From positions 1 to 36,615 of IMG/VR virus record IMGVR_UViG_3300037137_002069: a DNA stretch of 36,615 bases. One strand, 5' to 3'. The stretch is from a virus. Below are positions 1 to 36,615 of the stretch, piece after piece (the first letter of the stretch is position 1; each line of letters begins with the position of its first letter). The translations under genes were made by a program, and so were the position numbers. The notes beneath the pieces are model-generated. The model did not search any database and had not been told where the DNA came from. It was given only the letters and a program-made list of their open reading frames with translations.

Positions 1-1782
1 CCCAAGGCCGATTCTGCACTCGCCGTAACCGAGCCGCCGGCAGACTCAAATGTAACCCTGGTGTCCATCGAGGCGGATGGGTTTGATGACACGGCGACGT
101 ACACGTTCTCCTACCAGAGCCTCGCGAACCTGTACGACTCGGATGTTCTTTTGCAGGAAGTGACTACTGACTGTGGGCAGATTCTTTTTGTCGGCTCTTT
201 CCGGGGCACGAAGAATTTCGTCCAGTTTTTGGACTACGAACTGGATGTCGCGACGAACTCCATCAAGTGGCTGCCGGAGACTTCTGCGGAGATCACTGGG
301 GCTGAGGTGGAGACGTTTGATCTCAGTGCTCAGCCATATACGTTGAAGCTCACTATCGACGGTGGCACGGAGCAGGCTGTGGTCTTTTCGAATGTCGATG
401 GGGAAGACTTTCTCGTAGCGGCTGCTGCACTGGCTGCTGAAGTGGCGACGAAGATTCAGACGGAGTTGGCGGGGATCGTGACGGCGGCGGGCGTGGGGGG
501 ACAGGTGGTCATCACGACCGTCTCGACGGGTCCTAACTCTTCGATCACTATCGGTAATGGGACGGCGAATAGCGCCTTGGGCTTCACGAATGGTTCACTC
601 GCGGAAGGTGCTGGAAAGAACCCGGCTCAAGGCGAGGAATTCTTCATCACGTATAAGTCTGTGCGCCCCGAGAGCGAGTTCAATCGCCCGATCCTCAGCA
701 CGAGTTTTGATCAGTTCATCGCCCGCATTGGGGATATCGCTTCTGACAACGCTCTGGCGCTTGGTGGGCAGATCGTGTTCGAGCAGAATCCACCCTTCGT
801 GTACCACATCCAGGTGAAGAACACTGGCACGGGTGCTGCGGCACAAGACCTCGATTACAAAGAAGCGATTAAGGGCGCTGAGTTGAATCCCGATCTCACG
901 GACATCGTGGTTCTTGGACACCCCACCACAAACGCTGGTGGAAAGAAGCCTCTTATTCGCGCTGCTCTTCGTGAGCACGTCATCAGCATGTCGAGCCTTC
1001 AGAATAAGGCGGAGCGTATGGGTTGGTTCGGTATGCCGATCAATACGGTTCGAGGGGATGGTGAGACCCCGGGGACGTTCGTCTACGTGGCTACGCAGGA
1101 GTTGCAGGTTTCTGCGGATAGCCCTGGCCGTGGACGATTCGTCCTTACTGCTCCGTCCTTCGTGAAGAAGACCTTCCGCTTCGCGGATGGGTCGGTAAAG
1201 CAGTTGACGCTTGACGGTACGTACATCTCGGCAGGATGCGCAGCGCTCATGGCTAGCTTCCTCAGCCCGGCTGAGGGCCTCCTCCGCAAGGAAGTGGTAG
1301 GTTTCGATGAGGTGGAGCAGTTGACGATTGGAGACCGCGACTTCCTGGCGCAGAACGGCGTCAACATCATCCAGGCGAGGGCGGGAAGTAACGTTGTGTT
1401 TGATCCGACTGCGACTGATCAGTCTAGCGCCGAATTCAAGGAACTGAACGTGATGGCGCAGAAGGATAACATCGTGAAGCGCGTGCGTAAGTCCACGGAC
1501 GATACCCTCATCGGTATTGTTCCTGACGACCTGGCGCAGTTCATATTCGAATTGAAGGCTGTGGTCGCTTTGCAGTTGACCTCGGCTGTTGCGGAAGGGG
1601 CCATCGCCAGTTTCCAGAACGACGACGGCACAATTCGGAACATAGACTTGCAAAACGACATCATCGTCAAGCGCCGGCAGAACGACCCGACTGCCTACGA
1701 CTTCCGTTTTAGCTTCTTCGTGAAGTTCATCGTGAAGCGGCTGTTCGGAACCTTCAGCGTCGTCATCCCGAGTGGCGTGTAA
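1..1782 (+). CDS. Contractile tail sheath protein (5' partial)
   Basis: This is the subunit of the contractile sheath around the tail tube. The frame is open from base 1 with no stop, so the gene starts before the window; the GTG at 61 is internal. Residues encoded from about nt 620 to 1782 fit the sheath core: a region with NRPILSTSFDQFIARIG, then DIVVLGHP, ADSPGRGRF and LAQNGVNIIQ, and a C-terminal domain ending in FSFFVKFIVKRLFGTFSV, which should be the interlocking arm region. Nt about 301-620 encode an extra beta-module (IDGGTEQAVVF, then SSITIGNGTANSALGF) that resembles modules in the large protein at 17396-21829. The next gene is the tube, the usual sheath-tube order. The call rests on C-terminal sequence pattern and context; I could not run a profile search. 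Confidence 0.88.
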   Translation, partial: PKADSALAVTEPPADSNVTLVSIEADGFDDTATYTFSYQSLANLYDSDVLLQEVTTDCGQILFVGSFRGTKNFVQFLDYELDVATNSIKWLPETSAEITGAEVETFDLSAQPYTLKLTIDGGTEQAVVFSNVDGEDFLVAAAALAAEVATKIQTELAGIVTAAGVGGQVVITTVSTGPNSSITIGNGTANSALGFTNGSLAEGAGKNPAQGEEFFITYKSVRPESEFNRPILSTSFDQFIARIGDIASDNALALGGQIVFEQNPPFVYHIQVKNTGTGAAAQDLDYKEAIKGAELNPDLTDIVVLGHPTTNAGGKKPLIRAALREHVISMSSLQNKAERMGWFGMPINTVRGDGETPGTFVYVATQELQVSADSPGRGRFVLTAPSFVKKTFRFADGSVKQLTLDGTYISAGCAALMASFLSPAEGLLRKEVVGFDEVEQLTIGDRDFLAQNGVNIIQARAGSNVVFDPTATDQSSAEFKELNVMAQKDNIVKRVRKSTDDTLIGIVPDDLAQFIFELKAVVALQLTSAVAEGAIASFQNDDGTIRNIDLQNDIIVKRRQNDPTAYDFRFSFFVKFIVKRLFGTFSVVIPSGV

Positions 1783-1796
1783 GGGAGGAGTGAGTC

Positions 1797-2243
1797 ATGC
1801 CGATTCCTAATACTAGGACTGCCTCTCAGCACATCATCAGCATCCGGCTGAAGGGTGTGACTGTAGGCCTCATTCAGCGCTGGTCGCCGCGTCAGACGCG
1901 CCGCATGACGCCGATCTATGAGATCAATCAGGTCACGTCGGGTCGCCGTGTGGACATCGTTCCTGGCAACGTTGAGACTCTTCAGATCGACGTGGATCGG
2001 TACGACCTTTTCAACACGCGCATGCACCAGGCGTTCGGGTTTAGCGCTTCCGCCATCAACTTGGCCGACCATACGACCCCGTTCGACGTGCAGGAGTTGT
2101 GGCAGCTTCCTTCGGGGTTGGTCATTGGGACCATCTACCAGGGGTGTTGGTTCACGAACATCGGTCGTGAGTACACCGCTACTGGAGATAGGGTCATCAT
2201 GGCCCGGGGTCAGCTTGAAGTCACGGACATACTCAACCTCTAA
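1797..2243 (+). CDS. Tail tube protein
   Basis: This 148-residue protein is the likely subunit of the inner tail tube, through which DNA passes. It lies 14 nt after the sheath stop, with a strong ribosome binding site (GGGAGGAG at 1783-1790) before the ATG. Visible features are an N-terminal segment with HIISIRLKGVTVGLIQRW, a central ETLQIDVDRYDLFN, and a C-terminal strand-rich part ending in QLEVTDILNL. Size, beta-rich composition and position directly after the sheath fit myovirus tube proteins. No catalytic motif is expected. The strong ribosome binding site fits a protein made in many copies. Confidence 0.85.
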   Translation: MPIPNTRTASQHIISIRLKGVTVGLIQRWSPRQTRRMTPIYEINQVTSGRRVDIVPGNVETLQIDVDRYDLFNTRMHQAFGFSASAINLADHTTPFDVQELWQLPSGLVIGTIYQGCWFTNIGREYTATGDRVIMARGQLEVTDILNL

Positions 2244-2273
2244 TGACCAAGCCCGGTGATTCAGGATTCCTAG

Positions 2274-2603
2274 ATGGCTGATCTGGCACTCAATCCCACC
2301 ATTGGTTCTCCCTGTCGGGTCTACCCTCGGGACAACGGCAAGTTCGCTGGTCCGAGCGGGGTGCCCGACAACGATGGTGGTGTTGGCGTCAGCGTGAGTA
2401 GGATCGAAGGGTCAGGCACTGTTGGTACGTATCAGCCTCAGCAGTCTGATAGTGCGGATGGCCCGTGGGAAGACGTGGGTGCCGCTCTTGCCGCTGGTTC
2501 TAATAGTGTGGCGATCAAGGCCGCTTACGTCCGTGTGGTTCTGGTAACGAGTCCTGGTGCGAACACCTCTGTTCGTGTTTGCATCCGCACCGACAACGAG
2601 TAA
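2274..2603 (+). CDS. Small tail-module protein, function unknown
   Basis: I do not recognise this 109-residue protein. It begins 30 nt after the tube gene, with AGGA upstream of the ATG. It is rich in Gly, Ser and Val, has few charged residues, and looks like one small beta-domain: YQPQQSDSADGPWEDVG, then AIKAAYVRVVLV, then VRVCIRTDNE. The pattern resembles the small beta-sandwich add-on domains of phage tail and head proteins, where the PWEDVG turn is common. Its place between the tube and the chaperone genes suggests a minor virion protein or tube decoration. That is inferred from position only. Confidence 0.7.
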   Translation: MADLALNPTIGSPCRVYPRDNGKFAGPSGVPDNDGGVGVSVSRIEGSGTVGTYQPQQSDSADGPWEDVGAALAAGSNSVAIKAAYVRVVLVTSPGANTSVRVCIRTDNE

Positions 2604-2620
2604 TTTCCCTCCCATCAACA

Positions 2621-2637
2621 TGCGGCTCCCCGCCGCA
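2621..2637 (+). promoter_or_regulatory. Small GC-rich hairpin between tail genes
   Basis: TGCGGC (2621-2626) pairs perfectly with GCCGCA (2632-2637) across a 5-nt loop. It lies in the 67-nt gap between the 109-residue gene and the chaperone gene. No T-run follows, so it is not a typical intrinsic terminator. It may mark an RNA processing point or partial attenuation between the abundant tube message and the chaperone. Six pairs could also arise by chance. Confidence 0.3.
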
Positions 2638-2670
2638 CAACCCATAACCCGTAATTTGTAAGGAGCCATT

Positions 2671-3144
2671 ATGGCAATGCCGAAGTCCGCGGTGAACCCG
2701 CTGGAAGATTTGTATCAGCTCATCTCGCGTGGTGCAGTTCAGAGAGACATTGTGGTCGCTCGTGGTGACAAGACTACGACGTATACACTGCGGTCGTTGT
2801 ACGACGAGGATTACACCTGGCGTGATCAATTCGTTAACATGAGCAGCCCGGCTGCTATGGTATCGTCTCAGAAGTCTCCTACGCTTGCTATCGCCACGCT
2901 TGCCATCGACGGGATTCCTGTGGAGCAAATCTCCGACTTGCAGAAGATGGATGACCTGGACCTTCCGCAGTCTGTCAAGGACTCGATCCGTGAAGGAGCG
3001 AAGTATCTCCCCGCGTACAATCTCCACACTCATGTCTATTCAAAGCTCCCCCGTGACTACGTGGTTGAGCTATACGAAAAGTACCTGCGCGAGGTGGAAG
3101 CGCCCGCCCGGAAGGTGGGCACTGACGAAATAAAAAACTCCTAA
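2671..3144 (+). CDS. Tail assembly chaperone, short form (gpG-like)
   Basis: This 157-residue protein sits where lambda-type gpG lies, between tube and tape measure. It is expected to coat the tape measure protein during tail assembly and not to stay in the virion. The start is set by AAGGAG six bases before the ATG. The sequence is mostly helical and charged (LEDLYQLISRG, DVVELYEKYLREVEAPARK equivalents near the ends), and an MDDLDLPQSVKDSIREGA segment resembles the tail chaperone fold in phages with this gene order. The last codons contain the slippery heptamer A AAA AAC, two codons before the stop, so a fraction of ribosomes should make a longer product. The function rests on position and the frameshift signal. 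Confidence 0.8.
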   Translation: MAMPKSAVNPLEDLYQLISRGAVQRDIVVARGDKTTTYTLRSLYDEDYTWRDQFVNMSSPAAMVSSQKSPTLAIATLAIDGIPVEQISDLQKMDDLDLPQSVKDSIREGAKYLPAYNLHTHVYSKLPRDYVVELYEKYLREVEAPARKVGTDEIKNS

Positions 3145-3184
3145 GCCAGTATCCGCTTCTTGAAATCAAGCAGCGGGTGCTGGC
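3132..3184 (+). promoter_or_regulatory. Programmed -1 ribosomal frameshift signal
   Basis: The heptamer A AAA AAC at 3132-3138 is in the correct phase (ATA AAA AAC TCC TAA). After a 6-nt spacer holding the zero-frame stop, 3145-3162 pairs with 3167-3184 around an AAAT loop. The 18 positions give 17 pairs, two of them G-T, with a single T-C mismatch at 3158/3171. Slippery heptamer, spacer and stem all match the known requirements for -1 frameshifting. The -1 frame is open to 3611. Confidence 0.9.
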
Positions 3185-3611
3185 GGAATGGGGCGTACCC
3201 CCGACTGACGAGCGGTTGGGGAAGATGAACACGGCACGGTGGGTATTGTCCCACTACATGCTTGTGGACAAGGAAAGGCGGTGGATGAGGCTGATGGCAC
3301 GCTTTGTTGGTACAGACACGGATGCCTTCCGTACTGATCAGAAGTACGATATGGACTCCGCACCTCGCATTTTTCCTCTTGCCGCGCTCCTGAATCCGGA
3401 AGCATATGGGAGGTTCGTGGAACAGGAAGAGGGTGGAGGCATAGAAGAGGTGCCGGACAGCATCTTTGCGAAGCAGGTTGACGATCTTTCAGCGGCTGGC
3501 TTGCTGTCAGACATCGACGTGATCTCTGACGAGATAGATTTGAAGGTTAAGAAATTCAAGCGCGACGCTATGGAGGCTCGCCTTCCTCCTATAGGCAAGT
3601 TAGGTAAGTAA
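3138..3611 (+). CDS. Tail assembly chaperone, frameshift extension (gpT-like)
   Basis: After slipping -1 at 3132-3138, ribosomes read this frame, so the full product is about 313 residues (156 from the first gene plus 157 here). By analogy with lambda gpGT, the longer form would bind the tube subunit while the shared part binds the tape measure. The extension begins LLSQYPLLEIKQRVLAEWG and continues with a helical, charged domain ending in RLPPIGKLGK. The only candidate independent start, GTG at 3177, lies inside the stimulatory hairpin and has no good ribosome binding site, so I treat this as expressed only by frameshifting. The stop overlaps the next ATG (TAATG at 3609-3613), which suggests coupling to the tape measure gene. 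Confidence 0.85.
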   Translation, partial: LLSQYPLLEIKQRVLAEWGVPPTDERLGKMNTARWVLSHYMLVDKERRWMRLMARFVGTDTDAFRTDQKYDMDSAPRIFPLAALLNPEAYGRFVEQEEGGGIEEVPDSIFAKQVDDLSAAGLLSDIDVISDEIDLKVKKFKRDAMEARLPPIGKLGK

Positions 3612-5905
3612 TGGCAAACGTGTCTCCTCAGGAGCAGTCTGTGCTCGATGCGTATTCGGCGTTGTACAACAACGACCGTACGGCTGCACTTACTATCCTC
3701 AGACAACTCGGTCAACAGCACCAGGAACAGACAGCCGGCTACCTTAACGATTTTCGTGAGAAGATCGAGCGCATGGGTGCTGGTGGTAAGGCGTTGGATA
3801 TCGGGTTCCGAGTGGGAGATCGGATCAGTAGCATGGTCTTAAACGACATCCGAAGCTTGGCGGGAGGTTCGGGGGGTTTTGGAGAGGCAGCGAACGAATT
3901 CGGTAAGATCATCGGCGATGCACTTGGCTCTCACATGACGACGAATGTGGGGAAGGCTTTTGCGAAGTGGGGTGTTGGTGGCGGTGTTGAGTTGCTTCTA
4001 CGTGGCTTCGGGATGTTCGAGATGTTCCGGATGGCCGGCGCACGCTTGGCTCCTATGATCACCGCTGGTAGAGGTACGGTAGGGGAGGGGGGGAAAGAGA
4101 GTTCTGCGGACTTCGCCCGCGCGGGAGCGCAAGCGATCAGTCGAATCGCAGAAATCCGTCAGCAGACTGGCGCATCCCAGGGTGCAGTGTTGGGTGTTCT
4201 CACGGAGCTTTCCCGTGTCGGTGTGGCGTTTGATGAGGCGGGAAAGAAGGCAACGCAGTACGCCTTGGCTGCCGACATGATGCTCAATCTTGAGCCAGGA
4301 ACGGCGCAGACAATCATGGTGTCGTTGATTCGTGATTACGGTGAGGCGTGGGGTGACGTGAAGCCGATCCTTCAAGAAGTGGCTGAGTCGGCGGCATATT
4401 GGGGAGAAGTGAATGCGGAGAATGGCGACGGGCTTTCGAGTTCTCTCAAGGGGCAAGCGAACATTGTGAATTCCTACCAGGCGATGGCGCAGGCCATGAA
4501 GGGGACGAATGTGGATATGGTGGGATTGAACAAGGTGATGTTGTCGTTCCGGGACGTGATGGGGGGTATCGGTATTCGCCCTGCCGCTATGACGGCGACG
4601 ATGACGGACTTCTTCAAAGGCGCGATGCCGCAAGGTGGGTCAGTAGGAGAGACGTTCACGCAGACTTACTTCTTCAAGGAAATGTTGGCGCGTACCCCTG
4701 AGGGACGAGAGGAGATGCAGAAAGGTTTGGCTTACGCATCACAGCATGGCATCGACCCCAAATTTTTGACCGTGGCCCTCGATCAGATGTTGGGTGCTGG
4801 AAGCCTCGATACTACGGCGCACTATGGGAACATTCTCACTGGTCTCGCGGCGGAGAAGTCCACACTTTCCGGAAACGAAGAGCAGAAGAACATGTACATG
4901 CAGATCAAAATGCAACAGATGCACCTCGTATCTGGTACGAAGAACGCTTATCTTGTCCTCGCCCTCAGCGATTCGTTGAGGAGGGTGCAGGGGGCCAATC
5001 CCGGCATCTCGATGCAGGAAGCGGTGAAGTTAGCGGGGAAGGACCCGAGTGTCCTTGCAGCGATCCCTCTTGATCAGCGAGACAAGTCCCCCGAGAAGCT
5101 GCTTGCAGATGCGTTCGGGAGAGGGGAAGCCGTGCTCTCTGTTGAAGAGAAGATCGGGTTGGCTGCTGAGCGGATGAAGCCACTCGACTGGCTACTCAGG
5201 GGTCGCCCTAGTCTAGGGGGAGCCCCGGAGGCTAGTCCGTCTCCTGTCGCCAATACGACACTAAAACCCACGGATGGTCTTGTGACGCGGTTCCTCAATT
5301 CTGTCAAGACTGCTCTCGATCCGGGGTCAATTTCTGGAGCGCCCATACCTCCACCGAGCATTATCGCCCCTCCGCGTATGAGTGGGTCCAACAGACGCCA
5401 CCCTGTGGCGTCGTGGTCGCATCCCACATCCGGTGGTACGACTCAGACTCTCCTTTCTGTAGATGATAAGTTTCTTGATTCGGATGTCGTATCCCGTATG
5501 ATGGCAGGTATCGCAAAGGTAGAGAGTTCAGGAAGGGGTGATTACAATGCCGTGGGTGTCCCGGTGACGAAGGGGCGCTACAAGGGTCAGCGGGCGGTCG
5601 GGCGGTATCAAGTTATGCCTGGGAACATTCCAGCGTGGTCTAAGTCCGCCCTGGGGAGGGAAGTTACACCAGAGGAATTCGCCGCGAGTCCTGAATTACA
5701 GGACAAGATTGTGAAGCATCAGGTGGAAAAGTACTTCGCCAAGTATGGCAGTGAGGATGACGTGTACAGCGCGTGGCTTACAGGTAAACCACGGCGGAGC
5801 GCCGGCACGGTGTCAGATGATCTTGGTACGAATGCGGGGACGTATTCAGCACGTGCATCTCGGGCAGCGGCGCTTGGAAGCGCTGCCAAGGGGTCGCGGG
5901 GGTAA
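3611..5905 (+). CDS. Tape measure protein 1 with C-terminal lysozyme-like domain
   Basis: This 764-residue protein is the likely tail-length ruler, threaded through the tube and released at infection. Residues about 1-75 are helical. Residues about 75-345 match the neighbouring protein at 5909-7771 (for example GARLAPMITAGRG and YALAADMMLNLEPG). A Pro/Ser-rich linker follows at about 540-600. Residues about 625-730 look like a lytic transglycosylase domain: the presumed catalytic Glu638 in AKVESSGRGDYNAVG, then AVGRYQVMPGNIPAW, then YSAWLTG. Such domains in tape measures help local peptidoglycan opening at DNA entry. At the usual 0.15 nm per residue this length would correspond to a tail of roughly 110 nm, if no part is removed. 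The ATG overlaps the chaperone stop. Confidence 0.85.
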   Translation: MANVSPQEQSVLDAYSALYNNDRTAALTILRQLGQQHQEQTAGYLNDFREKIERMGAGGKALDIGFRVGDRISSMVLNDIRSLAGGSGGFGEAANEFGKIIGDALGSHMTTNVGKAFAKWGVGGGVELLLRGFGMFEMFRMAGARLAPMITAGRGTVGEGGKESSADFARAGAQAISRIAEIRQQTGASQGAVLGVLTELSRVGVAFDEAGKKATQYALAADMMLNLEPGTAQTIMVSLIRDYGEAWGDVKPILQEVAESAAYWGEVNAENGDGLSSSLKGQANIVNSYQAMAQAMKGTNVDMVGLNKVMLSFRDVMGGIGIRPAAMTATMTDFFKGAMPQGGSVGETFTQTYFFKEMLARTPEGREEMQKGLAYASQHGIDPKFLTVALDQMLGAGSLDTTAHYGNILTGLAAEKSTLSGNEEQKNMYMQIKMQQMHLVSGTKNAYLVLALSDSLRRVQGANPGISMQEAVKLAGKDPSVLAAIPLDQRDKSPEKLLADAFGRGEAVLSVEEKIGLAAERMKPLDWLLRGRPSLGGAPEASPSPVANTTLKPTDGLVTRFLNSVKTALDPGSISGAPIPPPSIIAPPRMSGSNRRHPVASWSHPTSGGTTQTLLSVDDKFLDSDVVSRMMAGIAKVESSGRGDYNAVGVPVTKGRYKGQRAVGRYQVMPGNIPAWSKSALGREVTPEEFAASPELQDKIVKHQVEKYFAKYGSEDDVYSAWLTGKPRRSAGTVSDDLGTNAGTYSARASRAAALGSAAKGSRG

Positions 5906-5908
5906 GGT

Positions 5909-7771
5909 ATGGCTGACACTGATGACGCGGCGAAACTGGTTCGCGATGCGGAGATGCTCTACCAGAAGACTGGACAACTGTTAGAAGAGCACTCTCAGAA
6001 GTTGAAGATCGCTATGGAGAACATAGCGAAGACGCACGCTGAGGTGCTTCAGGTCGCAGTGAAGCATTCCGACGAGTTGTTTACCCGTTCGTGGAGCGGA
6101 ATGATGGAGCGTTTGGGTGAACAGACAACCCGGATACTCAGTGAATCCGCATCACGAGGAATGCGTTTGAGTTTGTCTTCTGGCATGATCAACGACTTGA
6201 AGCCAGGGTTAGGCGAAGCGGGAAAGGCTATCGGGAGCACGCTTGGAGAGATGGCGGGAGGAGCCCTTGGGCTGTGGTTTGGTCCAGCGGGTGCCGCCAT
6301 CGGGGCGAAGGTTGGGGCTGTGGCGGGTGGGGCTGTAGTCGGCTCTGCGCAAATGCAGCTAGAGGGTTATCGAATGCTTGGTGCCCGTGTTACGCCTGTT
6401 GCGTACGCGGGTAGAGGTGGAGCAGACGAAGGCGACTTCGAGAAGACTGGAAGGGAATACCGTCGGTCCATTATGGAGATTGTCGTTACCACGGGTGCGG
6501 CGGCCGATGCTGTTGAGAAGCTTGCAACGGCCCTCTCGTATGTCGGTGTGGGGTTCCTGGAGGGGGGGAAGGAAGCGTCAGCATTTGCCTTGGCGGCTGA
6601 GCGGGCGATGAACATTCAGCCTGGTGTAGTGGGGAAGTTGGAAACGCGGGCGATCCGGCAGTATGGGGAGTCGTGGGAAATCGTGAAGGGGCAGATTGAC
6701 CTCGTAAACATCGAAGTGGTGAAGATGAACATGCTCGTGAGAGATCAGGGGAACGCCATCGCCAATACGTGGAAGAGTGCGGACTCGCTGATTGACGCGA
6801 TGGGGCAAATCGAATCGGGTGTGAAGAACACGAGCATGTCTATGGAGTCGATGAACCTTGTCTCTTTGAGTTTGTTAGATACGATGACGAAAGCGGGAAA
6901 TGTTCGCCCCGGTGCGATGGTTCAGACAGCGACGAATATCATGTCTGCTCTTGGTCCACGTGGTGGCAAGGATGCCTCTGATGAGCAACGTCGAAGTGCA
7001 GCGATCCAACTGCTCTTGGAGAGGACAGGTGTGGGTCGCGGCGAACTGACTCTCTTACGGGAGAAGCAGAAGCAATATCCGGGAATGGGTCTCGCCTCCG
7101 CCGCAGAGATGAACGCGAACACGAGTGAGCTTGGTGGCGCCGGCTTCACCATGGGTATGTTGCTTGGCGTCAACGACCTGGCTAAAACTGCGGGAGTTGA
7201 GAAGACACAGACCATCTTGGGTACGATGCTGGGGTCGAGTCTATCTCAAACAGAGCTTGCACGCTTGGCGGAGTCCGCGAGTAATTTGCAGAAGATGGGG
7301 TATACGAAGCCGATGACCCCGAAGGAGATCGAGATTGAATCTGCGAAAAACCCGGAGTTCAAGAAGGAGTGGGAGAATGTCAAGGACGTGACGGAGCGGG
7401 CGAAGAAACAGGGTGAAGCACAACTGTCAGCGCTCGACAAGATCGGCAATCTTCTCAACGAGATTTCCATTTGGACGAATGGCACGACGGGGCAAATGCG
7501 TGATCGGGTAGGTCAAACGCTGGGTATTTCGAAGCCAGGCGAGCACACTTCGTGGACGAAGCTTCTCACAACAGACCCTATCCCGGGGATGCTTGGTGTC
7601 CCTCAGCAGGGGGTATCAGGTGGCGCGCAGACGACCAACAGCACAGGGCAAGCGAACGTTCGAGATCACGAGCCTGACCGTGAGACTATACACATCCCCG
7701 ATCACATGGCGAAGAACGTGGTTGAGGGCTCCCTCTCACGGCTGAAGGGTGCCACCAGCCCGGGGCACTAA
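5909..7771 (+). CDS. Tape measure-like protein 2, paralogue of the preceding gene
   Basis: This 620-residue protein starts four bases after the first tape measure gene. Residues about 1-70 are helical and charged. Residues about 108-150 form a Gly/Ala-rich hydrophobic stretch (GGALGLWFGPAGAAIGAKVG), able to insert in a membrane. Residues about 150-345 align with protein 1: GARVTPVAYAGRG against GARLAPMITAGRG, and FALAAERAMNIQPG against YALAADMMLNLEPG. It has no lysozyme-like domain and ends in a short polar tail. Known phages normally have one tape measure, so the second could be a second ruler component, an ejected membrane-channel protein, or a duplicated gene with a new task. The hydrophobic segment favours a role in DNA entry, but that is inference. 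Confidence 0.75.
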   Translation: MADTDDAAKLVRDAEMLYQKTGQLLEEHSQKLKIAMENIAKTHAEVLQVAVKHSDELFTRSWSGMMERLGEQTTRILSESASRGMRLSLSSGMINDLKPGLGEAGKAIGSTLGEMAGGALGLWFGPAGAAIGAKVGAVAGGAVVGSAQMQLEGYRMLGARVTPVAYAGRGGADEGDFEKTGREYRRSIMEIVVTTGAAADAVEKLATALSYVGVGFLEGGKEASAFALAAERAMNIQPGVVGKLETRAIRQYGESWEIVKGQIDLVNIEVVKMNMLVRDQGNAIANTWKSADSLIDAMGQIESGVKNTSMSMESMNLVSLSLLDTMTKAGNVRPGAMVQTATNIMSALGPRGGKDASDEQRRSAAIQLLLERTGVGRGELTLLREKQKQYPGMGLASAAEMNANTSELGGAGFTMGMLLGVNDLAKTAGVEKTQTILGTMLGSSLSQTELARLAESASNLQKMGYTKPMTPKEIEIESAKNPEFKKEWENVKDVTERAKKQGEAQLSALDKIGNLLNEISIWTNGTTGQMRDRVGQTLGISKPGEHTSWTKLLTTDPIPGMLGVPQQGVSGGAQTTNSTGQANVRDHEPDRETIHIPDHMAKNVVEGSLSRLKGATSPGH

Positions 7772-7782
7772 GGTCTTGCAAT

Positions 7783-8352
7783 ATGGAGAAAATCGGGTAT
7801 CATGGACCTATGAGAGACTATCTGAAAGAGCTTAAATCGGAGGCGGCCGGTGTCAGGATAGGCTCGGATGTCACCATGACGACTGTGACGGGCGTGTCGC
7901 TCTTGGGGAGTCCTGACTTGTATGAGACGCGGGAGAAAGGTCTTCGGCTGCGATTCGGGACGGAGAGGGAAAACGTTTGGAACGCGCTACGGCTGTGGTT
8001 TGCCTCCGCTGTCCTTTTTGGACTCTGCTGGTTCGGGTTCGCCGTCATCAGCGGCGCCGTCATTTTTCCGTTCCCACATCGTGACGCCTTGATGCTATTC
8101 TGCGTGCGGTCGCCGTTCCTCGTTGGACCGATGGGTGCCATATTTGCTGTCGTGGTGAGTAACCGCCGCCGCCGTAAAGAGATTCGCCGCCTGCGAGGTC
8201 TCAGTGACACTGATTTCCTTCGTGAGTGGACGGAATTCGTGGAACAGAAGCGTGCCGAGAACGCCCGGCAGCAGCGCGAGTTCGAGTTGGATGATCAGGC
8301 TAGACGAACGGCAGCGTACATCCGCCGGGACATGCGCCGGGAGTATTCGTAG
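7783..8352 (+). CDS. Two-helix membrane protein in the tail module, function unknown
   Basis: I do not recognise this 189-residue protein. It starts at an ATG about 11 nt after the previous stop, with TAAGG upstream. Residues about 71-95 (LWFASAVLFGLCWFGFAV) and about 102-126 are predicted membrane helices separated by a short loop with Phe, Pro and His. After helix 2 comes a very basic stretch (NRRRRKEIRRLRG, about 127-139), which by the positive-inside rule places the ends in the cytoplasm. The C-terminal 50 residues are charged and probably coiled. Membrane proteins are unusual among tail structural genes. Possible roles are superinfection exclusion, lysis timing or an injected membrane factor. 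Confidence 0.65.
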   Translation: MEKIGYHGPMRDYLKELKSEAAGVRIGSDVTMTTVTGVSLLGSPDLYETREKGLRLRFGTERENVWNALRLWFASAVLFGLCWFGFAVISGAVIFPFPHRDALMLFCVRSPFLVGPMGAIFAVVVSNRRRRKEIRRLRGLSDTDFLREWTEFVEQKRAENARQQREFELDDQARRTAAYIRRDMRREYS

Positions 8353-8372
8353 TAAGGTCGCAGGAGTTTAGG

Positions 8373-8407
8373 CGCTCTGCGGAAGTCGGGAACACCGCCG
8401 CACAGCG
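8373..8407 (+). promoter_or_regulatory. Intergenic hairpin upstream of a GTG-start gene
   Basis: In the 70-nt gap after the membrane protein gene, CGCT-c-TGCGG (8373-8382) pairs with CCGCA-c-AGCG (8398-8407): four pairs, one C-C mismatch, five pairs. A further CGG/CCG pairing is possible inside the loop (8387-8389 with 8395-8397). No T-run follows. It lies 16 nt before the GTG start at 8423, so it could affect translation or RNA processing. The remainder of the gap shows no promoter I can recognise. Confidence 0.4.
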
Positions 8408-8422
8408 AGGATATCATGAGAA

Positions 8423-9289
8423 GTGCCACTACTACCATTTACCGCGATAACTGATCTCCTCTTCGCGAATGTACAGAAGGACAACCTCCAAGGACTGAAA
8501 ATCTGGACCGACCAGAGTCTCCTGAATGCGAGCGGAACGGGGCCAAGCCAGGAATCGTTTATCCGCATTCAGGTCGTCCCCCAGAACATCCAGTTCACCC
8601 AGCGGTCACGTATTTCGGAGCAAGTCATCAAGGATGGTCGAGCCTTCTTCTTTTGGAGGAAGGACCGTAAGTCGAGCCACCTTGATCTGTTGGAGATACA
8701 GATTTCGGGGATCACCCGCTCGCTCGCCCAGGAGCCCAAACGGCTCGGCGGTTTGGCAGCTCTACAGCAGATTGGCAGAGGAATTGCTTCTGAGGTTCCT
8801 CTCATCGGCAATTTGGTCGGTCATACACCCTCGCCGCCTCCAGAGAAGGAGCCGACTCCGAAGCAGAAGGAGTGGTTGCGGCTTTGGAGGGTTACTCGTG
8901 AGCCGTTCGTGGTTGAGAACGGGATCAACGAACACCACATCCTCCTCGAAACACCCGCACTCCCTTGGGCTGGTGGGATACAGTTTGTCGGACACTTCAC
9001 CGCGCCGATTCAGTTTTCCGAAGTTGCCGAAAACCCTTTTCTCGTGTCGTGGCAGTTGGGTCTCATTGTCCACTACACGATCCCGAGTTTCGACACGCTG
9101 TTCAAGATGATGGATCACAGCACCGCGAGGGTTGGTGTGGGTACTGCGGCGAATCCGGGGGGTGGTCCGTCGGAGCCGACGCCTCCGACAGATGTGCCAG
9201 GTCCAGGTTCTCCTTCCCCCGCATGGGAGGAGCACTCGTCTTTTATCCCTGATCCGAACGCTCCCTTTTTGAAGGGCGATCTCTCATAA
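8423..9289 (+). CDS. Tail hub ring / distal-tail-like baseplate protein
   Basis: This 288-residue protein lies between the tape measure genes and the large hub. The frame has a stop at 8417-8419, so GTG at 8423 is the only reasonable start; its ribosome binding site is weak. Two halves look like one beta-domain split by an insertion. Residues about 47-100 (SFIRIQVVPQNIQFTQRS, then FFFWRKD, then LLEIQISGITRSL) and about 185-235 (GIQFVGHFTAPIQFSEVAEN, then SWQLGLIVHYTIPSFD) match the strand pattern of tube-like hub ring proteins. The C-terminal 60 residues are Pro/Gly-rich and flexible. The insertion includes a proline linker (HTPSPPPEKEPTPKQKEW). Its stop overlaps the next start (TAATG). Confidence in hub identity is moderate. 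Confidence 0.6.
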   Translation: MPLLPFTAITDLLFANVQKDNLQGLKIWTDQSLLNASGTGPSQESFIRIQVVPQNIQFTQRSRISEQVIKDGRAFFFWRKDRKSSHLDLLEIQISGITRSLAQEPKRLGGLAALQQIGRGIASEVPLIGNLVGHTPSPPPEKEPTPKQKEWLRLWRVTREPFVVENGINEHHILLETPALPWAGGIQFVGHFTAPIQFSEVAENPFLVSWQLGLIVHYTIPSFDTLFKMMDHSTARVGVGTAANPGGGPSEPTPPTDVPGPGSPSPAWEEHSSFIPDPNAPFLKGDLS

Positions 9290-11838
9290 TGGCGCTTCGA
9301 GCAATAGATGATCCGGCTGGGGGCACCAGCACCACCACCGTTGTCAATACTGTTGGTGTCGCAGGCGGCGTCACGACGACGGTGCAGGGGCCTCCTGTTT
9401 CTGCGGGGGGGTCCGGGGAGGCATCGCAACCCCTTCCGACTCGCACTCCTACTCCGTCGAAGATCGAGCCGGATATCCGTCCATTGCAACCGCCGACGAC
9501 GCTCGGACCGCGTGTATCGAATGAGGTGCGAAGTACCCCGAATGAGAGCAGTGTGTTCGTGGGCGCCCCTGACTTCCGAGTTTTCATTTGGGGCATTGAG
9601 GTATCGTCCGATGTGTTCTCAGTGAGCACAACGTTGACGTTGAATGAGACTGTCAGTACGGCGATGATAAATATCGTCAACGACAACGAGAAGTGGATCG
9701 TCCCGCCTGGCTGGGCCGCTTTGCACCTTGACTCGATACCCGACGGTCTTTCCGAGGAGGAACTCGTCAAACGAATCGGGGGGTACAACTTTCCTACCAA
9801 TACGAAGTCGAGTGAAGAGGTCGGCATTCACAAGTTTGCCATGGCGAAGCATGCGGCTATGCGCGAAAAGTTGTTGCGCGATACGCCGCTCTCGAAGGAG
9901 ACCATCCAAAAACTCGAAGCGATCATGAAGAACAGCGCCATCTACCCGCTTCTCCCCGGCTCGTCTGTATTCCAGATGGCAGACCCCATTCGCGTCTTCT
10001 TCAAGAACCCCTGGAACTTGGGGAACCCGCACCCTCTGCGACAGTCTGCGGCATCTGGACTCAGCACAAATGACGCTCTCACACTGGCGCAACAAGGCAT
10101 CACCTTGGAGGGGGAGGATGGGGAGCAGCTCTCTCCGGACCAGATGCTTCAGTCCTCGAATGAGGAGGAGTGGTACTTCGCGTTCACTGGGTACATCGCG
10201 ACTGTGACGGAGGATTTTGACGCGCAGTCCAACCGTTCGATTCTTCGGTTGCAGTGTGAGGATATCCGTCGCCTTTTGCGGTATATGCGAACGACGACGA
10301 GCCCCAACATCTTTGACATGAACATGTACGATGAACCACTTACAGTTCGAGTTGGCGGAAAAGAGCCTTCAGACTTGAAGAAGAGTGGGGCGGTATCAAG
10401 TGACCTCGCACTGGTGACGGGGAGTGCTGACATCAAATCTGGCATGCAGATCGTACGCACGGAATCATCGGGTCTGGGTTTGATGGAGTTGCTGTTGTTT
10501 GGAGACTTGGAACAGTTGTCAACCGCTGCGAATACGATCCAACAGCCCACTGGGAAGGGGTTGCTGGCAGCGTCTGTTCTCGGCTTCTCCGAAGAGGGGA
10601 AGCAAGTCTTTAGACTTCCCGTGGACAACAACTACGAAGGGCAGTTGACGACTCCGAGAGTGGACGGTCGTTCAATCCTTGATGAGTTGTACCCTATCCT
10701 CACGCCTCAGGAAGTCGAGGACTTCGGGAGTGATTGGTCGTTGGGGCAAGACCCGAACGCGGCACCAGGGGTGAGAAATCGCGTGGATAGACCGAATCGC
10801 CTCTTTGTGATCTTTCCCGACTCTGCGCACTTCCCGCCGTTGAAGTACCCTCCAAGTTGGTCGATGCGAATAGACTTCTACTCCGAGTTTCGGTCACGCC
10901 TCGATGTCATCAACGAGTTCGTACAGATTGCTGATTTGATATGGTACGCTACGCCGAAGGGGGATATCGTGATCGAGTTCCCCAGCTATGATGCGCTGCC
11001 TCAACTTCATCAACCGCCGTGGAACAGTATCTTCACTTTACAGAATGAGTTCTCGCGATTCTCGTTCTCGGAGGATGACCACGAGATCAAGACCTTCACG
11101 ATTGTGTCTGCATCAGCGACTGATGCCCTGGATACTAGCCCCACGGCCCCGTTCCTCGCGTATAAGACGAAGCCGAACCCAGAGTTGATCGCTCGGTATG
11201 GGGTACGCGAGCAGCGTTCTAATAGACCCTTCTTGTATGACGAGGAAACTTTGCCGGGGGCGTTGGAGGGTCTTACGTCTATGCTACAGGAGTTGGCCAA
11301 CTCGACGGCGTACCGACTCGACGGACTGGAGATGCTTCCCAATTATCGCGCGGTGCCGGGGAGAGCGTACCTCTTCACGTTCCGCAACCTCATAGGTTTC
11401 TGCGATCAGGTTTCCCACCAGTGCGTGTGGGGTGGGTTGGCGCAGACGGTGTATCACTTCAAGTACATCCGACACTTTGATGCCGTGACGAATAACTGGA
11501 CGAAGATTTCGGGAAACTTTGGGTGGAGTTGGAAGAAGCCATCAGACGACGGCGCGGTTGTGGCAGGTGCGGATTTTGTCACTACCAAGAAGGTTGATGC
11601 GACCTCGGCCGATCCGCTCCCGAACATGCTTCAAGACCGACTCGACAAATTGGAAAAGATCGCCGCGACGGAAGGTCCGCAGGTTGCGCCTGAGCAGGCG
11701 CTCCGCCTGACGGCTATCCAACAGCGGTTGACGGACCCTAACTTCCCGCCTGACTTGATTGAGCGACAGCAGCTCTTGCAAGAATTCAATGCCATCACCC
11801 TACAGGGTGGGGGTCAGGCTATCGAAGGAGTCTTGTAG
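9289..11838 (+). CDS. Baseplate hub protein (gp27/gpD-like)
   Basis: This 849-residue protein most likely forms the trimeric hub linking the tube to the spike. Residues about 1-75 are a Pro/Thr/Gly-rich flexible region. A hub-type domain starts near residue 85 (VFVGAPDFRVFIWGIEVSSD, then STALTLNETVSTAMINI-like strands). Later comes WYFAFTGYIATVTEDFD and LRLQCEDIRRLLRYMRT, typical of the D-type fold where a beta-barrel repeats. Near 500-560 is a segment with VINEFVQIADLIWYATPKGD, seen in large hub proteins, and near 720 the VYHFKYIRHFDAVTNNW strand. The final 80 residues are helical and probably coiled. The gene overlaps both neighbours by a base or more, and the spike gene follows directly, as expected for hub-spike pairs. 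Confidence 0.75.
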   Translation: MALRAIDDPAGGTSTTTVVNTVGVAGGVTTTVQGPPVSAGGSGEASQPLPTRTPTPSKIEPDIRPLQPPTTLGPRVSNEVRSTPNESSVFVGAPDFRVFIWGIEVSSDVFSVSTTLTLNETVSTAMINIVNDNEKWIVPPGWAALHLDSIPDGLSEEELVKRIGGYNFPTNTKSSEEVGIHKFAMAKHAAMREKLLRDTPLSKETIQKLEAIMKNSAIYPLLPGSSVFQMADPIRVFFKNPWNLGNPHPLRQSAASGLSTNDALTLAQQGITLEGEDGEQLSPDQMLQSSNEEEWYFAFTGYIATVTEDFDAQSNRSILRLQCEDIRRLLRYMRTTTSPNIFDMNMYDEPLTVRVGGKEPSDLKKSGAVSSDLALVTGSADIKSGMQIVRTESSGLGLMELLLFGDLEQLSTAANTIQQPTGKGLLAASVLGFSEEGKQVFRLPVDNNYEGQLTTPRVDGRSILDELYPILTPQEVEDFGSDWSLGQDPNAAPGVRNRVDRPNRLFVIFPDSAHFPPLKYPPSWSMRIDFYSEFRSRLDVINEFVQIADLIWYATPKGDIVIEFPSYDALPQLHQPPWNSIFTLQNEFSRFSFSEDDHEIKTFTIVSASATDALDTSPTAPFLAYKTKPNPELIARYGVREQRSNRPFLYDEETLPGALEGLTSMLQELANSTAYRLDGLEMLPNYRAVPGRAYLFTFRNLIGFCDQVSHQCVWGGLAQTVYHFKYIRHFDAVTNNWTKISGNFGWSWKKPSDDGAVVAGADFVTTKKVDATSADPLPNMLQDRLDKLEKIAATEGPQVAPEQALRLTAIQQRLTDPNFPPDLIERQQLLQEFNAITLQGGGQAIEGVL

Positions 11839-13406
11839 TGGCAGACGCTCGAATCTCCGCCGCACGGGGGTATTACGACCGCACCCTTCTCGCTATGATC
11901 ACTGCTGTTGATTCGGCAGAGGGGAAAGTTACGATCGCGTTCATGGATCAGGCTGGCGTCCGGGCTGGTGTCCCCATACCAATCTTGGGGATGTCTGGTG
12001 ACGCATGGATTCGTTTCTGCCCGCAGGTGAACGATGTTGTTGCGGTGGGCATCCGCCCAGATGATTCGGCAGTCATTTTGTCCTGGGTGCCGTACAACTA
12101 CGCTAACCGGACTAAAGCCTTCGATAAGAGTGAAGTGAACGCTGCCGGCGGCGTTGGTCCGGAGATGCACCAACAAATCAAGCCTGGTGAAATTGACTTC
12201 CGTGCGAAAGGCGGCGGCTACTTGCGCATGAACAACATCGGGGACGTGTTGATCATGAGCCTCGCCGGTCGGATACAGATGTTTGGACGTGAGGGCTTCA
12301 CTGAAATAAGTCAGCTTGGGCTCAAAATCACAGACGGCAAGTCTTGGTTGCGGTTCGGAGCGCCGTTCCGCTTCTTCCCTGGTATCTCGGCGCGGGAGCT
12401 TCCGACGAGCGGGGTGGGACTGCCTCTTAACAAGCCGAGTGACCTCCGTGAGCGTGATATGCGCCTCTACGAGCAGGACGGCCATCTCCTTGTTCAGGAG
12501 TCGCTCGGTACGGTCATAGACGAAGGTGGTACGATTGAACTGAGTGGTACGTCCGGCTCTGGCGCGGCGGGGGAGGTGGGGAAGACGATCAAGGGTGACA
12601 GCACGGCAGCGTTGGATTTCGCCACTGATCTGGTTGACCCGGCGGCGCTGGCAGAGAAACTTACAGGCGTCGCGGACCACATCGTGGATTTGGCGTCGCA
12701 ATTCGTGGCGAGCATTGGGGTCGCAGTGACTTCAGTCGTCGGGGGTGTTTCAGCGGTCTATACATCCCTGGGTAAGGTGACACAGTTCACTTCGATTGCA
12801 CAGACGGTTGCTGACGTGAAGGGAATCGTCACGGGGGCGGGGGCCATCGCGGACGGACTTGATCAGCTACGCGGCATCGGCGCGGTGGGAAACACTCTGC
12901 GCTACCGTTTGCTCATCAACAAGGGCGGCAAGCAGGTGGCGTGCTATGACATTGACTCGGACGGGGGGATTGTTCTCTCGTCTGAGAGCCCTGTTGGGAC
13001 GACGCTCAATGCCAATAAGGGAGGTCTCGTCTTTTACGCAAAGAAGGGCATCAAGATGATCGCGAAGGGACTCGCCGCCACGTTTGAGTCGTTAGCTTTT
13101 ACGACTTCGAAAGACACCCAACTGGTCGCGGGTCGGAAGCAGATACGCACGGCCGGCACGGACATCGTGGACTCGGCGACGAACATCACTCAGGTGGCAG
13201 TGGAGGAAGTCGCTATCGGCGCTGGGATAAGCGTGAAGCTGGTTGTGGGTACATCATCGGTCATGGTGGACGCGAGTGGTGTGATAGTCCAGACGGCGGG
13301 GAATGCGATAGTGAACGCGAGCGGGGCGGTTGATGTCACAGGTGGAACAGTCAATATAACAGGTGGGATTGTGTCGATATCGGGTGGTTTAGTAACCATC
13401 AACTAG
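11838..13406 (+). CDS. Baseplate central spike protein (gp5/VgrG-like, gpV-type)
   Basis: This 522-residue protein probably forms the membrane-piercing spike under the hub. It starts at GTG 11838, overlapping the hub stop, with AAGGAG seven bases upstream. Residues about 15-90 look like the OB-fold of gp5-type proteins: LAMITAVDSAEGKVTIAFMD, then WIRFCPQVNDVVAVGIR and SAVILSWVPYN. A middle region has QIKPGEIDFRAKGGGYLRM, then DVLIMSLAGRIQMFG, as in spike proteins with a beta-helix neck. Residues about 250-350 are Ala/Val-rich and helical. The C-terminus is a repetitive beta-helix: VDVTGGTVNITGGIVSISGG. No lysozyme domain is present, so it acts as a mechanical spike. The PAAR tip gene lies 280 nt downstream. 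Confidence 0.85.
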   Translation: MADARISAARGYYDRTLLAMITAVDSAEGKVTIAFMDQAGVRAGVPIPILGMSGDAWIRFCPQVNDVVAVGIRPDDSAVILSWVPYNYANRTKAFDKSEVNAAGGVGPEMHQQIKPGEIDFRAKGGGYLRMNNIGDVLIMSLAGRIQMFGREGFTEISQLGLKITDGKSWLRFGAPFRFFPGISARELPTSGVGLPLNKPSDLRERDMRLYEQDGHLLVQESLGTVIDEGGTIELSGTSGSGAAGEVGKTIKGDSTAALDFATDLVDPAALAEKLTGVADHIVDLASQFVASIGVAVTSVVGGVSAVYTSLGKVTQFTSIAQTVADVKGIVTGAGAIADGLDQLRGIGAVGNTLRYRLLINKGGKQVACYDIDSDGGIVLSSESPVGTTLNANKGGLVFYAKKGIKMIAKGLAATFESLAFTTSKDTQLVAGRKQIRTAGTDIVDSATNITQVAVEEVAIGAGISVKLVVGTSSVMVDASGVIVQTAGNAIVNASGAVDVTGGTVNITGGIVSISGGLVTIN

Positions 13407-13414
13407 GAGAGAAA

Positions 13415-13687
13415 ATGGCAGCTTCGGTTAAGAGAACTGTAAACAGCGACCCCACCTTCACGGTTCAGAGTTCGGAAGGAAACAAGTCGCTGGCTTTCGG
13501 CGGGGTCACGACCGTTTCTTCACTACAGTTGCGCGCCGCCTCTGCGGTGACGATCATCATCAACGGGTCGATCACTATACCGGCCTCCGCACTCCGATTC
13601 TCAGCGAACGCTGGACAGATCACGGCGGTAACAGTCAGTACAGGCTCAGTGTCGCCCGTGAGTGTTTCCTACACGTTGGTGGAATAA
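13415..13687 (+). CDS. Small beta-rich virion protein, function unknown
   Basis: I do not recognise this 90-residue protein. It lies between the spike and PAAR genes and shares its stop with the next start (TAATG). A ribosome binding site (AGGAGA) precedes the ATG. The protein is almost entirely Ser, Thr, Val and Ala with alternating hydrophobic residues (AVTIIINGSITIPASALRFS), so it should be one beta-sandwich. Its position suggests a spike-associated or baseplate decoration protein. Confidence 0.6.
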   Translation: MAASVKRTVNSDPTFTVQSSEGNKSLAFGGVTTVSSLQLRAASAVTIIINGSITIPASALRFSANAGQITAVTVSTGSVSPVSVSYTLVE

Positions 13688-13965
13688 TGCCGAAATTCGA
13701 AGCCGTCAACGGAGACAAGGTGGGGACAGGGCTCATCATCGCCACAGGGGCGCCTGCGACCTCCTATGGGCTCCCCATCGCCTTGGATGGCGACCCAGTG
13801 ACTGCGCATGGTCTTGCTCCGCACGCCGCCGCCACGATCATCGCGTCGCAGACGGCGTACAAGGTGAACGGGAAGAACGTCTGTCGGATAGGGGACATGG
13901 CCACGTGCGGAGACACTATTTCGGCAGGTCCGGGAAACCTTCTGACCGTACTGGTGGGTCCGTAG
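13687..13965 (+). CDS. PAAR-type spike tip protein
   Basis: This 92-residue protein is probably the sharp tip capping the spike trimer. PAAR proteins are about 90-100 residues long and form a cone stabilised by a metal ion bound by His and Cys. Here the sequence runs MPKFEAVNGDKVGTGLIIAT, then DPVTAHGLAPHAAATIIASQ, then NVCRIGDMATCGDTISAGP. The two His residues in AHGLAPH and the two Cys in CRIGDMATC are good candidates for the metal site, matching the pattern in known PAAR proteins. It follows the spike gene with only a 90-residue gene between, as in many contractile systems. Confidence 0.85.
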   Translation: MPKFEAVNGDKVGTGLIIATGAPATSYGLPIALDGDPVTAHGLAPHAAATIIASQTAYKVNGKNVCRIGDMATCGDTISAGPGNLLTVLVGP

Positions 13966-13977
13966 GAGTATTTGCAA

Positions 13978-14568
13978 ATGCCGTTCGATAAATGCCTCTT
14001 CGAAATTCTCGGCAAGTTGGGAGCCTCTGAGCTTACGGCATTGTGCAATTTCCTCGACACGAAGATCAATACCCTCGAACAAGAGCTTAACAAGGCACTC
14101 GCATTCACAAATGTTTTCCAGGATCAGTTTAATCAGATAGACCAGCAGTTGCGTTCCGCTGAGAGTCTTTTTGCGAGTGCCCTACAGGATAGTACCCTAC
14201 TTGGTGTGGCCATTAACCTCGGTCCGAATTGCCCGGGGATCGCGGATGTGTTTGGAAGTGCTTTGGGGACAGCGGGTGTTGTGACGACAATCATCAACGA
14301 TGCGGCATACGCCGCACGTCAGATTCTCACGGTGAACGGCATCATTCAGACAATCAAGAACGAGCAGGCGAGCCTCATCGCGGACCTCCACGACATTTGT
14401 CGAATCGTCCAACTTATCATATTGGAGAATACGGACGCCGTGGCGGAATTCACGTCGGGGCGGGTGAAGTCGCTTGCAAAATTTCTCCCGAACAGTAGCA
14501 GTGGTGCCACAGACGCCAGCTTGACCCCAGCACAGCTTGCAGCGCGCCAGACTGCTCGTGGATTCTAG
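13978..14568 (+). CDS. Helical baseplate-module protein, function unknown
   Basis: This 196-residue protein is not recognised. I start it at ATG 13978: TAGGAG at 13963-13968 lies nine bases upstream, while the TTG at 13972 is only three bases from it. Residues about 10-60 are helical and likely coiled (FLDTKINTLEQELNKALAF, then VFQDQFNQIDQQLRSAE). Residues about 85-110 have a hydrophobic Gly-rich part. The rest is helical to a polar tail. In contractile phages, a helical protein between spike and wedge genes often belongs to the baseplate, but there is no sequence motif to say more. Confidence 0.65.
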   Translation: MPFDKCLFEILGKLGASELTALCNFLDTKINTLEQELNKALAFTNVFQDQFNQIDQQLRSAESLFASALQDSTLLGVAINLGPNCPGIADVFGSALGTAGVVTTIINDAAYAARQILTVNGIIQTIKNEQASLIADLHDICRIVQLIILENTDAVAEFTSGRVKSLAKFLPNSSSGATDASLTPAQLAARQTARGF

Positions 14569-14583
14569 GAAATTGACTAATAT

Positions 14584-15354
14584 ATGATCATCGTTAGCGC
14601 AACCCCGCCTGGTGGGCAATTCGTCGAATTCCTGCGGATTAACATCGTGGCGTCAGATGACGCTACAGCGCCTGTCACCTCGGCACCCTACGAGATTGTC
14701 TTTACGACTGATGGGACAGTCCCTCGGATAGACATCGACGGTGTGCCGTTGGATTCTGCGAAGAAGCGCCGCTCTCCGATTAAGAACTTGCCCATAGACC
14801 GACCGACGACGCTGAAATTCTTTGCGCGGACGACGAACGGGGCGTTCACGACGAGCGTGTCGAGTGTTTTTTTTGATGTGACAGAGTTGACGGCGAGGAA
14901 TGAGATACACACAGCCGCACCGAATGTACAAAATTACACTTTGCGGGTGGTGGATGGGGATATCGTGCGCGACAGTCGGGGGCTTTACGACATCGTGTCG
15001 GGGAACCGTAAGACGGCACAGGACGTTCGTGAAGTGATCCTTGTGGAGGATGTGCCTCGGAATCGTTCTTCTGGATCGCGGACTCTTCCGCGCTTTGGTT
15101 CAGCGTTGAATCGCATTTTAGGGAAAAGCTTCCCCGTGGGGTTTGCGCAGGGGCAAATCCACTCGACTGTGTTTGAAGCGTTGACGTTCCTGATTGAATT
15201 ACAGCAATCAGAACGGGTGCCGGCGGATGAGCAAATTGCTAGCATCTCGTCGATAAACGTGCTGGCGATTGATCCAACAAGTTTCCGTTACACGTTCTCA
15301 GTCAAGACGGCAAATGGGAATACTGTGACGAACTCCGGTATTGTTGGGGGATAA
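14584..15354 (+). CDS. Baseplate wedge protein, gp25/gpW-like, with N-terminal beta-domain
   Basis: This 256-residue protein probably belongs to the wedge, forming the sheath-initiating part of the baseplate. Residues about 150-256 fit the gp25/GpW pattern: SGNRKTAQDVREVILVEDV, then RFGSALNRILGKSF, IHSTVFEALTFLIELQQSE and SINVLAIDPTSFRYTFSVKT. Residues about 25-100 look like a chitobiase C-terminal-type beta-domain (YEIVFTTDGTVPRIDIDG, then SPIKNLPIDRPTTLKFFART). gp25 proteins are usually about 130 residues, so the N-terminal domain is an addition. The baseplate J gene follows at once (stop 15352-15354, ATG 15355), the normal gp25-J pairing. Confidence 0.8.
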   Translation: MIIVSATPPGGQFVEFLRINIVASDDATAPVTSAPYEIVFTTDGTVPRIDIDGVPLDSAKKRRSPIKNLPIDRPTTLKFFARTTNGAFTTSVSSVFFDVTELTARNEIHTAAPNVQNYTLRVVDGDIVRDSRGLYDIVSGNRKTAQDVREVILVEDVPRNRSSGSRTLPRFGSALNRILGKSFPVGFAQGQIHSTVFEALTFLIELQQSERVPADEQIASISSINVLAIDPTSFRYTFSVKTANGNTVTNSGIVGG

Positions 15355-16806
15355 ATGGCAATCATCATAAAGACTCGTGCTGAATTGATCAGTGATCTGG
15401 CGACCGCCATCAAGGGGCGGGATCAGGCCATCGCTACGGGTTACGGACCAGTCAAGGACATCTTGATTGATCCGGTCAGTCAAGTCGCGCGAGAACTGTA
15501 CCTTCAGGTGAAGCATGTCTTCGATGTCCAGTTTCTCAAGAATGCGGAGTTGATGAGCTTTGAGGAGTTGGACCTCCTCGGTGGGTCGTTGGGTATCAAG
15601 AGGAAAGGACCAATCCAAGCGGTGGGGTCGGTGTTTTTCTTCACGAGTAACCGACCGACGGCGGATGTCGTGATCCCCTCTGGTTTTCCGGTCACAACGA
15701 CTGCTATTGCCGGTTCCGTTGCGTTCCAGTCGTTTGTGACGACGCGGGCGACAACATTCTTCTTTGTGTCGGCAGATGCGTTCTTCAATCCAGCGGCCGG
15801 CGTTTTCGAATTCGAAGTCCCGATCCGCGCACTCATCCCCGGGAGTTCAGGCAATGCTGCTGCGGGGACGATCAGGACGATTCAACGCCAGCAGCCGGGA
15901 GTTGCAGGGTGCGTGAACAAGTCTGGCACCATCGGTGGGCGCGACACAGAGACGAACACCGAGTATGCTCGCCGTATCCGCCTTGTCCTTCTCGGTACGG
16001 ATCGAGGCACGGTCAACGGACTGCGCCGTTTCGGGCTGGAGGACGAGCGCGTCATCGACGCTCTTGTTGTGCAGTCGGGCGACCCTCTGCTCACGCGCAC
16101 GGAGTCGGTCGCAGGTGCTATCGACGTGTATATTCTTGGGGAGGAGCCGACTATCGACCAGCAGCCTGATACGTACACGAGCTTGGATATTTTCTTCCGC
16201 CATGAGCCTCTCGTGTTCCCAACGCCCGTATCGCAGGTGACAGGTGCTATCGTTGGTACGTTGACGGAAGGCCATCAATTCTTCATCGACCGGGACGTTA
16301 TCCTCGATGGGAGTCCTCGGGCACGTAACCTCTTGCGTTGGAATCGAGGGTGGACAGCAACGATAGATGATCCTGTCGATCTTCCAGCGTTTGGGGAAAG
16401 CCTTACCATCGAATACACCTACGACTTGTTGATGTTGGACTTGCAAACTTCCATCGACAAGCCGGAGAACGATGTCCTTGCGGACGTGCTGTTTCGGCGC
16501 TCTACGCAGGTAGACCTTAAACTCGCGGCGACGATTAAGGCTGCTGGTGATGTCGTCATTGCGGACCTGACTGATCAGATTCGGTCCTCCCTCACTGAGT
16601 TCGTCAATACCCGGGGTCTGGGGGAATCAGTTACGCCATCGGACATTGATGTAACGATTCGTGCGGTGCCTGGTGTAGATTTCGTGTTCCTGCCGTTCAG
16701 TGTCTTTGCGCGAGTTGGTGAAAGCGGGAGCGGCACTGTGACTATCGCTAAGAACGAGTTTGCACAATTATCGGATACCAATATCACGCTTGAAATAAGC
16801 GTGTAG
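15355..16806 (+). CDS. Baseplate J-like wedge protein (gp6/gpJ type)
   Basis: This 483-residue protein is a major wedge component. Its N-terminal half has the typical order: residues about 15-60 helical with FLKNAELMSFEELDLLG, then GIKRKGPIQAVGSVFFFTS, VIPSGFPVTTTAIAGSVAFQ, then EVPIRALIPGSSGNAAAGTI. The Baseplate_J core continues with GGRDTETNTEYARRIRLVLL and TVNGLRRFGLEDERVIDALV. The C-terminal domain has DIDVTIRAVPGVDFVFLPFS. Length fits the family. The gene directly follows the gp25-like gene and precedes fibre-type genes, the usual myovirus order. Confidence 0.9.
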   Translation: MAIIIKTRAELISDLATAIKGRDQAIATGYGPVKDILIDPVSQVARELYLQVKHVFDVQFLKNAELMSFEELDLLGGSLGIKRKGPIQAVGSVFFFTSNRPTADVVIPSGFPVTTTAIAGSVAFQSFVTTRATTFFFVSADAFFNPAAGVFEFEVPIRALIPGSSGNAAAGTIRTIQRQQPGVAGCVNKSGTIGGRDTETNTEYARRIRLVLLGTDRGTVNGLRRFGLEDERVIDALVVQSGDPLLTRTESVAGAIDVYILGEEPTIDQQPDTYTSLDIFFRHEPLVFPTPVSQVTGAIVGTLTEGHQFFIDRDVILDGSPRARNLLRWNRGWTATIDDPVDLPAFGESLTIEYTYDLLMLDLQTSIDKPENDVLADVLFRRSTQVDLKLAATIKAAGDVVIADLTDQIRSSLTEFVNTRGLGESVTPSDIDVTIRAVPGVDFVFLPFSVFARVGESGSGTVTIAKNEFAQLSDTNITLEISV

Positions 16807-16828
16807 TTAGAGAGAGGAGGAAGTGAAA

Positions 16829-17386
16829 ATGGCTAAGACGAAGATCACTTACGCAATCAAGAAGTCCAAGATACGCTCAGAGAGTCGCACGGGGATCACA
16901 TCGCAGTTGGCGGTGAAGTTTCGACACCCTGGTCAGCGTGAGTGGATGGACCTCGGAGTTGTCTCTGAGCGTATTGTCACGAACGCAATGATCAACGATC
17001 TACTCGATGTCATGACGAGTGGTGGTGCGTATACAGGCGCGTCTACGCTTAGCACTGTATCGTTGGCTAACTATAAGTTCCACGATTCTGGAACCGGAAC
17101 GGCAGCGGAACTCCATGTCAACACGGCGCTTCAAACGCCAACCGGAGAAGCACGAGACTCAGGTACGCAAGTTGAATTCCAGTTAGCATCGGGTGAAGCC
17201 ACCCCAGGACAGTATCGCACCGTAGCAACACACACGTACGCAGGGGCGTTCGCAATCACCGAGCACGGTGTATTTTCGGCATCGAGCGGTCCGAAACTTC
17301 TCGACCGTAGCGTCTTCGCTGCGATCAATGTCGTGTCCCTGTCGCAGATTCAATTCACGTACACTCTGACGATCACCGGATCATAG
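16829..17386 (+). CDS. Tail fibre / baseplate-associated structural protein
   Basis: This 185-residue protein starts at ATG 16829: GAGGAGG at 16814-16820 lies eight bases upstream, while the in-frame GTG at 16823 is too close. Its pattern is of a small phage tail protein often found near baseplate genes: helical residues about 45-65 (RIVTNAMINDLLDVMTSG), then YKFHDSGTGTAAELHVNTAL, TPTGEARDSGTQVEF and a closing AITEHGVFSASSGPKLLDRS. This pattern is known to me only as a structural protein of unclear task. It lies between baseplate J and the 1477-residue protein. Confidence 0.65.
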   Translation: MAKTKITYAIKKSKIRSESRTGITSQLAVKFRHPGQREWMDLGVVSERIVTNAMINDLLDVMTSGGAYTGASTLSTVSLANYKFHDSGTGTAAELHVNTALQTPTGEARDSGTQVEFQLASGEATPGQYRTVATHTYAGAFAITEHGVFSASSGPKLLDRSVFAAINVVSLSQIQFTYTLTITGS

Positions 17387-17395
17387 TAGGGCTGA

Positions 17396-20300
17396 ATGGC
17401 CACCTTCAGAGATTTCCTTCTCGGGGCGAACTTCGCTCTTTGGGAGGAGTCTATCGCAGACATCTTCCAGTCAATTGAGGATCAGCGGGAAGCCACCCTC
17501 AATTCGATCTACTTATCGACAGCGCTCATCTCTGAGTTGGCTGATAGGTATGGTGCGCTCGTTGGGGCAAAGCCTGACTCGACGTGGGAGCTGGAGGTTT
17601 TCCGTGAGCATCTCCAGGAGGTAGTCCAAGCCTACCTGCTGATGTCCAGCACCAAGGCGGGTATTCAGCAAGTCGTCGCTGCTACGACACAGATTCCTCC
17701 GATCCTGCGGCCGATCAACCTCCTGCAACGTTGGCTGCTGGGATTCCAGTACCTCCCGAACCGTTTCTACCAAGACCTTGACGGCTTCGTCATGGCTGAG
17801 GTGGATGGACCCTATGAGATCACCGACGCGAACAACCTCCTCGTTCTGAGAATCAATGGGATAGAACAATCCTTCACGTTGCCTACGGGCGATGCTGTTA
17901 CGGCGAAAGAGGTGATGGACGCTATCAATTCGACCATCGTCGGTGCTCTCGCTTTCCCCTTCGGCAAACGCTTCGCCTTGGAAACGATTGAGACGGATGT
18001 CGGTGGTTCCATCCAGGTGAAGGTGGAGTCCACGGCCGATACACTTTTTGGACTCGACAATACGGAGCGTGACAACGCGCCAAATCCGGGGGGGACAGGC
18101 GTACGCCCGTTCGGATGGCGGCTTTCGGGTAGCTACATCCCAACGACTTTCGAAGACCCTATCCCCTTTGGTACTGCCTCACAGCCCATCTCTTTCGACG
18201 GCGCCATCTTTGGCACCAGCCAGGCGAAGGTTACGGGGACGATGAAGGAGCCCTTCACTGGTCTTCTATCATCCGTATTCCTCACGAACGGGGGATTTAC
18301 GAATGATTTCACGGAGTGGGACCGAACTGAAGGTCCGGATTTCTACATCTCCCTTGTGAAGTCTCACAGGGGACCAAAGTCCCTCGCCGTTGCCACGAGG
18401 ACACGGAGCATTGTGGGTGAGGATGGCTCGAAGACGATCGAGCCGGTCCTCAACACCATCAAGACCTTCCCGAAGTTTGTCCCGGAAGGCTGCACGGTGC
18501 TTGTGAAGGGGTTCCATCAGGCGAAGATACCTGGGCCGGTCTACACGAGTCCTGGGGCGCCCATGTCGGTGTACGAGTGGACGCTCTCTAACGCCGTCTT
18601 CGGCTACGTCGATCAGCAGTTCTCTAAGGACCCATTGGTCAATGATTTGCGTGCTTCAACGATCCGCTTCACCGACCCGAATGTGAACTTTATCACGAAG
18701 GGGGTTAAGGTCGGGATGGCGGTTCACGTTGTAGATAGCGGTAATGCTTTTGATGGGGTGGTCGTGGGGGTATCTACTCATGAACTTCTTCTCGACCAGT
18801 GGCGTAACGGTCCGAGTGGTGGACCGACGACTGCGCACATCAGCAATGCTGCACCAGCGCAGTCGGAAGTCACATATACCTTGACGAGTTTGCAGGACTC
18901 GTGGCTTAATTCACCGACGGATACGGTTCCCCGAAACTTTGTGGTGTTGGGGGTTCAGACAGACCCTTCCGATTTCCGCAAGCGTGATAAGGTTCGCGTG
19001 GATGAGACCCTCCGCCACTTTGGACAGATCACGACGGAGCGGCAGGTGGTGCGGGACATCGCCTCGATTTCTACGACCACGAATGCGAACGATACCCTGG
19101 ACTTGGTGTGGGGGGCTTCTCCGACGCCGCTCTCCGCGACGCTCAGTACGGAGGGGAACCCTTACTCTGTGTACATCCGTCCACCTGATGGGACACCGTA
19201 CACTATCTACCACACCCTGAATGAAATCCCTGGATTTGCTCCTGACTTCGCGAAAGTGTCAGCCGACATCGTGTATGAGATTCGCTACTTCGGATTCGAC
19301 GGGCGTGAGGTGCATTCGGAGCATCACCTTTTCCGTCCTCAGCCGGGAGACGCTTATGAGGCGTTCGTCTTCGAGACGATGACTCCTCGGGGTGGGGAGA
19401 AGGTGCAGCTTCTCATCACGGTAGGTCCTGACGAACAGATGACGGAGACGGTAGCGGCTGTTTTCGACATCGCTGTGCCTCTTTCGCAGAAGCACATCGT
19501 GCGTGACTCTGAATTGGTGGTCATTCAGGGGAATGGGATTCTCCTTGTGGGTCGTGGGGAGGCGCCGAAGTATGATTACGACATAGACTATGAAGAAGGG
19601 ACGATTATCTTCCACTCGAACGGTCCTGCGGCTACGCCGCCTTCACCGAAGTCTACTGCTGTACTCCAGTCCGCCTCGATTGTGCAGGTGCAGTATCATT
19701 TTGAGCCGAAGGCGGGAGCTGTTGTTAGCATAGACGATGTGACCTTCGAGTGTGCAGAGGCTGGTCTCAACACGGAACTCCACGTCGCGGTGGATGGGAC
19801 AATGCAGAAGGTCGTTTTCAAGAACCCGAAGGCTCGCGCTCAAGGCCTTATCACCTACTCTGGTGCGCCAGCGGACGGTGATCAAATCCTTCTTGGGAAC
19901 GAGACGTACGAATTCGATACGGGTTCGCATGACACCGGCACCATCACGTACACGGCATCCCCGGCTGAGGGGAACACAGTCACCATCGGCGGGGCGACTT
20001 ACGAGTTCACTAGCGATTGTATCGTGGCACCGGGAAACATTTTCGTCCTGCTGGTCGGCTCGGCTGATCAGACGTTCACAAACCTCACGGACATGATCAA
20101 CTTAGTCAGTAGCGAGGTCGAGGCCTCCATCAACACAGGAACGAATACGGTCACGATCACGGCAACGGACATCGGGAATCACAACCCACCAATTGATTTG
20201 AACTTCTTAGGGACGAACTACACTGTCACGCCACCTATTGGTCCCCGGTCGGGCACCCTTACGAGTATCGGTACAAGTGTTTTCGGTGAAACAAATGGTA

Positions 20301-21829
20301 TTGGAACGGTTGCGTCTGCCCCTACGGCGGCTGGATCAGGGTATGCAGTGAACGACATCCTAACTGTGACGACAGGGGGGACAGGCGGTACAGTGAAGGT
20401 GACAGTGATCGGCGGTGGGGGATCGGTTACGACAGTCGCTCTGGTCAAAGCCGGAAACGGCTATACGACTGGAGCCGGTAAAGTGACAAGTACGACGGGA
20501 GGAGGAACGGGCTGCACAATCAATATCACATCTCTTGTTAGTACTTTCTTCACTACAGAACTTTTCGTTGGTGAGTTGATCGTTGTTTCAGGACAGCAGG
20601 CACGCAGGATTGTGCAGATCATCTCTAACACACAACTCATCATTTCAACACCCTGGTCTCCCGATCTTAGTGCTTCCGTTCCGTTTGTATCTCTCGGTGG
20701 GTTGACCGGAGGGTCCTTCTCGGACGTGGTGTTGCCGCTCATCGGTGTCTTTATCACGACGGCAGACGAAACATGGGCACGTCTGGTTGAAGCGATTACC
20801 GTTCACAGTACGTCAGTCTTCGCAGAGTTTGACGCTGGGGCGAACACGGTTACGGTTCATGCGATCGAGACGGGGCTTGCTGGCAATGATGTTGTCTTCG
20901 ACACCGCAGGTGCTCCGCCGGTTGTTCTTACTCCAGCGATGGGCTTCCTCTCTGGTGGGACCGATACGCATGCGGGTGGCCATATAGAGTATACGGGGCA
21001 ACCGGCGGATGGGGAAACCGTCACGGTTGGTGGTGTGATTTACGAATTCGACAACAATGGCTTGAGTACCATAGTTCTTGATCCGCAGGCGGGTACGGTC
21101 ACAACCACAGGTGTGAACGTTGTTGGAGTGGGGACGGTGTTCACGAGTTTGTCTAACTTCAGCGTCATCGACGTGAGCGGTCAACAGCGCCAGATCATCT
21201 TCATAACGGACGACACACACCTGACGGTCGGCGCGATCTTTTCACCTGATTTGGTGGCGTCGGCGTATTCGATCGTTAATTTGGGTACGTTCGTCATCAC
21301 TATTGGTGCCACGGCTGATGCGACCTACGCCACTCTCGCGGACGCACTTGTGGTGGGTGCGGTGGTCACGGTGACGCAGGACACGGTGAATGGACGTTTG
21401 GACCTCGTAGCAGTTGTCGCAGGGACGGTAGGGAACAGTATTGTCTTTTCGGGCTCGATTACGAACGCGGCCTTGGTGCCAAGTGGCGGATTCCTTTCGG
21501 CGGCAGTCGATGGAGACTTCACGAACCCTGATGCTCCTACATGCAACGAGGTGAGCGACTTCATCAATGCCCATACGACGGGTCTGACCGCTACTTGCGA
21601 GACGGACAATCGCATCACCCTGACGAGTGATGAAACAGGACTCAAGAGCGCTATCATCATCGGTCACGGTTCTGCAAATGGCATCCTGGGCTTCGAGAGT
21701 GATAAGGGGAAGACGAACAGCGAAGCAGGCGCCAGACCCGCTTGGCGTCTCAATGTTGGTAAGGACCCTCGCGCACCTGTTGGTAAGTTGGGGATGGGCG
21801 GAGTCCTCACGACAGTCTTTACTCCGTAA
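17396..21829 (+). CDS. Large modular tail adapter/fibre protein with nested repeats
   Basis: This 1477-residue protein has a helical N-terminus (about 1-110, LFLGANFALWEESIADIF-like start) in the place where the gpI-type wedge-fibre connector is usually found. A beta-module resembling the sheath insertion occurs at about 145-225 (LLVLRINGIEQSFTLPTG). Residues about 230-780 are mixed beta-domains. Residues about 787-1445 show a nested series of modules: one module is split by a 567-codon insertion, and repeats of I-x-Y-x-x-x-PA-D/E-G (for example HIEYTGQPADGETVTVGG near 1196) occur inside it. A Gly-rich stretch with GSGYAVNDILTV lies at about 968-1045. The next gene has the same modules. The role as a tail adapter or fibre is inferred from position and modules. 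Confidence 0.7.
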   Translation: MATFRDFLLGANFALWEESIADIFQSIEDQREATLNSIYLSTALISELADRYGALVGAKPDSTWELEVFREHLQEVVQAYLLMSSTKAGIQQVVAATTQIPPILRPINLLQRWLLGFQYLPNRFYQDLDGFVMAEVDGPYEITDANNLLVLRINGIEQSFTLPTGDAVTAKEVMDAINSTIVGALAFPFGKRFALETIETDVGGSIQVKVESTADTLFGLDNTERDNAPNPGGTGVRPFGWRLSGSYIPTTFEDPIPFGTASQPISFDGAIFGTSQAKVTGTMKEPFTGLLSSVFLTNGGFTNDFTEWDRTEGPDFYISLVKSHRGPKSLAVATRTRSIVGEDGSKTIEPVLNTIKTFPKFVPEGCTVLVKGFHQAKIPGPVYTSPGAPMSVYEWTLSNAVFGYVDQQFSKDPLVNDLRASTIRFTDPNVNFITKGVKVGMAVHVVDSGNAFDGVVVGVSTHELLLDQWRNGPSGGPTTAHISNAAPAQSEVTYTLTSLQDSWLNSPTDTVPRNFVVLGVQTDPSDFRKRDKVRVDETLRHFGQITTERQVVRDIASISTTTNANDTLDLVWGASPTPLSATLSTEGNPYSVYIRPPDGTPYTIYHTLNEIPGFAPDFAKVSADIVYEIRYFGFDGREVHSEHHLFRPQPGDAYEAFVFETMTPRGGEKVQLLITVGPDEQMTETVAAVFDIAVPLSQKHIVRDSELVVIQGNGILLVGRGEAPKYDYDIDYEEGTIIFHSNGPAATPPSPKSTAVLQSASIVQVQYHFEPKAGAVVSIDDVTFECAEAGLNTELHVAVDGTMQKVVFKNPKARAQGLITYSGAPADGDQILLGNETYEFDTGSHDTGTITYTASPAEGNTVTIGGATYEFTSDCIVAPGNIFVLLVGSADQTFTNLTDMINLVSSEVEASINTGTNTVTITATDIGNHNPPIDLNFLGTNYTVTPPIGPRSGTLTSIGTSVFGETNGIGTVASAPTAAGSGYAVNDILTVTTGGTGGTVKVTVIGGGGSVTTVALVKAGNGYTTGAGKVTSTTGGGTGCTINITSLVSTFFTTELFVGELIVVSGQQARRIVQIISNTQLIISTPWSPDLSASVPFVSLGGLTGGSFSDVVLPLIGVFITTADETWARLVEAITVHSTSVFAEFDAGANTVTVHAIETGLAGNDVVFDTAGAPPVVLTPAMGFLSGGTDTHAGGHIEYTGQPADGETVTVGGVIYEFDNNGLSTIVLDPQAGTVTTTGVNVVGVGTVFTSLSNFSVIDVSGQQRQIIFITDDTHLTVGAIFSPDLVASAYSIVNLGTFVITIGATADATYATLADALVVGAVVTVTQDTVNGRLDLVAVVAGTVGNSIVFSGSITNAALVPSGGFLSAAVDGDFTNPDAPTCNEVSDFINAHTTGLTATCETDNRITLTSDETGLKSAIIIGHGSANGILGFESDKGKTNSEAGARPAWRLNVGKDPRAPVGKLGMGGVLTTVFTP
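19817..21535 (+). repeat. Nested insertion flanked by related 18-nt copies
   Basis: Inside the 1477-residue gene, 19817-19834 (FKNPKA) and 21518-21535 (FTNPDA) match at 14 of 18 bases and lie exactly 1701 nt (567 codons) apart. The segment before the first copy and the segment after the second look like the two halves of one beta-module. The material between consists of three I-x-Y-x-x-x-PA-D/E-G modules, a Gly-rich stretch and two SGQQ-containing modules. The nucleotide match is too weak to prove recent duplication. Confidence 0.5.
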
Positions 21830-21837
21830 GGAAACTG

Positions 21838-24399
21838 ATGGGACAGATCGTCGCTATATCTCGCGCATTCCAGCCTGCCAATAAGTTCTTTGGCACGGAT
21901 TGGCACGCTCGCGTTTGGGTTCGGTCCACGAACCTCACGGTGAAGGCGCACGCCATCCTCTTCTTCGAAGATGATCAAGGCGTTTCGCATCCAAACATCG
22001 AGAACAACGTCGGCACGGGAAAGTTAAGTAGCAGTGGAACGACGGTTACTGGAGCTTCTACAGTGTTCACGAGCCAGCTTCAAGAGGGCGACCTCATCCT
22101 GGCGGACGATCAAGTACGGCGTGTTGTCTCTATCACAGATGACGGTTCTCCGTTTGGGCTGGAGGTAGACGTAGCCTTTCTTCCGGCTCTCACGACCGAG
22201 GAGTTCATATTCCAGAAGTACACTATCCTCAATCCTGCGCTGGCGTCGGTTGCTGTTGAGAATGCGGTGGTCGTCCAGACGACGGCGCGAGACTTCGGCA
22301 AATTTGAGGCCGTGGATGTGAAGTTTCTCTTCAATGAGGTAGACCCGTTTGACACCATCGACATCGCCTTCCCATACCTGACGAACGAGATTGGGAAGTC
22401 CCTCAACCTGGGAGATAACACGATCCCCCGCAACAAGCAGCGGGAGTATAAGCTTTATCGGATGGCGGTCGCGAACCCTGATGTCTTTACGGGTGTTGAA
22501 GCGGGGCTCGTTGGAGCCAACGTGCGTGTAGAGGCGGAGGCGATTGCTCTTTCGGGAGTGGAGTTCACGGTGCTCGCGAACCGAAACTTGTTCCCTTTCT
22601 CGGAAGTCGTGTTTCGGTCGGGGATCAAGTCGAAGGGCACGATCCAATACATCGCCCAGCCGGCAGATGGCGACATGATCACGGTTGGTCCGCTCACCTA
22701 TGAGTTCGACTCCACTCCTGATCCTTCGACAGGCGACCCGCCCGTGTCGATTGCAACGGGAGACTACCTCGTCACTATCGGTCTGACGCCGGAGGCGACG
22801 TTCCAGAATCTGGTGGATTTGATCAATGTGACTTCCGCTGCTACGACCGCGAGTCATAACTCGATCAAGCACACAGTGACGATCCAAGCCCTGTTGCCTG
22901 GGGTGGAAGGAAACAGCATCATCTTCGCGCAGGACTGCTTGGTTGTGAAGCTCACACCGGCCATTGGGACGCTAGATGATGGTGTGGATGGGGTGGAGTA
23001 TACGCGAGGCGACGACTACATCATACGGTATGACGATGGCGAGATTGCACGGACTTCTCAAGGGGCGATCCGTGACCCATCTTCTACCGATTTGGTTGTG
23101 ACGTATTCGTATTTCCCCGGCGAGGTCCCTCTCAACACGAGTTACTCACAGACGATTAAGCCGGTCGGTGTGAAGCTGGAGATCGACCCCACATGCTTGT
23201 TCTTCTTCCGGGGTAGGAAGGCTGACTTCAATAGCCCTGACGCGATCAACATCAACTTTGAAGTTGTAGAGCGCACGCCTGACAGGTTCACCTACTTGAA
23301 GCCGAAGGTACGAGGACACTATCAGCAGGTGGTGCATTTCAGCGCTACCCTCCCACATCGAGCGACCCTCGATTATGCCGCCATGGTGGATCGGGAAGCT
23401 GTGCTCATCAAGACGACGGGGGCTGGGATCACTACGTCGATTCCCTTCGATCAGGATGGATGGACGTTTTTCTCGGAAACCGAAGTTGAATTGTCTACGG
23501 GTACGAAGTACCTGAGTCTTGGTGAGACGGCGCTGTTTGATGCGGAAGCGGAGTACGAGATCAGCTACTGCGTGAAGTTCCAATTCACTACGGCGCCGAT
23601 ACGCATTGCTGATGTGTCTTCGGCCTATGCGCTCTTGCCGTATGCGTACAAGACTCGCTTCGTAGAGGAGAAGAAGGAGGATGTAGAGCAGGTGTTGATC
23701 CTGAACACGTTGCGGCAGGCGAAGCTGAAACTGCCTGCCATTCAGGATCAGGCTCTTGCGGAATTGACGAGCGCTTTGGGTGGGGATACGGAGATACTGT
23801 CGGATGACACGTGGGGATTCGTGGATAAGAACACGGTGGAAATTTTCCTGGGGACATTCAATTTTGCCGCCATCTACACGCTGACATACAAGTCCTCGAA
23901 GCTCGTGATCACCACTGGTCCCGACTGCGAACCGATGGAGTTAGACGGTACGGAGCTTCAGGCTGGTAGTTTGTCTGTGTCCGGAACGCTTGTTGCCATC
24001 TTGACCCCTCCGCCCTCGTCCAGCTCCGGTCTTGTGGGTATGTTCGTCAGTGACACGGTGGACAACGCTGGCAGTGACAAGATCGGGTTCGATGGCTTCG
24101 TGTGGAGTTCAACATCCGACGCACAGTCGCAGACACCTCTCGCCTTCACGGCGACGGACCTTACGGTTAGATTGTCGGCGGCGCTTGCAGGAACAGAGAC
24201 GCTCACCATCACGTTCTACGTGAACGGGTCGCCGTCGGCTCTCGCGGTGACGTTCAACTCAGGCACTACGAATGTGGTAACGACCACAGGCGCGTCGGTG
24301 ACGGTTGCGGATAGTGATTTGGTTCACTTCGTCGCCACCTTGGGCGGTGGTCTGGTTTCTGCGACGGTCCGCAGTGTCGAGCTTGGATTTGAGGTATAA
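21838..24399 (+). CDS. Modular tail fibre or adapter protein
   Basis: This 853-residue protein begins 8 nt after the previous stop. Residues about 62-120 hold a capping-type module (VTGASTVFTSQLQEGDLILA, then RRVVSITDDG) also seen twice in the preceding protein. Residues about 266-380 hold an uninterrupted copy of the repeat module (TIQYIAQPADGDMITVG, then TFQNLVDLINVTSAATTA, then GVEGNSIIFAQ). The middle is mixed alpha/beta. The final 75 residues form a beta-domain (TITFYVNGSPSALAVTF, then ADSDLVHFVATLGGG) that recurs at the end of the next five large genes. A virion fibre or fibre-adapter is likely; exact role unknown. Confidence 0.65.
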   Translation: MGQIVAISRAFQPANKFFGTDWHARVWVRSTNLTVKAHAILFFEDDQGVSHPNIENNVGTGKLSSSGTTVTGASTVFTSQLQEGDLILADDQVRRVVSITDDGSPFGLEVDVAFLPALTTEEFIFQKYTILNPALASVAVENAVVVQTTARDFGKFEAVDVKFLFNEVDPFDTIDIAFPYLTNEIGKSLNLGDNTIPRNKQREYKLYRMAVANPDVFTGVEAGLVGANVRVEAEAIALSGVEFTVLANRNLFPFSEVVFRSGIKSKGTIQYIAQPADGDMITVGPLTYEFDSTPDPSTGDPPVSIATGDYLVTIGLTPEATFQNLVDLINVTSAATTASHNSIKHTVTIQALLPGVEGNSIIFAQDCLVVKLTPAIGTLDDGVDGVEYTRGDDYIIRYDDGEIARTSQGAIRDPSSTDLVVTYSYFPGEVPLNTSYSQTIKPVGVKLEIDPTCLFFFRGRKADFNSPDAININFEVVERTPDRFTYLKPKVRGHYQQVVHFSATLPHRATLDYAAMVDREAVLIKTTGAGITTSIPFDQDGWTFFSETEVELSTGTKYLSLGETALFDAEAEYEISYCVKFQFTTAPIRIADVSSAYALLPYAYKTRFVEEKKEDVEQVLILNTLRQAKLKLPAIQDQALAELTSALGGDTEILSDDTWGFVDKNTVEIFLGTFNFAAIYTLTYKSSKLVITTGPDCEPMELDGTELQAGSLSVSGTLVAILTPPPSSSSGLVGMFVSDTVDNAGSDKIGFDGFVWSSTSDAQSQTPLAFTATDLTVRLSAALAGTETLTITFYVNGSPSALAVTFNSGTTNVVTTTGASVTVADSDLVHFVATLGGGLVSATVRSVELGFEV

Positions 24400-24408
24400 G
24401 GAGTAGGC

Positions 24409-25254
24409 ATGTCATCGTTCATCACACACGCGCTGCTATATGGCTGGGGGACTGACAGCGGGAACGCGAACCTCTTTGGGAACAACACCGGGAGTAACTT
24501 CCTCACGAACGGCGACTCGTCGCCGGGATGCGACTGGAACCCGATTCCGGCCGTTCTCACCTTGGAGCGGCTGGCTATTCGGGTGTCGGCGGCCCCAGGC
24601 ACCAACTTCACTTTCCAGGCGACCAAGGGAATCCCTCGGACACCTATGGGATCAACGGTTGTACTGTTGAGTGGTCAGCAGAGTGCGGAGGGGAACATCG
24701 GAGTTACAGCGAGTCAGCCGGTAGTTGTAGGTGATCTCAGCACAGAGGCATTCGGATGGAACGGGACCTCAGCGGGCGGTAGCATAAACGGCCGTACCAT
24801 GTGGAAGTATTCGCTCGCTTCGCCCTTTGACAAGTACAACATCATCGCGTCGGGTTTCAGCAACACGGTTTTCTTCAACTCAACGGCTACAAGGTTCCTC
24901 GCGATCAACTCCCCGGTGTCTTCTTCGGTGGAGACCAGCATGCAGTCTGCAATCGTGATCCCTGGAACGTTCAAGTACCTTCTTGTCGTCATTTTGAATC
25001 AAGTTGGACTTATCGGTCCTCCTCCGACTGCTGGTGATTCGACATACACCGCTACCTTGAATATCAACGGGAGTCCAGCGATCACTATTACGGGGCTCAA
25101 TAACTCGACCTCAACGGCATTTGGGCTGAACACGACGACTTCTGCGGCGGTCGTCTCTGGAGACTTGGTGGACTTCTCGTTTACTACGTCAGGACCCTTT
25201 GACACTGATCACAGAGGGAGAGTGTACGCCGCTGTGGGCTTCTTACCGTCGTAG
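24409..25254 (+). CDS. Tail fibre-like protein A1
   Basis: This 281-residue protein has a strong ribosome binding site (AAGGAG) before the ATG. It seems to hold two copies of a beta-domain. The first is at about residues 50-130 (LTLERLAIRVSAAPGTNFTF, then ASQPVVVGDLSTEAFGW). The second is at the C-terminus (TYTATLNINGSPAITITG, then SAAVVSGDLVDFSFTTSG). Both follow the pattern found at the end of neighbouring proteins: a strand, then NGS or similar, then a GDLV turn. It is likely a receptor-binding or fibre protein. A1 is followed by B1 as A2 is by B2. Confidence 0.6.
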   Translation: MSSFITHALLYGWGTDSGNANLFGNNTGSNFLTNGDSSPGCDWNPIPAVLTLERLAIRVSAAPGTNFTFQATKGIPRTPMGSTVVLLSGQQSAEGNIGVTASQPVVVGDLSTEAFGWNGTSAGGSINGRTMWKYSLASPFDKYNIIASGFSNTVFFNSTATRFLAINSPVSSSVETSMQSAIVIPGTFKYLLVVILNQVGLIGPPPTAGDSTYTATLNINGSPAITITGLNNSTSTAFGLNTTTSAAVVSGDLVDFSFTTSGPFDTDHRGRVYAAVGFLPS

Positions 25255-25257
25255 GCT

Positions 25258-26106
25258 ATGAATGAAGTCTACGAAATCGCCCTGAGCGAAGATGGACTCG
25301 CGTATACAAACTTCGAGTCGTTCACCCCGGGCGAGGTGCGGCTCCTCGCCAACTTCGTCAAGTTCCGCGTCACCGTATTTGGGGACTTCGCGGAGGATGA
25401 TTTTCGCCTTCGCGGCTTCAGTGGGATTGTAGACGACGCGACGACCGTCGTCGGTGGATTTGGCGTCTCTCCCTTTGGTCGTTATCCCTTTGGGGATGGT
25501 GGTATCTGTCTCGAAGACAGTAGCGGCGACCTAAGCGGCAATCTGCAACTCACTGGCTTGCTCGATGTCGTATTCGCTGAGAATCTCTCTCAGTCTACTA
25601 CAGGCACCTTGGCGCTTGTCGGTACACTTGCGGCGGACGCTACCTTCTTCTCCAGTGAGAGTGGGTCGCTAGCTGCTTCGGGTAGTGTGACTACGATCCT
25701 GACCGATTTTTCGCTCGGCGTTTGGATCAGTACGAGCGGAACAGTAGGTTCAATCACAGCATCGACTTCAAACCCTTTCGTTTCTATTGCTTCCAACAAC
25801 GGTGCATTCACATCTGCTTCAAGTGCGCAAGTTCGGATGCCTTCCGGAGCTACAATTACAGCAATCTATGTGCTGTTGACGGGGAACGTTTTAGGAACCG
25901 GGGCTGCAACGTTCCATTTGAACATTAACGGAAGTACATCGAACGCATTGAACGTTGTGATACCGAGCGGTTCGTCATCGGGGAACAATACCGGGAGTGT
26001 CGCGCTTGTTGCGGATGATCTCGTCTGTATTGAGGTCACATTTACCGGCACGACAAGCACCGCGAACATTCGTGCAGTGACTATAGCATACATGGTGCCA
26101 AACTAA
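25258..26106 (+). CDS. Tail fibre-like protein B1
   Basis: This 282-residue protein starts three bases after A1. Residues 1-86 are close to the first 85 residues of the protein at 26907 (shared VKFR, FGDFAEDD, RLRGFSGI, DDAT and SPFGR-PFGDGG). Next comes a repetitive region with LSGNLQLTG, TGTLALVGTL and SGSLAASGSV. The C-terminal domain (PSGATITAIYVLLTG, then ATFHLNINGS, then ALVADDLVCIEVTFTG) belongs to the family shared by adjacent proteins. B1 and the later copy B2 are separated by A2, so this looks like a duplicated two-gene unit. A host-contact role is inferred. Confidence 0.6.
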   Translation: MNEVYEIALSEDGLAYTNFESFTPGEVRLLANFVKFRVTVFGDFAEDDFRLRGFSGIVDDATTVVGGFGVSPFGRYPFGDGGICLEDSSGDLSGNLQLTGLLDVVFAENLSQSTTGTLALVGTLAADATFFSSESGSLAASGSVTTILTDFSLGVWISTSGTVGSITASTSNPFVSIASNNGAFTSASSAQVRMPSGATITAIYVLLTGNVLGTGAATFHLNINGSTSNALNVVIPSGSSSGNNTGSVALVADDLVCIEVTFTGTTSTANIRAVTIAYMVPN

Positions 26107-26904
26107 ATGACGACTTTCGCACACTTTCGGGGGCACTCTGCAGGAGCGAATCGAGTCGCGTTGTGGGGACCTGGGCGAAGTAGTGGAACGGATATTGGAT
26201 CGCGGTTGTTTGTACCAAAGCCGACGACGCTTGGTGATGCGACTCTCCAAGGACCGAACGCTCCGGGAGCGGGGAAGACCTATACGATTCAGGCAAAGGT
26301 TTCCGGTTCACTCACCGGGCCTGTAGTGACTATCTCTCACCCGAACCTTGGGGTTCGGACAACGTTGGCGGTTTCTGTTCCGGCGATAAACACTGCTGAT
26401 CCAACCGTCAATGCGCTCGCGCAGGCTGGGACAAGTGGTGGGCCTCCTGCCGAGGCGATCTTCGCTGGATTTGCGTACACGGTGGACTCTCCAGACAACG
26501 TATTCTGCTGGGTCAATGCGCAAGACGGTTCTTCCAATCTAGGGCTCGCAGCTACTGATTTATTTGTATCCTTTGAATGGGCGGGGACATCTGGTACGGG
26601 ACAGTCAACGGTCGGATCGGCACAAGTCCCTTGGCCTGCAACAGGTACGCTCAAGTATTGCGCGGTTGCCTACGATGAGAACATTGATGGGAGTGTGGAG
26701 CTTGCCTTGAGTAAGAATGGGTCGGACACTGCGCTTATTTTTTCTCTCCCCACAACGGGGGGGACAGGAACCAAGCTCGTGAAGGATTTGACCACTAGCG
26801 TAAGTGTGACCGCTGGGGACTTGTTGGCGTGGCGGTACAAGCGTACATCTGGAGCGTCTATAATGTTTTCGGTGGGTATTATACTGGGCTTTACAAATCC
26901 GTAG
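26107..26904 (+). CDS. Tail fibre-like protein A2
   Basis: This 265-residue protein starts directly at the stop of B1 (TAA then ATG). It has two domains like those of A1, at about residues 35-140 (YTIQAKVSGSLTGPVVTI) and the C-terminus (YCAVAYDENIDGSVELALSK, then SVSVTAGDLLAWRYKRTSG). The similarity to A1 is weak in sequence but clear in layout. A role as a fibre tip or host-contact protein is inferred. Confidence 0.6.
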   Translation: MTTFAHFRGHSAGANRVALWGPGRSSGTDIGSRLFVPKPTTLGDATLQGPNAPGAGKTYTIQAKVSGSLTGPVVTISHPNLGVRTTLAVSVPAINTADPTVNALAQAGTSGGPPAEAIFAGFAYTVDSPDNVFCWVNAQDGSSNLGLAATDLFVSFEWAGTSGTGQSTVGSAQVPWPATGTLKYCAVAYDENIDGSVELALSKNGSDTALIFSLPTTGGTGTKLVKDLTTSVSVTAGDLLAWRYKRTSGASIMFSVGIILGFTNP

Positions 26905-26906
26905 TC

Positions 26907-27743
26907 ATGATTGAGCTATACGAACTTGCCTTGAGCGACGATGGCGTGACTTTCTCCGGCTTCGAACCGTTTGATCCTGGAGAGGTGCGCGATCTTGCCA
27001 AGTTTGTGAAGTTCCGCCTCACGCTGTTTGGTGACTTTGCGGAGGACGACTATCGTCTACGTGGGTTCAGCGGAATCGCGGACGATGCGACTCTCCAGGA
27101 GGGCGGGTTCGGCATTTCGCCGTTTGGACGGTTCCCCTTCGGGGATGGTGGTGTGTGCTTGGAGGGAGTAGAAGATAGCATCCAGGGTGATTTGGACTTG
27201 AGTGCATCCCTTGATATCGAGGTTACTCTGGCGGAGTCGGCGTCGTTGGGATTGAGTGGAGCGCTCGTGATGGTTGAGACTGACGTGACTCTCAAGGCAG
27301 TGTCGGGGTCGTTGGGATTGAGTGGGACGCTTGCCGTGGCAGTTATCATTTCAGAAGCGGGAACAGTTACCCTTAGTGGTGATCTCTCTACGGCAACGAC
27401 GGGGGAGAGTATGTACTCGTGGTGGAGTATACCCAATCCGCCTCTTGGTGTCGGGTCGAGGTTCTATGCAGAACGAAACGGAGCGATCACAAACATCTAC
27501 GCATGGTCGAGCGACGCTCCTCCGAACCAGGCCACCTTCAACGTATTGAAGAACGGAGCGACGATCTATACCTCCAACACGAAGCCGTCCATCTCAGGAG
27601 GTGCGACGTTGGGACCTGACACGACGCCTAACACGACGGCATTCGTGAAGGGGGACTACTTCACGATTCAGATCACATCGACGGGCGGCTTGGTGGTAGG
27701 CACCTTTGGAGTTGTTATCGAGTTCGAGTCTACTATTGCGTAA
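26907..27743 (+). CDS. Tail fibre-like protein B2
   Basis: I start this 278-residue protein at ATG 26907, two bases after the A2 stop, because the first 85 residues then align with B1 from its own start (MIELYELALSDDG against MNEVYEIALSEDG). A longer start at 26829 would overlap A2. The middle is repetitive with SLGLSGALVM and SLGLSGTLAV; at the DNA level an 18-nt identical stretch recurs at 27242-27259 and 27308-27325. The C-terminal domain (NGAITNIYAWSSDA, then ATFNVLKNGATIYTS) is very close to the whole protein at 27756-28100. It is likely part of a fibre. Confidence 0.65.
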   Translation: MIELYELALSDDGVTFSGFEPFDPGEVRDLAKFVKFRLTLFGDFAEDDYRLRGFSGIADDATLQEGGFGISPFGRFPFGDGGVCLEGVEDSIQGDLDLSASLDIEVTLAESASLGLSGALVMVETDVTLKAVSGSLGLSGTLAVAVIISEAGTVTLSGDLSTATTGESMYSWWSIPNPPLGVGSRFYAERNGAITNIYAWSSDAPPNQATFNVLKNGATIYTSNTKPSISGGATLGPDTTPNTTAFVKGDYFTIQITSTGGLVVGTFGVVIEFESTIA

Positions 27744-27755
27744 TAGAGGGATATT

Positions 27756-28100
27756 ATGGCGAGCAAGGGATCGTTTGTCTGGATGAGTCGTTGGGTGCCC
27801 GCCACGGGAGCGGGGTCGCAGTTCTACGCTGATCAGAATGGAACTATTACGAATATCTACGCTTGGGCGGCGGATGTGGCCCCAACGACTCAGGCGACCT
27901 TTGACGTGCTCAAGAACGGCGTCAGTATCTACACGTCCAACCCTAAGCCTACCGTGGCGGCCTTAGCCCAGCTTGGAGCTGACACAACTCCCAACACCAC
28001 CAGTTTCGTGAAGGGGGACTCCTTCAAAGTGGTCGTGAATTCTGTAGGGAGTATCGTAGACGGTCGTCTCGGCGTCGTCATCACCTTCACCAACCCATAG
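27756..28100 (+). CDS. Free-standing fibre C-terminal domain protein
   Basis: This 114-residue protein is essentially one copy of the C-terminal domain of the previous protein: GSQFYADQNGTITNIYAW, then TQATFDVLKNGVSIYTSN, TTPNTTSFVKGDSF, and a closing GRLGVVITFTNP. A GAGGG ribosome binding site precedes the ATG. It may be a separate tip protein or the remnant of a truncated or split fibre gene. Its last 20 codons, stop and the following AGGAG are repeated exactly at 28210-28275. Confidence 0.65.
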   Translation: MASKGSFVWMSRWVPATGAGSQFYADQNGTITNIYAWAADVAPTTQATFDVLKNGVSIYTSNPKPTVAALAQLGADTTPNTTSFVKGDSFKVVVNSVGSIVDGRLGVVITFTNP

Positions 28101-28103
28101 GAG
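28038..28103 (+). repeat. 66-bp direct repeat, copy 1
   Basis: This copy holds the last 20 codons of the 114-residue gene, its stop and AGGAG. It is identical base for base to 28210-28275, starting 172 bp later. The bases on either side differ between copies. Confidence 0.95.
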
Positions 28104-28108
28104 GATTC

Positions 28109-28204
28109 ATGTCGTGGAAACGGGGACCTTGTAGCATTTGTGGGAGTAGCGACGTGAGTTGTTGTGATGAGGGTCGAAGAGACCCTCCAAATCAGCCAAA
28201 ATAG
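28109..28204 (+). CDS. 31-residue CxxC micro-protein
   Basis: ATG at 28109 is preceded by AGGAGG at 28099-28104 (spacing four bases) and the frame ends at TAG 28202-28204. The product has CSICGSSDVSCC, so Cys at 8, 11, 18 and 19, a plausible small metal-binding knuckle. The gene lies wholly between the two copies of the 66-bp repeat and is the only coding frame I see there. Short frames can be spurious; the strong ribosome binding site is partly shared with the repeat. Confidence 0.5.
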   Translation: MSWKRGPCSICGSSDVSCCDEGRRDPPNQPK

Positions 28205-28209
28205 TTACA

Positions 28210-28275
28210 AATTCTGTAGGGAGTATCGTAGACGGTCGTCTCGGCGTCGTCATCACCTTCACCAACCCATAGGAG
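28210..28275 (+). repeat. 66-bp direct repeat, copy 2 (non-coding here)
   Basis: This copy lies in front of the 373-residue gene. It repeats the end of the 114-residue gene but has no gene of its own in front. Its closing AGGAG at 28271-28275 is eight bases from ATG 28284 and so serves as that gene's ribosome binding site. It is likely the scar of a duplication or recombination. Confidence 0.95.
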
Positions 28276-28283
28276 ATTGATCA

Positions 28284-29405
28284 ATGGCAGTAACAGTCGG
28301 TAGTCAGGGGTCGCAGGTTGGCAATGCAGCAACCACCTTTAGAAGTACCCTTCAAACACTGCTGCTCGCGGCTGGGTGGACTGAGATGCCCTACGTTGGG
28401 GGCGGCAGCCCTGTCACTGCGGCCACTGCCGGCACTGACGGCACTGTACGTGTGTACTACAGTTCCAGTACAACAGTCGCGACCAACGTGTATACGGGTC
28501 AGATCATCATGATCGAGGCGCTGGATACCACGGGCGCGACGGCGTTCGCTACCAACACGGCGGGTAACAACAACCGGACAGGACCGGCTGTTCGAATTCG
28601 AATCTGTGAGGTGTACGACGACGCGGCGACTGGCACTCCGGCAAACAAAGTGAAGTATGCCGCTCAGGGGATTTCGGCAGCGAGCGTTTCTCAGACCCCC
28701 AATGCCAACAACGCGAGATCAGACTCTTTTGGACCGATCTTTACAGTGACCGATACGATTACGAGCACGACTCCCTCTGTGGGGTGGGTTCATCTCCAAC
28801 TTTCAGAGTCTGGATTTGGCTACTGGATAGGAGCGGACGCGACTCGGTTACTGGCGTCGGTGAACTCCAACGGCGGAATGATGGCTCTGTGCGGGAAAGT
28901 TGAAACTCTTCTCGCTACCGGAGATACAGTTTCTGTGTATCTCGCGGGCAATAGCGTCTCGACAGCCGCGACCACTCAGGCGTGTTCGTGGCTTATTGGC
29001 ACCGGGACATGGGGGGGTGTGCGTTGGTCCCGTGAGCCGTTGATAACTGCCTCCACAACAGGGGCATTCGTCGGTCACATCTATGGTCACTTGTCCCAAG
29101 TTGATGTTACGGCCACCAACGCGGTGCTGGGTAAAATAGGAACAACCCACAAGTACCACACCACGCAAGTCGCGCATCCAGCGTTCTTGCATGGGATTGC
29201 GTCCACTACGAGTATTGGTGCGTCGTTACGGTCGTATCGAGCGAAACTGAACGGCTTCGTTGTAGGATGGGGCAATGCGAATGCAACGATAGGTGACACG
29301 TTGACGATTGGTGGGGTTGCGTATATCATTGTCGGCAGCACGGAGTTCCCCGGTGCCTCATCGTTTGAGTGTCTTCTTGCCGTCCATCCGACATCGGTGT
29401 TCTAA
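28284..29405 (+). CDS. Large tail protein, receptor-binding candidate
   Basis: This 373-residue protein is not recognised by name. Its ribosome binding site comes from the second copy of the 66-bp repeat. Residues about 1-35 contain a helix (STLQTLLLAAGWTEMPYVG). The rest is Thr/Ser/Ala-rich and beta-rich, with VGWVHLQLSESGFGYWIGAD, then WGGVRWSREPLI and a closing AYIIVGSTEFPGASSFECLL. The pattern is known in phage tail and capsid surface proteins that bind to host structures. Its stop overlaps the next start (TAATG). Confidence 0.6.
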   Translation: MAVTVGSQGSQVGNAATTFRSTLQTLLLAAGWTEMPYVGGGSPVTAATAGTDGTVRVYYSSSTTVATNVYTGQIIMIEALDTTGATAFATNTAGNNNRTGPAVRIRICEVYDDAATGTPANKVKYAAQGISAASVSQTPNANNARSDSFGPIFTVTDTITSTTPSVGWVHLQLSESGFGYWIGADATRLLASVNSNGGMMALCGKVETLLATGDTVSVYLAGNSVSTAATTQACSWLIGTGTWGGVRWSREPLITASTTGAFVGHIYGHLSQVDVTATNAVLGKIGTTHKYHTTQVAHPAFLHGIASTTSIGASLRSYRAKLNGFVVGWGNANATIGDTLTIGGVAYIIVGSTEFPGASSFECLLAVHPTSVF

Positions 29406-29584
29406 TGGCTGATACAGCAGCAGTAGCGTTTTTGGCGACCGATCATTACGGAGACCCCTCCAACCAGGGTCCGGCCGACGCGACCGAGGTAACGGCGGTG
29501 TCTTTCAACGTTGTGTTGGTAAACGATGACGCCGAACCCAACGTCGCAGGTCCCCACGGTGTGTGGGGCGTCGTAAAAGGATAA
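29405..29584 (+). CDS. 59-residue protein between tail genes, function unknown
   Basis: I start this gene at ATG 29405 inside the preceding TAA, giving 59 residues (MADTAAVAFLATDHYGDPSN at the start). An in-frame ATG at 29369 would overlap the preceding gene by 37 bases and has no good ribosome binding site. The sequence is acidic and beta-like (VTAVSFNVVLVNDDAEPN) with no known motif. It may be a small subunit of the neighbouring fibre proteins. Confidence 0.55.
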   Translation: MADTAAVAFLATDHYGDPSNQGPADATEVTAVSFNVVLVNDDAEPNVAGPHGVWGVVKG

Positions 29585-29593
29585 GGAGGAAGC

Positions 29594-31846
29594 ATGGAAC
29601 GGACGCTTTACACAGATGGGGTTGAGGTAGACGCAAGCGACCTCACCAACACGGAGGACACCAAGGTTGAGGAGATTCTTCTCACTCGCCAGGTGACGAC
29701 GCGCTACGGCGTCATTGATGGGCTCGGTTGCTCGACCAGTGGCAATCGGATCACTGTGGACACGGGGCGCCTCCTGTTCCGTAATGGCGAGGTGGCGGTC
29801 CTCACTTCCCCCATCATCAACATTGTGGGGGCCTCCTTCGAGGGAGGGGTCAGCACCTTCGTTGGTCTGCGCTTGGGGGAAGTCACTTCCAACCCGAAGC
29901 CTCACGAGGTGGACCCAACCATCTTCGACACCCGCGCAACGCCGAAGATTACTGCGGAGTTGTTTGTTGCCTCCGACCCTAGTACTGCGGCGAGAGCTAG
30001 GGCGCTCCAGGCGGCTATCGACGCGGAGTTGAACGACGCCAACTTCGTCCTCCTGTCCGAATTCGCGGGCGTGGGCAATGGACTCACCCGTGTGACGGTA
30101 ACGCCACAGCCTCGCAGTAAGGGCGGCGACGATCCATTCCGCTCTCCCTCGAAGACCAAGAATCAGAAGACGGCCCTCGTGTCGATATACCTCGACAACA
30201 CGAATGATCAATTCCCTGTCGCGTCAGCCGAAGATCATTTCCACCGCAGTCTCATTGGTTCGGGCATCCCGAACCCTCAGAACGCGCACGGCACGACTCT
30301 GACGGACATTGGTGGAGACGCAATACTGGATCAGGCCATCACGAAGCACCAGCGTGAATTCCACGCGAATGGCATCATTGGTTTGGAGTCTTTGGAGGAT
30401 GAGTTCGCGGAGACGAACTTCTCGTCTGGCTCTTTCGCTTGGGGTATCGACCAGACTTCGAGCGCCGTCACGGTTCATGATCTTCTCAACGTAGATGATG
30501 GGGTGCCTCAGGATGAGGTACTGGTCATTCAGGGTAAGGAGTTGAAGAAGGGGCAATCGAATACTATCCCGGACGGAGACAAGGCGCCACGGATCAGTTT
30601 TGCGAGCGTTACCGTGCCGGGTCTCTACTACATCTTCGCGCGATGGGGTTCAAATGAAGCAGGCGGGATGCCCGTCTTCGACAAAATGTTCAAGGATGAC
30701 TTTGACCTTTTATGTGTGGACAGTGATGGAAAGAAGGCCTGGTTGAACAACGCCGTTGATCCCACTGTGGTCGATGTCGCCATTGGTCCGGAGCGGAAGT
30801 TCTACGTCATCGGTCTCGTCCAGTGGAATGGATCGAGTGCTTTCACGAACCTCGCCACGAACCCGATGATCACCATTCCAGGACCGAGCGGCGATCTGCT
30901 CTACAAGACGGGTCTTCCGGCAGGACATCCGTTCCAGATACCCATCAACAAGAAGGTTCTTGACCTTCGACGCTTCGGGAGTGTGACGAACGAGACAGTG
31001 CAGAAGCGGACGATCCGCCTTGACCGCCTCACGCAAGTTTTGGTTACGGAAGACGACTTCATCGTCCATTCGGGCACCCGTATCGTTAGCGGATCGCCTG
31101 TAATGGCGCTTGTCAACTCAAATAACCATGCGACGCCTGGTCCAGACAACTCGATCCTTAAACATCTCACTGACTTCGATGCGGATCGCCTCTTCGGTCA
31201 TAGGCCGGCAATTGGTACATCGGAGCACGGCCGCTCGCAGCACAGTGGGGGTCTTGATGGCTCCTTCATCCCCCTTGATGAGGAAGCGGTCAACTCGGGG
31301 TTTCAGTCCGCTGCGGATAAGTGGCGTCAAACCTTCTTGACCATGACGTTGATGAAATGGGCAGACCTCCAGACTGTGCAAGGCGCGGCCGGTGACACGC
31401 TTGCGATGGGCGACGCGGCGGCGGTATCCACTCGCGACGCACTCGCTGGTGGCGCAGGATCATACATTGTTTATCGGCGCGGCGAATTGCGTAACTTTGG
31501 GGCGAATGTTCACCATCGTCCTGCTAACCTTGGGCCGCCGCACACACTCTCGATCTCTTTCGTCGTCTTTTCCATAAGCGGTGCCGCCCCCTCAACGCTT
31601 GTGACAAATGCCCAAGAATGGTCCACCCTCACTGTGGACGATCAACTCCCAGCGCTGGGGTTCGTGTCTGATGCTTCGATCGTCAGTCGGTCATGCACCA
31701 ATATCGTAGATGTCCTGACGATTGAAGCTACTCCGGCTGCCCCGAAGTTGATTTCTTGTGTGCGAACCAAGAATTCAGCCGCCGATACGGGAGCCAATGT
31801 GTGGAAAGACCTCACGGTTACGGCTGAATTCCACTACACGTCGTAG
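29594..31846 (+). CDS. Tail fibre protein
   Basis: This 750-residue protein follows a strong AAGGAGG site. The N-terminal part (LTRQVTTRYGVIDGLGCS, then VDTGRLLFRNGEVAVL) is typical of proteins that attach fibres to baseplates. Near residue 225 is NPQNAHGTTLTDIGG, then KHQREFHANGIIG, a His-containing fibre motif also seen in Mu-like fibres (N-P-H-G type). A central region has beta-domains and ends with FITLATNPMITIPGPSG-like sequence. The C-terminal 150 residues have Ser/Thr-rich beta-domains, including NFGANVHHRPANLGPPHTLS. The lysis gene follows within three bases. Confidence 0.7.
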   Translation: MERTLYTDGVEVDASDLTNTEDTKVEEILLTRQVTTRYGVIDGLGCSTSGNRITVDTGRLLFRNGEVAVLTSPIINIVGASFEGGVSTFVGLRLGEVTSNPKPHEVDPTIFDTRATPKITAELFVASDPSTAARARALQAAIDAELNDANFVLLSEFAGVGNGLTRVTVTPQPRSKGGDDPFRSPSKTKNQKTALVSIYLDNTNDQFPVASAEDHFHRSLIGSGIPNPQNAHGTTLTDIGGDAILDQAITKHQREFHANGIIGLESLEDEFAETNFSSGSFAWGIDQTSSAVTVHDLLNVDDGVPQDEVLVIQGKELKKGQSNTIPDGDKAPRISFASVTVPGLYYIFARWGSNEAGGMPVFDKMFKDDFDLLCVDSDGKKAWLNNAVDPTVVDVAIGPERKFYVIGLVQWNGSSAFTNLATNPMITIPGPSGDLLYKTGLPAGHPFQIPINKKVLDLRRFGSVTNETVQKRTIRLDRLTQVLVTEDDFIVHSGTRIVSGSPVMALVNSNNHATPGPDNSILKHLTDFDADRLFGHRPAIGTSEHGRSQHSGGLDGSFIPLDEEAVNSGFQSAADKWRQTFLTMTLMKWADLQTVQGAAGDTLAMGDAAAVSTRDALAGGAGSYIVYRRGELRNFGANVHHRPANLGPPHTLSISFVVFSISGAAPSTLVTNAQEWSTLTVDDQLPALGFVSDASIVSRSCTNIVDVLTIEATPAAPKLISCVRTKNSAADTGANVWKDLTVTAEFHYTS

Positions 31847-31848
31847 TC

Positions 31849-32307
31849 ATGCTGACGAAGACGCCGAATGGGCTCCCGGAGATTATCCAGACCTTCGGGG
31901 ACATCCATGACCCACAGTTCGAGGCGAAGAACATCGTCTCCTTCGACTTCCCCTACCCGATCCGGTATGAAGGCGTGCCAAAGACTCGCTCGCGCTGTCA
32001 CAAGTTGCTCGTGGAGAACTTCATCGCCGTGTTCAAGGACATCCAGGCGGCTGGACTCGTGGACCCATGGGGGAATGACTACTCGGGTATCTACGCGGTC
32101 CGTCCGATACGGGGCTACCCGCAGTTTCCAAGCCTACACAGTTTTGGAATAGCTATCGACTTTGAAGCCGCTGACAACCCTCTCGGGAAAAAAGGGCACA
32201 TGCACCCTGGGGTGATTGCCTGCTTCAAGCAGCATGGGTTTTTTTGGGGTGGGGATTTCGTCCATCGTCTCGATCCGATGCACTATCAGATGGCGACAGG
32301 GTATTAG
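31849..32307 (+). CDS. Endolysin: M15-family peptidase
   Basis: This 152-residue enzyme should cut peptide bonds in peptidoglycan (L-Ala-D-Glu or D-Ala-D-Ala-type peptidase). Zinc ligands are visible: His97 and Asp104 in SLHSFGIAIDFEA, and His145 in RLDPMHYQM, with Asp142 as the probable catalytic acid. There is no signal peptide, membrane helix or separate cell wall-binding domain, so export is expected to need a holin. Length and motif order match single-domain phage M15 enzymes. Ribosome binding is weak, and the gene follows the fibre gene by two bases, so translation may be coupled. Confidence 0.9.
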   Translation: MLTKTPNGLPEIIQTFGDIHDPQFEAKNIVSFDFPYPIRYEGVPKTRSRCHKLLVENFIAVFKDIQAAGLVDPWGNDYSGIYAVRPIRGYPQFPSLHSFGIAIDFEAADNPLGKKGHMHPGVIACFKQHGFFWGGDFVHRLDPMHYQMATGY

Positions 32308-32327
32308 CTGGGCCGAGAGGGGTAGAC

Positions 32328-32492
32328 ATGAAGAAGAACATTTTCCTGACGAACATCCTCCAGTCGGTCGCCATCGCGCTCATCTTGGGCGTACTTGGCG
32401 GTCTCTGGAAGACGTATCTTGACGTTCATGACTTGCAGACTAAAGTGGAATGGTTGTACTCGTACCAATTCCCTGCGAGGGGTGGAAAATGA
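32328..32492 (+). CDS. Small one-helix membrane protein, possible holin
   Basis: This 54-residue protein starts at ATG 32328 after a GAGAGGGG site. The sequence MKKNIFLTNILQSVAIALIL, continuing as GVLGGLWKTYLD, has a positive N-terminus, one hydrophobic segment (residues about 8-27) and a short polar tail. Its location directly downstream of the endolysin and its size fit a holin-like or spanin-like lysis protein. One helix alone is not specific, so this remains a suggestion. Its stop overlaps the next start (ATGA). Confidence 0.6.
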   Translation: MKKNIFLTNILQSVAIALILGVLGGLWKTYLDVHDLQTKVEWLYSYQFPARGGK

Positions 32493-32929
32493 GTCTGGGA
32501 GGCATGTCTCACGGGAGCAGTGCCGGCTTTGAAGGGATCATCTCCCACAACAACACCAACCCCATCACCCCCATCACCCCCACGTATTTTTGGTGCCTAG
32601 TGCATGGCACGTACTCATGTTGGTGCTTGTCGGGATGTACGAACGGGACAACTATCAGCGTCAACACTTGGACGTGCGCGCAATGTGGGCTGGTTTGCCT
32701 TATGGGCACGTATCACTTCTGCACGACTACGGCCCCTGGCACCGTCCGGTGGGTAAATCCAGCAGGCAATCAGACGATCAGCTTCCCCCTCCCCGAGTGT
32801 GCCTTTTGCGACAAGCTACTGGAGTCCGACGACAAGAAAGTGTGCAAGGAGTGCCGGGGTGTCTTTGAGGCTTGGAAATTTTTGTCCAAGAGGGATGAGT
32901 CAGAGCCTGACAAGGAGCCTGAGGGGTGA
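32489..32929 (+). CDS. Cysteine-rich zinc-ribbon-like protein
   Basis: This 146-residue protein starts at ATG 32489, overlapping the stop of the preceding gene. A start at 32450 would overlap it much further and has no better site. It is rich in Cys: WCLVHGTYSCWCLSGC, WTCAQCGLVC, CAFCDKLLESDDKKVCKEC. The last two groups are two CxxC pairs about 13 residues apart, the usual layout of a small zinc ribbon. The N-terminal half is Thr/Pro-rich with several Cys that could form another metal site. Target and role are unknown; it may bind nucleic acid or be a host-directed factor. Confidence 0.7.
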   Translation: MSLGGMSHGSSAGFEGIISHNNTNPITPITPTYFWCLVHGTYSCWCLSGCTNGTTISVNTWTCAQCGLVCLMGTYHFCTTTAPGTVRWVNPAGNQTISFPLPECAFCDKLLESDDKKVCKECRGVFEAWKFLSKRDESEPDKEPEG

Positions 32930-33315
32930 AGATCGCTATTGTCGGCAGCGGTAGGCTAGCTGGCTCGAAGGCTGCCCGAGAGATAATACGCAAAACTCTG
33001 AGCCAGTTCCGCCCATCGGCGGTGCTCCTCTTCCCAGGGCACGACAGCTTTAATGCCCTCGTCCGCGCACAGGCAGCCTCGCTGGGGCTCGTTGTGGAGG
33101 CGATGCAGCCTCCTAGACCCTTCTGGGTCGGTGCGTGCCTCCCAAGCATCCGCAAGCGGCTTGCTCGTGGACTCTACGCTAGGGCTATCGCCAAGGATGT
33201 TGATTTGGTCCTCGCGATCAACGCGGAGGGACACGGGGGTGCCTCGTATTCACAATTACTTGAGGCTGTCGAAGAGGCAGTGGTTGTGACCCTCAGACCT
33301 TGCGACGAAGCGTAG
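32926..33315 (+). CDS. SLOG-like Rossmann-fold protein
   Basis: This 129-residue protein starts at GTG 32926, overlapping the preceding stop (GTGA). The sequence begins MKIAIVGSGRLAGSKAAREI, a beta-strand plus glycine turn typical of nucleotide-binding SLOG/YspA-type folds. It is followed by AVLLFPGHDSFNALVRAQAA, then LGLVVEAMQP, RLARGLYARAIAKDVDLVLA and a final GASYSQLLEAVEE. Such proteins bind nucleotides or nucleotide-derived ligands; several phages carry them with no known function. It is the last gene on the plus strand and its 3' end overlaps that of thyX by 23 bp. Confidence 0.6.
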   Translation: MKIAIVGSGRLAGSKAAREIIRKTLSQFRPSAVLLFPGHDSFNALVRAQAASLGLVVEAMQPPRPFWVGACLPSIRKRLARGLYARAIAKDVDLVLAINAEGHGGASYSQLLEAVEEAVVVTLRPCDEA

Positions 33316-34081
33316 CTTTCCACCAGCCCAGCCCGTCATCCTGTTCTTCACGAACGAAGTCCTGGTAGATATTCGGGTAATCGGTGGATACGATCCGCCC
33401 CACCTCGTCAAACACCATCCTGATCTCGATCTCTGCCGCGGGGTCTGTTCGTTGCTCTAGGACGTGACGGAGGTTCCGGTGGTTCGTTGTCCACACGATA
33501 TTAGTCGCGATGCCGTCCGGGATGATCCGTCGTAGGGCCGATGTCGCCGCCTTCTTCTGCGGCATGGTCATGTGTTCCCAATCGAACGTTCCTTCCAGCT
33601 TCTTGTAGTGTGCTTCCGTGTCCCTCGCAGCACACTCTACGACGCTCCGCTGTTCCTCAGTGAGTTCATCCGGTAGCCACATCCCGATATCTGTGACGCG
33701 CACGTAGCGCATCGACTCCTGGCTGATTGCGACGCCGACTCGGTGTCGCACAAGCTCGTGGGTGAAGATGCGGCTCACTTTGAGGAAGGCGAAGGTGAGG
33801 GAGGCGTGCTCAAAGATCGAGCCATCGCCTTTCGATAGGGTATTGGCGAGGTATTCCGCCGAGTCGGTCCGCACCTTGGTGAGGTTCGGATTGACACCGA
33901 TGCCGTATGAACGATAGCAGAGGCGCCCGGCTATTTCCGTGAGGGCCTCAGAGTCGTTACCATCCATCACGTTTTGCATGTGCGGCGTATTGCCGTTCAG
34001 CACGTTGAGCATGGACGTGACGGCGAGGAGGTCTATCGACGTTTCTGCGATTTTGAAGACTTTCGGCTTGGTTGCGTGCAT
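33293..34081 (-). CDS. thyX: Flavin-dependent thymidylate synthase ThyX
   Basis: ThyX makes dTMP from dUMP with methylenetetrahydrofolate, FAD and NADPH, supporting phage DNA synthesis. The 262-residue product starts at ATG 34081 (complement), with AAAAGGAGA at 34089-34097 seven bases upstream; the frame remains open to 34174 but lacks a good site there. The key motif is VRHRVGVAISQESMRYV (RHR at residues 112-114, Ser-Gln-Glu-Ser at 120-123), matching the ThyX RHR...S...RY signature. An upstream segment GSIFEHASLTFAF (88-100) is typical. The C-terminal part has AEIEIRMVFDEVGRIV. Its stop overlaps the SLOG-like gene on the other strand. Confidence 0.93.
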   Translation of the reverse strand: MHATKPKVFKIAETSIDLLAVTSMLNVLNGNTPHMQNVMDGNDSEALTEIAGRLCYRSYGIGVNPNLTKVRTDSAEYLANTLSKGDGSIFEHASLTFAFLKVSRIFTHELVRHRVGVAISQESMRYVRVTDIGMWLPDELTEEQRSVVECAARDTEAHYKKLEGTFDWEHMTMPQKKAATSALRRIIPDGIATNIVWTTNHRNLRHVLEQRTDPAAEIEIRMVFDEVGRIVSTDYPNIYQDFVREEQDDGLGWWKATLRRKV

Positions 34082-34281
34082 CGGGCGATCTCCTTTTCTA
34101 CTGCATCGAGATAGACGTTGATGTTGTCGATGTGGGCCTTCACGACTTTGAGCGGGCGGTCGTTTGGACTCCACTGCGCGATGGCGGTGTGCTGTATTCT
34201 GGCGCGTAGGCGCGCAGTGTCGAGCCGCTGGCGAACATCGACGGGGTTATCGCGCGGGACGATCTTCGGGGCGTCGTTCAT
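34033..34281 (-). CDS. Small basic protein upstream of thyX, function unknown
   Basis: This 82-residue frame starts at ATG 34281 (complement) with GAGGAA about ten bases upstream and ends inside thyX, overlapping it by 49 bases. The protein is basic, helical and ends in SRKSSKSQKRR. It has VDVRQRLDTARLRARIQHTA and a helical KAHIDNINVYLDAVEKEIAR. I do not recognise it. Overlap on both sides is normal for this tightly packed minus-strand group. It is likely real, but short and without known motif. Confidence 0.55.
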   Translation of the reverse strand: MNDAPKIVPRDNPVDVRQRLDTARLRARIQHTAIAQWSPNDRPLKVVKAHIDNINVYLDAVEKEIARCTQPSRKSSKSQKRR

Positions 34282-34465
34282 TGATGGCGTTCCTCATCAC
34301 GAAGTCGGGTGCGGCCTCGTTCGGTTTGTTTTCCTCTTCGAAGATGACCACAGGAATCTCTCCCTTGATGCCGAAGGAGATGACTCCTGCAAGGTACTTC
34401 TTGCCCTTGCTGTCAGTCTTCCACCAGAAAAAGCCGCACGGTATTTTATTTTGGTCGCGTGTCAT
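34247..34465 (-). CDS. Small phage protein with WWKTDSKGKKYLAG motif
   Basis: This 72-residue protein has the best ribosome binding site in the minus-strand group (AGGAGG, complement of 34471-34476, five bases from the ATG). The sequence has IPCGFFWWKTDSKGKKYLAG, then EIPVVIFEEENKPNEAAPDF, a pattern common in small phage proteins of unknown role near replication genes. The G-x-x-W-x-K-G-x-K-Y-x-x-G arrangement suggests a small beta-domain. It overlaps both neighbours by tens of bases. Confidence 0.65.
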   Translation of the reverse strand: MTRDQNKIPCGFFWWKTDSKGKKYLAGVISFGIKGEIPVVIFEEENKPNEAAPDFVMRNAINERRPEDRPAR

Positions 34466-34712
34466 GTGTTCCTCCTGTGAGTCCGATCAGTTCCCGCAGC
34501 CGGGTGTGCTTGATCGCGATGTGCTCGCGCCATTCTTCGATGTGTGCGAGGAGTAGTTTGACGGGATAGTGCGTGAGAGGATCGCCCTGGAGCTGGGCGT
34601 TGAGGAAGGCAACGGTCTTGTGGTGAAGTTGGGCGGCGATCGTACTCTGAAGAGCTTCTTCGAGCGCTTGGACGCTGTTGGCTTTAGGATGCTTGGGCGG
34701 GTTTTCCGGCAT
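34446..34712 (-). CDS. Helical protein, function unknown
   Basis: This 88-residue protein starts at ATG 34712 (complement), with AAGGTGG nine bases upstream. Residues about 15-75 look helical (SVQALEEALQSTIAAQLHHK, then KLLLAHIEEWREHIAIKHTR). It overlaps the preceding gene by 29 bases and the next by 20. It has no motif I recognise. A longer start at 34742 is possible but has no better ribosome binding site. Confidence 0.55.
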   Translation of the reverse strand: MPENPPKHPKANSVQALEEALQSTIAAQLHHKTVAFLNAQLQGDPLTHYPVKLLLAHIEEWREHIAIKHTRLRELIGLTGGTHDTRPK

Positions 34713-35145
34713 AGGCTCTATCCACCTTCGCCGGGGTGACACTCGACTCCATCGAGAAGAGTCCTTGGACGGCCATAGCGAGGAGGAGTTCGGGAGTGAG
34801 GGTGAAGTTGCGGATCACGCCGACGATCTCGTTGAGGACTGGCTGGAGGTGTGGGAATACTTGTTCCGGGAAGCCGGCGGCGAAGAAACTCTGGAACGCG
34901 CCGTTGTTCCCGTGGTTCACGAACAACATCGTCTCCGTCATGATTTTAGGCTCGAAGATATTCTCCATTGCGACGACGAAGTTCTTGATGGCGTCGGGGT
35001 CGTTGTAGGGGACTTCCCACACGGCGAATTGTCTGCCTGTGGTTATGCGGAGGACCATTTTCGTGTGGAGTCGCCTGGCACGTTTGGCAGCGCGCTGCGC
35101 ATAGGCGAAGAGGGACGCTGTATCCAGTTGGAAGGAGAATATCAC
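34684..35145 (-). CDS. Protein of unknown function in the replication block
   Basis: This 153-residue protein starts at GTG 35145 (complement), one base after the stop of the DUF3987 gene, with GAGGACG about nine bases upstream. It begins MIFSFQLDTASLFAYAQRAA and has VLRITTGRQFAVWEVPYND, then ETMLFVNHGNNGAFQSFF. It has mixed alpha and beta features and a hydrophobic C-terminal helix near 115-130 (LTPELLLAMAVQGLFSM), which is not strong enough for a membrane call. The tight link to the DUF3987 gene suggests a shared function, possibly in DNA replication. Confidence 0.6.
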   Translation of the reverse strand: MIFSFQLDTASLFAYAQRAAKRARRLHTKMVLRITTGRQFAVWEVPYNDPDAIKNFVVAMENIFEPKIMTETMLFVNHGNNGAFQSFFAAGFPEQVFPHLQPVLNEIVGVIRNFTLTPELLLAMAVQGLFSMESSVTPAKVDRAYAGKPAQAS

Positions 35146-35146
35146 G

Positions 35147-36615
35147 TCACACGTCCTCGTTGTCTATCGAACGGAAGTCGCCTGAGAGGACGGCTGGGTT
35201 GACTTCGAATTGTGTATTGTCGTGGGAATACATCTGGGCGTCCCGTTCACTGGTCCTAATGTACCCTCTTTCGCAGAGGAAAGTCAATGCCGCAGTCGCC
35301 TTCTCACCGGCCGTCCCGAGATGTTGGATAGCTTCGTTTTTGTGAAATGATGCGATTTCCTTTTCGCGAATCCATTTCACGAGCACAATGGCGTGGTTTT
35401 TGATGGGATCGGACTGCATTTCTTCGAAAGCGGCGACCATGTGCGTCATGAACCAAACGCCCAGCGTGACACCATCCTCGACGGTCTTTGGCATGATCGG
35501 GAAGCACCATACGTCTTCTGGTTGTTCGCAGTGTTCGATATTTTCTACGATGTGCAGCAGCCCAATGAGGCGCGCGGTGTTGCCTGGGAGCTTCCCGAGC
35601 CACTCGCGCTTGTCGTCGTCGAACGTGCGTAGGAGTTCTGCTTCGATGCTTTCGTTGAATTTGAGGAAGCCGGCTAGAGCGTCATCATCGAAAGCGATGA
35701 CGTTCACACCGTCGTATCTTTTTCCATCAGCGTCAATGTGGTATTCGGCCATGTTGAGATTCAAGAGTTTTCTCAGGTGACTCAAGTACGCGCCACGAAT
35801 CTCGTGGTCGAGATTGTTCGGGTCGTAGTTGTATGGGTCGAAGTCGATCTTCCGCTTGCCAATGTTGTCTTCAGGGAAGCAGTACAGGATGCGTGCAAGC
35901 AACCCTTGGTCCGCCGCATCCCCGATGGCGACTCCACGCATGACTTTTGGCTGGACGGCAAGACCTACGGTGAGGATTGGGGCTTTAAGCCATTCGCTTG
36001 GTCGTCCAACACGGTCTACGGCTTTCGAATCACCTGACCAGCCTTTGATGTAGATTGTCGCGTCGGCTTGACTCTTGTACTTCGCGCCCATCTGCTTGAA
36101 GATGTCGTTGCCGTCTGCCGACAGGATGGCGATACGCTCGCGGTTGCGGAACAAGAGCGTGGCGAGTTTCTCGTTCGTCACGTCATCCGCGAGGAGCCGC
36201 GATACGTCTTTGTTTTCGAGTTCCGTTACTTTCGCTTGAAGTTCCTCTGCTCCCGGCGGGAGAACCCGGGATTCGCTTTTGGCGAATTCCTTCTTCAGTT
36301 TCTCTAGGCGCATCTTGAAGCCTTCGCGCAGGAATTGAAGACCGGATTGTTCCTTGGTGTAGGTTTCGATAAGTCCATTCTGGTATTCAAAGAGCGGCTC
36401 TGTAACAGCCGTGAAGGTTGGGCTCTTTCTGCTCGACGGGGGACACGCGACGACCGTGTAGAGGTTGAGGGTCTCTTTCCATTTTGGAGTGATGCGAACG
36501 ATGCCCTTCTTCGCAACGCACGTGGCGATCGTCGAAAGCACGATAGTTGCCACCATGCTGGTGGGAACTTGAATCCCTTGCGCCACCATCTTGATGTAGC
36601 GCTCAAGCCACACGG
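35147..36615 (-). CDS. DUF3987-type primase/helicase-like protein (5' partial)
   Basis: The product (488 residues visible) runs off the right edge, as the frame is still open there and the family normally has more N-terminal sequence. Visible residues include NLYTVVACPPSSRKSPTF (about 50-67), which corresponds to the nucleotide-binding P-loop in DUF3987 proteins (normally GxGKS or GxRKS), then a coiled segment at about 95-140, and REIAILSADGNDIF-like sequence near 160-172 at the Walker B position. Later comes IYIKGWSGDSKAVDRVGRPS and a C-terminal helix-turn-helix-like part (AIQHLGTAGEKATAALTFLC). Such proteins are found in phage and plasmid replication modules and are thought to act on DNA with a partner primase. 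The exact activity is unproven here. Confidence 0.75.
   Translation of the reverse strand, partial: VWLERYIKMVAQGIQVPTSMVATIVLSTIATCVAKKGIVRITPKWKETLNLYTVVACPPSSRKSPTFTAVTEPLFEYQNGLIETYTKEQSGLQFLREGFKMRLEKLKKEFAKSESRVLPPGAEELQAKVTELENKDVSRLLADDVTNEKLATLLFRNRERIAILSADGNDIFKQMGAKYKSQADATIYIKGWSGDSKAVDRVGRPSEWLKAPILTVGLAVQPKVMRGVAIGDAADQGLLARILYCFPEDNIGKRKIDFDPYNYDPNNLDHEIRGAYLSHLRKLLNLNMAEYHIDADGKRYDGVNVIAFDDDALAGFLKFNESIEAELLRTFDDDKREWLGKLPGNTARLIGLLHIVENIEHCEQPEDVWCFPIMPKTVEDGVTLGVWFMTHMVAAFEEMQSDPIKNHAIVLVKWIREKEIASFHKNEAIQHLGTAGEKATAALTFLCERGYIRTSERDAQMYSHDNTQFEVNPAVLSGDFRSIDNEDV

Follow-up and report, generated by a model that had tools for sequence, protein, structure and literature searches.

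The tail module of a contractile-tailed phage, represented by a DNA stretch of 36,615 nucleotides (the window), contains two adjacent genes, P1 and P2, which we regard with high confidence as tandem tape measure protein (TMP) paralogues. Whole copies of this gene occur one, two or three times in related phages, and a C-terminal peptidoglycan hydrolase is usually detected on a single member of the set. The reading that we favour as the likeliest, at about even confidence, is a tape measure of mixed composition, a hetero-oligomer whose subunits have become sub-functionalised.

Genomic context of the tandem genes

The genes of the tail module in the window are:

61 to 1782, + strand: tail sheath (phrog_2839, E 1.1e-14; 31% to Rctr197k), probably truncated 5' at the contig border
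1797 to 2243, + strand: tail tube protein family
2671 to 3144, + strand: tail assembly chaperone, short form, 157 aa, of a family conserved in related loci
3132 to 3138, + strand: slippery heptamer A_AAA_AAC, joining the frames 2671-3144 and 3177-3611
3177 to 3611, + strand: -1-frame extension of the chaperone, with a weak match to the phage G gp182 chaperone (E 3.5e-4)
3611 to 5905, + strand: P1, tape measure paralogue 1, 764 aa, with a C-terminal lysozyme-like domain (orthologue L010:13299-15578)
5909 to 7771, + strand: P2, tape measure paralogue 2, 620 aa, no hydrolase domain found (orthologue L010:15582-17552)
8423 to 9289, + strand: g288, a conserved gene at which the tape measure array of most relatives ends

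The sheath frame reaches the window edge (1-1782) and the sheath frames of relatives are about 670-930 aa long, which makes it probable that this gene lacks its 5' part. The chaperone extension comprises 144 aa as a listed open reading frame and adds 157 codons when it is entered through the frameshift; the -1 frame from the heptamer stops at base 3611, which is the start of P1. Comparable heptamers were found at the same chaperone gene in 23 of 27 loci tested, and an AAAAAAC slippery site is also used by phiCbK (PMC3556154). Further downstream, a small protein at 31849-32307 matches phage endolysin families (phrog_2649, 1.1e-7), which points to a lysis enzyme in this phage besides the P1 domain. 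It is preceded by a 750-aa protein (29594-31846), of which the N-terminal ~116 residues are 33% identical to Rctr197k_092 and most of the remainder differs, in the fashion of tail fibres.

P1 and P2 lie on the same strand, separated by 3 bases, behind the single chaperone. Both are complete and their sequences do not force co-assembly, so that either might be packaged alone, giving two tail variants or conditional use. This is improbable, however, given the close spacing of the two genes behind one chaperone and the presence of the hydrolase on one copy only, as tail variants lacking it might be impaired.

Paralogy and tape measure identity of P1 and P2

The sequence-only reading placed two tape measure-like paralogues at 3611-7771, with frames whose boundaries and lengths are exact. 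BLASTP aligns residues 72-369 of P1 with residues 89-380 of P2 over 304 columns (95 identities, 31%, 115 bits, E 6e-31), which is slightly longer than the shared region of about 270 residues proposed at first and far beyond chance, and the signposts noticed there, GARLAPMITAGRG/GARVTPVAYAGRG and YALAADMMLNLEPG/FALAAERAMNIQPG, fall inside this alignment. Insignificant similarity and absence from related phages had been named as grounds against the pairing; the similarity is significant, and both proteins have orthologues in L010/L011 (related loci are given L numbers throughout). The regions within the two genes are:

3824 to 4717, + strand: shared region of P1, residues 72-369 (BLASTP against P2)
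3971 to 4027, + strand: weaker, homologous Gly-rich hydrophobic segment of P1, residues 121-139 (hydropathy)
5477 to 5830, + strand: lysozyme-like domain of P1, about residues 623-740 (phrog_24990, Streptomyces phage match, ES motif)
6173 to 7048, + strand: shared region of P2, residues 89-380 (BLASTP against P1)
6227 to 6343, + strand: Gly/Ala-rich hydrophobic segment of P2, residues 107-145 (hydropathy; helical in the model, with low confidence there)

The identification as TMPs, which bears out the tape measure-like label, draws on their location 3' of the -1-frameshifted chaperone gene, on structural matches and on a core profile. P1 follows directly after the frameshifted chaperone, behind sheath and tube. 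The family core HMM matches the annotated TMP gp183 of Bacillus phage G (6.3e-8, in a small database), and PHROG tape measure families match relatives, as phrog_167 does copy 1 of L012 (4.4e-6). Searches of P1 and P2 against the Pfam tape measure families (PF10145, PF20155) gave no match, and relatives match TMP_3 or PhageMin_Tail in Pfam only below the cut-off. AlphaFold models of both proteins have an all-helical, TMP-like fold with the same order of parts, namely a long N-terminal helix, hydrophobic helices and an array of short helices, which in P1 is followed by a globular lysozyme-like domain; their mean pLDDT is low (54.6 and 51.8) and they serve as support only. In Foldseek searches of BFVD, the probable tape measure protein of phiHAP-1 was the top match for both models, and nearly all named matches were tape measure or minor tail proteins. 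Foldseek searches of the PDB with the two models gave no significant match, and searches of solved structures likewise gave nothing meaningful.

The predicted C-terminal lysin and the hydrophobic segments

A lysozyme-like domain had been noticed in P1 only, and this is confirmed: P1 residues 632-759 match phrog_24990 (E 3.7e-25), with nothing comparable in P2. The domain is 39.5% identical to a Streptomyces phage protein annotated as glycosylase/minor tail protein, and an ES motif with the candidate catalytic residue Glu638 is conserved in three sequences, P1, copy 1 of L010 and the Streptomyces phage protein. A Pfam scan of the domain gave no match. By homology to muralytic domains and by its conserved candidate catalytic Glu, the P1 C-terminus is a predicted virion-associated lysin.

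A Gly-zipper hydrophobic segment had been attributed to P2 only. The segment of P2 is indeed the stronger one (mean Kyte-Doolittle hydropathy 1.45 over residues 127-145), but a weaker, Gly-rich one occupies the corresponding position in P1 (0.95 over residues 121-139). In L010, the closest relative, copy 2 has the strongest N-terminal hydrophobic peak (1.77) and copy 1 has no comparable N-terminal peak. The division of labour suggested earlier is thus upheld at the sequence level, with a murein hydrolase on one copy and the strongest hydrophobic peak on copy 2 in L010 too, but its wording as one ruler and one membrane-channel component is too sharp, as both P1 and P2 have the TMP architecture and a hydrophobic segment.

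Distribution and copy number in related phages

Kin among named phages are distant only (Rctr197k, with the 31% sheath; phage G; Skog), and each has a single TMP gene. Searches of named phages by tblastn gave no match for P2 and only the lysozyme domain for P1, and pattern scans with P1, P2 or a two-row alignment yielded nothing useful. Relatives were collected by sheath alignment, which gave 23 and then 17 more IMG/VR loci, and tube alignment added a few; a tape measure scan yielded no further contigs beyond these sets. One candidate, L001, was rejected as a false match lying in a transposition-type gene. The only match in cellular genomes, L049 (QMZE01000009.1), is apparently identical to the L029 contig, which it equals in length and range, and is binned with an Archaeoglobales MAG; since members of the group carry peptidoglycan hydrolases, this archaeal placement is likely a binning matter.

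The relatives have a constant gene order of sheath, tube, chaperone, tape measure gene(s), g288, g849, g522, gp25-like and wedge genes. Among about 33 non-redundant related loci, counted per locus with near-duplicates removed by eye and with many records being fragments, the TMP gene is present in one copy in 12, two in 12, three in 9 and four in none. Single-copy loci are L005, L014, L015, L025, L026, L032, L033, L034, L048, L095, L108 and L109, and two copies are found in the window, L010/L011, L012/L028/L075, L021, L017, L023, L024, L030, L036/L037, L039/L040, L046 and L088. Three copies occur in tandem in L019/L020, L027, L031, L041, L042 and L043-L045, and in L013, L047 and L079 g288 lies between copy 1 and copies 2-3, the arrays elsewhere being uninterrupted. 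A search of 28 whole records of 40-212 kb found one, two or three TMP core genes and no fourth; two extra rows in this search were second pieces of genes already counted. The ceiling of three copies has been observed over about 33 loci. The tail tube gene is duplicated as well, with three tandem tube-like genes upstream of the tape measure genes in L032, L033, L034 and L035, two in many other loci and one in the window and L010; its copy number does not follow that of the TMPs.

The copies are whole rulers. From the N-terminus to a common 'K-IG' landmark, P1 and P2 span 515 and 512 residues, within the range of 472-585 for all copies in all phages, including single-copy ones. A single TMP split between P1 and P2 was discarded as an explanation, since each protein is full length. 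These spans also speak against a serial ruler, in which P1 and P2 would be stacked end to end and jointly give a longer tail. Long rulers do exist in distant relatives, as phage G has a giant single TMP of 2893 aa, but every copy here is as long as the sole TMP of single-copy relatives and the homologous segments overlap instead of complementing each other, which makes such stacking quite improbable.

Hydrolases across the copy sets

In most of the multi-copy sets examined, a C-terminal peptidoglycan hydrolase was detected on exactly one copy, with several sets assigned by alignment or unproven. The enzymes are of different kinds: lysozyme-like, M23, SleB-like, glucosaminidase and M15. PHROG and BLAST matches place the lysozyme-like domain on P1 and on copy 1 of L010. 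Matches above curated cut-offs were obtained for M23 in copy 1 of L021 (39.7 bits), Hydrolase_2 in the last copy (copy 2) of L039 (34.4 bits) and L046 (31.0 bits), glucosaminidase in copy 3 of L013 (40.7 bits) and M15 in the last copy (copy 2) of L036 (30.6 bits), and below cut-off for Hydrolase_2 in copy 2 of L024 (25.7 bits), SLT in copy 3 of L047 and M23 in copy 1 of L012. Hydrolase_2 in L019, L031, L042, L043, L017 and L023 was assigned by alignment to L039/L046, without a Pfam match. A Pfam scan of copy 3 of L027 and L041 gave no match, and copy 3 of L079 and copy 2 of L088 resemble a glucosaminidase and an M15 domain, respectively, by eye only. A scan of nine single-copy TMPs matched none (0/9); those of L095, L108 and L109 were judged by eye only. 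Because of shared ancestry, with single- and multi-copy states only about two changes apart on the sheath tree, the association of copy number with a hydrolase is beyond a statistical test; the tree behind this count left out several loci and had a wrong ORF for L027, and for topology another sheath tree was relied on. In the last copies of L017, L019, L031, L039 and L046, a conserved CPxC motif lies N-terminal to the hydrolase region (GNCPRCG in most, GDCPRCA and GNCPSCG in L017 and L046); it is possibly half of a zinc site whose second half is supplied by another subunit.

Duplication history and selection

A gene tree built on 53 core sequences places P1 and P2 in one clade with the two copies of L010 (100/100). 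Separate clades hold the pairs of L012/L021 (93/66) and the trios of L013/L047 (100/94), and the clade that is left divides into first and last copies before the first copies of the three-copy phages part from the second ones. An AU test rejects any grouping of P1 or P2 with the L012/L021 copies (p <= 3e-6), which rules out a single ancient duplication from which both the window and the L012 group would descend; for the other lineages the AU test carries less weight (p 0.006-0.054). As judged from these clades and tests, P1 and P2 arose by duplication within their own lineage, which has orthologues of both in L010/L011, and, if gene conversion is disregarded, the minimum is two separate duplications, with four or five being probable. 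On the sheath tree, either the single-copy or the multi-copy condition could be the older state.

Between L010 and L011, dN/dS is 0.109 for copy 1, 0.046 for copy 2 and 0.083 for the sheath, values that indicate purifying selection on both copies. That P2 might be a decaying or mis-annotated copy is accordingly very hard to credit, as its 620-aa frame is intact and its orthologue in L010/L011 has a dN/dS of 0.05.

A possible mixed tape measure bundle

The known TMPs of T4 (gp29; PMC3004832), JBD30 (PMC11445458) and phiCD508 (PMC11948020) are reported to occur as trimers or in three copies. For the window phage, we infer that P1 and P2 are co-packaged in parallel and function together as a ruler. 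As full-length TMPs from a tandem duplication in its lineage, they would be loaded with assistance from the one tail chaperone and form a single hetero-oligomer of parallel strands inside the lumen of the tail tube, such as a 2:1 or 1:2 trimer or a 3+3 assembly. This hetero-oligomer would jointly set the tail length and then be ejected, with P1 supplying the C-terminal murein hydrolase, the one kind in the bundle, and P2 supplying most of the membrane-inserting hydrophobic segment. The ceiling of three genes, the whole-length copies behind one chaperone and the hydrolase on one member fit a mixed bundle, and duplication may have freed its subunits to specialise. A more specific version, which we put forward tentatively, is that the three strands of the TMP trimer can be encoded by different genes. 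Tandem duplication would have repeatedly turned a homotrimer into a heterotrimer (from one to two to three genes), with the three-stranded bundle barring more and one strand alone carrying a swappable murein hydrolase.

Several observations count against a hetero-oligomer. The C-terminal end of known tape measures docks in the baseplate, although in this group the C-termini differ between copies. Furthermore, no covariation was found between the spans of copies inside one phage (Spearman -0.32, p 0.31, 12 phages of one clade). In addition, hydrolases are fused to single TMPs elsewhere (phage G, T5, TM4), so a hydrolase needs no duplication. The main rival to the mixed bundle is a division into ruler and pilot, in which one paralogue sets the tail length and the other is a duplicated TMP that has turned into a lumen passenger for passage of the wall or membrane. 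Detection of the hydrolase on one copy only, the stronger hydrophobic segment of the other copy in the window and L010, and the lack of conservation of the C-termini between copies are in agreement with such a pilot. However, the whole TMP architecture and span are kept in all copies, and two hydrophobic segments are kept in every copy in several lineages, and we consider this division rather unlikely.

Relation to known systems

TMPs are usually regarded as homomeric rulers derived from one gene. Bacillus phage G gp183 (2893 aa, annotated with lysin activity) resembles P1 and P2 in following sheath, tube and a frameshifted chaperone, and P1 in having a hydrolase fused to the TMP, with the core profile match given above, but there a single giant gene takes the place of the two or three full-length copies. 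Rctr197k_071 (669 aa), at the tape measure position of the metagenomic virus Rctr197k, shares gene order and core family with the window (2e-59 against the core HMM, of which it is itself a member), but is present in a single copy with no hydrolase domain found. The TMPs phiCbK gp95, T5 pb2 and TM4 Tmp carry a fused peptidoglycan hydrolase (PMC3556154, PMC6116005), as P1 does, but each derives from a single gene and bears the enzyme on every subunit, whereas here it is on one of two to three paralogues. Finally, the bundles of T4 gp29, phiCD508 gp59 and JBD30 gp46 likely have the same lumen-filling role as P1 and P2, but each is the product of one gene, whereas up to three genes are available here. 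The open-access literature, the only literature covered, yielded no description of tandem tape measure paralogues. What appears new is the variable-copy tandem arrangement, the proteins themselves being of a known kind.

Relatives with one, two or three whole copies constitute a natural experiment on the number of strands in a ruler, on whether tail length and penetration can be separated and on why the added hydrolase is on one strand only. The tail length of such phages is not simply readable from 'the' tape measure gene. The occurrence of one, two or three copies, and never more, in related uncultivated phages suggests that a tail ruler composed of several related proteins has evolved more than once.

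What the first reader, a model, noticed from the sequence alone, without database searches (positions are those of the whole stretch)
24145..28100. Six successive genes ending in the same beta-domain
The proteins at 21838, 24409, 25258, 26107, 26907 and 27756 all end in a domain with the plan: strand, xTFxLxxNGS or similar, variable part, then a GDLV-type turn and closing strands. Examples are TITFYVNGSPSALAVTF, ATFHLNINGS, ATFNVLKNGATIYTS and TQATFDVLKNGVSIYTS, with GDLVDFSFT, GDLLAWRYK and SDLVHFVAT. One gene (27756) is the domain alone. This looks like a receptor-binding tip family expanded by duplication, which could give several specificities on one tail or mixed oligomers.
Basis: partly seen in the sequence, partly recalled or inferred. 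Interest (0 to 1): 0.72.

Follow-up and report, generated by a model that had tools for sequence, protein, structure and literature searches.

The report
Array of C1q-like phage tail-fibre heads
Six neighbouring tail genes of an uncultured contractile-tailed phage end in related versions of one C1q/TNF-like head domain, one gene being the head alone, which looks like a set of interchangeable host-binding tips, a known kind of part in an unusually large set.

Summary
All six ORFs and quoted motifs are where stated. Shuffle tests and profiles tie the C-termini of 21838, 24409, 25258 and 26107 together, and 26907 with 27756 (57% identical). The link between the two groups is weak in sequence. It is supported by a bridging sequence (C-terminus of Mycobacterium phage Tonenili minor tail protein gp210) and by two AlphaFold2 models that hit the same viral proteins. 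The fold is a C1q/TNF-like jelly roll; the best matches are heads of collagen-containing viral and phage proteins. The closest relative, in another viral contig, is coiled coil + collagen-like repeat + head, directly after a minor tail protein and followed by a relative of 28284. 25258 and 26907 share a 73% identical dock and a repeat shaft but diverged heads. No head was detected between the flanking genes in related large phages. A 79-nt remnant of a further head gene lies at 28197-28275. Most likely these are exchangeable receptor-binding tips expanded by duplication; binding, trimer state and specificity are inferred. The duplications are too old for a selection test (dS saturated), and no close relatives were found. 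New member of a known kind, with unusual copy number.

The parts
21838..24399 (+). 853-aa tail/baseplate protein; conserved body (res 462-691 match related phages) plus an appended shaft repeat and C-terminal head (head about 24079-24396)
   Evidence: phmmer to L014/L015/L016 ORF 12402-16034, E 1e-8, not reaching the C-terminal head; head Z 9 to 25258C
24409..25254 (+). 281-aa protein with C-terminal head (about 24916-25251); possible weaker N-terminal copy (about 24526-24858)
   Evidence: leave-out HMM E 9e-4 for the C copy, 0.2 for the N copy; Z 5.9 to 21838C
25258..26106 (+). 282-aa protein: dock (25258-25515), about 20-aa shaft repeats (25516-25749), head (about 25768-26100)
   Evidence: dock 73%, shaft 45% identical to 26907; head modelled by AlphaFold2, pLDDT about 90 over residues 31-118 of the 118-residue construct
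26107..26904 (+). 265-aa protein with C-terminal head (26554-26901); an N-terminal copy is not supported
   Evidence: leave-out HMM E 2e-4 for the C copy, 11 for the N copy
26907..27743 (+). 278-aa paralogue of 25258: dock (26907-27164), shaft (27165-27407), head of the 27756 type (27408-27740)
27756..28100 (+). 114-aa gene that is the head domain alone, with its own Shine-Dalgarno-like sequence
   Evidence: 57% identical to the 26907 head; AlphaFold2 model pLDDT 72.5; upstream gagggatatt
28197..28275 (+). 79-nt truncated copy of the 3' end of 27756 including stop and SD (92% to 28025-28103); remnant of a further head gene
   Evidence: direct repeat D2; match of 27756 residues 88-114 at 85% identity
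28284..29405 (+). 373-aa protein whose distant relative also follows the head gene in L022; probable tail accessory protein
   Evidence: Z 5.6 to L022:8707-9768, 26% identity

Best explanation
The region encodes a family of tail-fibre or baseplate-tip proteins that end in a C1q/TNF-like jelly-roll head. Proteins 25258 and 26907 have an N-terminal dock, a short repeat shaft and a head; 21838 carries the head appended to a conserved tail protein; 24409 and 26107 carry it on other bodies; 27756 is a head alone. The heads most likely trimerise at the tip and bind host-surface receptors, and the phage has multiplied and diversified them by duplication, recombination and loss. Shown: common domain, copy number, modular structure, remnant copy, and that no such head was detected between the flanking genes of related phages. 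Inferred from fold, position and relatives: the docking role of the conserved N-terminus, trimerisation, receptor binding, different specificities, and that 27756 adds extra heads to the tip.
For: Homology of copies. Fold: AlphaFold2 of the 25258 head, best PDB hits 4-1BBL, EDA-A1, C1QL, ExsFA, BclA, and phage 7-7-1 fibre; best BFVD hits are collagen-containing phage and giant-virus proteins and tail fibres, TM 0.6-0.7; the 27756 model hits the same proteins. Tail context: sheath, baseplate wedge J, M15 peptidase. L022: coiled coil + collagen-like GxY + head directly after a minor tail protein (phrog_837). Modularity: dock 73%, shaft 45%, heads diverged in 25258/26907, while the 26907 head is closer to 27756. 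In Rctr197k and L014-L016 a 17396-type or 21838-type gene is followed directly by the 29594 homologue. Literature: phage C1q-like proteins are proposed, highly variable receptor-binding proteins (PMC3909814); a TNF-like fibre domain is assigned to receptor recognition in Pam3 (PMC9608196).
Against: No binding data. PDB TM-scores are only about 0.5 and no Pfam C1q or TNF match exists. The group link by sequence is marginal, and each structure alignment contained members of both groups, so the models are not fully independent. Trimers were not modelled. C1q/TNF-like heads can also serve assembly or decoration.
Confidence: 0.62

Rival explanations
1. The C-terminal domains are trimerisation or folding caps for short fibres, with receptor specificity residing elsewhere.
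For: C1q/TNF-like domains are oligomerisation domains in many proteins (established knowledge); L022 pairs the head with a collagen-like stretch that would need a trimer nucleus.
Against: 27756 is a head alone, with nothing to cap. In 25258/26907 the dock is conserved and the heads are diverged, the reverse of what a pure structural cap predicts.
Confidence: 0.18
2. Part of the array (27756 and the remnant at 28197-28275) is a recombination reservoir: spare head cassettes that can be copied into 26907, rather than virion proteins.
For: 57% identity between 27756 and the 26907 head, a nearly identical 79-nt tail copy including the stop and SD, and head relationships that do not follow dock relationships.
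Against: 27756 is an intact gene with its own SD and in-frame start. Its DNA is only 58% identical to the 26907 head, which shows no recent conversion and is low for homologous recombination.
Confidence: 0.1
3. The heads are general carbohydrate-binding or decoration domains (Ig-like or CBM-like) that help nonspecific adhesion to cells or surfaces, not specific receptor binding.
For: CBM35 structures appear among the PDB hits; several copies on different bodies fit an avidity role.
Against: The top hits in both libraries are C1q/TNF-like proteins, collagen proteins and tail fibres; location among baseplate and fibre genes.
Confidence: 0.1

Closest known systems
C1q-like receptor-binding proteins of marine phages (pelagiphages), PMC3909814
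   Same: Head-type domain near tail fibre genes, proposed receptor-binding protein, head more variable than the N-terminus.
   Different: [quoted passage not shown] here there is no Pfam C1q match.
Bixzunavirus minor tail protein, C-terminal domain (Mycobacterium phage Tonenili gp210, phrog_2952)
   Same: Profiles of both head groups match its C-terminus (0 and 1 of 1000 decoys score as high); both models match it by fold.
   Different: One place per record in nearly all 239 actinophage records by this query, on a different body, upstream of baseplate J rather than downstream.
L022 head gene (IMGVR_UViG_3300036852_000461, 7824-8291)
   Same: 42% identical head, followed by a relative of 28284.
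   Different: Single copy, coiled coil plus collagen-like stalk; tape measure, major tail and minor tail genes but no sheath identified in the 15.7 kb held.
Pam3 myocyanophage tail fibre gp24 (PMC9608196)
   Same: Trimeric fibre with a TNF-like domain assigned to receptor recognition, N-terminal dock to baseplate.
   Different: Pam3 continues into a glycine-rich tip; no direct sequence or fold comparison with it was made here.

Membership tests
C1q/TNF superfamily (fold) | Jelly-roll beta sandwich of the C1q/TNF topology | tested here: inconclusive
   7 strands predicted at pLDDT about 90; best PDB hits are TNF/C1q family members but TM about 0.5 and E 3e-3.
C1q/TNF superfamily (fold) | Trimer of heads | not testable with these tools
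   Only monomers could be predicted; the collagen-like stretch in L022 is indirect support.
Pfam C1q (PF00386) or TNF (PF00229) | Match to the curated profile | tested here: not met
   No C1q or TNF match at E up to 1 for any head.
Actinophage minor tail C-terminal head (Tonenili gp210 type) | Sequence profile similarity | tested here: met
   Group 2 HMM 0 of 1000, group 1 HMM 1 of 1000 decoys reach the real score.
Phage receptor-binding proteins | Located in the tail/baseplate gene region | tested here: met
   Baseplate J upstream, 29594 homologue of related phages and M15 peptidase downstream.
Phage receptor-binding proteins | Binds a host receptor | not testable with these tools
   Host unknown; needs a binding assay.
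Diversity-generating retroelement target | Template repeat with adenine-specific differences and a reverse transcriptase | tested here: not met
   The only long near-identical repeat (28025/28197) differs by transitions not limited to A; no reverse transcriptase among the genes scanned (several genes were not scanned and the record is a fragment).

The most novel reading that the evidence does not exclude
One tail carries a combinatorial tip set: several C1q-like heads on distinct docks, plus the stand-alone head 27756 (and possibly a head-only product from the internal ATG 27411 of 26907) forming mixed trimers or extra head layers, giving one virion several receptor specificities.
Probability: 0.2. 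Interest if true: 0.65.

Novelty: new member of a known kind. Interest (0 to 1): 0.4.

Why it matters
C1q/TNF-like heads are known on phage fibres, usually described one at a time. A run of six genes with diverged heads, including a head-only gene and a decayed copy, records how a phage builds up and recombines host-binding tips, and gives a compact test set for whether one tail can hold several specificities.

Tried and rejected
Direct homologue searches with 27756, 25258, 26107, 21838, 24409 and 28284 in phages and with 27756, 21838, 25258+26907 and 28284+L022 in viral contigs found nothing; genome contigs gave none. Extra N-terminal head copies in 24409 and 26107: suggested by some pairwise Z (2.4-4.0) but not by profiles, so not claimed. 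Positive selection: dS saturated. DGR: no support. Internal start for a head-only form of 26907 (ATG 27411, SD energy in the top 4% of internal ATG/GTG): only suggestive. An 'internal-start head' precedent that I recalled from Listeria phages was not confirmed in the papers at hand, so it is not used. PDB sequence searches with the head profiles: nothing significant. Rfam: no match in 21000-36615; promoter and terminator scans no better than shuffles.

Full report
What was checked. The six ORFs at 21838, 24409, 25258, 26107, 26907 and 27756 exist as described and the quoted motifs are in place. The window is a 36.6 kb uncultured virus record with contractile-tail genes: tail sheath at 61-1782 (phrog_2839, E 1e-14), baseplate wedge at 15355-16806 (phrog_6, E 5e-36; Pfam Baseplate_J), an M15-type peptidase/endolysin at 31849. 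Pfam and PHROGs give nothing solid for any of the six proteins.

Is the shared C-terminus more than chance? Pairwise Smith-Waterman scores against composition-preserving shuffles separate the last domains sharply from control C-termini of nine other window proteins: 28 domain pairs have mean Z 3.9 and maximum 48, while 72 domain-control pairs have mean -0.1 and maximum 1.75. Profiles built without the tested protein find the C-termini of 25258, 24409, 26107, 26907 and 27756 above all 1800 decoys; 21838 is borderline in that test but has Z 9 with 25258C. The copies fall into two groups, {21838, 24409, 25258, 26107} and {26907, 27756}. Between the groups the sequence evidence is weak (Z 3.3; HMM E 0.0057 against a best decoy of 0.038; hhalign P 0.011, colinear over 83 columns). 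Two further lines join them. The C-terminus of Tonenili gp210 is matched by the group 2 profile (0 of 1000 decoys as high), the group 1 profile (1 of 1000) and the joint profile (0 of 1000). And the AlphaFold2 models of one member of each group retrieve many of the same BFVD proteins, at the top Klosneuvirus collagen proteins and a Caudovirales collagen protein, and Tonenili gp210 itself. A caveat: each alignment used for prediction contained members of both groups.

Fold. The 25258 head model has pLDDT about 90 from residue 31 of the 118-residue construct on and seven strands. PDB neighbours are 4-1BBL, EDA-A1, C1q-like proteins, ExsFA, BclA and Pgp3 C-terminal domains, and the phage 7-7-1 fibre, at TM about 0.5. 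BFVD neighbours are better (TM 0.6-0.7, rmsd 1.5-2.4 A for the best) and are dominated at the top by collagen-containing and tail-fibre proteins. The 27756 model is weaker (pLDDT 72.5) but points to the same place, with TM 0.63-0.74 for its ten best matches. No Pfam C1q or TNF profile matches, so I call it C1q/TNF-like by fold, not a member of those Pfam families.

Anatomy. 25258 and 26907 are full-length paralogues: residues 1-86 are 73% identical, a repeat shaft 45%, and the heads are far apart. The 26907 head is instead close to the stand-alone 27756 (57%). The 25258 head and shaft are closest to the end of 21838. Head relationships therefore do not follow dock relationships, as expected if heads move between docks or arise by separate duplications. 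A 79-nt segment at 28197-28275 is 92% identical to the 3' end of 27756 through its stop codon and SD; it follows a 31-codon cysteine-containing ORF (28109-28204) and precedes 28284. It is best read as what is left of another head gene, and as a more recent event than the other duplications, for which dS is saturated.

Relatives. The tail module is shared with large phages: Virus Rctr197k and IMG/VR contigs L012-L020 of 44-192 kb found through the J protein. In Rctr197k the gene matching 17396 is directly followed by the 29594 homologue (9 bp apart); in L014-L016 the gene matching 21838 over residues 462-691 is followed by the 29594 homologue about 260 bp on; in L013 two unrelated genes lie between. 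The head profile finds nothing significant in the stretches held from any of them. So the array 24409-29405 is accessory, and 21838 appears to be a conserved protein with a shaft and head added. The only near relative of the head found is L022, part of a 55.8 kb contig where a 155-aa protein of coiled coil, collagen-like GxY repeat and head sits directly after a minor tail protein (phrog_837) and before a relative of 28284 (Z 5.6). That a head and a 28284-type gene occur together in two otherwise different tails suggests that they move as a cassette. Tonenili-type heads occur in 239 actinophage records with 243 places by one query, so usually one per phage at that sensitivity; diverged paralogues, as in this window, would be missed by such a query.

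How it most likely works. Docks attach different short proteins to the baseplate or fibre, shafts hold the heads out, and heads trimerise at the tip and contact the host surface. Published phage C1q-like proteins were proposed as receptor-binding proteins whose heads vary most in natural populations (PMC3909814), a TNF-like domain in the Pam3 fibre is assigned to receptor recognition (PMC9608196), and C1q domains also occur on fibres of extracellular contractile injection systems (PMC12923769). In this window only the homology, copy number, modular layout and context are shown; trimer state, receptor binding and number of specificities are inference. The stand-alone head 27756 could add to the tip of 26907, act as an adhesin held by another protein, or be a spare cassette; the data do not decide.

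Verdict. The kind of part is known; the run of six genes with a head-only gene and a decaying copy is uncommon among the relatives seen here, though no systematic survey of head arrays was made. The record is a fragment, so further heads may lie outside it.

Noticed in passing
window 28109-28204: A 31-codon ORF with a strong SD, MSWKRGPCSICGSSDVSCCDEGRRDPPNQPK, cysteine-rich, lies between the intact head gene and the head remnant; possibly a zinc-binding small protein or an inserted mini-gene.
   Followed up: partly
window 19805-21529 and 22612-23008: 17396 and 21838 share a repeated domain of the type G.I.Y...P.dGD.VTIGg.tYEF..., with several copies in 17396 and about one in 21838.
   Followed up: partly
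window 27411: In-frame ATG with GGGGGAG just upstream at the shaft-head border of 26907 could give a head-only product matching 27756.
   Followed up: partly
L013:16113-18205: In a related phage the same slot before the 29594 homologue holds a membrane-protein-like ORF and an HNH-like ORF instead of head genes; the slot may be an insertion hotspot.
   Followed up: no
window 35147-36613: Minus-strand DNA helicase (phrog_2373, E 3e-51) marks the end of the plus-strand tail gene block.
   Followed up: no
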